From Porphyridium purpureum (taxonomy: Eukaryota; Rhodophyta; Bangiophyceae; Porphyridiales; Porphyridiaceae), in the NCBI GenBank assembly GCA_008690995.1, contig VRMN01000008.1:620001-684000 (forward strand): a stretch of DNA of 64,000 nt. Reading direction: 5' to 3'. Made by a program: the position numbers and the translations under genes. The notes beneath the pieces were generated by a model. That model was not told the origin of the DNA and did not search any database. It saw only the letters and a list, made by a program, of their open reading frames with translations. Position 1 is the stretch's first letter, and each line of letters starts with the position of its first letter. Below are positions 1 to 64,000 of this stretch, piece after piece.

Positions 1-1
1 G

Positions 2-25
2 TAGCCGTTTAGCCGTTTAGCCGTT
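2..25. repeat. Tandem 8-bp repeat (TAGCCGTT x3) at the window edge
   Basis: Three perfect copies of TAGCCGTT (reverse complement AACGGCTA) stand head to tail and may continue left of the window. The array is about 120 bp upstream of the first ATG gene. The unit differs by one base from AACGGGTA in the array at 7968-8207, and resembles the arrays at 27201-27362 and 42851-42890. Confidence 0.7.
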
Positions 26-143
26 AAGCGCGTAGCTTACCAAATCGGTCGGCGCGGCGGAAGTGGGTCGAGAAGACGTGCAGAACGCGCTGCGCGACGA
101 GCCGGAACGCGCGTCGTGGACACAGGTGCGGTGCGCAGGCAGG

Positions 144-773
144 ATGGGCACCTGGCTGGCAGCTCTGGCAGCGGTCGTCGTCGCGGTCGTGGTGGTGGTA
201 GCGGCTGTTTCGTTGAGATCGAGTTTAACGGTCCGCGCGAATGACAGCGCTCGCGATGCACCCCTTGTCGCGCGAAGCGGTCGCGGTGACGCAAAGAAGA
301 GGAAGAAAAAGAGCGCGAAGGGAATGGCGGAGACTGTGAGCGCGGATGACGTGGGCGTATCAGACAGCAAGCATGTGGAGTCAGACGCCCCAGATGGCAG
401 GCTGCGCGCAGAGAAACTCGAGTCAGGGCGTGCCAAGGACGATGCGAACGAAGATATGCTGGTATCCGATGATGGCGAAGCGCCGGAACCGGCTCCGAAC
501 CCGCTGAAAATTCCGTATGGAGGAAGAGTGCTGGATATTCCAGAGCTTCAACGGCAGCATCGCGAGGAAGGATGGCAAGAGGTTCCTCGCGCATGGCCAC
601 GTGAAGGAAAGCCGGCAGCGCCGACTCCTTCTGCTGCATCTAGCACAACATTGCCAGCTGTGGCATCCAGCAGTAGTACTCAGTCCGCTTCGTCCGCGGC
701 GAAGCAGCGCCGGCGCGCCAGACAAAAAGAACGCGCTGAAATTGTGCGCGAATTCGAGCGAAATGACCTGTGA
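144..773 (+). CDS. Small single-pass membrane protein of unknown function
   Basis: I do not recognise the family. The open frame extends upstream to a GTG at 63, but the first ATG (144) gives a 209-residue protein that begins directly with a hydrophobic helix (about residues 4-26, Ala/Val-rich), a signal anchor or uncleaved signal peptide. After it come a Lys/Arg-rich stretch (KKRKKKSAK), an acidic low-complexity linker, a short conserved-looking segment (PYGGRVLDIPELQRQHREEG) and a Ser/Thr-rich linker. The C-terminus is a basic helix (AAKQRRRARQKERAEIVR). This layout of one anchor plus a charged helical tail suits an ER-membrane adaptor exposed to the cytosol, but that is inference. The upstream flank carries the octamer repeat. 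Confidence 0.6.
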   Translation: MGTWLAALAAVVVAVVVVVAAVSLRSSLTVRANDSARDAPLVARSGRGDAKKRKKKSAKGMAETVSADDVGVSDSKHVESDAPDGRLRAEKLESGRAKDDANEDMLVSDDGEAPEPAPNPLKIPYGGRVLDIPELQRQHREEGWQEVPRAWPREGKPAAPTPSAASSTTLPAVASSSSTQSASSAAKQRRRARQKERAEIVREFERNDL

Positions 774-1381
774 CATCAGCGCCAGCTTGGAGAATCATCT
801 TTCAAAAAATCCAGAGGTACATACTGCATCCATATGACAAATTGCCATGTGGATTTCACGGCACAAAGCTCAACTCGGGCAGTCCCGTCTACATCAGAAC
901 TACCGACGATCAGCACAGGCAAGCGCACAGCATGCCCTCTTTTGTCTCAGAAACGTTGCGCGGGTGTTACTTTGTAGAGAAGTTCAACATCCACACCATT
1001 CCGACAGCCGCGCAGTTCTGACCTCCTTTGTCACATGATGACGACACGACCCACACGATGAATACAAAAACATATACACACGGTGCGCTTCAAGACTGCG
1101 CGCGCGAGATTCATCCGTTGCCCCGCTCGCTGTGCCGGCAATGGAAACGTGCGAGACCAGAACGCATTGAGCGTTCCGCGCAGCACCTTCGAAGCCTTGC
1201 CACTACCTGGCGCTCCACGGAAGGACAAAGGCAGAAGAAAAAGGACCGCCCGTTTCACGCAGCTCGAAATTTTCGTCCGAGGTGCAACGACTTGAAGACG
1301 CGGAGGAAAACGGCGCGGGCAGAGAACTAGAATTTGAGGAACAGAGTGTTGCGCAAAGGCTTGCCACGTGTCGCAGGCGCC
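774..1381. other. Intergenic, no gene seen
   Basis: These 608 bp separate two plus-strand genes. They hold only short overlapping frames without family resemblance. They should contain the 3' end of the upstream gene and the promoter and 5' UTR of the downstream one. I see no RNA gene and no repeat. Confidence 0.5.
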
Positions 1382-2848
1382 ATGGAGAATGACCGGGAGC
1401 GGCAGAACCTGATCATGAGTCTGACGTCCAAGCTTGCGGCGGCGTCGTTCCATATGTCGCAGGCGGAAAAGGCGCAGCATTCGCTGGACACCGCGATCGC
1501 GTTGATTCGCGGCACGTTGCTGGGACTGGACCAATATCTGCATGACTTGAATCACCATCATCAGCAGCTGAGCGTGAGCGTGCGCGAGTGCCGTCATTAC
1601 CTCATGTCGTTGCAGAACAACGCGGGCGCCCCGGCGCAGGTGCCGAACGGTGTCTCGAATTTGACGTCAGACGAGCCCGCTGTGGTGGATCCGGCGCTCA
1701 CTGCTGCGATTACCGCCGCATCAGGTCCGCCCGGTAATGCCCGTCAAGAAGCTCCCAAGATGCCTCCATTGAAAGATCGAGTGAACGCGGCGTACGAGGC
1801 CACGGGCGCGCCGGAACGTGCACGTGACGAGTTGTCTGGCAAAGCGGGGGAAAAGCATGACCGTGACAGCAGTCAGGATCTTCTTTGGGCCTCCAAGCGA
1901 GCGTCTCCGAGCAAGGACGTAAAGTTGGGCTCCGCCAAAAGCCTGGGCTCAATCATCAAACCGAGTGCTGCCCGTGACCATGCGGCTGCGGCCCCGCAGA
2001 AAGACCGCCTAAATACTGTTTCTGTAGCCCCCTCGGGTTCGATGCAGGTAAGCCATGCGAAGTCGCCGACAAAGCTCCTCGGGAGCGAGGCATCCCGTGC
2101 AAAGGTACGCGCGATTACCGAGGATTCGTCCACTGGCCCCGCGAAGGAGAGTTTAGACCGCAAATCGCCGAAAACGAGTGAGCCGATGCTCGGGCTTGCT
2201 TCAGGACCAAGTGTCCACAAGATAAGTGCACCCTCAGAGACCGCGACTGCAAAGCAGAAAGTCGGCTCTGGAAAGACGGATGGCACGCCCAAGAAGACTG
2301 CTGAGGCAGAAGTTCCGCGCGAGTCGGATTCGAGTGGGTTCACGCGCTCGGAAGAAGTTGAGGACTCGATAGCGGAAACCAGGCGAGAAGCGAAAGCGTC
2401 TCTTTCGGGCACTCCTAAGAAAGATGGAAAGCCATCACCAGGCAAAGCTCCAAAAGGTGGGAGTTTGCTCGGGTCGGCTTCGGAGACTGGCGGTAGGCTC
2501 AGCGGGTTTTCAGAAGAGGAAAGGGCAAAGTACCTAAATGATATTGAATTGCAAGGGTCTTGCGTGGTATTAGCTTCCACCAGACCAGGAAGCGGGAAGG
2601 GAGGAAAGAAGTATTATCCTGCGCTTGAAATCAAGAATGAAGATGTCGTGCCGAAGAACATCATGGCCATAAAGCCCGCGGGTGACGAAAACTGGACGTG
2701 TGTGCGATGGCTGGGTTACACGCATTCTTATTCATGGCTGCACCCACAACAGCTGATCGACTATAGCGAGCTTGACGCTCACAAGCAAAAGAACAAAACC
2801 TACCTGATGGCCATACGGATTGCGGACGCGCTTTTAAAGAAAAAGTAG
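1382..2848 (+). CDS. Coiled-coil protein with C-terminal PWWP/Tudor-like barrel
   Basis: The ATG at 1382 was preferred over a TTG at 1334, giving 488 residues. An N-terminal helical region of about 80 residues (from MENDRERQNLIMSL to the histidine-rich LNHHHQQLS segment) looks like a coiled coil. The middle, about 280 residues, is Ser/Pro/Lys/Ala-rich and probably disordered. The last 100 residues contain a compact segment with GSCVVLAS, YPALEI, VRWLGYTHSYSWLHPQQLI and a closing helix. This pattern of a beta barrel followed by a helix resembles PWWP, Tudor or chromo-barrel histone readers. A nuclear chromatin role is inferred from that fold only, and I cannot assign an orthologue. Confidence 0.7.
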   Translation: MENDRERQNLIMSLTSKLAAASFHMSQAEKAQHSLDTAIALIRGTLLGLDQYLHDLNHHHQQLSVSVRECRHYLMSLQNNAGAPAQVPNGVSNLTSDEPAVVDPALTAAITAASGPPGNARQEAPKMPPLKDRVNAAYEATGAPERARDELSGKAGEKHDRDSSQDLLWASKRASPSKDVKLGSAKSLGSIIKPSAARDHAAAAPQKDRLNTVSVAPSGSMQVSHAKSPTKLLGSEASRAKVRAITEDSSTGPAKESLDRKSPKTSEPMLGLASGPSVHKISAPSETATAKQKVGSGKTDGTPKKTAEAEVPRESDSSGFTRSEEVEDSIAETRREAKASLSGTPKKDGKPSPGKAPKGGSLLGSASETGGRLSGFSEEERAKYLNDIELQGSCVVLASTRPGSGKGGKKYYPALEIKNEDVVPKNIMAIKPAGDENWTCVRWLGYTHSYSWLHPQQLIDYSELDAHKQKNKTYLMAIRIADALLKKK

Positions 2849-4472
2849 GTGGCATGCGCCCGTGTTTTCATGTGTAAGATTACCGACAAACTTTTTCACG
2901 TGGGCCCATTGCAATATGCACAGCCAATGAGCGCAGAAGCATTGTCCGGTGCCGGACTAGATCTATGCGACATGGTTGCGGCGCCTTTTGTGGTTTGATC
3001 GTCTTCATCTTTCGATGAGCGTTACCGATCATGGTGCGGCCGGTGAGATACCATCCGCATCGTGGGCGTTCGCTAGCGCGCCGTCGGGTTTGCGCACGCT
3101 AACAGTGCTATCGACTCTTGCGAGCAGATTCATTCATAGTGTGTGCTGGAGCGCTCTGTTGTCGTGGCGAGATCGTCACGGACCAGCAGTCTCTCTGTCT
3201 GTCTCTCTTTCATTTCGACTGAAACCGTCCTTGCCGAGCCATCTGTTGATCGCTCTGGCGCTGTCATTGAAGCATAGTTATTGAGGTCCTTGTCCTGTTC
3301 CCATACACGACCCACTAGTGAAAGGGGGCCACCGCCGCCCAAGCGTTACATTCCTTACTCACCGCTGACCGCCGGCCGACCTTGTCCGTTGTCCGTGTCG
3401 AACATGCGTGCCTTGGCGCTAGGAGCGAATACCATTCACTACCTCGTCCTCCAGTCATCATCCTTGCTCACACTCGATGACATGTGCAAAGATATACAGA
3501 ATCACAAAACCGACCTCGAACAAACGTCGCCTAGACAAAGGGCGCGCCACAGAGCTGGCTGGTCCAGCTTCTTGACCGGACACGAACACGAACCCGAATT
3601 CAGAATGATGATGTTGCCGACGCGGCCGAGGTATGGTGGCAGAGGGCTGCCCACAACGAGGCAAGCGTGAGATCCTGCTAGGGAAAAACGCGGCGTGTCT
3701 ATATCTGCGTGTCTGCGTGTGTGTGTGTGTGTATGTGTTTCCGGCTCGTCGAAACCGGAAGAGCGGCTTTTTGAACGAATGAATCATGAATCAGTCAGCC
3801 ACTCACATGCTCGACCGCGCGCATGCAGGCATAGCCGCTCCTGCGCGGCGTGGCGCGTGCAACGGCACGTCTGAATTCCGGGCCACTTTCCAAACGCGCG
3901 AGGCGGCGCGTGTCGGAAAGCAAGAGGGGGGTCGCGACGAAACGCGCTTCGCGACCGGGCGTGAGTGGCCGACCCAAAAAGCTGAGCGATGCACGCGGTG
4001 ATGCAGACAGGCGACTTTGTGGTGGACCTGTGTGTGTATGTGCCGTGAAGAACGAACGGGCTCGGCGACGTCGTGGTGCTCTGCGCGGCAGGCACGGATT
4101 GGATGTGGGTCGGCTGCGTGCGACAGGGGTGTATTTTGGCCTCTGACAAAGAACGCCGGAAGCAGCGAAAGGAGCTGAGGTCGGTTGGCACCTCTCGGGA
4201 CGGAGTGTATCAGGCATTCGCGCCAGTGTGGATATAAGCTCTGCAGTGTCTGTGCGTGAGGCCCGCGCTTATGTAGGTGGAGGCTTTGTGGAGTGCGCGA
4301 GCTTGGGAGAGGGTTGGTTGAAGAACGCAGCACGGTCGAACAAAGGCGGGGGAGTCAACAGGTGTTGCTCGTTGGCTGTTGGTTTATGCGACTAGGAGCA
4401 AGTGAATCGCTGTCGACGTCGAGAGAGCTGCAGCGCAGATACTGAGACAGTCCGTTGCTCCTCAATTCGGAA
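2849..4472. other. 1.6 kb gap without a supported gene
   Basis: Several open frames of 70-180 codons lie on both strands, but they overlap each other, mostly lack an ATG and match no family I know. A GT microsatellite lies at about 3706-3738. The right part must hold the promoter and 5' UTR of the hog gene. No tRNA-like cloverleaf or splice-site series stood out. Confidence 0.45.
3706..3738. repeat. (GT)n microsatellite
   Basis: An interrupted run of GT dinucleotides in the gap upstream of the hog gene. It makes spurious Thr/His repeat frames on the minus strand. Confidence 0.7.
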
Positions 4473-6395
4473 ATGCGAACAGCTCCGACTGCGGCCCTGT
4501 TCGGGCTGGCGCTTTTGGTCTGCGCGATGCAGCATGCAGCAGCGACGCCTGGCCCTCGTCAGGCGCAGGCTGTGCGCGAGAAAGAACTTTACCCGGAGGA
4601 GCTCGGATACGCGGGAGACACCAGGACGTACAAGTCGGAAGGCGCGCTGGTGTTCTGGGACTCGTCGTGGATGACGGACGATGTCTATGCACTTATGATG
4701 AGCACGCGACCGGGCGAGGATGTGCTCAAGTTTGTGCTGTATGTGATGTCAGTCACAAAGGGTCACCTATTTGGGTACGATTTTGGGGGCCTCGGACTGA
4801 CATTACGAGGCATAAACTCTGTGCTCACCGCAGGTGAAAAGCTGTACGCCACCACCATTGTGAATGACGGGGATGGTAATGAGGATGACATTAGCCACGC
4901 GCTCCTGTGTCTTGAATTCCCGGGTCTCGTGCCGGACAATGCGCGGGCGGTTCTGATTGGCGGTCTGCATTACAATATTGCGATTGACGAAGAAAGGTCT
5001 AATCGCGTGCTCGCCATTTCAGAGCCTCGTGCATCCTCCTTTGATTCTCAGGACCTGTCGTTCGTGCTGAACATCTACAACATCGACTTTGACTCGAGAA
5101 ACTACTCCACAGAGTACTCGCAGGAGATCATGGTGTCTGGCTTGAGGGGCGAGCGCTTCTTATTCGGGCGTGTGAAGGGCTCAGTTGGCTTGTTCGAAAA
5201 GTCCATCTACATGGTGTACGAGGCTACAGTGCTGCATTTTGAGATTGGGCGAAATAATATCCGCATGGTGCGCACGATGCAGATCCAGCATAGTGTGGGG
5301 CCGAGTGCATTGGCACGTGCCGTGGCCATTCGTCGCAGGCCTGACAACTCAGTGATCCTCGGATTAATTATGGTCGGCATTGAGCAGCGCGAGCTGATGG
5401 TTGCGCAGATTCCAGACACGGGCTTCAAGGTTTTCAGTCTGCACTCGTTTGACGTGAGCCGCCGCTCTGACTCGCGTTTTCAGCTGTACTCCGTAAGTCT
5501 GAACGCAGAGGGAGACACCGTGTCCTTTTCTGGTCTCTTTGAGCATCAAGTTCACCGCTTTGATACGGACAAGTCGGTCGTCGCGTTTGACAACAGAGAG
5601 CCATTTCAGTACTGGGCAGAGAACCCGTCGCGCGCGCACAAGTCGGACTTCTCCATTGGACAGCCGGGGCTGTTCATGTTCACAGGCACGGTTGTCGATA
5701 CTGGAGCGCTGGAGACCTCCATCACTGTCATGGTGCTCCAGGTTGATCGCACCGGCGGCGAGAATGATCCGTTTGTAAATGCCGGAAACGACGGCTCGAA
5801 CAGCTGCTTTCCTGCCAGCGCGCGAGTTATGATGGCGAGTGGAGAGTATAAGCGAATGGACGAACTCAAAAGCGGCGACAAGCTACGCACAGGCGCTGGC
5901 GCTGAGCACACTAGCGAGCTCGCTTTCTGGGGCCATCTTGAGCACTCGGGAATCTATCGCTTTGTGCGCATTTCGTATGAGCAGTGCAGCAACGACTTGT
6001 GCGAGGAGCGCCACTTGACCATGAGCCCCGGACACTTGGTGTACACTTATCCAGATTTTCAGCCGAAGACCGCGCGCTCCATTGAACGCGCGCAGCGCAT
6101 TTACCTGCTTGGCACTGGCTCAACTTCATTCGAGCTCGCCGAGATTACGCAAGTGAATTTCGTGTATGACAAGGGATTGTACCAGCCCCACACGCTCGAG
6201 CCTGGCTTAATCGTTGAGGGGGTCTTTGTGTCTGCGTACACCGAAGCCATGTTGCCGCGACTGGCGCACTCGTTGCTCTTACCGGTGCGGCTCATGTACA
6301 TTTGGATGCGCTGGAACCTGCTCGGTAATTTCTTTCACCACAGAAGCGACCTCGTTCGCCTTATTCACAGTGCTGCCAGCCGTGTGCTCGGCTAG
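4473..6395 (+). CDS. Secreted protein with C-terminal Hedgehog-type Hint (hog) domain
   Basis: 640 residues from the ATG at 4473. Residues 1-24 form a signal peptide (TAALFGLALLVCAM). Residues 25-440 are an uncharacterised, beta-rich extracellular region, possibly propeller-like. A Hint domain starts at Cys445 in SCFPASARV, the position where Hedgehog has GCF. It continues with LTMSPGHLVY (His521; the TxxH threonine is Ser here) and LIVEGVFVSAYTEA, matching the end of Hedgehog Hint domains. A hydrophobic, aromatic tail with HSLLLPVRL follows, like the sterol-recognition region. Hint domains perform an N-to-S acyl shift at the leading Cys and self-cleave, so the protein probably releases its N-terminal part during secretion. 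No hedge signalling domain is present; hog-only proteins are known in red algae and dinoflagellates. Hog identity is secure, the substrate and nucleophile are not. Confidence 0.88.
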   Translation: MRTAPTAALFGLALLVCAMQHAAATPGPRQAQAVREKELYPEELGYAGDTRTYKSEGALVFWDSSWMTDDVYALMMSTRPGEDVLKFVLYVMSVTKGHLFGYDFGGLGLTLRGINSVLTAGEKLYATTIVNDGDGNEDDISHALLCLEFPGLVPDNARAVLIGGLHYNIAIDEERSNRVLAISEPRASSFDSQDLSFVLNIYNIDFDSRNYSTEYSQEIMVSGLRGERFLFGRVKGSVGLFEKSIYMVYEATVLHFEIGRNNIRMVRTMQIQHSVGPSALARAVAIRRRPDNSVILGLIMVGIEQRELMVAQIPDTGFKVFSLHSFDVSRRSDSRFQLYSVSLNAEGDTVSFSGLFEHQVHRFDTDKSVVAFDNREPFQYWAENPSRAHKSDFSIGQPGLFMFTGTVVDTGALETSITVMVLQVDRTGGENDPFVNAGNDGSNSCFPASARVMMASGEYKRMDELKSGDKLRTGAGAEHTSELAFWGHLEHSGIYRFVRISYEQCSNDLCEERHLTMSPGHLVYTYPDFQPKTARSIERAQRIYLLGTGSTSFELAEITQVNFVYDKGLYQPHTLEPGLIVEGVFVSAYTEAMLPRLAHSLLLPVRLMYIWMRWNLLGNFFHHRSDLVRLIHSAASRVLG

Positions 6396-6649
6396 AAGAC
6401 GAGATGCCTTTGATCGACAGAAGGCATATTTCGAGGTTGGATTTATGTGTCCTGGTTAAATTTTATGTTTCTACTTTCTAGCGATTGAGGGGAGAGGCTC
6501 TTTTGCGACCGCACCGCCGAGTTTGCCTGACAGCCACAGGTGAATTGAGATGAAAGCATCAGCTGTAAACTTTTCACAATGCATCCTGCTCTGTGAGCAA
6601 AGAATCGCGCCGCTCACTTGAACGTCACCCTGTACATCTCTGCCCCTTC

Positions 6650-7846
6650 TCATTTCTTAGGTGGCGCCTTCTGATGGGTCTGCGCTGCAATCCACTGCAA
6701 AGTCTCTTCGCTGGGAAAAATATGGATGCTCTCGATCGGAGACTCCATGCCAGCGTCCAGCAGCATCAATCGGAGAGACAGTGCGTCGCCCACGATGATT
6801 TTAGGCCTCCGCGGCAGCTTCTGGTTCTGTCGTCGCGCAAGGTTCCAAGCGGTCATGAGGTCTCGCGAATCCAGAAAAACAGGAGAACTCCGTATACCGT
6901 CGCGGGACAGTGTCAAGCCATCGCATGAAAATAGTGGGATGATCAGATGCTTTTCCATGCGCTTGCGTATCGCTGGAGCGTGCACCCTGGCTTGGTCCAC
7001 GGCTTCTTGACTGGGAACGATGACGTGCTTTGGGTGACCTGCTTGGCGGGACGGCTGCGCGAGCTTAATCCCGTCCTCGAATCCGATCAGCCGAATCGAG
7101 CTCTTCTCAAGTGGAATACTATTCGCCCGCATAAAGCGAATCATTTCAACAGGCGACATGAAGAGCGGCACTGCGTCCGCGCCCGCATCGCTATCGGCTG
7201 ACGCTTGGTTGAGTTTGTATCCACGGCCTTGCATGTCAGTGAGCATCAGCAAGGGGATGTTCTGAAACTTTTCAAGCACCTGCTCGCGCGACATGCGCGT
7301 CTGCTCCGTGCTTGATCGGACAGGAAGCGTTCGGTTGAAGGGTCGCTCCTTATTGGTGTCTTGAGCTAACTCTCTCTGCACTGTCGAAGCCGCACCGCTT
7401 GGTTCGCTCGCATCTTTCCCACCCGGCACTCGAGCTCGAGCAGGAAGCGAGGCGGGCACCAACATGATCAGCGCCGCAGCTAGAGCTGCCGCGAGCACGC
7501 TGTCTAGTCTTAAAGACTGCGGGATCCGCAGATGCTTAAGCCTTTTTCTTTCGATCTGCGAAGTCTGGACGTTGTCTTCCGGAATCCTTGCAAGCACAAA
7601 ATCGCCATCCACGCTGGCCCCAACTGGCGTAGGCAATTGAAACGTCTCATTTGCTGATGACGCATTGTTCAGATCCATGCCTAACGAACGCACGCGCGTC
7701 GCAACTCTGCTTGTCCCGCGCATGCGACGTATACGGGAGGTCTGGACCACGCCGCTCACATCACCCGTTCTTCCACACCCGACATCGTGCCGGCTGCGCA
7801 ATACTGATAGCCCTGCTGCATCCACGAAACAACTCACTAACGCCAT
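6650..7846 (-). CDS. Tic22-like plastid protein import factor
   Basis: 398 residues from an ATG at 7846. The N-terminus (MALVSCFVDAAGL) is rich in Arg and Ser with few acidic residues and has an early Phe, as expected of a red algal transit peptide. A hydrophobic segment at about residues 115-135 (SVLAAALAAALIMLVP) could be a thylakoid or intermembrane-space sorting signal. The C-terminal 200 residues carry the Tic22 pattern: IPLLMLTDMQGRGY, a first half ending in a VEMIRFMRANSI helix, then HLIIPLFSCDG, SSPVFLDSRDLMTAWNLA and a final IIVGDALSLRLMLLDAG. Tic22 is a soluble chaperone-like protein of the plastid intermembrane space that hands precursors from Toc to Tic. Family call fairly firm; subfamily uncertain. 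Confidence 0.72.
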   Translation of the reverse strand: MALVSCFVDAAGLSVLRSRHDVGCGRTGDVSGVVQTSRIRRMRGTSRVATRVRSLGMDLNNASSANETFQLPTPVGASVDGDFVLARIPEDNVQTSQIERKRLKHLRIPQSLRLDSVLAAALAAALIMLVPASLPARARVPGGKDASEPSGAASTVQRELAQDTNKERPFNRTLPVRSSTEQTRMSREQVLEKFQNIPLLMLTDMQGRGYKLNQASADSDAGADAVPLFMSPVEMIRFMRANSIPLEKSSIRLIGFEDGIKLAQPSRQAGHPKHVIVPSQEAVDQARVHAPAIRKRMEKHLIIPLFSCDGLTLSRDGIRSSPVFLDSRDLMTAWNLARRQNQKLPRRPKIIVGDALSLRLMLLDAGMESPIESIHIFPSEETLQWIAAQTHQKAPPKK

Positions 7847-7967
7847 TACCGCTCACAAACACACAGATACCCACTCTCACACACGCACACAATCTCTCCC
7901 ACTCGTTCCCTCTCTCTCACAGGCCACTCGATCCCGGTTTCTTTCTAGTAACCGATAAGCCGATGGA

Positions 7968-8207
7968 CTGGTAAACTGGTAAACTGGTAAACTGGTAAAC
8001 TGGTAAACTGGTAAACTGGTAAACTGGTAAACTGGTAAACTGGTAAACTGGTAAACTGGTAAACTGGTAAACTGGTAAACTGGTAAACTGGTAAACTGGT
8101 AAGCTGGTAAGCTGGTAAACTGGTAAACTGGTAAACTGGTAAACTGGTAAACGGGTAAACGGGTAAACGGGTAAACGGGTAAACGGGTAAACGGGTAAAC
8201 TGGTAAG
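7968..8207. repeat. Octamer satellite, about 30 copies of GGTAAACT/GGTAAACG
   Basis: About 240 bp of perfect head-to-tail 8-bp units. The left two thirds are GGTAAACT, with two GGTAAGCT units inside. Then comes a block of six or seven GGTAAACG units, then a final GGTAAACT/GGTAAGGT. The blockwise distribution of variants suggests local expansion by slippage or unequal exchange. It lies between the divergent Tic22-like and BEACH genes, starting about 120 bp from the Tic22 ATG. A long minus-strand frame across it (a VYQFTSLP-type repeat) is an artefact, because 8 bp x 3 keeps the frame open. Confidence 0.95.
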
Positions 8208-8674
8208 GTATGCGAACTGGAGAAAACGGTTCAAGTATGGTGGTTTATCAAAAATGCATCGATTTAGTATGAGACCGGAAAACCGGTTTGTCTTCGCACT
8301 GAACGGTCCGAGCGCGATGGAGCAAGAGAGAGAGAAAGAAAGAGAAAGAAAGAGAAAGAGAGAGACACGAGACGAGACGTAGACAGGAGGCAATCGGTGT
8401 AGGGGCACTAGATGAGCTGTGCTGGGGTGCGCTGGGATTTGGCCGACGGACTTCGAACGCTGCGTTTCAGTTGCACGCGTGGCGGACTGGGTGGTTTCTT
8501 CTTGGCTTGTCTCGGTTGAAACAAACGTTCCTCGAATTTTTGCTGGTCGAGATTGGGTGAGCTCGGCGATTGCTCTGGGAGGAGCCACGTCGCGACGGAA
8601 CGTGGTGGGTGGCCTTGTGAATCATGTGTTGATGCTGTTTGTTGAAGCGGTTTGTTGATGAGGTCGTTGTTGCA
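8208..8674. promoter_or_regulatory. 5' flank of the BEACH gene with a GA-rich tract
   Basis: Between the octamer satellite and the BEACH start lies a purine tract (GAGAGAAAGAAAG type, about 8322-8366). The rest is unremarkable sequence with short open frames, read here as promoter and 5' UTR. No TATA-like element was obvious. Confidence 0.4.
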
Positions 8675-11600
8675 ATGCACGCGTGGTGGAAGTATGCGGT
8701 GACTCTGCATGCGCCGCACGGATATGCGGACGCTGCATCTGCGCTGGGTCAGGCCAGACGGTTGGCTGCGTTGCACGTAAAAGTAGGCGAACACTTGCGC
8801 GCAGTAGAGCGTGCGGAAATCCTTGACTTTAATTTTTTCAGTGCGGCCGGCGCTGGTAGAGACGATAGGTTTCAAGACCAGTCGACGGCACAGCTGCGAC
8901 CAGGCACGGCCACTCAAAATGCGGAAAGTGACCTGGATCTCGTGGAATGGACGCGAGAAGTACAACGTGTTTTGCGTACAGGGCTAGAAGCGGGGGCGGT
9001 TCAACAAGTTTTACGTACATTTCATGCCGCGCAGCCACGATTGCTGGCTCTTTCTCGTGAACATAAGGAGTTGCAGAAGCTGTGGCTCGCAGTGCTCAAA
9101 CAATGCGAGGTGGTGATTGGCGCTCAGCGCGCGAACGCATTCATGTCGACTGCAGGATCAACTTCAATTTCATCGAGCGGATCTGACACACTTGCGCCCG
9201 AGCTGTTGCAGTTAAGCGTACCGCAGCTTATGGCCGTGGCACTGGTGAACTTGGAGCAGTGCGGCACAAGCTTCAATTGGGCGCCAGATGTAGCCAAAGT
9301 GGTAGTAGCCACCACATCGCGTTCGCTGGAGTGGATGTGCATGCAACTCCTAGTGAGTTGTGACCAGATCATGGGTGACTTTGCGCTGCGCTCGGCTTCG
9401 GCCTCAACTTCCAGTCATTCCGGAGTTGTGAGTTTGGGGCTCGCGGACAAATCAATTGACATAGCATGCCGCTTGTGGCTAGGCGTGCGCGTTTTGATTG
9501 AGCCAGTGTTCCGGTTACTGTTGCTCCTTCACGCGCATGCTCAGGCTGTCCGGCTGTTCGAGAAGCTGCAAGTAGCGTTTATCCACCTGGTGCCCGGGCT
9601 CGGCTCCAGTGTGGTCGCGACGCATCTTGAGCTGTGGCTTTTGGATACAGCACTCAGCCACCCCTGCTTTTCGCAGCAAAGGTATGCGTCCAAAAAGCTT
9701 GTTGACCTTATACTTGCTGCGCTGCAGCTGCGAAGCTGGGAGTTTGCCTTGGCCATTCGCCGCAAGGGTGTGCTGCAGCTGGATATGCCTCTAAGCAGCA
9801 TGCCCATCGACGCACGCGGCGACGTCCGCACGCTCCTTGACCGATTTTTGTGTCGCGTCCGCCTCGCACAATTCCTCGGCGTGCTCGGTCGCCGCGACGA
9901 GTCTCTTGCCATGCACATTTTTGACGCGCGGCAAGGCCTCTGGATGGTTGAGCTTCTCATCGTATGCGAAGCGTGGGAGTGCAAACCTTTGCTTGCCCTC
10001 GTCGTGAGGGCTTGCTTTGCGATCGCCGACCCATTCTTGGACCGCAGCGATGGCGCCGACGACGGACTGCAGGTGGGCCGAAGTGGCGGCGAGAGCGGAC
10101 GGCTTAATTTGTGCTCATCGTACACGGCCATGCTGCTGTTGGCTGCTTTCTTTGAGGTGGTTTTGAAAACCGCGAGACTCGAGGCAACATTTGACGTTTA
10201 CATGGAGTGTTGCGAGCAGACGCTCGACCGGTTTGGGGATGCTGCGGCGCGGCTATTTTCGAGCCGCAACATGTACAAGACTTTGGTGGAGGTTTTTGCA
10301 GCGACACGGTCTTTGCTGCGGAGCAAGCACGCACCGCCACCGCTTGCGTCCCACCATCAGCAGCAGCAACAACAACAACAACAACAAGGACCGTCTCATT
10401 CGCGTGCGGCGGACGCATCGCGGACCGTCAGAAAGTATGGAAGCGATAGCGCAGACGCAAAAAATGTGGGTGGAGAAGCAAAGGATCAGAAAGACGAAGA
10501 TGGCTACATGCGCATCATGACGCTCGTACAGCGCGCTTCGGCTGTTCGGGTGGAAGCTGAAGTTAAAGCAGGTAGTGACGGTACTGTAGAAACCTTCGGA
10601 GGCAGCACAGATGAATGGCTGTGTGTGTGCAACATTCTGCTCACCCATTGGCCTCGTCTTCTGCAACACCAGCGTTTCGACGCTACTGCGCGCGTATGCT
10701 CGAGCATTCTTATGTGTATGGATGAGGAAACACACAGAGCGCTCATCGCAAATGGCAATTTTTCTCCTATTATCCGCCTGGCATGCCGCATTGCCCGCGA
10801 GTTGGACGAGCCGAATATGGGAGCAAATTCTCCACGGTCGTCGAGTCATGCTAGTCATCTGCTGCGCCATTCCTTGACGCCAGCTATGCAGGAGATGTAT
10901 ATTGCGGCGCTAGACCGGCTGGCACTAATTATGGAGGGTGCGTTTGTTACAGCGTCAGCCCTTGTTGACGCCTTGCGCGCAGCGCAAAGTACGTGCGAGT
11001 TTGCAGAACTTCTCACATTTCGCTACACCGTCAGCACCGGGATGAAGCTTTTCGTTCGCATCATGAACGAACCTTGCCCCGGGTACGGCGCACCTGCCGG
11101 AGGTGCTCTATTGTCCAGCACAGCATCGAGAGTAGGAGCTGATTTTTCGTACTCCACGGCAGGTGCGGATGCCGCTGAAACCAACATTCGAACGCCCGAA
11201 ATAGGGAAGGGCAACTCGCCTGGGGTGCATTTGGTCAGAAAGGACACGTCGTTAATGCCCGATGGTTGGGCATTGAGCGCATCCCTAGGTGCTGATGTCG
11301 ATGCCAGTGGTGCCGCATCTGCGACAGAGGTGAAGGGACGAGGGCACGTTGCGAGGAGCGCAACATCAGCAATCCTGCCAACACAGCCACTCCGTGCTCG
11401 GGCGGGCGTGTCACCTGGTCAAGGTGAAATCCTGCTTTCTACTGCCGTCGCGCCGGTGGACGGGCTGCCTGCGGCAGTACTTGCAGGCAAGCGCGCGATA
11501 GTGCTAGCCATTGTGCGAACGCTTGGGCGACTCGCGGGACAGCTGAAGCTCGTGCAACAAAGCCGGCGCGCGCGCTTTGCGCTCAAAATTTTGTCCATTG

Positions 11601-14600
11601 CGCTGGCAGGCTTCTGCGATATGGTTCTTCCTTCCTCTCCCAAGGAGAATCTACGCGTGTTTAAAGACTGTATGGTCTCGCGCGAGATCCGTTCTCTCGT
11701 GACGAAAGCGTGTGTTATCGACCGCGTCGATGGTGACTTGAATGTAGACTCGGCAAACCGCGCCCTCATTTCGTACTCTGACTTGGAATCGTTCGTGTCC
11801 TCAGTAATTCAAACGTTGACATACATTCATTATGGTGTCAAAGGCCGACTAGACCTGGCGATCTTCTTCCAGGAGACTGAATTCAGCGATGAGATCTGGT
11901 GTCTAACAGGCGGCAGTGTAAATCCTAACCGCTCATTCTCGCACAAGGTTATGGACACCTTATTTTCGATCCTCGTGGAGAATTCACGGGGCACGCTGGC
12001 GCTCTTTGAAAAGCGATCGGAAAAGACTCGTTTGTCGGATGACGAAGCTTTGCTGTGGCATATTCGCAATCCAAGCGCACTTGCCATGATGCTGCGTTTG
12101 ATTCGGAAGGCGTCGTACGCGTCCGTGGATCAGTCCAGATCGGCGGATAGTTTTGATGCAGATACCAGCCTGTGTGACGTTGAGAAGGTGCTGAGCGCAA
12201 TTTCTAACCTTGTAGTGGCTTGCACGACCAATCGTGCAGCATGCGCGAACGCAAACTTGCTTGACGTTGTGCTGGAGTGGCTCGAGGCTGATGAAGGCCT
12301 TATTCGGCAGAATGAGCCTAGCGATGAGGCGCAGATGGTTGCCCTACGCGTGGTGAGTCTCATGGGGATTCTCGTAGAATACTCGATATCTCCGCCTCAA
12401 ATGATGCGTGTACTCAGCCTCTTGCGTAGAGGGTCAAGGTCCGGACCGAATTCAGGAGCGAGGATCGAGCGGCGTGCACTGGTGACAGGGGCTGTGCTGG
12501 ATATTTTGAATTTATCGTTCATCGAAAAGGAAGGGCCGCCCGCGTTCTTCGACTTGAGCGGCAAGCGTTCCGGCCTCACGGCCAATGATATGAACATTGC
12601 CCTGAGCAGTTCTGGATCCCGCAGCGGTTATTCTGCCGCGCTGTGGGTTCGTCTAGAGCGTACGAGTGCGCATTCGGTTCTATTTGCCATCGCGGATGAC
12701 GCTGGTGGCCTCGTTGAGCTCGCGCTCATGCAAAACCATTGCTTAAGTATTCGACTCGCCCAGCATGGTGCGGGGGTGGTCTCAGCTTCGCATACAGATT
12801 CAAACGCACCATCAAACGCATCTCCTTCCGATTTGACTCGCTCGGGAACTACGACACGAAAGAATTTTGAAGCGGACCGCGACGCGGACGGCCAAGGGTC
12901 TGATTTATTGTACAACGTTGGCGGGATCGCTTCATCAGTAGCCGGACAACAGCAGCGTTCAGTACCCGCGCTGGCTGGAAATTTGAAAAACGATGTGCAC
13001 AACACTCGCGTGCAGCTTCCAGACTCACAGTGGTGCCACATTTTGCTCACACATTCTCTAAGCACTGGTGGGGCATCTGCGTTTTCAATACCAATGTCGT
13101 CTAAGGGCACTGAACAGAAGTGTCATATCTACTTGAACGGCGTGTGCGTGTACGCGGAGGCGCTCCGGCTCGCCTCCTCTCAAGGGCATGGTGCCAAGCT
13201 GTTCGGGAATGGACTCGTGAAAGCGGTGTCATTTGGTTGCACCACGAGCGGCGCGCAGTGCTTTATGGGTCAACTGGGTGCAACATACGTTTTCTCGGAC
13301 GTTTTAAACGCTGATGTTGCAGCCACGCTTGCTTCGCTTGGCCCAGCGTTCGATGGTAATTTGCTGTTCCCGAATGTGCCGCGTCTGTTGGTGTCTCCGC
13401 CGCAGCAATTGGGCGAGAATTTGAACAATAGGAAACGCAAGGGCGCTCTTGTGGCGCGCGCAGGGCCCATTCGTACGATGCTTGCTTCTTCCGAGTGGAA
13501 CAGCAAGGTTGTGGAGCGTGTGATGCTCCTCTTCGCACCGCGCGCATCGAACGGACGCATCTGTCCAGACAATTCGTTGGGCGGCGCGTCCGGCACGCTA
13601 CTGTCAACTTTCTGTCGAATTGCAGGCCCAGAGTACGCTACGCAACTGTGCCTAGCCCAAGATATTCGCGACAGCTTTAGTATTGCAGGAGGTATATCCG
13701 AGTTACTTCCTATTTTTGCATGTCTCGATGCTTTGTGCGTGCAACAAGAGGGAGCGGGCAAAAATAAGCCAATTCCAGAATCCCTCCAGGTGCTTCCCAA
13801 GCTGCTGCACTTGTTGGGTGTGGTAGTTTGCACGGACTCGCTATATCGAAGCACGTTCCTGCACCGGCGCGGCTTCCAGATGATTTCCTTTATTCTGAAA
13901 GAGCGTTGCACGCCGCGCCACCGCACGCGCCGTGTCGTGCGCGCAATCTGGGATCTTGTGGATGAGTTTTGCGCGCTGGGCTCGGCACGTGAGCATAGCT
14001 TGCTAGAGCAGACAAATACCGGCTCCGCTTCAGTGTCTTCGTCACTCGCGGGATCGAAGGAAAAGGATACGGCGGGTAGCAGCTTCCTTAATTTTCAAGA
14101 CAGCAGCGCAGGCCTGCCGAAGACTTCCGAGATGTTTGTGATGACAGCCTCGCTGGTCCGCGCGCTTGTGCTGGACCCACTCATGTGGATCGCCCCTGGC
14201 GTGGACTTAAGTACCGCGCTGCAAATGTACGCGGCCGTACTCGATTGCTTGGAATATCCACATGCCGGCGTTGCTCCCGGGACAAACTCTGGAGCGGAAA
14301 ATACATCAGCGCCTTCCGGGAGTGGGTCTTCCGTCAGCATGGGTATCACCGATGATAACTACGCAAGCACTAAGCGCAACGTGATCATGTACTGCTTGGA
14401 CGTTCAATCGATTATTGATCTGTGCATGGAGCTCTCACTCCCAGAGTCCATCTTATCGGTGGATACAAGTCGTTCAGATGGTTCAATGGGATCGAGGAGT
14501 GAGCAAATGGAGTTGTGCATCCTTCTCTTACGGATTACCGTGCGTGCGGGTGTATTGCGAGCCAAGGAACGCAGCCTGACAGCGTGCAATGAGTGCCTGC

Positions 14601-17600
14601 GCGTACTCTTCAATATCTTTGACCGGGCAAGCAGTGACATGGGCAGCAGCAGAATTGAGGACAAGTCGGAAGCACAGAACGCTCAGGTCGTGGCTACGTG
14701 CTTACTCACCGTTCTCTGTGGCGATGAATACTATGAGCGCCCGCAATGCTCCAATGATACACTATTATTTTTCAGTCGTGGGTCTTCAAAGTCGCTGTTT
14801 GTGACCTTGATCAACCTATTCTGGTCACCTGTTGACAAGCTGCGGTTGGGGGCCATTCAGCTTGCTTGCCAGATCGAAGGCATGTCATCAACGGGGATCG
14901 CACTCAGCCCCGGCACGTCGTATAACAAAAATCGCGTGAACGTTGGTTGTTCGGCTTTAGCTGCGCTTCTGTCGCATCGGGTCAACAAATCGGCTTGTAT
15001 TCTGGCGCTTGAGGTGGCGTTTGGGCCCACCTCATACTCGCCATTCGTGCCGGTGGTATTTGCGCTGTTGTGCGCCGACCGCGAGTGGAAACTTTCTACG
15101 TCCTCGCTACGTGCCATGACTGCACGCATCAAGGCAGACAAATCAGCCGGCGTCCGTATCCTTAGTTTCCCGACATGGCCACAGTGGATGCAGAAGCTTT
15201 GCACCCGCGATATTCCGACCTCAGAATCATCTACCGCTCTGGCTGCAGAGTTCTATGTGGCTTTGGACGCGCTTCTCTACGCCCTTCTAGATTGTGCTTT
15301 TGCTGAGGGTCCCACGCTTTTCCTGCAACAGGTAGAGCGACTGCTGCTGACCGCTGACTACCGGCTCTCCCGCCGAGCACTCTTGGTGATGCTGGACCTT
15401 GCGCAAAACGTATTTGTACCGCTCGCGCTCTTGTCGCGGAGCGGCGGCGGTGGAGGGAGTCATGCTGGTGGTAGCAGTATTCATCACCCACAACCTGAGC
15501 AGCAAAAGCAGAATGCATGGATGGCATGTTTTGCGGGTATCGTGCTTCTCGGTGAAGTGCTTTTGTACGGCCGCAACCCTGAGCAATTCGACTCGGACTT
15601 GGCGTTACATTTGGTCAACACGATGCGCATAATGGGTGTCTGGCAGCGGCAAGCCTTGCAGCTCACGCTCACGCTATCGAGCTTGAAGTCATCTTTTCTT
15701 ACGAGCGGACGCGTTTCGATGGACGTGGCTGTGCAGGGCATCAATGTGACGTGTGTCGATGCCGTGTCAAGCACCAGTTCATCGGCCGCCAGTTTGCCGG
15801 CCGGCGGGCAACAGCAGCTCCAACCACAGGACACAGGCGAAAATAACAGCAGCGGCGTTGAAGATCATTTAAGTCGACTGGAGCACACCGTAGAGGCCCT
15901 TGCTGCTCTCGGTGGCTTCTTGCGGCCATGCCTTCGCACATTGTGCTCCATGGTGGCTTGGGCTGTGGATGAAAAAGCCAGCGCTGAAATCGCTCGGATT
16001 CTGATTGAAGCTGTCAAGCCATTTGGCGGGCAGCCGTCATCGTCCTCGTCAAAGACATCATCGTCGTCGTCCTCCTCCTCCTCTTCTGCGGTCCCTGGAA
16101 GTGGCCAGAACCCGCTCAGGTGGCAGTTCTACTTACGAATGACACTATCAAGATTGATGGATGAATGCGAATTGAAGCAGAGATCCTCGGGGATTCGTGA
16201 CCATGACCCTGCTGCCGACTTGCCTCGCCGGGCGTGGTTGGAAGACGCGCTGCAAGCGGTGGAGGCCAATTTTAAGGAGAGCAAGAAAAAGAGTAAGTTC
16301 AAACTCTTTGGTTTGAACATGGCGATGAGCGGTTCCAGCGGAGCGTCGAGCGACAAACTTGAAGAGGAAGCAGATGCCGCAGCGCGTGCCATGCTCAAGG
16401 AGCAGGACTGGACTCTTGCGCTGGGCGCACGTGCCGAAGTAATATGCGCTGAAATGGAGAAGATTGAGAAGGAACAGGACGCACTCAAATTTGAAACGGG
16501 CTTTCTGCTGAAAGATTCTGTGTCAAAGAGCGTAGATAAGATGCTAAGTGAGGAGGCTAGCCGATTGTCTCTGTCACAGATCAAAGACGCGATGGCCGCG
16601 GCTGCAGTAGAGAAGCACTGGAGCAAACTAGATCGCGCCCTCATTACCGAGCGTCTCGAGAATATTGACCCAAATTCTATGCTTTGGAAGCTGGATACCT
16701 GCGAGGACGCGCTGGGTCGGCGCTTTCTTATGCAGTGGGATACGAATGGTGTGAACCGCGCTGCCGCTGCACACTCGCCCGACCCTGATGCGCAGGCCGG
16801 GTCGTCGATGCCGTCGCCGTCACCCAGTGAAATTACTCAGCGGGCTATTTCTGAAATAGGTGAGCTACAAATTAGTGCACCGGTGGCTGTGGTGGCATCG
16901 GGAGGCGCGGTTTCATTGGCGGCGGGCTCTGATCGGCGCGATCAGAATCAAGAAAACCTGGACCGTTTCGAAGAGCTAGTGCTCAATGAGCAAGGAAATG
17001 ACGTGCCCGAAGACGAGCTAGAACACCAAGTACGCTCACTGACACGGCTCGATTCCATTTTGAATCGACAAAACGCGGCTGCCCAAGGCAAAAAGGGCAC
17101 CGTTCAGAACACTCGCGCTGCCAGAAGGCAGTTTCAACGTTTTGGCACGGCACACGGCACCGAGTCCGGTGGCGTCGGTTCCACGACGGCTTTGGTGGAT
17201 GCCTCGGCGTCAGCGTCAGCGTCATCTGCGCTTAATGTCAGTACGCAGCATGAGGCCGCAGCCAAGCAGATTGCAGTGGCAGGGGCTGCGGCGTCATTTT
17301 CAGGTACGACGCTCTGGAGCGGCGATGCCATGTTCATGCGACCAACCTACGTGTGCGGAGGCCGCCTTGAAATGAGCAGACACGAATTGATTTTCCGCCC
17401 CTTGGGTAGGAGCGCGAGCGCAAGCTCCAGCCAAAAGAAGAGCAATGCTAGCGAGCCGGACTCTAGTTTGGTTGGCGCTGACGACGAACGTGGTGATGGT
17501 GAAGGTGCTGATAGCGACGACACCAACATGAATTCCGCGCCTACGTCATCCGAAAAGTGGATCGATGAGCGCGCGTTCTCGCTTCATTCAATCGCAGAAG

Positions 17601-20209
17601 TATTGTTCCGACGGTACGCCCTTCAGCCGCGCGCCGTGGAAATCTTTTTCAGTGAGAGGAGGAGCCACCTGCAATATGTATACAGGAACCATAGCCAATC
17701 TCAGCGAGAAATATTCCTCGTATTCTCGAGCGAGACGGTGCAAAAGGCGTTCCTGAAGGCGCTTAAGGAGCAGCTCAAGCGTATTGGAAACACATTCGGC
17801 GCGGCGCGTGTGCTTTCGAGTCCTCGCCACTGCATGGATGCGCTGAAGCCGGCTACGGAGGCGTGGCGCGCCAAGAGCATGAGCACTTTTCAGTATCTCA
17901 TGCTGGTGAACAAGTACGCTGGCCGCACGTACAATGACATGTCGCAGTATCCGGTTTTTCCGTGGGTGTTGGCGGACTACTCGGCATCGGTGCTTGATCT
18001 CGCAAGCGCGGATGTCTTTCGCGACCTGAGCAAGCCTATGGGCTGCCAGCGAAGCGAGGAGGAGGTTGCACGTGGCGTTTTGGAGTCGGCACGCGAGCAG
18101 CTGTTCCGCAAGCGGTACGCAGAATGGGCCGATCCGAGCACGGGTATCCCACCGTTTCACTATGGCTCGCACTACTCGTCACCAGGCAGTGTGCTGGGCT
18201 TCCTTGTTCGCGTCGAACCCTTTACGGAATTGTTTCTGCGGAACCAGGGCGGTACCTTTGACTATGCGGACCGCATGTTCCGTTCCGTGCGCCTGGCGTA
18301 CAAGTCAGCGACCGAGTCGACCCAGAACGTGAACGAATGTATTCCAGAGTTTTACTACCAACCCGAAGTATTTCGTAATCGCAACCGTCTCCCGCTTGGC
18401 GTGCTGCACGATGGGTCCGAGGTTGGGGATGTTGCGTTGCCACCGTGGAGTCTGAACTCGCCGGATCTATTCGTCAAGATGCACCGTGAGGCGCTTGAAA
18501 GCGTTCATGTTTCTTCCACGCTACATCTGTGGATTGACTTGGTCTTTGGAGTGAAACAGCGCGGGCCGCTCGCGAAAGAAGCATGCAATGTATTCTACTA
18601 CCTCACCTACGAAGGCACGGTTGACCTTGACCGCATTCATGACCCTAAGGCGCGAAGCAGTATTGAAGCACAGATCCAGCATTTCGGTCAAACACCCTTG
18701 CAGCTATGGAGCAAGCCACACGGGCAGCGCGACGTGAGCAGTGTAGATGTCTCTGGTTCGTCCGTGGTTTCCACGGGTGCGGATCGTCATATTCAGCGAC
18801 ATGTCAATGATGATCTGGACTGGCCATTAGCGGTGCTAGACGCGGAGAGCGTCTCGATGCAAGATGGCATTGTGCTTTTACAGCACGTGGGCTCGTATGT
18901 GTTTACAATTTGCCGCTCGCGATCGCTTGCGACGCATCGATGGTCGCCGTTGCCTGACCTGGAAGGCAAGCCGTATACGTTTGAGCCAGACTGCAAGGTG
19001 GTGATGTCTGGCGAGACAGAGCGCGCGACATTGCGCAGTGTGACCGGGCGAACTCGCGGCAGTTCATCTCGAGTAGGGCGCCGAGTTGGCGGAGCACACG
19101 TTGCACCAGTCCTGCGTGACTTTGAAATGGGCTCACTGTATGCCATCACGAAGGACGGACGCTACGTGATCAGCGGCGGACACTGGGACAACTCTGTACG
19201 GCTGAGTGCAACCAGTGAACCTGGTCGACCAAAACAAGTCCTTTACCATCACCGGGATGTCGTCACATGCGTAACACTTAGCCAGGACGGCGAGACGCTA
19301 GTTACCGGCGCACGCGATACACTGGTGATTGTGTGGGATATGGTGGCCGCCCCCGCCAAGGCGACGACCACGCTCAACTCTATGGCCGCGGCTGTGGTTT
19401 CTGGTCCCACGGGCTCCTCTTCTCCACCACATGGTTCTCTGCCAGACACTGGCGGCGGCAGTGGTGCAGGCGTGGGACTTTTGGGCTCGCCGCTCGTGCT
19501 GGCTGTCCGCGTGGGCTCGATTGATGCCGGCGCCTCGGATTTCAAGCTGGATGGCCAATCAGAGCGGACCGCTTCGCTGCCTCCTTCAGCCAATGTGATG
19601 GCCACCGGCCTTGGTGGCGCACACGCAAAGCAGGTAGTGCGGCCAGAGCCGCGCTTTGTGCTACGTGGGCACAAGGGCCCAGTGAGCTGTGTGGCGGTGC
19701 ATTCGGGCATTGGCGTGATTGTCAGCGGCGACGAGAGCGGCTGGATGCTGACGCACTCATTCAGAAAGGGCACTCTTTTGCGTGCCGTGCGGGATGTAGG
19801 TGTAATCAGCCGATGCATGGTGAGTGCACATGCCGAGGTTCTTCTGTACGCCCGAACCACGCGCGAGCTGCAGATCCAGACGATCAACTTTGGGCTGCTC
19901 GCACGCGTGGTATGCGACGACGGGCTTGAATGTTTCGCCGCGAGTTCGGATGGGCGGTTCTTGTACACTGGAACGCAGAGTGGACGCGTGCAGATCCGGA
20001 ATCGCGCGTGTCTGAACGTGATCCACGAGTATGCTCCGCTAGAGGGCGCTGTGATGAGTGTCGCGCTGTCCACCGACGAGAGCGTGCTTTTCGCGGCCGT
20101 CACGTCGGGCAGACTGTACGTCTTCTGGCTCGACCGAGAACGCTTGCTGTCACTTCTTGCGTTTCCAACGCTGCATGGCGTCTCTCACTTGGGAACCTTC
20201 ACGGCATGA
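8675..20209 (+). CDS. Giant BEACH-WD40 protein (neurobeachin/LRBA class)
   Basis: About 3,844 residues in one exon from the ATG at 8675 (a TTG lies 36 bp upstream). Order of regions: an alpha-helical repeat N-terminus (to about 1300) interrupted by a polyglutamine tract (near 560) and Ser/Gly linkers; a ConA-like lectin module (about 1315-1555, SGYSAALWVRL); a further helical region with a poly-Ser run (near 2460); a PH-BEACH domain (about 2880-3040, split by an acidic Ser-rich insert); the BEACH domain (about 3065-3350, with FPWVLADY and FHYGSHYSS); and a C-terminal WD40 propeller (about 3385-3844). The class organises vesicle traffic, lysosome-related organelles and autophagy by scaffolding membranes. 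It is convergent with the rhomboid gene, 120 bp away. Confidence 0.95.
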   Translation: MHAWWKYAVTLHAPHGYADAASALGQARRLAALHVKVGEHLRAVERAEILDFNFFSAAGAGRDDRFQDQSTAQLRPGTATQNAESDLDLVEWTREVQRVLRTGLEAGAVQQVLRTFHAAQPRLLALSREHKELQKLWLAVLKQCEVVIGAQRANAFMSTAGSTSISSSGSDTLAPELLQLSVPQLMAVALVNLEQCGTSFNWAPDVAKVVVATTSRSLEWMCMQLLVSCDQIMGDFALRSASASTSSHSGVVSLGLADKSIDIACRLWLGVRVLIEPVFRLLLLLHAHAQAVRLFEKLQVAFIHLVPGLGSSVVATHLELWLLDTALSHPCFSQQRYASKKLVDLILAALQLRSWEFALAIRRKGVLQLDMPLSSMPIDARGDVRTLLDRFLCRVRLAQFLGVLGRRDESLAMHIFDARQGLWMVELLIVCEAWECKPLLALVVRACFAIADPFLDRSDGADDGLQVGRSGGESGRLNLCSSYTAMLLLAAFFEVVLKTARLEATFDVYMECCEQTLDRFGDAAARLFSSRNMYKTLVEVFAATRSLLRSKHAPPPLASHHQQQQQQQQQQGPSHSRAADASRTVRKYGSDSADAKNVGGEAKDQKDEDGYMRIMTLVQRASAVRVEAEVKAGSDGTVETFGGSTDEWLCVCNILLTHWPRLLQHQRFDATARVCSSILMCMDEETHRALIANGNFSPIIRLACRIARELDEPNMGANSPRSSSHASHLLRHSLTPAMQEMYIAALDRLALIMEGAFVTASALVDALRAAQSTCEFAELLTFRYTVSTGMKLFVRIMNEPCPGYGAPAGGALLSSTASRVGADFSYSTAGADAAETNIRTPEIGKGNSPGVHLVRKDTSLMPDGWALSASLGADVDASGAASATEVKGRGHVARSATSAILPTQPLRARAGVSPGQGEILLSTAVAPVDGLPAAVLAGKRAIVLAIVRTLGRLAGQLKLVQQSRRARFALKILSIALAGFCDMVLPSSPKENLRVFKDCMVSREIRSLVTKACVIDRVDGDLNVDSANRALISYSDLESFVSSVIQTLTYIHYGVKGRLDLAIFFQETEFSDEIWCLTGGSVNPNRSFSHKVMDTLFSILVENSRGTLALFEKRSEKTRLSDDEALLWHIRNPSALAMMLRLIRKASYASVDQSRSADSFDADTSLCDVEKVLSAISNLVVACTTNRAACANANLLDVVLEWLEADEGLIRQNEPSDEAQMVALRVVSLMGILVEYSISPPQMMRVLSLLRRGSRSGPNSGARIERRALVTGAVLDILNLSFIEKEGPPAFFDLSGKRSGLTANDMNIALSSSGSRSGYSAALWVRLERTSAHSVLFAIADDAGGLVELALMQNHCLSIRLAQHGAGVVSASHTDSNAPSNASPSDLTRSGTTTRKNFEADRDADGQGSDLLYNVGGIASSVAGQQQRSVPALAGNLKNDVHNTRVQLPDSQWCHILLTHSLSTGGASAFSIPMSSKGTEQKCHIYLNGVCVYAEALRLASSQGHGAKLFGNGLVKAVSFGCTTSGAQCFMGQLGATYVFSDVLNADVAATLASLGPAFDGNLLFPNVPRLLVSPPQQLGENLNNRKRKGALVARAGPIRTMLASSEWNSKVVERVMLLFAPRASNGRICPDNSLGGASGTLLSTFCRIAGPEYATQLCLAQDIRDSFSIAGGISELLPIFACLDALCVQQEGAGKNKPIPESLQVLPKLLHLLGVVVCTDSLYRSTFLHRRGFQMISFILKERCTPRHRTRRVVRAIWDLVDEFCALGSAREHSLLEQTNTGSASVSSSLAGSKEKDTAGSSFLNFQDSSAGLPKTSEMFVMTASLVRALVLDPLMWIAPGVDLSTALQMYAAVLDCLEYPHAGVAPGTNSGAENTSAPSGSGSSVSMGITDDNYASTKRNVIMYCLDVQSIIDLCMELSLPESILSVDTSRSDGSMGSRSEQMELCILLLRITVRAGVLRAKERSLTACNECLRVLFNIFDRASSDMGSSRIEDKSEAQNAQVVATCLLTVLCGDEYYERPQCSNDTLLFFSRGSSKSLFVTLINLFWSPVDKLRLGAIQLACQIEGMSSTGIALSPGTSYNKNRVNVGCSALAALLSHRVNKSACILALEVAFGPTSYSPFVPVVFALLCADREWKLSTSSLRAMTARIKADKSAGVRILSFPTWPQWMQKLCTRDIPTSESSTALAAEFYVALDALLYALLDCAFAEGPTLFLQQVERLLLTADYRLSRRALLVMLDLAQNVFVPLALLSRSGGGGGSHAGGSSIHHPQPEQQKQNAWMACFAGIVLLGEVLLYGRNPEQFDSDLALHLVNTMRIMGVWQRQALQLTLTLSSLKSSFLTSGRVSMDVAVQGINVTCVDAVSSTSSSAASLPAGGQQQLQPQDTGENNSSGVEDHLSRLEHTVEALAALGGFLRPCLRTLCSMVAWAVDEKASAEIARILIEAVKPFGGQPSSSSSKTSSSSSSSSSSAVPGSGQNPLRWQFYLRMTLSRLMDECELKQRSSGIRDHDPAADLPRRAWLEDALQAVEANFKESKKKSKFKLFGLNMAMSGSSGASSDKLEEEADAAARAMLKEQDWTLALGARAEVICAEMEKIEKEQDALKFETGFLLKDSVSKSVDKMLSEEASRLSLSQIKDAMAAAAVEKHWSKLDRALITERLENIDPNSMLWKLDTCEDALGRRFLMQWDTNGVNRAAAAHSPDPDAQAGSSMPSPSPSEITQRAISEIGELQISAPVAVVASGGAVSLAAGSDRRDQNQENLDRFEELVLNEQGNDVPEDELEHQVRSLTRLDSILNRQNAAAQGKKGTVQNTRAARRQFQRFGTAHGTESGGVGSTTALVDASASASASSALNVSTQHEAAAKQIAVAGAAASFSGTTLWSGDAMFMRPTYVCGGRLEMSRHELIFRPLGRSASASSSQKKSNASEPDSSLVGADDERGDGEGADSDDTNMNSAPTSSEKWIDERAFSLHSIAEVLFRRYALQPRAVEIFFSERRSHLQYVYRNHSQSQREIFLVFSSETVQKAFLKALKEQLKRIGNTFGAARVLSSPRHCMDALKPATEAWRAKSMSTFQYLMLVNKYAGRTYNDMSQYPVFPWVLADYSASVLDLASADVFRDLSKPMGCQRSEEEVARGVLESAREQLFRKRYAEWADPSTGIPPFHYGSHYSSPGSVLGFLVRVEPFTELFLRNQGGTFDYADRMFRSVRLAYKSATESTQNVNECIPEFYYQPEVFRNRNRLPLGVLHDGSEVGDVALPPWSLNSPDLFVKMHREALESVHVSSTLHLWIDLVFGVKQRGPLAKEACNVFYYLTYEGTVDLDRIHDPKARSSIEAQIQHFGQTPLQLWSKPHGQRDVSSVDVSGSSVVSTGADRHIQRHVNDDLDWPLAVLDAESVSMQDGIVLLQHVGSYVFTICRSRSLATHRWSPLPDLEGKPYTFEPDCKVVMSGETERATLRSVTGRTRGSSSRVGRRVGGAHVAPVLRDFEMGSLYAITKDGRYVISGGHWDNSVRLSATSEPGRPKQVLYHHRDVVTCVTLSQDGETLVTGARDTLVIVWDMVAAPAKATTTLNSMAAAVVSGPTGSSSPPHGSLPDTGGGSGAGVGLLGSPLVLAVRVGSIDAGASDFKLDGQSERTASLPPSANVMATGLGGAHAKQVVRPEPRFVLRGHKGPVSCVAVHSGIGVIVSGDESGWMLTHSFRKGTLLRAVRDVGVISRCMVSAHAEVLLYARTTRELQIQTINFGLLARVVCDDGLECFAASSDGRFLYTGTQSGRVQIRNRACLNVIHEYAPLEGAVMSVALSTDESVLFAAVTSGRLYVFWLDRERLLSLLAFPTLHGVSHLGTFTA

Positions 20210-20329
20210 CCAAAAGCTCGGAGCAGGCGCAGTGCAGTCGCCTCCACAGAGTCCCAGAGCTGTTTCTAACAAGACGGGTCGATTTACATACAAAAAGTAC
20301 ACCGCTGCATAGAATGGGGTACAGTAAAC

Positions 20330-21631
20330 TCATCCTACGAGGAAGCCGACGCACAGAAACGCGCAGGACGCGAGCACGCCAAGGAGCGCGGCCGCGTAGC
20401 TGAACCAGCGCGTCCACAGAACGCTGCATACGTACGGCGGCTGGCGCGCAGCGGACTGGTCGCCAGACAGATCGTGCTCTCTGTCATGCACGTCCGTCTT
20501 GGCCCAGTGGTCAAAGCTTGGAAGCAGAATCAAGCTCATGCAGAAGCCCAGGATTTGCGCAGACGCGTGTACCCAGTGTGCGATGTTGGACGTGCTGGTC
20601 AGCGACGAAAGCACGCCGGCAAAGTTGGCCACAAAGACCGACATGAGGCCAGCCGAGATGCACTCGCAGAAGCTGAACATGTCGCACAGCCTCCCGGCCC
20701 ATGCGAGCTCGCCCGTCCACACGGCCACAAAGTTGCCCGCGAGAAGACCCAGGATCCCGCTCCCGCCAATCGAGTTGCACTGTCCATAAATGGGAAGCAG
20801 CCACGGCACGCTGGATAGTACAGGAAGATACGCGCGCCAGCTGCCGTAGCTAAGCTCCGTGATCAAGGAGAACAAGCAGAGCCCCGATATGTTTCCAAAC
20901 AAATGGCCTGTGCTGCTGTGCAAGAAATTCGCAATGAGGTTGCAAAATGTCAAAGCTGTGCCGTTGCATCGCGCATCAAAGTCACAGAATGAATAGATAC
21001 CCCCAGAGCCTGGCGGATTGACGACAAACAGCAACACCCACACACATACAATGAGCAGCGTCATCCACGGAAAATGCCGCTTCGTGCCATAGATGTACCG
21101 TCGCTTGCCAATCTTGACCGGGAATACTGCGACTACGCCGGCCATCACCAGCCGAAGGAAGAAAACCCGTGTCGGTGGCTCTGGCGTCTCTGGCAAGTGG
21201 CGCCGTTCCCAAATTTTCTGAAGCGCCTCGTGTCGCAATGAGCCAATGATTGCAACTACACATACGGGCAGGAGCAAGAAAAAGCCGAGTCCGTACACCC
21301 AGATCCCGATCACAGACGCGGTGTCGCGATACAACAAGTGCGACAGCATGACAGGGAGTTCGTACGCCACGAACGCTGCTCCGAGCACAATTTGGTACGC
21401 ACAAAGCAGCAACCGATTGAGAAAGTCGCGCCTCTTTTTCTCAATCATCGCCTGGGCAGAGTTTTCGGAGCCTGTACGGGAGCTAGCAGACTCGTCCACG
21501 TCATTCATCTCTGCAGGTTCGGCCACGCTTTCAACGTCGAGATCCTGTCTGGGCCGAGCCTGGTCCGTCCCGCGGGAAAAAGCTGAATCTGAATGCGGCG
21601 AGAGTCTGTACTGCAGTCGCGAAATCTCCAT
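20330..21631 (-). CDS. Rhomboid-family intramembrane serine protease
   Basis: 433 residues from the ATG at 21631 (an upstream TTG was ignored). An acidic/Ser-rich cytosolic N-terminus of about 65 residues is followed by roughly seven to eight membrane helices. Rhomboid hallmarks are present: a conserved helix with HSSTGHLFGN (His243 and Asn247, the oxyanion side), the catalytic serine in GGSG (Ser291), and a histidine pair in NIAHWVHAS (His352/355) that would complete the Ser-His dyad. Active residues are intact, so a working protease is likely. The site of action (Golgi, plasma membrane or organelle) cannot be told, since there is no clear targeting peptide. The C-terminal about 60 residues end in one more helix. 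Confidence 0.85.
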   Translation of the reverse strand: MEISRLQYRLSPHSDSAFSRGTDQARPRQDLDVESVAEPAEMNDVDESASSRTGSENSAQAMIEKKRRDFLNRLLLCAYQIVLGAAFVAYELPVMLSHLLYRDTASVIGIWVYGLGFFLLLPVCVVAIIGSLRHEALQKIWERRHLPETPEPPTRVFFLRLVMAGVVAVFPVKIGKRRYIYGTKRHFPWMTLLIVCVWVLLFVVNPPGSGGIYSFCDFDARCNGTALTFCNLIANFLHSSTGHLFGNISGLCLFSLITELSYGSWRAYLPVLSSVPWLLPIYGQCNSIGGSGILGLLAGNFVAVWTGELAWAGRLCDMFSFCECISAGLMSVFVANFAGVLSSLTSTSNIAHWVHASAQILGFCMSLILLPSFDHWAKTDVHDREHDLSGDQSAARQPPYVCSVLWTRWFSYAAALLGVLASCAFLCVGFLVG

Positions 21632-22472
21632 GGTCTTAATCACGCGCAAACTTCACCGACACATCCCCGCCGCCAACGACCCGTGCTGTCTGACCGTCGC
21701 TTCGCGGTACCCGCCATGCTTGTATGGCTCCGAGTCGCCTATCCTCGCGCATCTCCGATTCCTTGCTAAGCGCGAGACTGACCGCGGCCACGCTGCGTGG
21801 TAAAAAGGAATTTCCGGATCGACGATACACTGGGTGTCGTGCTAGCGAATCCTTTTCGCGTACACCGACGAGGGCATTCAGATGCACATCTGGCGTTTGC
21901 GTTGCGCCCCGTGGGCTTCGTACGTGCGGAACATGCCGTCGAATGGCAATGTTCTATCGTGTGCCCGTGCCAACCCCCCTTGAGGATTCGTTTCGTCTTT
22001 GAACTGGCTCGTCCTTGCCTGGTTTGGTGTCCTAAACGTCTGTACTTTCTTGAATTGCAGGACGCATTTCCCTGCGCTCGAGAAAGGGTAAATGGTGCGA
22101 ATCGATCCTCAAGGCTCCATCTGTGGAGCCAGATTCCCTCGTTAACCTTTGGCTGACAAGCTGCGCTAGTCGGCAGCTGACGATGCTCCCACAGTGATGC
22201 TCATGTACACATGACCAACAATGGCGCTCAGGTGGTTGAGGTGAAGATCAAGGGACTATGGTGTGTCTCTCCTTTGCCAAGCTCGCGCCCCCGCGCCACC
22301 GTTTCTGCTTTTCCCCCCCGCGATTGCATGGTCGCATTCGTCTGCGCATGGCTGCGTCTCAACTTGACGCGCAGTCACACGTCAGGGGCGATGTAGGACA
22401 TCGAACCTCCTATTTGTTAGCATACACATATCAATTCTACGTGCGTCCACCACGGTCGCTCTGCTGGTTTCG
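21632..22472. other. Spacer between two minus-strand genes
   Basis: 841 bp that must hold the 3' end of the five-pass membrane gene and the promoter of the rhomboid gene. Open frames here lack ATG starts or family resemblance. No repeat or RNA gene seen. Confidence 0.45.
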
Positions 22473-23885
22473 CTACACATTTCGTGTCGTCTTTGCTCTT
22501 TGTTTGGACCGTGACGCTCGCGAACGGTCACGCTCACGCTTTGTACTCTTGTGCTCTCTGCGCAAGCCGAGCATACGTTGCAACCCTTGCAGAAGACTTC
22601 GCACGTGCGACCGGAGCCGGTAGCTGAGCACAATGGCTACGCAGGAGAAATAGAACGCGTACGCAAGCGCAGCGGCGACGCCAAAGTCGACGAGATCATC
22701 CGAAAGGGCCGGTCTCCAAGCGTTTCGGTAGAAATGCCATGCAATGACCACGTAACCACTCATTGAGAAAAGCAGCCACTTGAAGTCAAGCGAAATGGCG
22801 GCGCCGGGGCTCGCAGGGAGCGCGTTCGAGCCTGTTCCGGTGCCAGCGATGTGCACCAACAGCGCCATGACCACGAAGGCCGAAACAATCACCCACAGGA
22901 TGAGCGAGCCGAGCATTAGGGTTGGAGAGGATTGACGCAAGTGCTCGAGCGGCTTTTTGTCCACCAGAGCGCCAAGCACACTGCAGAACATGGCGTGTGA
23001 GAGCAGTATTCCGTTGCCAAGAAACGCAACTTGTACTGCGGTGAGCGTGCCCACGTGCCGCACGAAGAACAGCACGAGGCTGGTCACAAAGATGATGGGC
23101 ACCAACACAATCATGGTCCACAGCGCGGCCGCGAGGAGAGGGTTCTCAAAGATACTTAAGCGCTCCTCGACCTGCTCGAAAATGCGACGCTGGATTTTGG
23201 ACGTGAGCGCCAGCTCGCGCGCCATTGGCCTAGCAATGGCCTGGGATTTTTTCAGGAAGCCATACTGCGTCTTGGCCAGCACATACTTGCCCTTATTCTC
23301 GAGCCAGTCGTCAAAGTCTGCGGTGGAGTAGCGGGCGAGAATCTCGCTGCAGTCGGTGTGCACCACGTCGATCGCCGACTGTGTCCACGCGATCTTGCGC
23401 GCGAGCTCATGCAGAGAGGAGTTTGTCAGAGTCAGCGAGCGCAGCAGCTCATCGGCGTCATGCGCGCGCTCTGCGAGACTGATTTCTAGATTTGTGTCCC
23501 GGATCGACAGCGACTCGTTCTGCGCACGCAACTGCTCCAACCGGCTGCTCTGGTCAGCGCGACGCTGCATGGCGTCATCCAACTTGGCGCGCATCTCCTT
23601 GACGCGCGCGCGCTTCTGCTGCAACTCGACATGCTGTGCTTCTGTCCACTGCCCATGCCGCTGGTCTGCACCACCCGCACCGGCAGCGGCTGCGGCTGCG
23701 CCACCAGACGCCGACTTGGCGCCGGCACGGCGCAACACCACAAACGCGTCGTCCTCAAACTCGTCGTCGTCCTGCGCGGCGGCGAGCCACGCCAGCGCGG
23801 CCAGCAGCAGAACGATCAGGTGCGGCACGCGGATGTGCAAGCCGGGAGTCATTATCGCGCGGCGACCGCGCCGCTCGCATCGCAT
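22473..23885 (-). CDS. Secretory-pathway protein: coiled coil plus five membrane helices
   Basis: Two ATGs are possible. The first (23885) gives 470 residues. The second (23852) gives a textbook signal peptide (MTPGLHIRVPHLIVLLLAAL, then AWLAAA before an acidic DDDEFEDD) and may be the true start. An Ala/Gly linker follows, then a coiled coil of about 150 residues (RVKEMRAKLDDAMQRR and following). Next comes a block of about five hydrophobic helices (LWTMIVLVPIIFVTSLVL, VAFLGNGILLSHAMF, GSLILWVIVSAFVVMALL, LLFSMSGYVVIAWHF, AAALAYAFYFSCVAIVL). The tail is strongly basic. The layout suggests a lumenal coiled coil anchored in the ER or Golgi. I do not recognise the family. Confidence 0.72.
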   Translation of the reverse strand: MRCERRGRRAIMTPGLHIRVPHLIVLLLAALAWLAAAQDDDEFEDDAFVVLRRAGAKSASGGAAAAAAGAGGADQRHGQWTEAQHVELQQKRARVKEMRAKLDDAMQRRADQSSRLEQLRAQNESLSIRDTNLEISLAERAHDADELLRSLTLTNSSLHELARKIAWTQSAIDVVHTDCSEILARYSTADFDDWLENKGKYVLAKTQYGFLKKSQAIARPMARELALTSKIQRRIFEQVEERLSIFENPLLAAALWTMIVLVPIIFVTSLVLFFVRHVGTLTAVQVAFLGNGILLSHAMFCSVLGALVDKKPLEHLRQSSPTLMLGSLILWVIVSAFVVMALLVHIAGTGTGSNALPASPGAAISLDFKWLLFSMSGYVVIAWHFYRNAWRPALSDDLVDFGVAAALAYAFYFSCVAIVLSYRLRSHVRSLLQGLQRMLGLRREHKSTKRERDRSRASRSKQRAKTTRNV

Positions 23886-25542
23886 CGCGCGCGCAGTCTC
23901 TTGGCCATGCGCGCATCGGTAGGAGACACGCGACACGCACAGCCGAAGAGGTACAGCTTCCCGATGGCGAGGTACAGTTTAATTTTGGGATGACAACTGT
24001 ACCCGAAGTTCAGTGCAGTGTGATTGAATCGCGTTGTCTGATCAGACAGCGCGGCTCGGCTGGTGCGCGGGTGTGGAAGAGAGGGCAAAGGGGTGGTGCG
24101 GGGCAGTTGGGAACGACGACTCGCCGTCCAAGCGACCTTCTGCCGCTTCAGCGGATGGAGTGCTCTGTCCTCGGCGACTCGCTTCCGCTGCTGGTCTTGG
24201 AGAAAGGTTCGCTCTCAGCTTGCTCGTTTCTGGGCACGCGTTTGAAATTCCTCTCGCACTCGCCGATCCCCAAACGTGTGCTTCGGCTCACGTCTGTGAT
24301 AGTACCGTGAAGACGCTTTGTGCAGACCGGGCAGCTACGAGCAGCATGGCGCATGGCCCGTCTACCATCTGGGTGACGTCGGCGGAGACTGCCTGTCACA
24401 GTCGATACCATACTTCCACATGCCTCTGCCTTTCTACAAACCGCTCATCCCGCAAGCGTGAAAGAGACATATGCTGACCAAAAAGCGCGCACCCAATCCA
24501 GGTAAATGCAAGGCGTGATCGTCTGTCGTAAGATTTCGACCACGTACGCCCATCCCGACTGTCTCGACTAGCTGTGTGGCGAGCGGGTGTCAAGCAGACA
24601 AGAAAGCAAGCAAAGCGGTCGCACGCTCGCATGGACAGACTGGAGCCACGCGCCCGTTCCATTCCATCCGCACAAACGATCCAACATCACAGCGGTGGGC
24701 CCCCACCCTCAAAATGAGAAGAACGAGGATAAAGCAAAGGATGCCAACGCGCTGTCCATATCGGGGTGTGCTCGGTTATTTTCCAGCCCCGTTTCCGTTC
24801 ACGCACAAACCTCTTCCAAAACATCACGTCATGCCTTTTGCGCGCACACATATGCCGCGAGAGTAAGAAGAACACCAGAAACAACAAGGTATCGGAGTAT
24901 TTTGCGCCCAACAAAGCGGACAGGGATACACCGACCGACCGACCGAGCGACCGACCGACACAGCGATAGGCCGAGCAGCTGGCAACCGTGCACGGTACGG
25001 CTGGTGTGCGTGTGTGTATTTTTGTTTCCACGCGGCGCGGCAAGAGCTGACCGGGGAGGAACCCTAGCGCGATACCGCCTGCGGAGCGTTTTGGGCCATC
25101 CACTCCGACTGCGTTTATATTCGATGATTCACTCACCCGAAACGACAGGCACTTCCCCTCATCCCTTCCGCGCGTGCGCTGTTTGGCACGAACCAAAGCG
25201 AGCCTCGTAAAACCACACCGTTTCGCACGCTTTGTGGATTTTTTTTTTATGGTGGGGCGGTTTGTTGTGTGTGTATTTTCGGGTTTCTCTCTGTATGTGT
25301 CGCTCTGTGTCTCTCTCTCTCTTCCAGAAGCGCTGCGTGTGTTGTGTTTGTGTGTGTGGGCATGCTGTGAGCGCGGCTGTGCGTTGTGAAAGCGGCTGTG
25401 CTTCACCGGCTTGTGCGTCACGAGCTAAGCCGTCTTTCGACAGCCATGAAACACACAAAGCACCTCTGGCAAGATCGGTGTGCCGCAAAAGCGCTCCTAA
25501 TCTCACTGCACGCGTTGCACCGGCTCTAGAGGGACGCGTGAG
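23886..25542. other. Long intergenic region upstream of the bZIP gene
   Basis: About 1.66 kb between divergent genes. It contains many short frames on both strands without ATG or family support, pyrimidine-rich stretches, short GT-rich tracts near 25,270-25,370, and an imperfect (CCGA)n stretch around 24,931-24,960. The most likely content is the two promoters, with an unusually long control region for the bZIP factor. An unannotated spliced or non-coding transcript cannot be excluded. Confidence 0.4.
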
Positions 25543-25550
25543 TATATAAA
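25543..25550 (+). promoter_or_regulatory. TATA box of the bZIP gene
   Basis: TATATAAA stands 117 bp upstream of the bZIP ATG in GC-richer surroundings (GTGAGTATATAAAGC). It is the clearest core-promoter element in the window, and would place transcription start about 90 bp before the ATG. Confidence 0.6.
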
Positions 25551-25666
25551 GCTTGCGCGACTTTGCACACAGACAGGAGGTTGGTGCAACGGGAGGGTAA
25601 GACAAGTGGGCACGAGGTAGAAGAAGAGTTTCCTAGTATCGTGCGCGAAGGAAGGAAAGTAGAACG

Positions 25667-26431
25667 ATGGATACCTTGGCATACACCCTGCAGGACCAGT
25701 CGGACCTGCCCTCATTGTGGGGCAGCTGCAGTAATCTGTTCGGGCTGAACGCGTCGTGTGGCGACGCGATGTTGCTTCCGGAGACGGATGACTTGGACGA
25801 GCATGTGATGGTGAACGCGGGCACAGACATGGACAACTATGCACAGGTACCCGGCTCGGCCATGACGCCGCAGCTGAAGGGCCCGGCGCATGCCGCTGTT
25901 GTGCCTTCTTTCTACGCCGAGGAACAGGAGCGCTCACAGCTCCCATTGGCAACAGCGCCAACGCCTCAGCTTTGGGACACGGGCTATTCGAAGCAGCAAC
26001 AAACGTCGTCTTACGAGCACGAAGATGAGCATGACGATGAAGACGAGGAAGAGTGCGACGACAACGACCAAGTAGTGCCCGGTGCGAACGACAGCAGTCC
26101 AGCTTTCAAGCGCCGCCGCGTTGGCCGAGGACACGTGGAGCAGCTGGATTTGATGCCTGAGGAGTTTGCCGATCTGAAAGGCACGACTGCAATGCAGGCA
26201 CGCCGTATGACCCCCGATGAGCGCGAGATTGTATTGATGAAGCGAAAGCTGAGGAATCGCCAGTCCGCCAAACGCTCGCGCGTAAAGCGTCAGCTCACTC
26301 TCAACGAGCTAAACGAGGAATACAGAGACCTTGTTGACAGCTCTGCGCAGATGCGCCAGACTATCATGGACCTTATTAACGCGAACAAGCAGCTGCAGGC
26401 GGAGAACGCGCGCTTGCGCGCAAGGAACTAA
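25667..26431 (+). CDS. bZIP transcription factor
   Basis: 254 residues from the ATG at 25667, and a TATA box lies upstream. The N-terminal two thirds are acidic and low in complexity, including an Asp/Glu run (EDEHDDEDEEECDDNDQ), as in activation domains. A nuclear-localisation-like KRRRVGRGH precedes the bZIP. The basic region KRKLRNRQSAKRSRVKRQ matches N-x7-R (Asn-Arg-Gln-Ser-Ala-Lys-Arg-Ser-Arg) and is followed by a leucine zipper (LNELNEEYRDLVDS, then MDLINANKQLQAENARL) reaching the C-terminus. It should bind ACGT-type or AP-1-like sites as a dimer. Converges with the EF-hand gene 175 bp downstream. Confidence 0.92.
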   Translation: MDTLAYTLQDQSDLPSLWGSCSNLFGLNASCGDAMLLPETDDLDEHVMVNAGTDMDNYAQVPGSAMTPQLKGPAHAAVVPSFYAEEQERSQLPLATAPTPQLWDTGYSKQQQTSSYEHEDEHDDEDEEECDDNDQVVPGANDSSPAFKRRRVGRGHVEQLDLMPEEFADLKGTTAMQARRMTPDEREIVLMKRKLRNRQSAKRSRVKRQLTLNELNEEYRDLVDSSAQMRQTIMDLINANKQLQAENARLRARN

Positions 26432-26606
26432 TTGGTTCTGCGACTGGGAAAATTTGCAGGTCGCTTGACCAAGGAGACGCTGGCGATAGGGTCTGCCCTC
26501 CACTCACTATTTAACGGCATTGTTTCGTGTCGATGACGGCTACGTCCTCGAGACGAATGTACTACAAGAGTAAAACTATATGTAAGATTAAGTATGTGGA
26601 GTAATT

Positions 26607-27155
26607 TTACAAACAGTACGTCACAAACTCTTGCCACGATATGACGCCGTTTTGATCCTTGTCGACATCTCGGAATAAACGCGTCATTTCGCCTTCCGGT
26701 ATTCGAGCGCCCTTCCCTGTGAGACGCAGCAGCAGCGCAAATTCATCAAAATCGAGTACGCCATTGGCGTCCTTATCTACCGCGTGAAAGATCTTCTGCA
26801 GACGCGTGAGCTCGTCGTCCGGGTCCTTTGCGCGCTCCAGTGCGCGGACGACCTCGAGACACTCCTCCATGCCCAGCATGGCGGTCTTGGGCACGGAGCT
26901 CAGGATCTCGGCGCACGCCTCGTACCCCAAAGACGTCAAGACCGACTCCAGGTTCTCCACCGAAACGACGCCTGTCCTTGAGGCGTCATACTTGGCCAAT
27001 GCCTGTCGGACGCGCTCCTCCTGAGCCTCACTGAGCAACGTCAAGTCGCCCAGGTCCAACAGAAACGCCGCGCCGCCACTGCCCTTCCCTGGCCCAACTT
27101 CCTCAGCCTCGTACTGCAAGTCGTCCTCGTCGATTTCCAGCGACGGAAACGCCAT
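26607..27155 (-). CDS. EF-hand calcium-binding protein (calmodulin-like)
   Basis: 182 residues from the ATG at 27155 (MAFPSLEIDEDDL); a GTG three codons upstream was ignored. About 50 acidic residues precede four helix-loop-helix units. The first is degenerate (DASRTGVVSVEN) and the second has lost its loop. The third (DKDANGVLDFDE) and fourth (DKDQNGVISWQE) have all calcium ligands at loop positions 1, 3, 5, 9 and 12. The pattern is that of a calmodulin/centrin-like sensor with two working C-terminal sites. The partner is unknown. The MAF start recalls the plastid motif of neighbours, but the following acidic residues argue against import. Confidence 0.85.
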   Translation of the reverse strand: MAFPSLEIDEDDLQYEAEEVGPGKGSGGAAFLLDLGDLTLLSEAQEERVRQALAKYDASRTGVVSVENLESVLTSLGYEACAEILSSVPKTAMLGMEECLEVVRALERAKDPDDELTRLQKIFHAVDKDANGVLDFDEFALLLRLTGKGARIPEGEMTRLFRDVDKDQNGVISWQEFVTYCL

Positions 27156-27200
27156 GTCGTTCACGTCGCGCAGCGTTCAAAAGACACTATGACCCGGTCA

Positions 27201-27362
27201 CTCGGCAACACGGCAACACGGCAACACGGCAACACGGCAACACGGCAACACGGCAACACGGCAACACGGCAACACGGCAACACGGCAACACGGCAACACG
27301 CTCACACGGCAACACGGTCACACGCTCACACGGCAACACGGTCACACGCTCACACGGCCACA
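27201..27362. repeat. Octamer satellite (CGGCAACA)n, about 20 copies
   Basis: About a dozen perfect CGGCAACA units (equivalent to AACACGGC) are followed by a higher-order section alternating CGGCAACA, CGGTCACA and CGCTCACA. It starts about 45 bp from the EF-hand ATG on the promoter side. The plus-strand frame across it, made of repeated Ala-Thr-Arg-Gln-His-Gly-Asn-Thr, is an artefact. It is the same size class and position as the arrays at 2-25, 7968-8207 and 42851-42890. Confidence 0.95.
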
Positions 27363-28698
27363 ACCTCCCAACCTCTTCCCAGTCACGCTTTGAAGCGCCC
27401 TACACCCGCCCCCACACCTTTTCGCCCTCCTCCCCCCGCAACCTAATTCATCGCTTCCCCGCCCAACCACTGTACACCCACACCCACATTACACTACGCA
27501 CTGAACACGCTAACCATGGAGTCCATGAAAGCATTCTATTTTGATACGGTGTCAGTTTGTGCTCGTACGGCATCGAAAAATCGGAAAACATGCCAAGGTC
27601 ACAATTAGGCTAGGGTTTCGTCCTTGTTGCAAGTTGCGGTTCGAAGGTTTGATGCTGCGAGAGATGGGCGAGGCACAAATGCAGTTCGCGTCGCGCGGCG
27701 CGCCGCACCGTGGAGCACGCCAAGGGCGCGTTGCACTGCCGGCAGATGTTCAAGCAGGCTGCAGGTTGATGTTTGTCGTGGCCTTTTGTGCTGGACGTGG
27801 AAACGGCGCCATGAACACTTGAAAGCAGCGGAACCTGACACGCAGTGACGTGCAGTGGATCTGCGCGTGCGCGCGGCAGAGTTGAGCTCCGTGCTCGCTT
27901 CGGCGCGAGCTGTCACGTAGAGGCCGCGCCTTGGCGGTGCATTGTGCGTAGATACAGCAAACTCGCGAAGAAAGGTTGAGCGCAGAGCTCTCATCGATGA
28001 AGAGGCTGGCCATGTCAAATCCCTCAAAGCTGAGCATCTTCGCATAGAAACCAGTCGGACGGCTCTGATTAGTGTGATGTCTTGTTTGTCACCCGGTTCA
28101 CTTTCATCACAGAGTGAAAGTTCCTGGCAGTGGCTGCCACTTCTGGTGCCAAGCGGCGCTTCAGCGTAGCCCACTGTGCTCAGGAGATGAATCCACACGA
28201 ATAAGCGGTGGCTGTTGCACAGCCCTAAGCGAACGCCTGGAGGCACTGTCGAGGAGCATACGCGAACAACCGTCTTGTTGCACTACTAGAACGAACGGGC
28301 GGTTTGAACGGGTCTAAAGAAGCGGAGGCCTCTTGGCTTCCAAAGCTGAATAAGGTTAAAAGAGGGGAAGAGCCACCAGGTCACGAGCCTTCCGCGCGAC
28401 GGCACAGAGTTCCGGAACCTTACCTCGCACCTCATCACAACAAACACCCACACACACACAAATGGCACATGCGCGACTGGACGTTACGATAACTGCCAAA
28501 GCGAAGCTCTGCCAGCCACTAAATGGCCGTCCGCATAGACGGCAAAGGTGATGAAGGCGCTGGCAATCGACGGTTCTCCGAATCCTGGTCGAGGCCAATA
28601 ACGCCGGTGCCCAACGCGCATGCGCGAGACGATCCTTCACGGCTTGCGCGGAAGTAACGCCCCATTTCCAGGGTACAGTAGGTACAGCTGACGTCTGT
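27363..28698. other. Gene-poor stretch before the transposon
   Basis: About 1.3 kb with no supported gene. A minus-strand open frame (about 28039 down to 27605 if started at its first ATG, 145 codons, Arg/Ser-rich) is the longest candidate, but it resembles no family. A (CA)n tract lies near 28,446-28,460. It may be promoter and 5' region of the EF-hand gene plus decayed sequence. Confidence 0.35.
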
Positions 28699-28700
28699 TA

Positions 28701-28840
28701 AAGTGCGGACAAATAGGATAGGACCCCCCCAAATTTTTCTGGACTTTATAATAAATTCGATCGTTTTACTATGTAAGGCGGTGTTCTCCACTGGAGGTAC
28801 AGTGAAACGCGCGCACAAAAAGGATAGGACCGGGAACAAT
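28701..28840 (+). repeat. Left terminal inverted repeat with outer and inner direct repeats
   Basis: The outer repeat starts AAGTGCGGACAAATAGGATA and continues with seven C residues. The inner one, about 110 bp in, reads GCACAAAAAGGATAGGACCG. Spacing matches the right end. Confidence 0.75.
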
Positions 28841-28929
28841 ATCAGCGACAATCCAAGGCTGCGCGTGGACAGGCGGCACGAATTTTCATCTTCGTGTGCG
28901 CTCATGTGCGACACAATCGCTCATGTACC

Positions 28930-29500
28930 ATGCGACGCAAATGCGGACTCTCAGAGCGCGGAAAAAGAGCCATTTTGGCCTTCAAGGCAGCATGCGACGC
29001 TCTGCAGGGAATATCGCGTAAGATAAACCGCTCCGGTAGCGCAATTCGCCGCTTCTCAGCAGGTACTGATGCCTACAGTCTCAAGTACACTTCCACCAAC
29101 CCGTCGAAGCTCACGCCGGCCGTTGTCGAAAGGATCACGAATGGTGAAAGTTTGAGCGAGCTTTTCAAAAAGCGTGACTACTAGCCGAGGATCTGCTCCT
29201 GCAGAGGAAAAACTATTGCATCATGGACCACAGTCCGGAGCGCAATGCACCAGCAATATGCCTTCCATCGTGTGGTGAATAATCTGTCTTTTGACACTCG
29301 ACCGAAAGCTAGCAAGACTTGACTGTGCCAGAGCTCAAACGTCGTTTCGTGAAAAGTGAAAGAAGATTGTTTCTTCTGACGAGAAAAGGTTCGATTTCGA
29401 TGTGCTCAGATGTCTTTCACGCCGCATGGTCAAATGAAGTGGATGATACTCATTCGTGCTGGTCTAATTATACTGCGGGGGAAGCATCATGATCTGGGGC
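28930..29500 (+). pseudogene. Tc1-type transposase remnant
   Basis: A start codon at 28930 opens 84 codons of a paired-like helix-turn-helix (LSERGKRAILAFKAACDALQ, then ISRKINRSGSAIRRF), typical of Tc1 N-termini, ended by a stop at about 29184. Beyond it, in other frames, are recognisable core motifs: SDEKRFDFD around 29375-29400 (first catalytic Asp region) and GGSIMIWGKI around 29476-29505. Later sequence to about 29850 is too decayed to place the last catalytic acid. The gene is clearly inactive. Confidence 0.8.
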
Positions 29501-29987
29501 AAAATTTTGAGCTGTAAACGTTTGTGTTTGCACATTGGTGAAGGCAGAGTGAGTGCAGATAGGTACGTGCGCATGTTGCAGGGCAAAGAGAAGCTTCAGA
29601 AACGCCGCGATTTAGAGAACCATGGCTTCATATGGGTGAAAGAAAATACGAAGCGGCAAACTACTGACCAAGAAGGCAGCATTTTCGAAGCAGCCATGTC
29701 CACATTATGGAGTGGTTTGAGTACTTTCCAGACTTCAGCATGGTTGCCAACGTCTGAGGAATACAGACCGCAAGATTATTGGGGACCAAAGGCAGTACGC
29801 GACCGTGGACCGGCTAAAGAATGCTGTTTTTGCTGCGCAAGGCGCTGTTGAGCTGGCTAGCTTCAACATACTCCATTTGTCAGTGGAAAATCGAATGTGG
29901 ATATGTGCGCAACGTCAGCGTGCATAGGTGGGAGGCAATCCGAGTCGATTCCGCCCGCGCCTTGTTGCGCAATTGCACGCACAAAGT

Positions 29988-30142
29988 TGGGGGTCCTATC
30001 CTATTTGACCATCTTTTTTGTCCTTTTTCCGTGCCCTTCTTCCGTTTCTTGTCCTTTTCATACTAAAACACTTTATTTTTAATATAAAACTCTAAAATTG
30101 AGTATAAAATTGTGGGGGGTCCTATCCATTCTGGTCGCACTT
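29988..30142 (-). repeat. Right terminal inverted repeat with outer and inner direct repeats
   Basis: Read on the minus strand, the outer copy is AAGTGCGACCAGAATGGATA followed by a GGACCCCCC box. The inner copy (rc of about 29990-30011) reads GGTCAAATAGGATAGGACCC, almost identical to the left outer box. The sequence between them is AT-rich. Confidence 0.75.
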
Positions 30143-30263
30143 TATTTGACAGAAAACGGGGGGAACCCTAATTGAGGCAGCGGGCGCGACGACGCGGCAC
30201 TTGCGCGGGTTGGGTTCTGGGTTTTTGGGTGAGGTTGGGTTAGTTGTTTGTGGATGCGGGACG

Positions 30264-31607
30264 ATGGCAGTGGCCTTCAGCGCGGCGTCTGCGTCGGTGT
30301 CCGCGTCGAGCTCGGCGCGATGGGCGGCCGTGGTCGCGCGAGCGCCGTCACGGTGCATGGCTGGAGCGGCGTTTGGTAGGGGCTCGCCGCAACGGACAGC
30401 GTCGATGAGCTTGCATCGTCGCTTGTATGATCAGCTCGTGCTGCTCCGGCATGTTCGCGTCGTGGAGTATGGGCATGCACGCGCGCGGTCGTCGGGCGCC
30501 TCGCTGATTCGGTACTGTGCTTCCGAATCGGTCCCTGCGGGCGCAGACACAACCCGCGCCGCGGCGCGCTCTTCGGAGCTGCAGGCGAATGATGGCACAG
30601 TGTCAGGAGAAGCAGAAGCGGCCGGTGACAACGCCGCGGCCGAGAAGGCATCTGTGCCGCTTCGACTGCACAGCGCCAGCGCGTGCATCCCGCATCCGGA
30701 CAAAGCCGAAACTGGCGGCGAGGACGCGCATTTTGTCACCTCGTGGGCACTGTCAGTGTTTGACGGCGTGGGCGGATGGCAATCAGTGGGTGTCGACAGC
30801 GGCGAATATTCTCGCACGCTGAGCTCGCATGTGGAGCGGAATATACTGCGGTACGGGCCGGAACATGTGGTGCGTGCACTTGAGGAGGCCAATATTGAGA
30901 CTGAGCGGAGCACTATAGGCTCGACCACCGCGTTGTGTGTTGCGCTCTGCACAGACACGTCGGTCTTGTACGGATGCAATGTTGGTGACTCTGGTCTGGT
31001 TGTTTTCCGCGACAACGAGGTAGTGTTCCGGACTAAGGAGCAACAGCACTACTTCAATTGTCCATACCAAATTGGCACGGAGAGCATGGATACGCCCACA
31101 AAGTCCGGTCAGCACTTTACTTGCATCTTGCGGCCGAACGATATGCTCGTACTGGGTACGGACGGCTTGTTCGATAACGTGACGAGCTCGGCGATCCTCA
31201 AGGAAATCCAGCGCGTCGACCCACGAAGTCACGCCGAACCCAAGCTCGTTGCCGATGCGATTGCGCAGCTCGCGTTCGACACCAGCTGCGACACAAAAAT
31301 CCTCACACCATTTGGGCATAGCGCCGCGCTGAATGGGTACCGTTATATTGGGGGCAAGCAGGATGACATCACCGTGATCTTCTCGCGGGTTTTGCCTCAC
31401 AGCCAAGAAGGACGTGAAGCTGAGATGGAGGACTCGAGCACAAGCTCTACAGGTGTGGAGGACTCGAGCACAAGCTCTACAGGTGTGGAGGACTCGAGCA
31501 CAAGCTCTAAAGGTGTGGAGGACGAAACCGACGACTCACAGTTAAGTATGCTCCAGCGGCAGATTACCAGAGTGCGGCGTAGTATTTTCAGGCGCCGGAA
31601 TCCCTAA
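30264..31607 (+). CDS. PP2C-type protein phosphatase, PTC7/PPTC7-like
   Basis: 447 residues from the ATG at 30264 (a TTG at 30201 was ignored). The first about 60 residues (MAVAFSAASASVSASSSARW) look like an organelle presequence, mitochondrial or plastid. The phosphatase core has the shortened PTC7 pattern: GGEDAHFV and VFDGVGGW (metal-binding Asp, about 152-172), LGTDGLFDNV (about 295-305) and GGKQDDITVI (about 364-372). PTC7-type enzymes are Mn/Mg-dependent Ser/Thr phosphatases that act in mitochondria (coenzyme Q synthesis, mitophagy) or plastids. The C-terminal tail contains three 10-residue repeats (EDSSTSSTGV) and a basic end. A Tc1 remnant occupies the upstream flank. AATAAA at 31634 may be the poly(A) signal. 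Confidence 0.88.
   Translation: MAVAFSAASASVSASSSARWAAVVARAPSRCMAGAAFGRGSPQRTASMSLHRRLYDQLVLLRHVRVVEYGHARARSSGASLIRYCASESVPAGADTTRAAARSSELQANDGTVSGEAEAAGDNAAAEKASVPLRLHSASACIPHPDKAETGGEDAHFVTSWALSVFDGVGGWQSVGVDSGEYSRTLSSHVERNILRYGPEHVVRALEEANIETERSTIGSTTALCVALCTDTSVLYGCNVGDSGLVVFRDNEVVFRTKEQQHYFNCPYQIGTESMDTPTKSGQHFTCILRPNDMLVLGTDGLFDNVTSSAILKEIQRVDPRSHAEPKLVADAIAQLAFDTSCDTKILTPFGHSAALNGYRYIGGKQDDITVIFSRVLPHSQEGREAEMEDSSTSSTGVEDSSTSSTGVEDSSTSSKGVEDETDDSQLSMLQRQITRVRRSIFRRRNP
31428..31517 (+). repeat. 30-bp tandem repeat x3 inside the phosphatase tail
   Basis: Three nearly identical 30-bp units code for EDSSTSSTGV, EDSSTSSTGV and EDSSTSSKGV. The near identity at DNA level points to recent expansion. 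Confidence 0.95.
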
Positions 31608-31694
31608 GAAACCAACAGTGGGGACTGAGAAAAAATAAAAATGAAAATGATGTTGGTGGAAAAGAAGCGCGGTTCAATTAGATGGACAAGAGGG

Positions 31695-33005
31695 TCACGC
31701 GGATTCCAAGGCATCTAATCTGCTCTGTACATCATCGAAGGCTGCCTTGATCAACTGCTTTTGACCCCTCCGGTATATGAGCGCAAACAGCTTCTTTTCG
31801 GTGAGCGAGCTGGTCTTGTGATGCTGATCCAACAATTCATCGTCGATTTCCAAGGACGTTGGATACGAGTAGAGCATAGCTTCGAGCAAGTTTAACGTTT
31901 GCTCAAGGACGCACGTTTCGTTCCGCACAGACACCATTTTGGAACAGACTTCAACCACGTTTTGCACGATAACGCCCTCCAGCTCTTCCTTGTTCATAAG
32001 CATGAGACGCAATGAAGGAAGCAGTTCATCTGTCAAGTGGACGGTCAGATTACTACTTGACTCCTGCCTTTTCCACGCGATCGAATGGTCGAGCGTAAAA
32101 TCATCCTCAAACATGCTCAGGAAGATCTGCTTCTTCATGTCGACTTCCAAATCCGCATCCTGAATCGGAGGGAACGAAATCTCGATGCTGTCGTGCGGAT
32201 TCGGATCCATCGCAAAGCCATAGTATTGCAGCGCCTGCCAATTGGTGAGCGGTGAGTATTGAAACTGCAGTTCTGAGCCTTTGACCACGCGTTGCTGTCC
32301 CTTGTACGTGATATTGAGCATCTCGGTCTCGGCATCATACACGCGATCAAAGTGCACACCTTCTGGTTGATGATTTGCCATGTCAACTAATGGCATGATG
32401 ATGGTAATATCCTCGTCCCCGATCGTGAGCCGAAACGCCCGCGAGTCAACCACGCTCACTGCCCACAGAAAATTATCCAGGTTCATCCACTCCAGTAGAG
32501 TTGGGTGATGTTCCGCTGCGTACGCTCTCACCTTGTCGAAGATCTCGGCCAGCTCCTGCTTGATTGCTAGCACAAGCGGGTGCAAGGGTGTGCCCAGCAG
32601 CCATTCCATTTCGTCGTCATCGTAAAACAAGGGCGACGAGAACGACGACGGCTGCAGCGCGAGATGAGGATACCAAAATGAGCTCTCGCCGCACGCACGC
32701 TCATGCATAAGGAACAGAACCATGTACAAGTTCTTGATCGAGTCGCTCGTCTCCTGGAACACCTCGGGCGGGATTGTGCGCAGCATTTGTCCCAGCTCGT
32801 TCTGCGCGGCCTGTGCGACCGCTGCCGACAGCATCAGCTTGCGCGGGATGCGCAGAAACACGTCACCACATGCCACATCGCGTGTCACGCACAGAGCGCG
32901 CCCGCCAGACGTGCCGCACGAAGCAATCGCCAGGCTGTACTCGGCGCCATTCTCCGTCATCCATGCCTCGAGTCGCTGAACTGCCTCTGAGTTCAGCAGC
33001 TCCAT
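31695..33005 (-). CDS. SET-domain protein methyltransferase (Rubisco LSMT/SETD3 class)
   Basis: 436 residues from an ATG at 33005. It has the split SET domain of the LSMT class. The N-terminal part includes GGRALCVTRDVACGDVFLRI, followed by an inserted helical region. The core has AVSVVDSRAF, IMPLVDMANH and QFQYSPLTNWQALQYYGF, covering the cofactor and substrate lysine (or histidine) channel. A C-terminal substrate-binding helical domain (about 285-436) follows. Members methylate Rubisco large subunit, aldolase, ribosomal proteins or actin. The N-terminus lacks a clear transit peptide, so a cytosolic target is as likely as a plastid one. Convergent with the phosphatase gene, less than 90 bp apart. 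Confidence 0.88.
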   Translation of the reverse strand: MELLNSEAVQRLEAWMTENGAEYSLAIASCGTSGGRALCVTRDVACGDVFLRIPRKLMLSAAVAQAAQNELGQMLRTIPPEVFQETSDSIKNLYMVLFLMHERACGESSFWYPHLALQPSSFSSPLFYDDDEMEWLLGTPLHPLVLAIKQELAEIFDKVRAYAAEHHPTLLEWMNLDNFLWAVSVVDSRAFRLTIGDEDITIIMPLVDMANHQPEGVHFDRVYDAETEMLNITYKGQQRVVKGSELQFQYSPLTNWQALQYYGFAMDPNPHDSIEISFPPIQDADLEVDMKKQIFLSMFEDDFTLDHSIAWKRQESSSNLTVHLTDELLPSLRLMLMNKEELEGVIVQNVVEVCSKMVSVRNETCVLEQTLNLLEAMLYSYPTSLEIDDELLDQHHKTSSLTEKKLFALIYRRGQKQLIKAAFDDVQSRLDALESA

Positions 33006-33103
33006 CGCACAGATCGCACGGCGGCGGCACTACCGGCGACCGCGTCCTTCCTAATTGCAATGCGCGGCATTTTCTAGGTTTTTACTAAACGACTGAAGCG
33101 AAG

Positions 33104-34069
33104 TTAAAAGTTGAGCAGAATGCGCTCTTCGGGCACGCCTGCCTCAACGAGGATGGCGCGGGCTTCCTCGCACATACCCTTCTGGCCCACCATCAACACT
33201 CCCGTCTGCTTTGGTGCTGAAATGCCGTCTTCTTTCAGAGCGGCTTGGATGTACATTTTCTGGCGCGCGGGCGCAGAGAAGGACGCGTCATACCCTTCGC
33301 TGGACTCGGAGAACACTGGGATCACCGTCACATTGTCCTCCTTCCATAGCTTGAAACGATCCTGGCACGGCATCGCAGCAGGTGTGCGCGCGCCATAGTA
33401 AAGTTTGACCGAGCGGCGGGCACGCGGGTTGAGTCCATTCAGCATGCTCTCGATGGCTGCTCGCATGGGCGCGACGCCCGTTCCTGTCGCAAGCATAATA
33501 ATATCTTTGGGTGCGCTCTCCTCTGGGATGGCCGGGAACGCGAGCAGATCCAGCGCCGGCTTGATCGCAAAGCCCTTGCCGATGACAGGGCTCATCTGGA
33601 TCTTGTCGCCCTTGTGTGTGTTCTTCCAGAACCACTCGGTCGATTCGGCCTCTTTGACCAAAAACTCAAAGAAGCCTTGAATGTTTGGCGCGCATGCCAT
33701 GGCCATGAAAGACGGCTTGATCTCCGGGTCCTGGTTGGACTTAACCTGCACAAACATGCCCGGCACGCGGTACGTGTCACACAACGAGCCCTTTGCGGCG
33801 GTGACGCCGACGTTAACCACAATGTAGCGCACGCCGTCTGCGGCGCGCGAGTTCTCGACAACCTCGACGACATTCCACTCTGCCTCGGACTGCGTGGCCA
33901 TGCGCACATGCACGCGCGCGCGCTTCACTTCGCCGCGCATTGGCGCTGCGCACCACGTGGTCCGCGTGCCAGTCCATGGCGCCCACACGCCGCGTCGGCC
34001 ACACGTCGACGCGCGCGTCGTCACTTGCCGCAGCAAGATCCCGCTGCTCCCGCACACAAACGCCTCCAT
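33104..34069 (-). CDS. Plastid FAD/NAD(P) oxidoreductase, ferredoxin-NADP reductase-like
   Basis: 321 residues from the ATG at 34069; the longer frame begins at TTG. The N-terminus MEAFVCGSSG followed by Arg/Thr-rich sequence is a plastid transit peptide with the red algal/glaucophyte Phe motif. The mature part starts near residue 57 (MATQSEAEWNVVEVVEN). An FAD-binding barrel (GMFVQVKSNQDPEIKPSFMA) lacks the classic RxYS motif. It is followed by an NAD(P)-binding fold with ATGTGVAPMRAAIESML, YYGARTPAAMPCQDR and VGQKGMCEEARAILVEAG. It resembles the plastid oxidoreductases of plants that are distinct from photosynthetic FNR. Substrate unknown. Adjacent to the SET gene on the same strand, 99 bp apart. 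Confidence 0.82.
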   Translation of the reverse strand: MEAFVCGSSGILLRQVTTRASTCGRRGVWAPWTGTRTTWCAAPMRGEVKRARVHVRMATQSEAEWNVVEVVENSRAADGVRYIVVNVGVTAAKGSLCDTYRVPGMFVQVKSNQDPEIKPSFMAMACAPNIQGFFEFLVKEAESTEWFWKNTHKGDKIQMSPVIGKGFAIKPALDLLAFPAIPEESAPKDIIMLATGTGVAPMRAAIESMLNGLNPRARRSVKLYYGARTPAAMPCQDRFKLWKEDNVTVIPVFSESSEGYDASFSAPARQKMYIQAALKEDGISAPKQTGVLMVGQKGMCEEARAILVEAGVPEERILLNF

Positions 34070-34749
34070 CTCCACCAGCCCAGACACAAACACACCGACC
34101 AACTCCTTCCTCCGTTCTCCCTTTCTTCGCGAGCGTTCCCCCGATCCAACTAAATCTCGCCCTTTCCACTTTTCTCAAGCAAGGTTCCTCGTGGAAGGTG
34201 AAGGACGACCGAGCGGGATGTCGTACACACTGAACGAGTTCAAGGCCACGCATGCGCGTGGCGACCCTTGCCGAATGGTAATGGATGACCTGTCTCATTG
34301 CGGAACCTCACACGCAGCCAACTTGTGGTGGGTGACCATTCCCGGGGGACAAGCACGGCAACATTACACACGACCGCATGGGACCGTTCATTCCGCTCGT
34401 CGAGACAGCGGCAGAGAGATGCACCATGTTTCTCAGCATGGTCTGAACATGTGTGCGGAACCAGATTGACGCAGTCACATTTTCTCTTTTCCTTTCTTTA
34501 CGCGTGAGCGCCAACAGAGCTCAGACACCGTCGACATTGTCATGTGTGATTTGTGCACGCGCGTCCTGTATCTTCGCAAGACGCACGGCCTGACAGTCGA
34601 ATTCTGCTTCGTGCTGCTCGAGCGACGCCGCCGGAGTCGAGGCAGACAAACGTGACTTTGGCACCGTCAAGCCGCAGAGCAGCTGTCCAGATCCACGCAC
34701 AGCAGCCTGCTTCTCCTGCCGGCCAGTGTGACAGCCTTCACTTCATGCT
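34070..34749. other. Divergent intergenic region, left part
   Basis: Upstream of the FNR-like gene (minus) and the LYR-protein gene (plus). Only unsupported overlapping frames are seen. It probably holds the promoter of the FNR-like gene. Confidence 0.4.
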
Positions 34750-34860
34750 TTAATGATGCCGACATGCGCCTTAATGATTAAAAAACTGTTCTGTGATGAA
34801 AAGTTGCGTTAAATGACGCCAAAAGTGCATTGAAGGATGAAAATAGGGGTTCAATGATGA
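34750..34860 (+). repeat. Six degenerate 20-21 bp repeats with ATGATG cores
   Basis: Motifs of the type TTAATGATG recur at about 34750, 34771, 34790, 34809, 34830 and 34850, spaced 19-21 bp apart. They end about 100 bp before the ATG of the NDUFA6-like gene. The core (ATGA[CT]G, TGATGA) resembles half-sites of bZIP/CREB-type factors. Spacing of about two helical turns would put all copies on one face of the DNA. Confidence 0.6.
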
Positions 34861-34959
34861 CATACTTGGCGAGCTGGGTTTTTGAGACGAGCGGGAAACG
34901 TGCGGGGATGCGAGGGAACGTGGCTGCTGCAGGAGAAGAAAAGGAGGGAAGGGGGAAGG

Positions 34960-35796
34960 ATGTTGCCGAGGTGCTTGTCGTCATGGGGAACGCTGCGGCG
35001 TGCGCTGAGCACGGACGCGTCGGCGGCGGCGGCGGGTAGCGTGGGGCAAGGGCGGACCAAGAAGGAGCGCATGAGAAAGGCGCTGGAGGAGGCGGCGATG
35101 CGTCGCCGCGGCGAGAATATGACGACGTATCAGTTGGATATTGATACGCCGCGAGGCCCGCAGCTAGGAGGAAAGGCCTCGCGCGTGCTGTCGTCGCCGA
35201 CGGGTGGTGAGGGAAAGGCGCTGACCTCGGAGTCCGCCTCGCTCGCCGTCTCCCGGGAACGAGTCCGCTCGTTGTACCGCAGCTGCCTGCGCGAAGTTCC
35301 AGAGATCCAGCGAAACTTTTTCCTCGTCGAGGGTCAGGAAATTCTCAGAAAGACGCTCAAGTGGCTCTTCATGCAGAACAGTAACGTCAAGAACCCGCAG
35401 ATCGTCGACGTGCTCGTGTTTAAGGGCGCACAGGAGCTCGAGGAATACCAGCGACAGTGGAAGGGCCGTCATCATTTGTATCAGCACGTGGCGGCTTTCC
35501 AAGAGAACGAGCAGCGCTTGAAAAACGCCGAGCTTGTTCGCGAACTCGTGGAGGCTGACTCGCGCTCCGCTGATTCGCAAATGTCTGATTCGACCGTCAA
35601 GCAGATGCAGCTGGAGACTTGGAAGGAGCACAAACTGATCTCAAATTCTATTGACACTTGGGCGCAATATGTCATGTGGCGCAAGGAAGAAGACGAACGA
35701 TTTGCCCACTTTGCCGAGGAGCACGGCTTGTTTACTCGCGAAGAACTCGAGCAGAACCGCAAGGCGGCGTTTGCAAGAAGCTTAATCCCTACGTGA
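34960..35796 (+). CDS. Enlarged LYR-motif protein, complex I subunit NDUFA6/B14-like
   Basis: 278 residues from the ATG at 34960 (TTG at 34882 ignored; an ATG at 34908 lies in another frame and could open an upstream ORF). The start (MLPRCLSSWGTLRRALS) is a mitochondrial presequence. The core at about residues 100-180 carries SLYRSCLREVPEIQRNFFLV, LKWLFMQNSNVKNPQIVDVL, and KGAQELEEYQRQWKGRHHLY, the NDUFA6 signature. This subunit docks the acyl carrier protein on the complex I matrix arm. Usual family length is about 130; here there is a basic N-terminal extension of about 70 residues and a helical C-terminal extension of about 100. The extensions may be lineage-specific contacts or indicate a divergent LYR assembly factor. 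Confidence 0.8.
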   Translation: MLPRCLSSWGTLRRALSTDASAAAAGSVGQGRTKKERMRKALEEAAMRRRGENMTTYQLDIDTPRGPQLGGKASRVLSSPTGGEGKALTSESASLAVSRERVRSLYRSCLREVPEIQRNFFLVEGQEILRKTLKWLFMQNSNVKNPQIVDVLVFKGAQELEEYQRQWKGRHHLYQHVAAFQENEQRLKNAELVRELVEADSRSADSQMSDSTVKQMQLETWKEHKLISNSIDTWAQYVMWRKEEDERFAHFAEEHGLFTREELEQNRKAAFARSLIPT

Positions 35797-35835
35797 GCAA
35801 GACACACCGTCCAATTATTATTCTTTCTTCATTAT

Positions 35836-36301
35836 TTAGTGCTCTGCACCTATATTTTCTTGCTGCGCGTGCGCCTGCGCAGCTGTCGCAGACGAGGCGC
35901 TCGTACCTGTTTCCCGAAACTCCCGCATCGCGTGCACGCTCACAAGAAAGTAGTCATAAAATGAGTTCACGGCTGTCCTCAGTGACTTGAGATCAGAAGA
36001 TTCCAGACGTCTGAAACACGTTTCCGCAAAAAGTAGGGACAAAACAAGATGAAAGTCAGGCAAAGTCAGTCTCAGATTCTTCATTTCCAGGCGTCCGCAT
36101 TCACCCGTAATCGAGGCACAACGAAAGCGTAAGCTATTCCACATTGAGGGTCTGCGAGTAAACAAAAGTCACGTACATAATGACAACGCTGTCACGGCGC
36201 TCCACCACGCGTTCAATCACTTCAGGGCGCAATTCTTCGTCCACATTCATCACGCGAACGATGATCTCTGCCAGGCGGGCATCCGGGAAGGGCACTTCCA
36301 T
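35836..36301 (-). CDS. PCC1: Pcc1-family subunit of the KEOPS/EKC complex, two exons
   Basis: Spliced model: exon 1 36301-36177, intron 36176-36011 (166 bp, GTACGTG...TTTCAG), exon 2 36010-35836; 99 residues. Exon 1 starts MEVPFPDARLAEIIVRVMNV and runs DEELRPEVIERVVERRDSVVI. Exon 2 gives RLESSDLKSLRTAVNSFYDY, then FLVSVHAMREF and an Ala/Gln tail. This matches the whole Pcc1/LAGE3 pattern (VPFP, DxExxP, then LRxxxNSFxDxLxLVxxxMxxF). Pcc1 dimerises and organises KEOPS, which makes the t6A modification of tRNAs reading ANN codons. The phase across the junction is exact. Neither exon alone shows the family, so the gene is easily missed. Confidence 0.85.
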
Positions 36302-36662
36302 GAGACTGTCATCATTTCAATCGCACGGCGCAGAGAGAGGAGAGAACATACATCAACGAATGCGTCGGACTATCATGGTTAGAATGAGCCCGTAAACCAC
36401 CATGTCTTGGATCTTCGAACACCGCAAATCCTGTTCGGCGAGAAACAAGCTGAAGAAACCAGGGAGAGAGAAAGCGCGAGCGCGTGTGAGAAAGTGAACT
36501 TACTATCGGTGTTTGGGAGCGCCAGCGTGCGCGCCTGCAGTGGCCATCACGCAAAAGAGCTCGACGTCTTCGCGAAAACACAGGGCGCCGTTCGATCTTG
36601 GCGCACGTCACTATGTAACTAAGGTTTGTGCTAAAAACATGTCGTTTTATTATAAAGTTCGA
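36302..36662. other. Spacer upstream of the Pcc1 gene
   Basis: 361 bp between two minus-strand genes. On the minus strand a donor-like GTATGTTCTC lies near 36346 and an acceptor-like CAG ends near 36306, so a 5' UTR intron ending just before the Pcc1 ATG is possible. No coding signal seen. Confidence 0.4.
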
Positions 36663-38345
36663 CTAATACACACCGGGAACACGCATCTGTTCCCGAATCT
36701 TGGCCTTCTCTGCGTTGACAGCAGCCAATTGCGCTTTCACGCGTTTGAGCTCGTCCTCTACGTCCTTGATATTTGGCTCGCGCTCGAGTTGCCCTTCAAG
36801 CTCGTCTCTCTGTAAACGCAATTCAGCTATCGACTTGGCACGGTCGATCGACGTCCGCGCGCTCGCTTTCACCAAGTCCGCCTTGGCCTCCAAGTCGTCG
36901 TACCTTTCGTGCAGCTCTTCATTTTTGGCCAGCTCCTGCTCAAGCATTTCACGTAACTTCTTCTCTCGCCGTTCGGTCGCCGAAGTACCTTGGTCCAACC
37001 TGAGCTGCTTCAGCGCCTCTCGTGCCCTGGCCAGTTTCCGTTCGGCCTCATACTTTTTGCGCTCGTTCTCTTCAATCGTGTCGACGAGCCTGTCACACTT
37101 GCCTCTGAGTGTTCGTAAATATTTCGAGTCCTTTTCGCTGACCATGGCTGCAGACTGCGAGGAATCCATCCGCTCGCGTCCGGCAGATCGTTGACTAGTC
37201 TTGCTCCCAGGGTTGGCTTTGGCCGAAGCGACAAGCTTGGTTGAAGGATCATCTTCGAACTCCCGAAAATCAGTCTGACTGTCGCCCGTCGAGCTGAGCT
37301 GGTTGTCCTTGCTTCTCGGGGACAAAATACTCCTTGACTTTTCTGTCTGTGGTATGCCAGCCTCCTTTCTCCTCTGGGCCTCTCGTTCCTGCGTCTTTGG
37401 TGACGGTATCACCCGCACCTGATTGGCATGCAAGTTGATGCTGATCATTTTACGCGTGCTTGGAGGTGGTTCATCACCAGTCAACGAACTGGACGCCGCG
37501 GGGCTAAACCCTTGCGAACCTTCAGAGTTTGAGCCAGCGTCTGAGTACGACGTGTTGCGCTCAGAAGCGGACACGTGAGCGGCCTTCGCCTTCACCACGG
37601 GCGCAGTCGGCAACGAGCCACCGTTGAGATCGTCAAAGTCGTCGTCCATGTCGTCGAAATCGTCCAAACCGTCCAGGAAATCGTCGCCAGCAATCGAAGA
37701 GTCCGCGCCACCCAGACCCCCGGACCCTCTTGTGTATGCAGTCCCAGATGACGCCACACTGCGCGCACCATTCTGGAGCGCCGCAAGCGGGCCCTTTCTG
37801 CCCGATGATAAGAATGTGCTGCGGATGGTACAAATCAATTTGGCGCCGTTGTTGAGCATGAGCGCTACTTTCTTTGAACCCGATGGTACGCGCGCATAGT
37901 CCGCTATATTGATGTGTATTTTGCCCACGCTCTTCCCTTTCGGATCGCCAATACGCACGGCAAACTTGCACAGCTTCTCTTCAAAGTTTCCCGGAGCGGC
38001 GCCGGCTGCGTCTACGCCGCCTGGGTTGGATTTCGACGGCAACCCGCTTGAACGGCTTGGAGACATAGCGTTTCCTTTTGCTTGGAACAGGGTCATGGGC
38101 ATATTAATCGTATGTTCAAATTCAATGGTACCGTTCTTGGTCACGCCCGACTTGCACGGCGTGCTCTCTAGCTTGTCGCGGCGCTCCATGACCACCAGCA
38201 GGCTCGCCTTGCTGCTCTTCATCTGCTCGAGGCGGTGCACCGTGACGCTAAAGTCAAACTTACTGGGCACCTGGGACATGTGCGATACGCCGCGTCCGGG
38301 CGCACCCAGCGAGCTCGCCAGCTTCGACGACTTGCTCTTGATCAT
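36663..38345 (-). CDS. NT-C2 domain protein with C-terminal coiled coil (EEIG/EHBP1-like)
   Basis: 560 residues from an ATG at 38345. Residues of about 25-185 form an NT-C2 (N-terminal C2) domain: KFDFSVTVHRLEQMKSSKAS, a GTIEFEHTINMPMTLF strand, KLCKFAVRIGDPKGKSVGKI, HINIADYARVPSGSKKVALM. A low-complexity insert sits within it at about 95-120. A Ser/Asp-rich disordered region includes DFLDGLDDFDDMDDDFDDL. From about 400 to the end is a long coiled coil (RKYEAERKLARAREALKQLR, then LRDELEGQLEREPNIKDVED-type heptads). NT-C2 proteins link membranes or endocytic sites to cytoskeleton or help position plastids and nuclei in plants. Specific role here unknown. Confidence 0.82.
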   Translation of the reverse strand: MIKSKSSKLASSLGAPGRGVSHMSQVPSKFDFSVTVHRLEQMKSSKASLLVVMERRDKLESTPCKSGVTKNGTIEFEHTINMPMTLFQAKGNAMSPSRSSGLPSKSNPGGVDAAGAAPGNFEEKLCKFAVRIGDPKGKSVGKIHINIADYARVPSGSKKVALMLNNGAKLICTIRSTFLSSGRKGPLAALQNGARSVASSGTAYTRGSGGLGGADSSIAGDDFLDGLDDFDDMDDDFDDLNGGSLPTAPVVKAKAAHVSASERNTSYSDAGSNSEGSQGFSPAASSSLTGDEPPPSTRKMISINLHANQVRVIPSPKTQEREAQRRKEAGIPQTEKSRSILSPRSKDNQLSSTGDSQTDFREFEDDPSTKLVASAKANPGSKTSQRSAGRERMDSSQSAAMVSEKDSKYLRTLRGKCDRLVDTIEENERKKYEAERKLARAREALKQLRLDQGTSATERREKKLREMLEQELAKNEELHERYDDLEAKADLVKASARTSIDRAKSIAELRLQRDELEGQLEREPNIKDVEDELKRVKAQLAAVNAEKAKIREQMRVPGVY

Positions 38346-38663
38346 CGTAGCAGGGCTCCAATGAACTCAGCGGTCAACCACGCTGTCTCTCTTCCTGACC
38401 CGGTTCGTTCTGCGCGCTTCTCAGATCACACCAGCGGTACCTGAATCTTAATTTCCTCTCTGCGCGGCGTATCCGACCGCCCGCCAGCCGGTCAAACCGC
38501 GCGCTCGATGTCTTCCTTTTTACCAGCGCGTCTCCCTGTCTCTTGTCTCCCATTCTCCCAACCATGTCGGCACCAGCCGCGCAAGCCTGTCCCTTTGGAT
38601 TTTTTAACTTTTTTGTTTATCGCATTGTTTAACATATTTTTACGTTAAGCATCCGGCAATTTT
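38346..38663. other. Short spacer, AT-rich on its right side
   Basis: 318 bp between the NT-C2 start and the end of the Nsa1-like gene. Sequence at 38,597-38,662 is AT-rich with runs of T, typical of the 3' end of the neighbouring gene or of promoter DNA. No gene seen. Confidence 0.45.
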
Positions 38664-40025
38664 TTAATCGTCGGCCTGAGCCTGAGGGTGCGGTTTGGAC
38701 TTGCGGCTTCGTTTGTGTCGCTGCGCTTCTGCTCGCTGCACCAGCAACTTGGCCGAGCAGAGCGACGAAACAGAACGCTCCGTGTAGATTCGCGAGATCA
38801 TCTCAATCTTTTCCCCTGCCTCGTAGAAACGCACAAACCCATCCTGCCCGGCCGTCACGAACAACGGCACGCCGTCGTGGCTACCTGCGTCGAGGTCGTC
38901 GTCGCCCTGCTGGCTTTGATGCGCCAGATGCAACTGGTTCACCGCTCCTCGAGCACCTTTGAGCGAGCCTGTGAAGCGCGGCTTTCGCATGTCGAACCGC
39001 ATCACATTTCCGACGATGTCGCTTGCTAGTCCGTACTGGTCAACCAGCAGCAACGCTGACACGCTGCGCTCGGAAGGCAGGCGCAGCTTCAGTACAGGAG
39101 AGCGAGGTTGACCACCTGTGCGAATGTCGTAGACAAGAACTTGTCCATTCCTGCTTCCAGCACCAAACACGTTGCCATCCGACCCGAGAGCAAACGCGAC
39201 CGTCGCGACGTCGAACTTGAGCCGCGGCAGCTGTTCAGGTGATGCCTTGGTTTCGAAAACCACACTGCTTGTATTGATGTCGTACACAAGCATCGCTTCG
39301 CGATCAGCGCCAACCAGAATACGCGATCGATCCCATGCCGCTGTCCTGATACCACCAGACTTGGTACTGAAGGTTTCCAAAGGTACATGTGCACGCGTTT
39401 CTCGCTCGGCTTTTCCTGCACAGAACGAAATCCTCTCGACCTTGCCGGATTGCCACAAAATAGTCGTCGCAGATGCTGTGTCTTGTTCGCTACCTATCCT
39501 TCCGCAACATCTCACAATGTCCGCGCTCACATCCTGCGAGTCTGCGTCTCGAAGAGCGACCACCTGTGCGCACTTGAGCAAATCAGTCGGTTGTTCGTTG
39601 GTCGGCTCGCGTTCCAGTTCGGCCCACGGAACGGACACCAAGGCACGATTCCCGACGACGGCGCGCACCGAGCCACCCGCTGGCCCGACTGGACACACGT
39701 GTATAAAAGAAACGCGGTCGGCATCTGGGTCGGAAGAATACTTGATTGTGTTCTCACCCTGGTCGCCGTCGGCCGGAGGCGCTTCGGCTAGGGGTAAAAG
39801 CGACACGCGCGACCTTACCGCAGCTGTATTCTGGTCGAGAAGCGAAACCCCGCCGCGCTGATCGCCCACGAGCCACATGTCCTCGTCGTGAATCGGCCTC
39901 ATGGCATCACGCGGGCTCCTTGACAGGATGTGAGCGCACTCGCAAGAGATAGAATCGAGGAAGTTCGTCGTCGTGGTCAATGGGAAGAATGTTTGTTTGA
40001 ATAACCGACGTCGGCAAAGACGCAT
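38664..40025 (-). CDS. WD40 protein, Nsa1/WDR74-like ribosome biogenesis factor
   Basis: The first ATG (40025) gives 453 residues; a second at 39902 (MRPIHDEDMWLVGDQRGGV) starts right at the first propeller blade and may be the true start. The single beta-propeller includes GSDGNVFGAGSRNGQVLVYD, LVDQYGLASDIVGNVMRFDM, and a late blade with GSLKGARGAVNQLHL and VTAGQDGFVRFYEAGEKIEM. The last two elements are the signature of Nsa1/WDR74. A Lys/Arg-rich tail (AQRHKRSRKSKPHPQ) resembles the nucleolar tail of the family. Nsa1 joins pre-60S particles and is released by the Rix7/NVL ATPase. Assignment by pattern, moderately sure. Confidence 0.72.
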   Translation of the reverse strand: MRLCRRRLFKQTFFPLTTTTNFLDSISCECAHILSRSPRDAMRPIHDEDMWLVGDQRGGVSLLDQNTAAVRSRVSLLPLAEAPPADGDQGENTIKYSSDPDADRVSFIHVCPVGPAGGSVRAVVGNRALVSVPWAELEREPTNEQPTDLLKCAQVVALRDADSQDVSADIVRCCGRIGSEQDTASATTILWQSGKVERISFCAGKAERETRAHVPLETFSTKSGGIRTAAWDRSRILVGADREAMLVYDINTSSVVFETKASPEQLPRLKFDVATVAFALGSDGNVFGAGSRNGQVLVYDIRTGGQPRSPVLKLRLPSERSVSALLLVDQYGLASDIVGNVMRFDMRKPRFTGSLKGARGAVNQLHLAHQSQQGDDDLDAGSHDGVPLFVTAGQDGFVRFYEAGEKIEMISRIYTERSVSSLCSAKLLVQRAEAQRHKRSRKSKPHPQAQADD

Positions 40026-40295
40026 GGGGTTTTCCAACTCGGTTCGACTCGTGTAGAAAGCATCAGCAGTAGCGGAAGATTGAAGGGCATCAGGGAGCCA
40101 CAGTGGAATCTTCGCTTTCCTTTCTTGCCTCTCTTCTGCTTATTTCTGTCTTTCATTTTAAGAACAATTTGTGTTGTAATGTTATCGAGCGCCCTTCGCT
40201 CCCAAGCGTTCGCTATGTCTCGCGCTGCGGACACCTCTGCTCGCTTGAGTGCATTCGGGACGCAGAATCTTCTTGCAATTTAAGATGGCACATTC

Positions 40296-42746
40296 TTAGT
40301 TTTTCTTCAATTGACCCGGAAACATGACTAACGCTGAGCCTTTCTTCCCTGGACTCGGGCCAGAGCTTGACTTTTGGCTGTCTTCTTCCAGTCTGATGCT
40401 ACGGGACATAAGCACGTCTCGAAGGAACTCTCCCGCGGGCATCGTCTTGACATCCAAAGGCTCAAAACTGTAATACAGGTTAAACGTATCGCCCTCGTCG
40501 ACGGAATATGCCTTGTCCCTCACTCTGCCGTTCACGATCGCTCGTGTCTTAACGGTGAATGCAGCAATCGTGCCTTCAGGAAAGGCAAACAGCTCATGTG
40601 CTGACATATCTTTTCGCAACTTGACCGGGTGATTCGGTATACTCTTCGGCTTCTTCCCAGGAAGCATTGACTTATCCGGAGCCATGGCCTCCCCTGTAGG
40701 CGACCGTGTATCCTGCTCCAAGCCGAAGAACGGACCATATTGCCAGAACCAGGCAAGGACATTTTCCGTGGAGAACAAGTCCGGCTCTCCCGCAACGTTG
40801 TGCGAGACATACACCGTCATGCAGTTCTCGTTGGAAGCCCCCTGTTTCCGTGTAGGCTTAAGCATGACACGAACCGAGTCGCCAAGCTGTGCTTCAGGAA
40901 CCAACGAAAGGGAATGATCGAGAATACGGTTGTAAAGCTGCATGCTGTACCGGAACGCTACTTCCCCCCACCAGTGCCCGCCAAAGACGTACTGCTCCAT
41001 TTCTGGCAAGCCCACATACTCAAAGCCCAAGCAGGTTTTGGTGTTGTGGTAAATGATAAACGCGCCGTCCATGCGGCCCAACCGGATCTGAAACGCATAC
41101 TTCATGAAGCCATTGCGAATCAGGTCAAAGAACTCGCGCTGGAATGAATTCATATCTCCCGTGGCTCTGTCGATCATATAGTGCGAGTGCATCTCATAAT
41201 CCTGCACATCCCATTGGATAGGAGCCACAGCGCGTGACTTGACGTCAAAAAACTTTCCATTCCGAGCGTCCACGCAATCGATTTGAGCGCGGAACAGAAA
41301 GTTTCCCATTTGCGTGTAATTGTACATTTGATCCTCCTGCTTTTCCTTGAATGAGTCGCTCTCGGCTCCACCAGATATGAAACGGTCCACAAACGTTTGT
41401 CCGGCGGTTGTCACCAGGCGTTCCATGCTGTGTCCCAGCGCCATGAGTACATGAGCAATGTCGAACTTGTCTGACGTTATACTATACACGGCTGCATCCT
41501 TCTCCCCACCGGGTAAGCGCTCTAGTCGAACCGTAGTCGCATGAAGCGTGAAGAAACCAAATTTGGGGAATTGTTGAGACTCAAAAGGCTCTCGGATTCC
41601 GGTTGTCGTTGGTCCTCGAAAATTTGACAGCACAGCATAACAACAGCTCAGCGCCTGCGTGGTTGAACTTGTGGAGGACACATACTTCACCTTTACCGGC
41701 TCTTGCTCCTTCGACAAAAGAGTGTTCCTGTCATGAGCCACAGCGTGCAAGCGCGTGTCTTTCCCGGGTGGAGTGAACGGCACCATAGCTTTCCAATTCG
41801 TTTCTGGCAGGGAAGGAATGCGACTCAAAATCCCGTGGAACTGCTCCCTCTCCTTTGGCGGCAGCACGAAAAACGGGGCGACGCCGTTCAAAGCAAGCAC
41901 GCGCTCCAACCCATGCGCGAGCACGGGCGCTTTGGGCTCCGGACCGGAGCCGACTTTTGCGGGCTTCACCTCGGCGACGTCCAGCGACTGAATGCACAGC
42001 CTTGCGAAGCCTTCTTGGGTCATTTGGTCCGACAAGTCACGATCGGGCAGCACTTTGAGAGCCTGTATTTTGATCTCCTGGAGTTTGGATGCCGAGAAGC
42101 GATGGCGTACTCTTGGTGCCGCTCTGTACGTGACCATGTGCACCTTTTTGACGTGAACAACTTGTGTGGCAAGCTTTGCAAACGATGCGGGCGGCACGTC
42201 GTTGGCGGAAAGAATGGTTCGCGCCGAATGAAGAGGCTTCCGTTCTTTCCTCCCACGCCGCGACGAAGATGAGCCCTCTTCTTTTCTTTTCTCCAATTCT
42301 TGCGCCAAGTTCTGCAAAATGTATGTGTTTTTCAAGGGCTTGTGCGTTGCGTTGGCGTGATTTGCCCTACTTGTTAAACCTGGCTCGGCCGGCGTATGCT
42401 TCGGCGCATCTGCTTTTGCCCGATCCGCCGTACGCGGCTTCAAGAGGCGGAGAAAGGAACCCGTCGAAGTGGCCGAGGAGTCCTCAGACTCCTTGACAGA
42501 GAGCTTGGCCACATTCTTGCTCAGAGAGTAGCGGAGCTTCTGGCCCTTCTTAGCGGGCTTTGCAGCCGCGCTCTTCTTGCCGGGCGCGGCGGCCGCGTGC
42601 ACATTTCTACGGTCCGCGGCCTTCTTCACGCGCTCCAGCGCGGTACCCGCGGCGTCTCGATGCGGGACGCTTGCATAGCCACGCAGCACGCCCTGCTTCC
42701 ATCTCGCGTGCACCACGCCGCGCACCGAGGACACCAATCCAACCAT
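40296..42746 (-). CDS. PET127: Mitochondrial Pet127-family protein (PD-(D/E)XK exoribonuclease fold)
   Basis: 816 residues from the ATG at 42746 (the open frame continues to a TTG at 42800). The N-terminus MVGLVSSVRGVVHARWKQGV is a mitochondrial presequence, followed by a basic disordered region to about 190. The C-terminal 500 residues match Pet127 closely: VKYVSSTSSTTQALSCCYAV, DKFDIAHVLMALGHSMERLV, YNYTQMGNFLFRAQIDCVD, GKFFDVKSRAVAPIQWDV, SFQREFFDLIRNGFMKYAFQ, IRLGRMDGAFIIYHNTKTCL. The acidic residues of QIDCVD and FDVKSR fit a PD-(D/E)XK active site. Pet127 of fungi is a membrane-bound mitochondrial 5'-to-3' RNA-processing factor. The family has a patchy spread among eukaryotes. Confidence 0.9.
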   Translation of the reverse strand: MVGLVSSVRGVVHARWKQGVLRGYASVPHRDAAGTALERVKKAADRRNVHAAAAPGKKSAAAKPAKKGQKLRYSLSKNVAKLSVKESEDSSATSTGSFLRLLKPRTADRAKADAPKHTPAEPGLTSRANHANATHKPLKNTYILQNLAQELEKRKEEGSSSSRRGRKERKPLHSARTILSANDVPPASFAKLATQVVHVKKVHMVTYRAAPRVRHRFSASKLQEIKIQALKVLPDRDLSDQMTQEGFARLCIQSLDVAEVKPAKVGSGPEPKAPVLAHGLERVLALNGVAPFFVLPPKEREQFHGILSRIPSLPETNWKAMVPFTPPGKDTRLHAVAHDRNTLLSKEQEPVKVKYVSSTSSTTQALSCCYAVLSNFRGPTTTGIREPFESQQFPKFGFFTLHATTVRLERLPGGEKDAAVYSITSDKFDIAHVLMALGHSMERLVTTAGQTFVDRFISGGAESDSFKEKQEDQMYNYTQMGNFLFRAQIDCVDARNGKFFDVKSRAVAPIQWDVQDYEMHSHYMIDRATGDMNSFQREFFDLIRNGFMKYAFQIRLGRMDGAFIIYHNTKTCLGFEYVGLPEMEQYVFGGHWWGEVAFRYSMQLYNRILDHSLSLVPEAQLGDSVRVMLKPTRKQGASNENCMTVYVSHNVAGEPDLFSTENVLAWFWQYGPFFGLEQDTRSPTGEAMAPDKSMLPGKKPKSIPNHPVKLRKDMSAHELFAFPEGTIAAFTVKTRAIVNGRVRDKAYSVDEGDTFNLYYSFEPLDVKTMPAGEFLRDVLMSRSIRLEEDSQKSSSGPSPGKKGSALVMFPGQLKKN

Positions 42747-42850
42747 CGCCGTCGCCGTCGTCACCCACACAAACACCCACTCACCCCCTCCCCCCTGCAA
42801 ACTTCACGCACCGCCGCCAAAATAGAAAACGTCCCAAAAAAATCCTCACA

Positions 42851-42890
42851 AACCGCTTAACCGCTTAACCGCTAAGCTGTTTAACCGGAA
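42851..42890. repeat. Degenerate octamer repeat (AACCGCTT family, 5 units)
   Basis: Five consecutive 8-bp units: AACCGCTT, AACCGCTT, AACCGCTA, AGCTGTTT, AACCGGAA. It lies in the 315-bp promoter shared by the divergent Pet127 and PWWP genes. A (GA)n tract follows at about 42,990-43,008. Related to the arrays at 2-25, 7968-8207 and 27201-27362. Confidence 0.75.
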
Positions 42891-43061
42891 ACTGGATTAA
42901 TGATGAAACGGGGTAGATTTCATAGACGCAAGTACAGTTGAGTGGAGAAGGAGGCTGAGAAAGTGCGCGGGGCGATGCAGAGCATGGACGAGAGAGAGAG
43001 AGAGAGAGGAGAGAGTGGATGAGAGGGAGAAGGGTGGTGTGGAGGTGGATAGTGGACGAGT

Positions 43062-44426
43062 ATGGAAATGGATGGTCCTCCGGCATACAGCAAGGTGCTT
43101 GGGCCGATGGCGGACTCTGACAGAAAGGTGGATTTGTGGTACGGGCAGATCGTGTGGGTGTTGTTTGACCAGTATCCGTGGTGGCCTGCGCGCCTGCTCG
43201 ATACCATGTTTTCGGCCACGGGCGAAGATCTGGAGCAGGCGAGGTGGAAGCACCAGGGTAAGTTTTACGTGGTTTTTTACAACGATAATGGCGCCGGCGC
43301 GTGGGTCGCACCCACAGATATGAGGCCCATGTCCATTCAGTCTCTCAAGGATTATGACGTGTCGTCCGTGGAGGAAAGTCTTCGCAAACAGGTCGACGGC
43401 GCAATCAGGGAAGCGCTCGAGTTTTGCAACAAAATGTGCGCAAGCGTTTATGATGCACAGGTGCTCGAGTATGCCAAGTGCACCCAGAAGCACTTTGGAT
43501 ACGAGAGCCACAGCAGGCTCGGCAACACGTACTATTCGAATGTGCACTATGTGGATAATAAGCGGCCTAGGGAAAGCGATATTGTAGCCGCCGTCCCGAT
43601 TTCGCCCAAGCGCGCTTTGCGCCACTTCAAGCGCGAGGCCGCAATGCTTTCGGAGAGCTCCCCCAGGCGCACAGTCGGAAGACCATCCCAAGATATTCCA
43701 GTCTCGACACGAAGGTCCAGGCAGGCCCCCATTTCTTCCGAGCGCCCAGCGAGATCAGCAACCAGCTCTCCGCCCTTGCTGCCCATGTCAGGCAGTCATG
43801 GTGTTGCCAGGGTGGCGATTAATGGACAGCAGATGCCCCCGAGAAAGCGCGGGAGGCCGCCCGGATCTGTTCAGCAAATGGCCCGGGCGGCACAGCAGCA
43901 GGCCACTTTGCAGCCGCACCTGATAAGCAACGCGGCACATCAGCAGCAGCAGACTGTTCTGCACATGCGTGGGAGGGGGCTCAATTTGGCCAGCGAAGTC
44001 CACGAGTACGTGCCAGAAAAAGCAGTCGAAGAGCTCAGCGCCCTGGAAGAGAGGATTCAAGTGCTCGAGAGCATGGTTCAAAAAGTGGGGAGCAGCCCAC
44101 CGGAAGGTGAAACATGGCCGCCAGTTTCTGAGCTTCCATTTAACAGCCTTCTCTTTTTGAATTCATTGGCACGAAACGTACCCAAGGCTGGCGTGCTCGA
44201 GGAGGCCGCGAAAAACGAGCATTTGCCGCTTGACCGAGGGCTAGCCATCGCGATCGAGGAGCTGTGTCAGATCAGCGAGCAGTTTCTCGAGGAGCAGCGT
44301 GCGCGCAGTTCAACCTCCTCGGATATCAAGCGGTTGGTGGACTCGATTGTGGCAGACTCGGCCAAGAACAGCGCGCTGTATCAGAGCATTCTGGCCAGCC
44401 TTGTCCTACAGGCAGCAAGTTGGTAG
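43062..44426 (+). CDS. PWWP-domain chromatin protein
   Basis: 454 residues from an ATG at 43062. The PWWP domain is at about residues 25-100: YGQIVWVLFDQYPWWPARLL, an insert, KFYVVFYNDNGAGAWVAPTD, MRPMSIQSLKDYDVSSVEES, then helices reaching about 140. It should bind methylated-lysine nucleosomes. An AT-hook-like PPRKRGRPPGS at about 265 adds DNA contact. A Gln-rich linker follows, and the C-terminal about 130 residues are helical (EKAVEELSALEERIQVLESM and following), perhaps for dimerisation. Nuclear. Divergent from Pet127 across the octamer-bearing promoter. Confidence 0.88.
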   Translation: MEMDGPPAYSKVLGPMADSDRKVDLWYGQIVWVLFDQYPWWPARLLDTMFSATGEDLEQARWKHQGKFYVVFYNDNGAGAWVAPTDMRPMSIQSLKDYDVSSVEESLRKQVDGAIREALEFCNKMCASVYDAQVLEYAKCTQKHFGYESHSRLGNTYYSNVHYVDNKRPRESDIVAAVPISPKRALRHFKREAAMLSESSPRRTVGRPSQDIPVSTRRSRQAPISSERPARSATSSPPLLPMSGSHGVARVAINGQQMPPRKRGRPPGSVQQMARAAQQQATLQPHLISNAAHQQQQTVLHMRGRGLNLASEVHEYVPEKAVEELSALEERIQVLESMVQKVGSSPPEGETWPPVSELPFNSLLFLNSLARNVPKAGVLEEAAKNEHLPLDRGLAIAIEELCQISEQFLEEQRARSSTSSDIKRLVDSIVADSAKNSALYQSILASLVLQAASW

Positions 44427-44665
44427 CATTTAATGAGATAGATACTCACAAGAAAACATCTTTCCTTCAAAGTGCGGCAGACTTCAATTGCTTTGGTCGA
44501 TGTGTCGGTACCAATTAAGCAGACTGAGGCACTGCTCTGCCTTTACTCTCCATGACAGCCTAGGTCAAGTCGAGCAAATCATCGCTCCTTGCGGTGATTG
44601 TGAAAGGCGGACACTGGGATAAATCTGGCATCCACCTGCATCAATCGAGCGCGCGTTTGCACGGC

Positions 44666-44965
44666 ATGAAAGCTCACCGAGTCGGCTTTCTCAAGGGAAA
44701 ATCGCTCTTGCGTCCCTTGACCACGTTTGATTTTGGGAAACGAAAGCCTGAGCTGCGCTTGCATCAGACTTTTCCTGTCGTGGTTTTCGGGGTCCAAGTG
44801 GCACTTCGAGTCCACGCTGAGAGCGGAGACAAGGCTGATAGGTTGCGCGAATACAACGTGCCCAAGTATTCCGTCACCGCGGGAGCCAAGATTCTACAAA
44901 AAGCTTTGTCCACTAACGAACTATGCCGTGGACACTGCACGGTATTCAAGCGCCTTTGCGAGTGA
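44666..44965 (+). CDS. Doubtful small ORF, 99 codons
   Basis: In the 636-bp gap between the PWWP and PHF5A genes an ATG at 44666 opens 99 codons with an ordinary amino-acid composition (KPELRLHQTFPVVVFGVQVA, LREYNVPKYSVTAGAKILQK). No family recognised. An overlapping minus-strand frame (44756 to 44579) is equally plausible. Treat as a candidate only. Confidence 0.22.
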   Translation: MKAHRVGFLKGKSLLRPLTTFDFGKRKPELRLHQTFPVVVFGVQVALRVHAESGDKADRLREYNVPKYSVTAGAKILQKALSTNELCRGHCTVFKRLCE

Positions 44966-45062
44966 CCCGTACCGAATCTGCATCCGATGCAGCCGAAAAG
45001 AGCCTAAAAGCCGATGTCCAGATCGGCATGGATTCCTGCTTAAGCTTCCGTCGCCAGGTAGA

Positions 45063-45395
45063 TCATTTGAATTTGCTCTTTGAATACAAGATATCGCCCT
45101 TTGTCGCGCCCGCATTTAGCACCCTGGGACAGCCTTCTCTATCCCGTTCCAGAATGCAGCATTCTGCGCAGTAGAACGCTATTGCTCCTGTCTGAGCGTC
45201 GGCGGGCGACGCACACACCACACATCTGTTCTGCGCAGGACCCAAACTGCACGCGTCACACACGCGCGCTTCGGTGTCTCGGTTCACATGACTGTCGCAC
45301 AGCACGCATTTCCCATCGCAGCGTTCGCACACACGTCCTATGCCAACACCCGTCTGCTTCCGACACAGCACCAGCTCTGGCCGATGTTTCGACAT
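45063..45395 (-). CDS. PHF5A: PHF5A/Rds3, SF3b subunit of the U2 snRNP
   Basis: 110 residues from an ATG at 45395, the full family length. It begins MSKHRPELVLCRKQTGVGIG, then RVCERCDGKCVLCDSHV, CDACSLGPAQNRCVVC and AFYCAECCILERDREGCPRV, giving the zinc-binding CxxC knots in the order known for PHF5A (yeast Rds3). PHF5A sits in SF3b next to the branch-point adenosine pocket and is essential for pre-mRNA splicing. Its presence fits a genome that, though intron-poor, still splices, as the Pcc1 gene shows. The insertion ADAQTGAI before the last Cys pair is slightly longer than in animals. Confidence 0.95.
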   Translation of the reverse strand: MSKHRPELVLCRKQTGVGIGRVCERCDGKCVLCDSHVNRDTEARVCDACSLGPAQNRCVVCASPADAQTGAIAFYCAECCILERDREGCPRVLNAGATKGDILYSKSKFK

Positions 45396-45702
45396 TGCCT
45401 CCTGCAGCCCGACCGATCACGATCGGACGTTCGCAAGCCCCTGACGAAGCGGTTCCTCAGCAGTACACCGTGTGCGCAAGCGCTTCCGAAGCAGCCACCA
45501 GCGCGGTGTTCACCTCAAAGTCGTTCGAGTTGGCCAAGTCAGCCCGGATGCAGACGACGCGTCGGCGTGCCCGCAGTGTTTTGATTCTGCTGACGCAGCG
45601 CCAGCAAAGTGCAAAGGAGACTTCCCAGTACGCGCAGCACCAGCCCCTTGTGGAACGCTTGTTCGTCGTCTTCCGAAGCGTGCTGTTTCCGTTCTCCAAC
45701 AG

Positions 45703-45883
45703 GCCATGCTGCTCCAGTCAAGTTAGTCGGTTCAGTTTATGTCGTGCACACGCAGGCAACGTGCGTCTGCTGGCCGTCGCGAATTGCCAAAGTCGTAAAA
45801 CCAGGCTGTGGCCGCTCGACGCGAGCAGAACTGCCCTGGCCCTTGCGAGAGTTCATGCTCAGGTACGTGATCCCGTGTTTGTT

Positions 45884-45920
<37 letters not shown>

Positions 45921-46612
45921 CGCCGAGACCGGGATACCACGAGCCAAGATGACAGGGTACGAAATGCAGTCTTGCGACTCCTTCGGCCGCGACGACGGGA
46001 GCTGCGGCGATCTTTGACCTTGAAAGAGTCTATTTTGGCGTGGAGTAGTATGTATCTCACTTGCTGAGGACGCCAATCTCCGCGCGCACGGACGGTAAAA
46101 TATTTGTTTCTGGGGATGGCGAAGGGTGTGAGAAACGCGAACACACAGCCCTGGAGAGGACAAACGAATAATAATACTCGCACGGCCTTGGTCAGCCCAA
46201 CGTCGTGCTCGCGCCGGCGCGGAAGCGATCTGCCTGTTCCACATCGTGTGGCCTCTCGTCCAAGTGCTGAACTCTCGCCTGTCTGTTGCTCTTTCGCAGC
46301 CACCGCGGCAGCAGCAGCCACATGCGCACGAGGCCGAGAACCACAGGCCACATTCCAGCCAATCTACGTGTTGTGGTATCGGACCGAGGCGGTGACAACT
46401 TTAAAGTGTTCGACCCGGACCAGAACGGCGTGTTGTCTGTCCATGACAGTGAAATGCTGCGCATTATGCGGCTGTGCGAGGAGATAGACGAGCTTGTCTC
46501 CAAAAATGATACAGCCGAAACGACGCGCGTCAGTGCAGTGCGCTGTACCGTGCCGCAAAGAGTGCGCGTGCGCGCCTGCACCACCGACTTGCCAAGGTGC
46601 GCAGACACCTAG
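45703..46612 (+). CDS. Probable intron-containing gene, Tudor/PWWP-like start (ends not fixed)
   Basis: A consensus intron, CAG|GTACGTG at 45862/45863 to TTGCTCTTTCGCAG at 46299 (437 bp), joins two open stretches in exact phase. The 5' exon (45703-45862, perhaps itself preceded by an intron ending TTCTCCAACAG at 45702) reads PVKLVGSVYVVHTQATCVCW, PSRIAKVVKPG, like the opening of a Tudor or PWWP barrel. The 3' exon (46300-46612) reads LRVVVSDRGGDNFKVFDPDQ, NGVLSVHDSEMLRIMRLCEE, IDELVSKND. No initiator ATG is visible in the first exon, so the gene must start further left, and it may extend right (an open exon-like stretch ends at 46903). Family not assigned. Divergent from PHF5A. Confidence 0.38.
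45886..45919. repeat. (TG)n microsatellite inside the putative intron
   Basis: Seventeen TG units start 23 bp after the putative 5' splice site at 45863. The run gives Cys-Val or Thr-His repeat frames when translated, which argues that this stretch is not coding. Confidence 0.85.
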
Positions 46613-47586
46613 CGGCATTCCTCGTGCGCAACTAGGACACCATTATTCCATTAACAGGCGCAGAACCCTCCAGTTCGACCTGGACGGCGCCAATTCTGCT
46701 CAACACGTGTCTGTGCGGCGTACGGAGCAGCCACAACCTTGGACGTCACTGTCACGCCGACCCTCTACCTCAACACGTTCAACGCGCCAGGCATTTCTGG
46801 CGTCCGGCGGTACGGTCTATTTGCTAACGTGCTACAGCTCGACGGCGACGGAAGAAGAGACGACGCCGCCATCTTCTGCATCGACATCTGCACAGCGTAA
46901 GACGAGACGAGGCGACCAACACACTCACACTCGATGCCCATGAGGCTTAGGCCAGCTTAGGGTTCCACACGAACTTTTTCCCAATTTTGGCGCGCGTGCT
47001 GCGCGTCTGTTGCGTGCGAGGTGGTGTGGGAGAGCGCAAGCGACGTGCCGCCCACGCAAGGGGAACAGTGAGGGAAGTGTGTATTTGCGCCGTACGCCGT
47101 GGCATCGTGTCCGCGGCAGAACGCTGTGTCAGGGGGAACTATTCCCCTGCTCGCTTTCCCGCATCCAGTGCACGCGGCGACGATCGGTCGGCGGGGTGGA
47201 GTAACCGGTTCAGGGTTTCCCAATTTCGCACTTCTTTTTTGGTTTTTCTTCTCGAATTCTTTTTTCCTTCTTGTTTCATCTGGGCGAGCGCGCGCTTTGC
47301 GTCGGAGACACAGCCGTTAGGTATTTTTGGATGACGATTTCCATTGCGAGACGAATTGAGATCGAATTACTGGAGCACGCGCGTGTACGGCCTTGGATCT
47401 GGGACACGCCGGGCTCTCCCGGAGACTCGCGGCTGCACCAATTGGCTTCAGCGCAGACGCCGGCTGCTTTGCTGCCGGGCAACTGCGGCAGGACGGAAAC
47501 GGCGCCGGGTTCTGCTCGTCGTGGTTTTTTGTGGCGCCGTTGTTGAGTGCCGTGAGCTGCGCGTCGCACGCCGTTGCCGCTTTGCA
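46613..47586. other. Region upstream of the Ada1-like gene
   Basis: About 970 bp. A plus-strand open stretch (about 46658-46903, including VTVTPTLYLNTFNAPGISGV and ANVLQLDGDGRRDDAAIF) may be a 3' exon of the preceding spliced gene, after an intron ending ATTCCATTAACAG at 46657. From 47,224 the sequence is T-rich and looks like promoter. The long frame entering the Ada1 gene from 47344 has no ATG until 47587. Confidence 0.35.
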
Positions 47587-48843
47587 ATGACGGCGGCAAA
47601 GCACGTGGAATTGATCAAGAGACTGAGCGCGGCCGGCGTCGCGCTGGAAATATGCGATAAATATGTTGCTCTGCTGAAGCAGTTCTTGTCTGCCGGCATG
47701 AGCAAGACGGACTTTGAATCGGCACTGCGCAGGCTGCTGCCCAAGGACAAGATTCGCGTCCACAACCAGATCGTCAAATGGATTCTCAGCTCGGCGCTCT
47801 CGCGAAAGAGCGGCAGCGTCCAGCTACCGGTGCTGGTTCCCGCCAAGGACAAGAAGCCAACAGCGACCAAAAAGGAGATCGGCACAGTTGTGGTCACCCC
47901 GGCTGGCCGCCCGGCGCCTGTGGGAGGCAAGAAGGGCACTTTGGGCAAGCGGAAAGCAGGAGCGGGCGATCTTGTTCCGCCCGCACCACTGGGCGCAATC
48001 AGTCCCGCGCTCAGTGCAACAGATAGAAAATCCGCCAAGGGCAAAAGGGCAGGGGCGCTCGCATTGGCCGCCACAGCCGTCAAGGACAACACGACGCAAA
48101 AATTCTTGTCCCAGTCGCTGGCAGCAAGTCGCAAAAAGAATGCCGCCGCCAACGAGAAAACGCAGGCGGCAATGCTTCTCGCGGACCCGTCCGCTCAAGG
48201 GAAAGGAAAGGACCCAGGACAGAAGACAAAGTCGGGCAAGCCGCCAGCGAAGCGAGCACGCGTTGGACAAAAGTCGAAGGGCGATGCGGACGGTGTTGGT
48301 GGTGCTGGTGGTGTTGCCGGAGCACAGCGAGCTGCTGCCTCGGCTGCAGCCGCAGTTGCTGCTGCAAATGCGCAGGCGCTGCATGGTGCGAAGGGAAGAC
48401 AGGTGCCGGTTCCCTTACAAAGGCCGGGCGTCAAACTACCCGCTCGTGCGCCAGATCTGATTTCATATCCGAACATGGTGTTTGTCCCGGGAACGCCGGG
48501 CGCTGGGCTCGATCTGGAGCTGCTCATGAGATTACGGCATCGCGTGCAGAGAATCGCGTCCATGGAATTTGGGATTCAAACCGCCAGCGACGACAGTATT
48601 GCGCTGTTGACCCATGCGCTCGAGTCTCACCTGAAGAGTTTACTGGAAGCCAGCGTGCAGAAGAGGAGGCAGCGATGCGGCGACGCGCCGTCAGGGATGT
48701 CAAACCAGCTGGACGCGCTAGGATCGTATAAGCGAGTTACCCCTCTTGATGTATTCATGTGCGCAAGGGAGAATACAGATCTTTTAGGGAACGACCACGC
48801 GGTCTACATGGAAAGGCTTCTTTTGATGATGCATCACTGCTAG
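47587..48843 (+). CDS. SAGA complex subunit Ada1/TADA1-like
   Basis: 418 residues from the ATG at 47587; the open frame upstream starts with TTG. Residues 1-70 match the SAGA-Tad1 pattern: VELIKRLSAAGVALEICDKY, VALLKQFLSAGMSKTDFESA, LRRLLPKDKIRVHNQIVKWI. The middle is Lys/Ala-rich and disordered. The C-terminal about 120 residues (LELLMRLRHRVQRIASMEFG, IALLTHALESHLKSLLEASV) form helices that could be the histone-fold partner of Taf12, as in yeast Ada1. The end has VTPLDVFMCARENTDLLGND, typical of the plant and fungal proteins. SAGA acetylates histone H3 and loads TBP. Family call good, orthology likely. Confidence 0.82.
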   Translation: MTAAKHVELIKRLSAAGVALEICDKYVALLKQFLSAGMSKTDFESALRRLLPKDKIRVHNQIVKWILSSALSRKSGSVQLPVLVPAKDKKPTATKKEIGTVVVTPAGRPAPVGGKKGTLGKRKAGAGDLVPPAPLGAISPALSATDRKSAKGKRAGALALAATAVKDNTTQKFLSQSLAASRKKNAAANEKTQAAMLLADPSAQGKGKDPGQKTKSGKPPAKRARVGQKSKGDADGVGGAGGVAGAQRAAASAAAAVAAANAQALHGAKGRQVPVPLQRPGVKLPARAPDLISYPNMVFVPGTPGAGLDLELLMRLRHRVQRIASMEFGIQTASDDSIALLTHALESHLKSLLEASVQKRRQRCGDAPSGMSNQLDALGSYKRVTPLDVFMCARENTDLLGNDHAVYMERLLLMMHHC

Positions 48844-49255
48844 ACGGCACAAGGCTGATTCATGTTATTTCCGCATGCACTGTTGAACCGTGGTCGTGCA
48901 CGTATTTATGCGACGCTAGGAAGCATAGGACGGCCACACAAGAGATTGTCGATCTGATGAGCGATTTCCTCCGTAGTGGGCGCCGCGAAGGCGTGCAGGC
49001 AAGCAATGTCGCGCCAAAATGCATATGAGCGTAAGAATATTTATCAAAGATGATAGCTAAACTGATGATGCGGTCACTAGTGAGTTGGTCCGGATGTGAT
49101 CGTGTATTTGTGTGTATGTGTTCTTCCATAGCGCGTGCGGATTCAAGCGAGCGATCGCATCTATGCTACAGTTCGGTCGTGCGCTCCAAGCATCTGTAAT
49201 CTTCGCTGTTCCTTCGCAGGCCTCAAACACGCACCTGTACTTTAGCGACCCGAAA
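48844..49255. other. Convergent 3' intergenic space
   Basis: 412 bp between the ends of the Ada1-like gene (+) and the next gene (-). No gene, RNA or repeat seen; presumably 3' UTRs and terminators. Confidence 0.5.
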
Positions 49256-50371
49256 CTACTGCTTGTCACGAACTTCAAGATGCTGCCCGCTTTCAACAAG
49301 CTGCCTGAGCCCAGCCTGAACTTCTTTACGACGCATCGCTTTGCCGAGCGCCCGGATAACCTGCACTCGGGAATAATGTACGGGATATTTCTGACTCAAT
49401 CGAGTAGACTCCGAGAGCTCTGTGCGAACAAACACAGGCGCGCACTCAAATTCACGTATGGCACCAACGGGGGATCCGAGCTTGGGCTGATCTGCCGGGC
49501 GCTCGTCTACCGGTGCTGCCTGCTCAACGACATCACTCGCCAAGCCAGGCTCGCGTAGAGCAGAATCGGCAGGCGTCGGATTACCCAGTGTAACTTGTGA
49601 TACGACGGTCTGCTCAAGCGTGCTGGTTTGGCTCAGTATTGGAGCGGCACGCTCCACACGCTCTGGTGTTTGCACTGGAGCTGGAGCTGCAGGACAAGCT
49701 AAAGCTGGCGCATGCGCTGGATCTGGAGCACACACTGGAGCTGGAGCACACACTGGAGCTGGAGCACACGCTGGCGCACAGGGTGGAGCTGGAGGCTTTG
49801 CCGACCCGACGCCAGCCCGACTACCAGTCTTACTTTCTTCGTGGCTGCATGGGTGGACAAGCTCTTGGGCAGACATGGTGGCTGTGCTGGAAGCAAGAAT
49901 GGCATTCGCGTAAGCATAAAGCACTGTGCCGGCCACAGGTGCTTCGAGCACCTGAGCGACGAACTGGGCGACCATGCTCACTTGGGGCACGTCGAGGAAA
50001 AACATCGCAACAACTGACTGATCGATCGATCCAATCCACAGCCTTTGGCCCGAAACACGAGCACAGAAATAGTGTCTCTCTGCATTAAAGGGCCCAAAGA
50101 CTGTGATCACGCCCTTCCTGTCGGGCAACTCGGGGCGTAATGCATCCCCGCCCGCCACTACCACTGCTACAGTCAGACATTTCGCGCGCTTCTGTGAATT
50201 ATGTGTCACTTGCAGCCGGAGTGATGCATAGTTGGACGGCAAAAAGTGAGAATGCTCCCACCCATCTGCCCTGGTACCATTGCTGCTGACGTGAAGTTTG
50301 CCCATTCCTTTTGACATGCATAACCGCACCGGCCATACCCGGACCTCATTCTTTGGCTGCGAAACACTCAT
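49256..50371 (-). CDS. Protein of unknown function with Cys-Ala-Pro repeats
   Basis: 371 residues from an ATG at 50371. I do not recognise it. The N-terminal about 165 residues look globular and beta-rich (VRVWPVRLCMSKGMGKLHVS, KGVITVFGPFNAERHYFCAR, RLWIGSIDQSVVAMFFLDVP) and end in a helix (VSMVAQFVAQVLEAP); the shape recalls a PH-like barrel, which is only a guess. Residues of about 190-235 are a CAPAPV/CAPDPA repeat encoded by an 18-bp DNA repeat. The rest is disordered, apart from a closing helix (RVQVIRALGKAMRRKEVQAG). No signal or transit peptide, so cytosol or nucleus. Confidence 0.6.
   Translation of the reverse strand: MSVSQPKNEVRVWPVRLCMSKGMGKLHVSSNGTRADGWEHSHFLPSNYASLRLQVTHNSQKRAKCLTVAVVVAGGDALRPELPDRKGVITVFGPFNAERHYFCARVSGQRLWIGSIDQSVVAMFFLDVPQVSMVAQFVAQVLEAPVAGTVLYAYANAILASSTATMSAQELVHPCSHEESKTGSRAGVGSAKPPAPPCAPACAPAPVCAPAPVCAPDPAHAPALACPAAPAPVQTPERVERAAPILSQTSTLEQTVVSQVTLGNPTPADSALREPGLASDVVEQAAPVDERPADQPKLGSPVGAIREFECAPVFVRTELSESTRLSQKYPVHYSRVQVIRALGKAMRRKEVQAGLRQLVESGQHLEVRDKQ
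49715..49785 (-). repeat. 18-bp tandem repeat within the CAPAPV region
   Basis: Units of the type CTGGAGCTGGAGCACACA (plus strand), three to four copies, code on the minus strand for CAPAPV. The near-perfect DNA identity indicates recent expansion. Confidence 0.8.
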
Positions 50372-50574
50372 CCCTTGCCGCTGCTCTCAGCCCAAAAAAC
50401 TGCTAGCACCTGTCCCCTAGAAATGCTCCTTCTCGCCACGCCAAGAAACCCGCCTTCTCACACTCTCTCCTCCCTCTTCGCCTCTCTTTCTTTTCTCAAC
50501 GTGCCCGTCGCACCAGCACATCGTGAAATCGGATCTCACGCGCAGACCGACAACGCTGCGGTGAGAGCGGGATC

Positions 50575-51129
50575 TCACTTGGATTCAGAGTTAGAGTCTC
50601 TTGTGTCTTGGTCAGTGGACGCTTTCATCATGTTGTCCCACTTGCGATCCCACTCCATGCTCAAGTTTTTCACAATGTCCTCGACCGAGTTTTTCCGAAA
50701 GTTGAACGTGTGCGGGTACTCCAACTCCGGAGGGTGCTTGAACTCCCTCAGTACACGAAGCGCTTCTTCCTCTTTGGCGACCCGTCGGCGTTCCGTGAGG
50801 ATCTTTCGCTGCCTGATGTACACAAGCACGCCGAGCGCAATGGTCATGAGCAACGCGACGACAAACGCGCCAAGTTCGCGCGTGCTGGACACCAGATACG
50901 GCGGCAACAGCGGCAGCAAGAAGCGCGACGGCGCCACTTTGACTGTCGGTGACGCGGCGTGCGCACCCATAACCAGCATCTGCCTGTTACAGGTACGACA
51001 ACAGCTCGCCGCCGTCCCAGCCAAATCAAAGCGGTCATGTCTTCTCCAGACGCACACTCTGCGCCGCACTGCCTGCCCCACAGACACGCGCACGGGTCCA
51101 GAAGATATCCCCACAAACGCAGCCACCAT
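50575..51129 (-). CDS. Predicted plastid single-pass membrane protein, unknown function
   Basis: 184 residues from the ATG at 51129 (GTG at 51180 ignored). The start MVAAFVGISSGPVRVSVGQA, followed by Arg-rich sequence (VRRRVCVWRR) with almost no acid, matches the Phe-bearing transit peptides of its neighbours, so plastid import is likely (inference). The mature part would begin near residue 60. It has one membrane helix (LGAFVVALLMTIALGVLVYI, about 90-110), then a basic helix (RQRKILTERRRVAKEEEALR) and an acidic/aromatic tail (PPELEYPHTFNFRKNSVEDI). That topology, one anchor with a stromal coiled tail, recalls thylakoid or envelope assembly factors. No family recognised. Confidence 0.6.
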   Translation of the reverse strand: MVAAFVGISSGPVRVSVGQAVRRRVCVWRRHDRFDLAGTAASCCRTCNRQMLVMGAHAASPTVKVAPSRFLLPLLPPYLVSSTRELGAFVVALLMTIALGVLVYIRQRKILTERRRVAKEEEALRVLREFKHPPELEYPHTFNFRKNSVEDIVKNLSMEWDRKWDNMMKASTDQDTRDSNSESK

Positions 51130-51444
51130 CTTGCCAGCCAGAGACGTAACGTGATCACGTGCAACTAACGGAACAAACACTTCCGTTCAACACCCGCGAA
51201 CCGAAATAGGACCCAATTCCGACGCCTAGAGCTTGTGATGTGGCGTGCCACGCACGATTGCCACCGACGCAAACCGCGTGTGGCGCTGGATTGGCCTGCG
51301 ACTTGGTCCCTGCCTCGTTATCGCACCTTCTCTCTGACGAACGGTCGAGCTGCATGCAGCCGCGCAAGAGAACGGAATTCTCTAATAGAAAAAGGTGATT
51401 TTGCTAGGAAAAGGCACACCAGAAGCACGAGCTCGAGCGTTCAT
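51130..51444. other. Short spacer between minus-strand genes
   Basis: 315 bp. It holds the promoter of the predicted plastid membrane protein gene and the 3' end of the F-box gene. No other feature seen. Confidence 0.45.
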
Positions 51445-53250
51445 TCAATGTGAGCCGTGCGGTGGTGGAGCGCTTTGCGTGAGCGCGCGGACCGACACTT
51501 TCCAGCTGAGGTCGCGATGATCGGAGGACCTGCTGGCGGCCGCGGCTGGAAGGCTGACGAGCACGGCCCACGCCGGGTCTGGCGACAGCGCGCATGAAAA
51601 TGCGTGCACCGAAGCGTCGCCACGCACGCTCTGGAAGCACGTGCGCGCGAGTGTGGTGCCGCTTGGAAGGCTTTTCGTGTACACAGCGTACACGGAATGC
51701 TCAATTTTCGAGGAGCGCTCCGTGAGGTTGATCTGACGCAGGAAAAGCAGCGCGGCACTCTCGCTTTCAGTGCTACCGTGTGGTGCGTCCCGCTTGGCGC
51801 GGACAAAGCGGCACCCCAGGCGGTTGATGGCAGGGTAGCTCTGTGAGCTCACGAGCTCGGCAATTCGATACACGCGCTCCCCCTGTGCAAGCTTCCACAC
51901 CTCGCAGGCTAGTTCGATGTCGCGAGGGTCTGAACTGGGCTGCCAGTCGCGCTTGCTCTCCACATACACCGCCACATGCGACAGGTCCGGGCTGAATGCC
52001 GCGCAGCGAGAGGATCCGCGCCGCAGATAGCGCGGATGGCTCCAGCTCTCGACGCGCTGCTCTGAGGACGCCACTTCTTCTGCAACGACAGGCAGGTTCA
52101 CGACAACGTCGCGCGGCCCACGCGATGCATCCTCCACTGAACAAAATAGCGCGCTCATACGCGAAAGGTCATCAGCGAACGCCACGCCGTGCAGCTCTAG
52201 CCGTTCTCGCGTGTTGGCGTCGATCATCACGTTTCGCGGAAGCAGCGCTTTGGCGTTCACCAGCCGTAAAATGGAACGGTCTCGCAGCGAGTACACCACC
52301 AGTGTGCCATCGCTCATACCCGCAAGTAACCGCGTGCCATCCAGCGCTGGCGCGATTGCAACGCACGTCCAAGACGACGTTGAACCGCTAGGATCGATAG
52401 TGGGAGGCGCCAGCTCCCATAGTGTTTCATCCGACTGATGCATGCACATGGGCGCCTGTGCTCTACGTGCGGGAAGCAGCCGGGTGCAGTCTGCGCACAG
52501 ATCGACCGAAAAGCTTGTGACACATACCAGATCGTGTTTAGCGCTCGCGTTTTTGCTTCTGCTCAGCAGCGCACCAAACACGACGAATGAGCGGCTGTGA
52601 CGGCCGGGCAAGAGTTCAATGCCGTTCACATCACCTAGTACGCGCATGGCAAAGATTTGACGCGAGCGTGTTGTCCATAGGAGCAGCTCGGTTTCGTAGA
52701 GCGAACTGTAACTGTTTCGGCGCTTGGTGATCAGAGCGACGTGTCTTCCGTCGGCCGACACGCGCGCGTGAGTGACATGGCCAAAGCTCTTTGGAAAAAG
52801 GTTCATGGACACTTCTGCACCACTTCGCGCGGCGAGCGCATCCCACGCGTCATCCGTGGTGGAGTTCTTGTAGGCGCCAAACGTCCACGCTGCCTCGAAC
52901 ATCGTACTGGAAACCAATGCAAAGTTGAGCCTATCACGCGGCCGTTCGAGAAACGACGCCACGCGCTCAAGCACGTCGCTCGGCAGCCTGTCCAGCTTGA
53001 TGACGCGATTCTCGTACGGCCACAGGTCGCGGGGTGGCAGCGGCGCGTTCGACGTCGACGGACGCGCTCCGCCGGGCGTTTTCGGGCTGCTGCTCCAGCT
53101 CTTCGTGGCGCGTGGACTGCCTGTACGACTGTGCGCCTTTGCGCCGCGCAACGCCCACAGCGGTAGCTGCAGCCCATTCGCGCTGAACCCAGACCCAGAC
53201 CCAGACCCAGATCCAGACGCCCCATTAGACTGGGCCCACTTCTTCCTCAT
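51445..53250 (-). CDS. F-box protein with WD40-like propeller
   Basis: 601 residues from the ATG at 53250. A Gly/Ser repeat (GSGSGSGSGF) encoded by a CCCAGA-type DNA repeat, and a Ser/Pro linker, precede an F-box at about residues 86-130 (IKLDRLPSDVLERVASFLER, PRDRLNFALVSSTMFEAAW). The remaining 470 residues read as a divergent beta-propeller: HVTHARVSADGRHVALITKR, LLLWTTRSRQIFAMRVLGDV, TRLLAGMSDGTLVVYSLRDR, SRCAAFSPDLSHVAVYVESK. F-box proteins join Skp1-Cullin1 ubiquitin ligases through the F-box and bind substrates through the propeller. The substrate is unknown. F-box call good; propeller inferred from spacing of strand motifs. Confidence 0.75.
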   Translation of the reverse strand: MRKKWAQSNGASGSGSGSGSGFSANGLQLPLWALRGAKAHSRTGSPRATKSWSSSPKTPGGARPSTSNAPLPPRDLWPYENRVIKLDRLPSDVLERVASFLERPRDRLNFALVSSTMFEAAWTFGAYKNSTTDDAWDALAARSGAEVSMNLFPKSFGHVTHARVSADGRHVALITKRRNSYSSLYETELLLWTTRSRQIFAMRVLGDVNGIELLPGRHSRSFVVFGALLSRSKNASAKHDLVCVTSFSVDLCADCTRLLPARRAQAPMCMHQSDETLWELAPPTIDPSGSTSSWTCVAIAPALDGTRLLAGMSDGTLVVYSLRDRSILRLVNAKALLPRNVMIDANTRERLELHGVAFADDLSRMSALFCSVEDASRGPRDVVVNLPVVAEEVASSEQRVESWSHPRYLRRGSSRCAAFSPDLSHVAVYVESKRDWQPSSDPRDIELACEVWKLAQGERVYRIAELVSSQSYPAINRLGCRFVRAKRDAPHGSTESESAALLFLRQINLTERSSKIEHSVYAVYTKSLPSGTTLARTCFQSVRGDASVHAFSCALSPDPAWAVLVSLPAAAASRSSDHRDLSWKVSVRALTQSAPPPHGSH

Positions 53251-53541
53251 CACGGCTGCGTCAGAGTACCAGTGGTGTCACACGACGCTCAGCCCGCTGG
53301 TGGTGGTCCATACAGCAGCGCTGATACCTCCATGCGGCGCGTTCACCCGCAATCCCATCGACCACGCTGCGCTCACGCAGCCGATCGCGTGCTGAGGTTG
53401 CTCATCAGCCGCAGCGCTGTCGGTTCATGCCCCTATACTGTACACCCACACTGAACCTATGTTCTTTTTACTGTACCTCATCGGTGCAAGTGGCAGCGTG
53501 CGTGTTTCTCGCGGATAAGGCGGCGCGGTGGCACATGCGCG

Positions 53542-54426
53542 TCAGTTGACAAAGCCGTTTTGCCGGGGCTGTTTGGTGATGCTGCTGTGATGCGGCGACG
53601 CGTACAGTGCGCTTCGCTCTCGAGACGACGCCACGCTGTCCACTCGCTCGAGCCGCGCGCTCGCCGCCTCGGCGTCCAGTTTCGCTTTCATGTCCAGCAG
53701 AACTTCCTTGATGCGCAGCTCGGACTGCAGCTTGCGCTCCGCATCCTGCAAGTGATGCGTTAAGCTGTTGTTCTCCTGCCTGAGTGCAACGTTCTCCCGT
53801 TCGAGCGCAGCGTTGCGCCGCTGCTGCGCGTCCAGTTGCGCGCGCAGCGCCGCTTCGCCCGCGGGCGACGCAATGTCTGTGCGTTCATTCCCACTCGTGC
53901 TCCGGCGCGACGCATGCAGCGCCGGTGATTTGTATTCTTCAAGCTCCTTCTCCAGCCGCGCGTTTTCGACCGCGAGTCGCTGCAGTCGTTCCATGGTGCC
54001 TTGCACAAACAGCTTCCGAGCCCATTGCGCCGCAAGGCACGAGATGGAGTGCGTTGATCCCGACGACAACGACGACGACCCGCTGTCCTGACTGTGACTT
54101 GTTCTTGCTGCAGCCGTGGCGTCATATGTACATTCTAGCGCGCTCCCGCGCTGTTCGTCGCGCTGCTGCAGCAACAGTGTTTCAATAGCACTGAGATCCA
54201 TACCCTGTAATCTACGGAGCTCATTTCGGAGCCGCAGGCGCTCATCCAGCCGCTCGTCCATATGCGGATTCACCATCACGTGCGCGCCATTGGGACGCCT
54301 TGCGCCGTCCGCGTCATTTGCGGCTTGACTCGCCGTTTCGCCCTCGGCGTTCGCACGGGGAGCCACAAAGCCTGCGAGCCCGCCGTCTGCTGGCCGTGAC
54401 GGCGCCCGCGACTGCCGCCTCCACAT
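53542..54426 (-). CDS. Coiled-coil protein of unknown function
   Basis: 294 residues from the ATG at 54426 (an upstream GTG was ignored). After a disordered Ala/Gly/Arg-rich N-terminus comes a helix (DERLDERLRLRNELRRLQGM). A Ser-rich linker follows, then two long coiled-coil segments (TMERLQRLAVENARLEKELE, about 145-170, and RAQLDAQQRRNAALERENVA through KEVLLDMKAKLDAEAASARL, about 190-265). The C-terminus is Ser-rich. It could be a cytoskeletal or trafficking scaffold. No family recognised. Shares a short divergent promoter (254 bp) with the ABC ATPase gene. Confidence 0.6.
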   Translation of the reverse strand: MWRRQSRAPSRPADGGLAGFVAPRANAEGETASQAANDADGARRPNGAHVMVNPHMDERLDERLRLRNELRRLQGMDLSAIETLLLQQRDEQRGSALECTYDATAAARTSHSQDSGSSSLSSGSTHSISCLAAQWARKLFVQGTMERLQRLAVENARLEKELEEYKSPALHASRRSTSGNERTDIASPAGEAALRAQLDAQQRRNAALERENVALRQENNSLTHHLQDAERKLQSELRIKEVLLDMKAKLDAEAASARLERVDSVASSRERSALYASPHHSSITKQPRQNGFVN

Positions 54427-54679
54427 CGTTCTGCGCTGCTCCACCTCTCACCACCTCCAGCACACCGCTCCTCACGCCTGTGGCACAGGGCCCAGTCGCG
54501 TTTCTCCCTCAAAATGTCGAGACAGCGCGCGCAAGTTTATATCAAAACAGCGCAGTTTACTAGGATGTTTTGTCCGGAGGTACAGTTGCTGAGGAACAGT
54601 TGTAAGGTGCGTGCGCTCGAGGTGGGAAAAAGTTGGAGAGAGAGAAGGGGGAGAAGAGGTTGATGTGAGTGTGAGTGCG

Positions 54680-56065
54680 ATGGCATTCACTTGTACGCCG
54701 GCTGAGGCGGTTTGGGCCGGGCCTCGGAACGGCGCGCTTCGGATATGCGCGCGGCGAGTGGGTTCGAGCGGCGCTGTGGGGCGTCCGCGCGCGCACCGCA
54801 CGTGCATGTGGTTCGGTATCTTTGAGGATCCGCCCAAGCTGGATATGGACGCGCCGGCCATTGATGTGGCGAGTGTGTCCAAGACGTATGTAAAGTTTGT
54901 TGCCGCACGGCCGCAGCGCATGGTAAAGGAAGGAGGAGAGGGTGACACGTACGGTACGGATCAGGAGACAGACGAAGAGATGGGCAAGGACGGATGCACG
55001 GTCATTGCGTCGCCGTCGTACGTGCAAGGCGGACCGGTCAAGGCCGGCGGGCGGAATGTGCCGAACATTAAAAAGAGCAAAAAGCAAAAGCTGCAAGTGG
55101 TCGCGCTTGATCGCGTCAATTTTGCAGTGCCCAAAGGCTCGATTGTGGCGCTGCTGGGCCCCAACGCGTCCGGCAAGACCACGCTGATGCGCTGCCTCAC
55201 GGGACTTGAGCGTCCAGACTCTGGCGCTGTGCATATGTTTGGTGTCGATGTTCGTAGATACCCGAGATACGCGCGCATGCTGTTTGGGTTCGTGGCGCAG
55301 GACGCCGGACTCGACAAGGTTTTGACTGGGCGTGAACATCTCGACCTTTTTGCGCGCTTGGCGCACCTGGATCGCGAGACGCGCGAACAGAACATTGAAG
55401 AGGCGATCGAGATCCTCAAGTTGGAGAACTTCATTGACAATTTGACCGCAACCTACTCAGGAGGTGTGAAGAAACGGCTGGACATTGCACTGGCTTTGCT
55501 TCCGCAGCCCCCGATACTGATCCTGGATGAACCCAGCGCGGCGCTTGATGTGGACAGCCGGGCCATTGTGTGGGACGTGCTACGGGCGTACAGGGATAAT
55601 GGCGGCACAGTATTAATAAGCACGCACTATTTGGAGGAGGCTGACCTCTTGTCGGATCGTGTGGTGATCATGGACAAGGGCATGCTCATAAGCGAAGGGA
55701 GCGCGAAAGAGCTCAAAAGCAAAATTGGCGGACGGCGGATGACAATACGACTGAACGAGTTCTCTGAGGCAGTTGAAGCGACGCGTGTGCTCAATGAGCT
55801 ACAAGATCGCAATTTGTTGCAACATGGCGTGATTAACGCAAGCTTGGGCAATGCGCTTGAGCTGACTCTGCAAGAGAAAGATGAAAAGAACGTTTTTTCG
55901 GCATTGCGAGGCGCAGGGTACGACTCGGTTTTTGGATATGCGAGCAGTCAACCGAGTTTAGGCGACGTCTACCTAGCGGCGACCGGCAACACTATTGAGA
56001 ATGCCGATTTGCGCGCGCGAGAAAGGAGGGACATCAAGCAAATGCGCAAGGAGTCTATGAAATAA
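54680..56065 (+). CDS. Plastid-targeted ABC transporter ATPase subunit
   Basis: 461 residues from the ATG at 54680; the longer frame starts with GTG. MAFTCTPAEAVWAGPRNGAL and following Arg-rich sequence make a plastid transit peptide with the Phe motif. One ABC domain: a strand (PAIDVASVSKTYVKF), an unusual insert of about 60 residues before the Walker A, then LLGPNASGKTTLMRCLTGLE (about 157-176), YSGGVKKRLDIALAL (signature, about 257), PILILDEPSAALDV (Walker B, about 278) and ISTHYLEEADLLSDRV (H-loop). The C-terminal part resembles CcmA/ABC-2-type ATPases of bacteria. No membrane domain is present, so it must pair with a permease encoded elsewhere, possibly in the plastid. Cyanobacterial origin is likely. 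Confidence 0.85.
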   Translation: MAFTCTPAEAVWAGPRNGALRICARRVGSSGAVGRPRAHRTCMWFGIFEDPPKLDMDAPAIDVASVSKTYVKFVAARPQRMVKEGGEGDTYGTDQETDEEMGKDGCTVIASPSYVQGGPVKAGGRNVPNIKKSKKQKLQVVALDRVNFAVPKGSIVALLGPNASGKTTLMRCLTGLERPDSGAVHMFGVDVRRYPRYARMLFGFVAQDAGLDKVLTGREHLDLFARLAHLDRETREQNIEEAIEILKLENFIDNLTATYSGGVKKRLDIALALLPQPPILILDEPSAALDVDSRAIVWDVLRAYRDNGGTVLISTHYLEEADLLSDRVVIMDKGMLISEGSAKELKSKIGGRRMTIRLNEFSEAVEATRVLNELQDRNLLQHGVINASLGNALELTLQEKDEKNVFSALRGAGYDSVFGYASSQPSLGDVYLAATGNTIENADLRARERRDIKQMRKESMK

Positions 56066-56316
56066 TAGCGTACGAAAGGTCATCTGAGTGCCAAGAGGCT
56101 CCCTACTGACTCGGTCTGAGAAAGCAGAAAGAAAAGAAAGAAAAAAAACGAAGAAAGCGAGAAAAAAACAAACGAATTGGCGTTCAAGTGAAAATGCTAT
56201 TGTAGACGAAATCTCACGCCTATTAATCTACTCGTACCCGCACAGAAGCGGCCCGTATATTCTGAACGAGTTTGTGTCTGCCACGGTCGACAGCCTGCTG
56301 CTTAAAAAACGGCGAC

Positions 56317-56760
56317 TCATGTTAACTTGGCGCGAATGTCAGAAATCGGGATGATCGTATACTGCACATTATCGACCTTGACCTGCTCTATGGTATAAGA
56401 ATCATACAGCACCACGTCGCCCACCTCGATCCCGAATGTCATGTGCGAGCCGTCACCGATGAACTTGCCGGCTCCGATCGACACCACCTCGCCAAACTTC
56501 TCGAGGTTCTGCGCATTTTCGCTCAGCACCAGCCCGGACGAAGACTGTGTTTCCGCAACAAGCTTCTTCAGCACCACTTTATCCTGCGTGGCCTGTGGTG
56601 CCGTCATATGTACAGCGCTGCGCGAGCGCAGCACCGGCGACGAACGCCACGCACTACGGTTATGCGGGCATACCGCCGCCGAACCCAAACGCTCCGCACA
56701 CGGCGTGCTGCGCGTCACCGCGTGCGGCGCAAACGCAGCAGAACTATTCCATCCGGCCAT
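56317..56760 (-). CDS. Plastid co-chaperonin cpn10 (GroES-type)
   Basis: 147 residues from an ATG at 56760. A transit peptide of about 50 residues (MAGWNSSAAFAPHAVTRSTP) contains the FAP-type Phe motif and is followed by one GroES unit of about 95 residues: DKVVLKKLVAETQSSSGLVL (mobile loop ending in the GLVL contact), LEKFGEVVSIGAGKF, MTFGIEVGDVVLYDSY, VKVDNVQYTIIPISDIRAKL. A single domain of cpn10 size is seen, not the double domain of plant cpn20. It caps the plastid Cpn60 folding chamber. The 250-bp gap to the ABC gene is convergent. Confidence 0.88.
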   Translation of the reverse strand: MAGWNSSAAFAPHAVTRSTPCAERLGSAAVCPHNRSAWRSSPVLRSRSAVHMTAPQATQDKVVLKKLVAETQSSSGLVLSENAQNLEKFGEVVSIGAGKFIGDGSHMTFGIEVGDVVLYDSYTIEQVKVDNVQYTIIPISDIRAKLT

Positions 56761-56929
56761 GACTCGGTGCTCCTACCTGTCTACAAGCGCTTTACCCCTT
56801 CGACCTCGACAATCTCAGCGACTGACCGTGGCTCAATGAGGAAAACGCGTGCGGCGACGAGACTCACAAAACCAAGACCGGCATCTGGAAAGTTCGTGTG
56901 CGTGTGAATGGGTGTTTACAGAGTATACA

Positions 56930-57943
56930 TTACCAGAGTTGAAGGCTGTGGGTGAGGAGGAGAAAGTTAGTCAGATCCATGGTATCGTCCTTGCTACTTT
57001 GCTCGATAACCCGTATCATCTCCTGCGCCTCCTCCTCGGTGAGCGACATGTTGACGCGCTCCGCGGCGCGTACCAGCTTGGTCGCGTCCAAAAAGCCCTC
57101 TGAGCCCGTGTCAATCATTTCAAATACTTGTCTCATGCGCTCGCGCGCCAATTTCTGTTCCATTTGGAGCGTCATGAGGGTCAGGAATTCTTCGAAATCC
57201 ACGACACCGTCGCCGTCCAGGTCTGCTTGTCCTATAATTCGCCGCAGCTGCGCCTTGCTGGGGTCCAGCCCGAGCGAACGCATCGCAAACTGCAGCTCCT
57301 TCACCGAAATGGAACCGCCTCCGTCTCTGTCGAACAGCCGAAAGGCCTCGCCGATTTCTTCGCGCTGCTTCTCGGTCAGCTTAACTGGCCGATTTCGCGA
57401 CGACCTTGCCGACTCGGATTTACCTGTCACTGCCTGGCTTGCGTGCCTGGAGGGCGGTAACAAATGGCCAGTATCTTCAAAGCCTAATTGTTCCTGGGAT
57501 AGCGCGATGGATGGCAAGTGGGATGGGCCTACATCCCCCTTGGAATCGGTCTCAGTGCCTACCACGACAACTTCCTTTAACGCTGCATTAGGACTGCCGA
57601 CGTTTTCGTCTAGTTCCACACCAGCAGTGGGTGAACGGAGCCTGCCCATTTTCTTCTGGTCACGTGCTTCACGACCGCCACCGCCACCGCCGCCGCCGTC
57701 CGCGGACGTGCCCTCTGCGGCGTCGGCCTCAAGCGCGGCCACTGCAGCGGAATCATTATTCAGCACGGCATCACGTGCACGCGAAGCGTGCGACGAATAG
57801 CCGACGGCACCAAACCTGAGCCTCTCCAGAAAGTTCCCGCCCTTTTCCACCACGCCGCCACGCTTTTTGCCGGAGGCCTCGCTCCAACCCAGGGTGCCGC
57901 GTTCGAGCTCGCTTTGCGCCGCATCCTCGTTTTGCCCGTCCAT
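56930..57943 (-). CDS. Centrin-like EF-hand protein with long N-terminal extension
   Basis: 337 residues from the ATG at 57943. The first about 185 residues are disordered, with a Gly8 run and acidic stretches. From about 188 the centrin/caltractin core begins: KLTEKQREEIGEAFRLFDRD, GGGSISVKELQFAMRSLGLD, QADLDGDGVVDFEEFLTLMT. EF-hands 1 (DRDGGGSISVKE) and 2 (DLDGDGVVDFEE) have their calcium ligands. Hands 3 (DTGSEGFLDATK) and 4 (QSSKDDTMDLTN) are degenerate. Centrins work at microtubule-organising centres, nuclear pores and in DNA repair; red algae lack centrioles, so a pore or repair role is more likely (inference). The usual centrin length is about 170. Confidence 0.83.
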   Translation of the reverse strand: MDGQNEDAAQSELERGTLGWSEASGKKRGGVVEKGGNFLERLRFGAVGYSSHASRARDAVLNNDSAAVAALEADAAEGTSADGGGGGGGGREARDQKKMGRLRSPTAGVELDENVGSPNAALKEVVVVGTETDSKGDVGPSHLPSIALSQEQLGFEDTGHLLPPSRHASQAVTGKSESARSSRNRPVKLTEKQREEIGEAFRLFDRDGGGSISVKELQFAMRSLGLDPSKAQLRRIIGQADLDGDGVVDFEEFLTLMTLQMEQKLARERMRQVFEMIDTGSEGFLDATKLVRAAERVNMSLTEEEAQEMIRVIEQSSKDDTMDLTNFLLLTHSLQLW

Positions 57944-59606
57944 CACGCCGATGTCATTCCGAGGCCACGAGCAGTGTCGCTCAAGATCAGTGACTGCGCT
58001 TCACGCTCAATGTCCTCTCGTGTCAATCACCAAGAAACAAAGATTCGACACCACATCCAGGAGAGAAGACAGAGAAAACCCGACGGAATAAGATTCTACG
58101 AACAGCGCGTGCTGTCGGAATCGCACGGTACAAAATCTCACGCGTCCGGGACACGCCCGAACGGAGTATGCCGCTCAGTGTCGTACTTGCTGGCCTTTTC
58201 TGCGATCCCGCGGATCACATGGCGTGCAAACACCGTTGCGATCGCGTGGCGACGCACGGAACGTCTCGGCGTTGGTCTTGACGCGGCAGAAGCCGTGCGC
58301 GCTTGTGCCCGCCCGCGCTGGATCTCCAGCAGCGGAAAAGTCAGTAATGCCGTCGCAGGGGGAGGTTTCGTGAGCCGAGCTGGTGCTTGACGAGGCACTT
58401 GGCATGCACCTTTGGAGAACAGCTGGCTCACGCCGCGCACCAACCAGTTCCTGGTCAGCCCGTAGGAGCTTGCGTTTAGTACGGGCGGAGGAAGTTCCGC
58501 GACGATGGCCGCGCCTGGTAACGTGCGCTAGCGCGCAGTCGATGGCAGCGGTAGCGAATATGTGATGTCTGCAGCGGTGCTGTTTCAGGAGTCGAATCCA
58601 GATACCTGCGACCGTCGCGTCCTGATCAAGGGGATTCGGGACTTGGGAATGCGAGTGTGGCATGATCTCGCACTGTTCATGCAAATGATCATTCGGAGCT
58701 CTCTGCAGCTGGAGGCCTGCCCCTGTACGTTCCGTATGTGCGAGGGACCCTCACAGCAGAAATTCGCGCGCGAAGTGAGGCTTGATCAGAGGAATTGCGT
58801 GTACGCGTCTGGCTGGTGCATCTGGGACCGTAGAACATCTACGAAGACCTGAATGTTTTTATGCTTGTACGCTCCGCAAATGCGCAGGGAGCCGAATGCT
58901 TTGCTCCGCTTCGATGCCGTCATGCGGTGGAGAAGGACTGACGTTCAATATTGATGCAGCGTCGAGGTGACCAACTTTTGCCTGTGACCACAACATGCCT
59001 TCCAAGCCTGTGCGTCAGATAAAAGGGCAGGCCCACCATCGCTTTCAGACGCGGCTTGCGCTCATGGTGGGCTGGTACGGCTTGAAGCTGGGGCTCGTCA
59101 ATAATGCGCGCGTGCAAAAGACTTACAGCGCCTACGGGACCGCCAAGGCTAACCTAACCGGCGCCAATTTCTCTCGGCATGGCTGCGTGGCCTGCGGTGC
59201 TACTGCCATTAAACGGGACGCCATCGGCGCAAAAAAACACTTCGGAACGGAATTTCCGAGAGCTCCGCACCCCGGTATAGCCATGGGAACAACTGGCTGC
59301 GCATTCGGGGCGATTGTGAAAACTCCACACATTCCACATGTGAGATGCCTCTGAGCACTCGGAAGAGGGGAGCTGTTGGACGAGGGAAAACTAGCCATGT
59401 GTTTACGCAAGGTCTTTCCGCCCTTTGAATCCCATATTGAATACAGGTTTTGAGGGTCTTGAGGTTTTTGCAGGGAGGAATGCGTGACAAATTACCGCGA
59501 CCATCCCGTGGCTTCTATAATACAGCAACATTTCCACGCCCTCCCCCCTTGAGTTGGCCTTACCTCAGTCAAGTCGTCGTGTGAGGCCCCACGTTGATAG
59601 ATCGCC
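57944..59606. other. 1.66 kb gap with weak ORF candidates
   Basis: Between two minus-strand genes. ATG-started frames are: minus 58663-58175 (162 codons, Arg/His/Ser-rich), plus 58565-58852 (95 codons, MSAAVLFQESNPDTCDRRVL) and plus 58995-59354 (119 codons, MPSKPVRQIKGQAHHRFQTR). None shows a family, and they overlap or neighbour one another. One or two may be real small genes. The left end is the promoter of the centrin-like gene. Confidence 0.35.
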
Positions 59607-60050
59607 TTACGACTTGTACTTCGACATGATATTGTCTTCGTCCACGGACGTCTCGCTGCTCGACTCGCTTTCTGATTCGACGCTCTTGTCCTTCTTACTC
59701 TCTCTGTTTTTCTTTTCATGGGCTTTCCTACTTTTCTCTCGGTTCTTACCGTCATGCTCATTGTCTGCCTCCGATTCCTGACCTGAAGAATCAGCCCGAC
59801 TGTGCCTGGTCACAATATTCTCCTCCTTTGTAGAGGTCTCGCTGCCTGTATCACTTTTTGACTCGGCGCTCGTATTCATTTGGCTCTTTTTGTTCTTCTT
59901 TTCAGCAGCTTTCTTACTCTTCTTTCGGCCCTTGCCACCATGGTCTTTGTCTCGCTCGGCTTCTGATTCTGAAGAATCGGCTCGACTGTATTTGTCCATG
60001 ACCTTCTCCTCATGGGCAGGGGTCTCACTGTCCGAAGCGCTCTCGGCGCT
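59607..60050 (-). repeat. About 62-residue repeat, two full copies and one cut short, at the DUF2254 C-terminus
   Basis: Repeats coded at about 60050-59871, 59870-59685 and 59684-59607. Each begins S[AV]ES.SD.., passes through EEN-I-x-x-x-[HY]SRADSS and ends with a basic KK(N)KKS or KKNRESKK segment; the third is cut by the stop codon after SKYKS. DNA similarity is visible but diverged, so the duplication is older than the minisatellites in other genes. Confidence 0.8.
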
Positions 60051-62783
60051 CGTTGAAGTAACAGTGGCAGCTCGTTTATGTGGACTTCTCTTTCTGTCGA
60101 TACTCTCCGCATGCTCATCCCCACTTGACGACTTTGCTGAGGAAGATGCTTGACTTACGGGCTCACTTGAACGCGACGTTCCCCCGGTCCCCTTTTCCTT
60201 CATTCTTATATCTTTGCTCGACGCTTTATGCTCCTGCTCTAGAACAGAAGCTGACGATTCTGCTCTTCTCTCCTGCTCCTTGATGTCTTCAAATGTGATC
60301 CCTGGTCCGTCAAACTCATGAAGCAAAGAAGAATCTGGTGATGCCCGAGACTCAAGCTCCGCGGGTGCGGATGTTGCAGAACTATCCCCACGCCCTTTCG
60401 CGAGTGCGAGCGCTGGCGTAAAAAGATCGCGAACTCGAAATGCTTTGTGCTCATGGTCTTCGCTACCGGGCTTTGACACATCCTGATCTCGCCCGGAAAA
60501 CGATCCGCTTTGAAGCTGCCCCTCACTATGGCGACCTTCTTCCTGCCTTGACACGCTACCGTTTTGCGATTTCTCTCCGTCGCCTCTGCTTCCCTCTCGG
60601 GTATTCTTCAAAGCCACAGCCGGTTCAATCTCTTGCTCTTTGGCTTCGTCCTCGGCCGCAACACCCGCCACATCCTTTTGAGCGCAATCACGACCGGCTT
60701 CAAATTCCTTACTTTTGGCTGCGCCTGACTCCAAAGGATCTGCACCTCGAAGTCTTTCACTTTGACTTCCCTTCTCATCTGTCATGCTTCCTTGCGAGAC
60801 TGCATCATCACATTTTTTCTTACTTTGGCCCTCTTCAGATTCATCCTCGCTTCTGGTCGCATCCTGATCTTCCTTCCGCTGCTGTATATCTTCGAATGTC
60901 GTGGCAGGCCCTTCTGCCTGTTCCTCTTTTTCCTGCTCGCATACTTGTGCAGGTACATCCCCTCCCGAGCGACCGCTTCCTGCAGTAGAGTTCGGGCTTT
61001 GCGTGTCATTCCCATCAAAGTTAGTCTGAGGGTCCTCTTTCACATCACGTGGTGAGTCACCATTGTTGGAAAAGTGATGGTGACTCATCCCACTGTAGCT
61101 TCGGACGATCTGTGTTTTCCCAGAGTGAATCAAAAAGAAAGCATGCTCTGTGGCGTACGTAATTGCTTCAAACTCGGCAGAGTTCTCGCCATGCATCCGC
61201 TTGGCCTCGTTCAGAACGAGACCCAGATGATATTCAATGCGGCGAATGCGTGACGAAAGCCGCATTTTCTTGGCCCCGTGAACAAGTGCGACTTCCTGAT
61301 TGACACGTCGTCCGACGGCACCAAGCATGTACTGGAGTCGTCTCGATACGTACACATCACGTATGCCATAACTCCGTAGTGGATGCGCGACGCTGTCCAG
61401 CAGATTATTGAAAGACGGGCGCGGAATCGCAACAAGGACTCGGAATCCGTCTTGTGGTGCGCGAATGATCCTTGGATCACATCGCCGGGCCGCAATCTCA
61501 GAGAAAAGCCTCTCGTGCCGGTCCAAAGCTTCCGACGCCGTCGTGGGATCACTGATGCCTGATTTCAGCGCCTTTAGGGCCACGTCCGTGATTTGATGTA
61601 GACCAAATTCTACGTCCTGTAGAATAGAGCGATTCGAACCATACTGAAAGCATGCGCGCACGTCCTTCTCCAGCTGCCTGCGATAAGATACACCGAGTGA
61701 CTCCGTGCTTCTGTCAGGAAACCACAACCAAGCCATCAGGGTACCAAATGTTATGTACTCTCCGATGCGTGGTCGTAATCTGACCACGAAGCCCGACGCG
61801 TCTGCCATGCGTGTCAAATACAATTCGCTCACACTTCTCAAATAGCCGCTCTTCTCTGACACGATCTGAAGCGCCCCTGGCGGCACCACGGGGAGCCCGA
61901 TGATTTCGTCCAGTTGGTACGAACCTTGCTTCTCGGATCTTTCAAGATCCTGCTCGAACATGGTCAACTTGTTGAGCGGGTCGTGAATCTGGGGAATCGT
62001 GGCAAGCGTATCGCTGGCCACATTATCCATCAGGACCGAAACGTTCATACTCGTCACGACGTAGTGCAAATAGTATACCAAACCGAGAACAACGGCAACC
62101 ACATGGATCACCATCACATTCACGGCCACAGACGGCACGAAGGGCATTTCGGCATCAGTTTGCGTGCACATGACGCCCGCAAAGGAATACGCGAAAGTGC
62201 CCAAGAAAATGCACAGCACAATTTTAGTGGGTCGCCGGCTCATCAAACCTGTGAGTAATCGCGCGGAGTACGTCACACCGGCCACTTGAAATGCAACAAT
62301 GCACAACGAAAAGACGGTTCCTGTGAGGCCAATGATAAATCCTCCGACGTACGTAAAGATGGAGAGCGCAGCCTCCGGTGTTCCATTGAACCACCATTTG
62401 TACCCATCGCCTGTTTGGATATTACCCTCTCCAACGGACGCGATGAGCGCGCCTGCAATAAAATTGACTGTCATTGAGATGATTGGTAGCGTCCACAGCG
62501 AAGTCTGAAAATACTCCGATGCGCGAATCAACCGCAACGAAACGCGCGCACGCCCCACACTCGCCCGTCGCTGCTTCGTAGAAGCCTTGTCCGTATCAAT
62601 GCGGTCTCGGCGCTGTGCCTGTGCCGAGGCATTCAGCTGCGCATACGAGCCCAGTTCGGACTCAACCTCTCCCTCCGTCAGCGCAGCATTCAAGGGGTTC
62701 ACAGTCCCATACAGCTCGGCGCGAAATCCTGCCTGCCACGTTTCCGTCTTGGCCAGCGTTCGCTTCACGCTTTCGTTCTCCAT
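59607..62783 (-). CDS. DUF2254-family membrane protein with long charged C-terminal tail
   Basis: 1,058 residues from the ATG at 62783 (a GTG at 62876 was ignored). Four membrane helices lie in the first 270 residues (SLWTLPIISMTVNFIAGALI, IFTYVGGFIIGLTGTVFSLC, IVLCIFLGTFAYSFAGVM, VNVMVIHVVAVVLGLVYYLH), followed by DUF2254 marks: GALQIVSEKSGYLRSVSELY, RPRIGEYITFGTLMAW and DVEFGLHQITDVALKALKSG (about 388-407, continuing ISDPTTASEALDRH). DUF2254 is a bacterial inner-membrane family of unknown function, so this copy probably came by transfer. From about 570 a Ser/Glu/Lys-rich tail of nearly 490 residues follows, with two GPxxTFEDI-type motifs and a triple repeat at the end. Bacterial members are about 420-450 long and lack such a tail. 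Confidence 0.85.
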   Translation of the reverse strand: MENESVKRTLAKTETWQAGFRAELYGTVNPLNAALTEGEVESELGSYAQLNASAQAQRRDRIDTDKASTKQRRASVGRARVSLRLIRASEYFQTSLWTLPIISMTVNFIAGALIASVGEGNIQTGDGYKWWFNGTPEAALSIFTYVGGFIIGLTGTVFSLCIVAFQVAGVTYSARLLTGLMSRRPTKIVLCIFLGTFAYSFAGVMCTQTDAEMPFVPSVAVNVMVIHVVAVVLGLVYYLHYVVTSMNVSVLMDNVASDTLATIPQIHDPLNKLTMFEQDLERSEKQGSYQLDEIIGLPVVPPGALQIVSEKSGYLRSVSELYLTRMADASGFVVRLRPRIGEYITFGTLMAWLWFPDRSTESLGVSYRRQLEKDVRACFQYGSNRSILQDVEFGLHQITDVALKALKSGISDPTTASEALDRHERLFSEIAARRCDPRIIRAPQDGFRVLVAIPRPSFNNLLDSVAHPLRSYGIRDVYVSRRLQYMLGAVGRRVNQEVALVHGAKKMRLSSRIRRIEYHLGLVLNEAKRMHGENSAEFEAITYATEHAFFLIHSGKTQIVRSYSGMSHHHFSNNGDSPRDVKEDPQTNFDGNDTQSPNSTAGSGRSGGDVPAQVCEQEKEEQAEGPATTFEDIQQRKEDQDATRSEDESEEGQSKKKCDDAVSQGSMTDEKGSQSERLRGADPLESGAAKSKEFEAGRDCAQKDVAGVAAEDEAKEQEIEPAVALKNTREGSRGDGEKSQNGSVSRQEEGRHSEGQLQSGSFSGRDQDVSKPGSEDHEHKAFRVRDLFTPALALAKGRGDSSATSAPAELESRASPDSSLLHEFDGPGITFEDIKEQERRAESSASVLEQEHKASSKDIRMKEKGTGGTSRSSEPVSQASSSAKSSSGDEHAESIDRKRSPHKRAATVTSTSAESASDSETPAHEEKVMDKYSRADSSESEAERDKDHGGKGRKKSKKAAEKKNKKSQMNTSAESKSDTGSETSTKEENIVTRHSRADSSGQESEADNEHDGKNREKSRKAHEKKNRESKKDKSVESESESSSETSVDEDNIMSKYKS

Positions 62784-63114
62784 CCCGCGCGCCGCTGTCG
62801 AGCGACAGAACGCGCCGACCGCGAACCGACCTCTACGTCGGTACCCGGAGGCCGTCCTCGCGCGGCGTGCGAGCACACGACGCTTCTAGCTCTGATGCCG
62901 GATTCATAATCGATACCTGCGTTGGTCACAGAAACTTCGATTTCGATCACTCACTGGTCCGTCCGCTTTGTCTGGTGGTGGAAATATCGGTATTTTCTAT
63001 TAAAACAGGCCGTTTACAAGTGAAGCATTTTTGAGGTGGTTTCTGCTGCGAACGGCCGCAGTTTGCGGGTGGCCAAGATGTCTGCAACGGGTTGGTAGAG
63101 AATGGAAGTCGTGG

Positions 63115-63363
63115 ATGAGTGAGGAGTCTAGACAAAGCAAACAGGTTGTTGCTGAGCACCTGCACAATGACTGGCTCGCGCCCATCCTTCGGTTTCTCAC
63201 CGTCATTTTATTTATTCCTTCTGGTATTGGAGTTGGACTAAACCCCAGAGAGATGGCTCCAGAATTAACTTGCACAACATTATCGATGCTTTGCCAAGCT
63301 TCTCTCAGGCTAAAAGAGGAATTGGGCAAAGTGGCAACGAGCTACGCGGCCTCTACTTACTGA
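63115..63363 (+). CDS. Candidate small membrane protein, 82 residues
   Basis: An ATG at 63115 opens 82 codons: a polar start (MSEESRQSKQVVAEHLHNDW), one hydrophobic helix (LAPILRFLTVILFIPSGIGV) and an amphipathic C-terminal helix (LCQASLRLKEELGKVATSYA). It has the look of a small organelle-membrane subunit, but I recognise no family. It would be divergent from the DUF2254 gene and precede the edge gene by 266 bp. A spliced minus-strand reading of the same DNA is possible but less economical. Confidence 0.4.
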   Translation: MSEESRQSKQVVAEHLHNDWLAPILRFLTVILFIPSGIGVGLNPREMAPELTCTTLSMLCQASLRLKEELGKVATSYAASTY

Positions 63364-63629
63364 CTGCCGAGTGCAGTCACACTAGTGCAGCGGGAACTGG
63401 CCGACACAGGTCGGCTCGGACCGTGCACCCGCATGACGTGGCTGGCGTCTCCCGAAATCAGCACAACCAGACCGAAGGACGCCTCCTTCCCGTCTTCACG
63501 ACACCTGGCGAAGCCATCGCATGGTCCACGAAAGTGCACCGTTTGGCAAGACGCCTTGCGGAGTCTGAATAATTCCCGCGCAGCCCACACATTTCACGTG
63601 CCGCAGCAGGCGAACAAAGGAGCGGAGCG

Positions 63630-64000
63630 ATGAATCCTGCCCGCCCCGGCGCCGAATCCGGCCCCGAAGGCGTGCAGGTGGCGCGCGCTGCGTACAATGT
63701 CAAGGCGGTGGCTATGAAGCCGCGGGAGTCGCAATCACGGCATGCGGCGGCCAAGCGCGACACGGCATTTGTGTCGCAAGCGTCGTTGCTTGCAGAGGAG
63801 AACAAGTCTGGGCTCGTCACCCGTCAGGAGGTCCGCGAGGTCAAGATTGTCATTGAGCAGGCGCTTGTTCAGGTGATCAGGCCGCATGTCGAGCAAGTGT
63901 GTGCTTTTTTGTCGTCGCCAACGGGTGGCCGCGAACATCGACTGGGTCGCGACGAGCTCGCGATTTCATGGGGCGACGATTCAGATACCTTGTCATTGCC
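63630..64000 (+). CDS. 5' part of an unknown gene running off the window
   Basis: An ATG at 63630 starts a frame that stays open to the last base (123 codons plus two bases): MNPARPGAESGPEGVQVARA, YNVKAVAMKPRESQSRHAAA, LLAEENKSGLVTRQEVREVK, IVIEQALVQVIRPHVEQVCA. The first 45 residues are basic and disordered, after which a helical region starts. Its codon pattern resembles the neighbouring genes. No family can be assigned from this fragment. Confidence 0.6.
   Translation, partial: MNPARPGAESGPEGVQVARAAYNVKAVAMKPRESQSRHAAAKRDTAFVSQASLLAEENKSGLVTRQEVREVKIVIEQALVQVIRPHVEQVCAFLSSPTGGREHRLGRDELAISWGDDSDTLSL

Follow-up and report, generated by a model that had tools for sequence, protein, structure and literature searches.

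Tandem octamer arrays in a 64-kb window of eukaryotic nuclear DNA, three of them built on the unit TAARCKGN

The window analysed here is a 64,000-base stretch of eukaryotic nuclear DNA, and it holds four tandem arrays with a period of 8 bp, three of which (arrays 1, 2, and 4; Table 1) have the common unit TAARCKGN, i.e. TAA-A/G-C-G/T-G-N. All arrays are intergenic, and they are likely to be octamer minisatellites that expanded through slippage within the non-coding DNA close to gene starts; any promoter effect would be secondary. The G+C content of the window is 52-61% in 2-kb windows, and its genes are long and intron-free, the BEACH/WD40 gene having 3,844 codons; other encoded products include EF-hand, Pet127-family, PWWP, SAGA-Tad1, DUF2254, and Rubisco-LSMT-type proteins, and several window proteins have N-termini that look like plastid transit peptides. 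We infer that the window fits a unicellular red alga such as Porphyridium purpureum, whose genome has a G+C content of 55.5%, only 235 introns, and large genes that are often intron-free (PMC10866757). The protein encoded at 4473-6395 combines an N-terminus resembling a signal peptide with a Hint (hedgehog/intein) module at its C-terminus (Pfam E 4e-21).

An earlier note on this DNA had listed four arrays with a period of exactly 8 bp, and TRF recovered all four. No period-8 array at the observed score appeared in first-order Markov simulations of the window, and the head-to-tail copies of the arrays exceed chance. When an exact match run of at least 12 was required and sub-periods were excluded, four separate perfect arrays were counted for period 8 and none for periods 5, 7, or 9-15; the preference for period 8 in this window is real, though based on four arrays. 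A fifth, imperfect stretch, missing from the earlier list, has a unit unrelated to those of the other four. The window was also searched for tRNAs and other known RNAs, and none was found, at the arrays or elsewhere.

Table 1. Period-8 repeats of the window and a motif located within array 2
Feature	Position (strand)	Unit or motif	Copies	Basis
Array 1	2-29 (-)	TAGCCGTT on + = TAAACGGC on -; period 8	3.5	TRF
Array 2	7967-8206 (+)	Consensus ACTGGTAA; mostly TAAACTGG	30 (98% match)	TRF
G-quadruplex-type motif	8153-8195 (+)	G3N5G3, six GGG tracts, in TAAACGGG block of array 2		Pattern match only
Array 3	27203-27362 (+)	CGGCAACA	~20	TRF
Array 4	42851-42873, decaying to ~42897 (-)	AACCGCTT on + = TAAGCGGT on -	2.9 (perfect)	TRF
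Fifth stretch, imperfect	3704-3738 (+)	TCTGCGTG, running into (GT)n	~3	TRF

The arrays differ in length and internal order. Array 1 touches the start of the window and may extend further leftward; its decayed edge reaches ~41, with GGTAAGCT on the - strand, and the array lies ~115 bp upstream of the ATG of the ORF at 144-773 (+). Read in the TAARCKGN frame, array 2 consists of 16 TAAACTGG, 2 TAAGCTGG, 4 TAAACTGG, 6 TAAACGGG, and a final TAAACTGG, with degenerate units flanking both edges. The right end of array 3 carries a 24-bp higher-order repeat composed of three variant octamers, CGCTCACA CGGCAACA CGGTCACA. This array is 48 bp upstream of the ATG of the EF-hand gene (26607-27155, -), in a 3.1-kb gap where the start of the right-hand gene is 2.9 kb off. 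In array 4, the good copies are followed by the decayed units AAGCTGTT, TAACCGGA, and AACTGGAT, some in opposite orientation.

When all rotations and both strands are considered, the four array units show one or two differences from TAAACGGC. Random units of non-coding composition or permuted units were equally similar with P ~0.001-0.01, a value that weakens to 0.035-0.05 when the fifth array (3704) is added. For a stricter test, the eight columns of each array were permuted, which preserves both composition and internal variation. The similarity among arrays 1, 2, and 4 was reached by 0 of 5,000 such trials, whereas the profile of array 3 gave P = 0.33 against array 2, 0.56 against array 4, and 0.048 against array 1. 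Thus, arrays 1, 2, and 4 form a group in which array 3 has no demonstrated place. The proposal that a shared period goes together with related units stands for these three and is not borne out for the array at 27203, so that relatedness beyond chance is not supported for all four units together. The common frame is represented by TAAACGGC in array 1 (-), by TAAACTGG, TAAGCTGG, and TAAACGGG in array 2 (+), and by TAAGCGGT in array 4 (-), the edge of which also carries the unit TAAGCTGT in the same frame on the + strand; array 3 contains no TAARCKGN units. Scanning the window with the array 2 profile returned arrays 1 and 4 as the best non-self matches, in a procedure that favours periodic sequence of any kind.

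The earlier note had held that every array marks the 5' flank of a gene, and all four indeed have a gene start as the nearest gene end. Yet the same applies to 13,301 of the 21,559 non-coding bases in our gene models (62%), and finding 4/4 arrays in this class has a chance P of 0.14, with the low power of a 64-kb window, and the claimed association is not borne out. The placement of two arrays between divergent genes is confirmed: array 2 is flanked by a gene at 6650-7846 (-) and the BEACH/WD40 gene at 8675-20209 (+), and array 4 by the Pet127-family (40296-42746, -) and PWWP (43062-44426, +) genes. Array 3 likewise has a - gene at its left and a + gene at its right. That no array lies inside a gene is correct but was to be expected in intron-poor DNA for any period that is not a multiple of 3, since such repeats disrupt reading frames. 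The 5' flanks of genes in the window also hold further simple repeats, (GA)n included. Purine (GA-rich) tracts on the sense strand were seen at 8324-8365, 34931-34960, 42990-43007, and 54635-54659, beginning 29-351 bp upstream of the ATGs of + genes, each within a divergent intergenic region.

The internal structure of the arrays carries the signs of slippage or unequal exchange, namely perfect central copies, decayed edge units, contiguous variant blocks (2 x TAAGCTGG and 6 x TAAACGGG in array 2), and a higher-order repeat (the 24-bp unit of array 3). These processes copy a mutation to neighbouring units and typically leave contiguous runs of a single variant as well as higher-order units; both are present here and point to local slippage or unequal exchange. 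A non-coding stretch in which an 8-mer was by chance present in two or three near-copies would have provided the seed, which would then have been enlarged through replication slippage or unequal exchange. Arrays would survive between genes since growth with a period of 8 would ruin reading frames, and they would be found close to gene starts mainly because most of the non-coding DNA of a compact, intron-poor genome is there. The recurrence of TAARCKGN in three arrays would probably go back to seeds of a common class, or to a preference of the mutational process, in the genome. By analogy with the tandem repeats of yeast promoters, the arrays may incidentally keep the flank nucleosome-poor or carry repeated factor sites, and any effect on transcription would be incidental. 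Neutral slippage alone does not predict a single preferred period or a unit common to three arrays, which leaves a modest unexplained residue.

Octamer arrays of similar units are found in other genomes. In bacterial genomes, a single scan yielded 39 stretches of (TAAACKGG)3, 26 of them from three related lake Bacteroidales MAGs, and they are accompanied by related variants. These three MAGs (L004, L010-L014, L020, L022, L029, L036) hold many GGTRARCN-type octamer arrays, which in L022 form an inverted pair whose members face each other between two ORFs. In Robertkochia marina (L016:3990-4120), a TATGCGGT-type array passes straight into 12 copies of TAAACGGG, and these two units are close to those of window arrays 4 and 2. 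In viral contigs, GGTRARCN repeats occurred at 15 loci compared to 7, 8, and 13 for three equally degenerate permuted octamers and, with three identical units required, at 12 loci compared to 6, 7, and 10; in this comparison GGTRARCN was taken as a whole, and TAAACKGG itself is rare within it. The excess over the permuted octamers is small and arrays of an arbitrary unit are common, and we counted this in favour of an ordinary-minisatellite origin. An octamer special across kingdoms was rejected, as the permuted controls were nearly as frequent in the viral contigs, consistent with a general background of octamer repeats. We regard the bacterial arrays as a parallel that provides no evidence for either function or descent.

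A unit common to three arrays, two of which (arrays 2 and 4) sit between divergent gene starts, could also mean that TAARCKGN is a promoter site, either MYB-like with the core AACKG or of another kind, that expands in tandem, its copy number tuning the flanking, often divergent, genes. TAAACKG includes AACKG, which is similar to MYB cores. However, isolated copies of TAARCKG outside the arrays are not enriched in non-coding DNA (8 compared to 4.8 expected, P = 0.12, with low power in 64 kb; 4 in coding DNA), and neither is isolated AAACNGG in the window (z = 0.3). Moreover, the AACKG core is broken in the TAAGC variants, array 3, the closest to an ATG, has a unit with no demonstrated relation to the others, and the orientation of the arrays relative to genes is inconsistent. 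The promoter element that expands, as suggested earlier, is thus possible but unsupported, because the link to 5' flanks is not significant (with the same low power) and isolated units are not enriched, and we regard the tuning of genes by such a site as unlikely. Isolated AAACNGG, AACNG, and TAARCKG were dropped as promoter motifs for lack of enrichment. Literature searches for promoter motifs or octamer repeats in Porphyridium returned nothing relevant. Among other motifs of the window, a GAGGTACAGT-type motif occurs at 23948-23978, 28672, 28796, 53470, and 54577, some copies being 60-220 bp upstream of gene starts, and GGTACAGT/ACTGTACC is enriched in non-coding DNA (7 compared to 0.5 expected) with 0 copies in coding DNA; a regulatory motif with a GTAC core is a possible reading of the GAGGTACAGT-type copies.

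It seems rather unlikely that TAARCKGN represents a genome-wide octamer family that recurs at promoters, either through a binding factor or through a mechanism that generates or spreads period-8 repeats. If it did, many genes would have a tunable homotypic array. Genome-wide occurrence of the shared period and unit would make a compact red-algal genome a clear test of whether tandem repeats close to promoters are selected binding arrays or a by-product of mutation. The present lead is small and well defined, with three arrays, one unit core, and one preferred period in 64 kb.

The arrays could instead be nucleosome-excluding boundaries kept under selection to open divergent promoters, in which case the exact unit would be unimportant. 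Arrays 2 and 4 are in divergent promoters that also contain (GA)n tracts, and nucleosome-free promoters of yeast are enriched for tandem repeats (PMC3899988). On the other hand, three other divergent intergenic regions (23886-25666, 34070-34959, and 54427-54679) are without an octamer array, and the shared unit is left unaccounted for; we consider such a boundary role improbable. Least of all do we favour the telomere-like seed of the earlier note, here taken as interstitial copies of a present or older chromosome-end repeat that telomerase would have added at breaks. A telomerase template would produce related units at a fixed period, and GGGTAAAC is G-rich on one strand and gives the G-quadruplex-type motif of array 2. 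However, arrays 1 and 4 have units that are not G-rich, the arrays face both ways, and a single template would not yield several unit types. The decayed edge units suggest growth in place rather than clean insertion, and no array unit matches any of three red-algal telomere candidates from the literature, AATGGGGGG, TTATT(T)AGGG, and TTAGGG (PMC7046594). This reading was set aside as highly improbable.

Taken as minisatellites, the arrays belong to the known kind of non-coding tandem repeats. Promoter tandem repeats are a recognised class, present in ~25% of yeast promoters (PMC3899988), and the variable ones of yeast and other organisms likewise have short units in 5' flanks, signs of slippage, and variant blocks. 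The window arrays differ from them in preferring an 8-bp unit and in having no significant 5'-flank enrichment within the window. The micro- and minisatellites of plants and green algae are also non-coding tandem repeats, with the highest density in land plants found in the 5'UTR and the 200 nt upstream (PMC3887541); that survey is without red algae, and in the window one period and one unit core dominate. Compared with telomeric and interstitial telomeric repeats, the arrays share a fixed short period but differ in the points given above, including their inconsistent G-richness. The TAACTGA heptamer repeats of Beggiatoaceae, Cyanobacteria, and Bacteroidetes are mostly intergenic, often upstream of start codons, reach up to 43 copies, and have an unknown function (PMC4679880). 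Like the window arrays, they are short tandem units with one dominant sequence located mostly between genes; they differ in having a period of 7 bp rather than 8, in being bacterial, and in sitting no more than a few bases from start codons. That TAACTGA resembles TAAACTGG is probably a coincidence.

A 3.1-kb gap devoid of long ORFs contains an inverted repeat at 28699-30144, the 39-nt arms of which (28699-28737 and 30106-30144) are 82% complementary. Further inward copies of ATAGGACC/GGTCCTAT are located at 28824 and 29992, and the element looks like a 1.45-kb non-autonomous DNA transposon.
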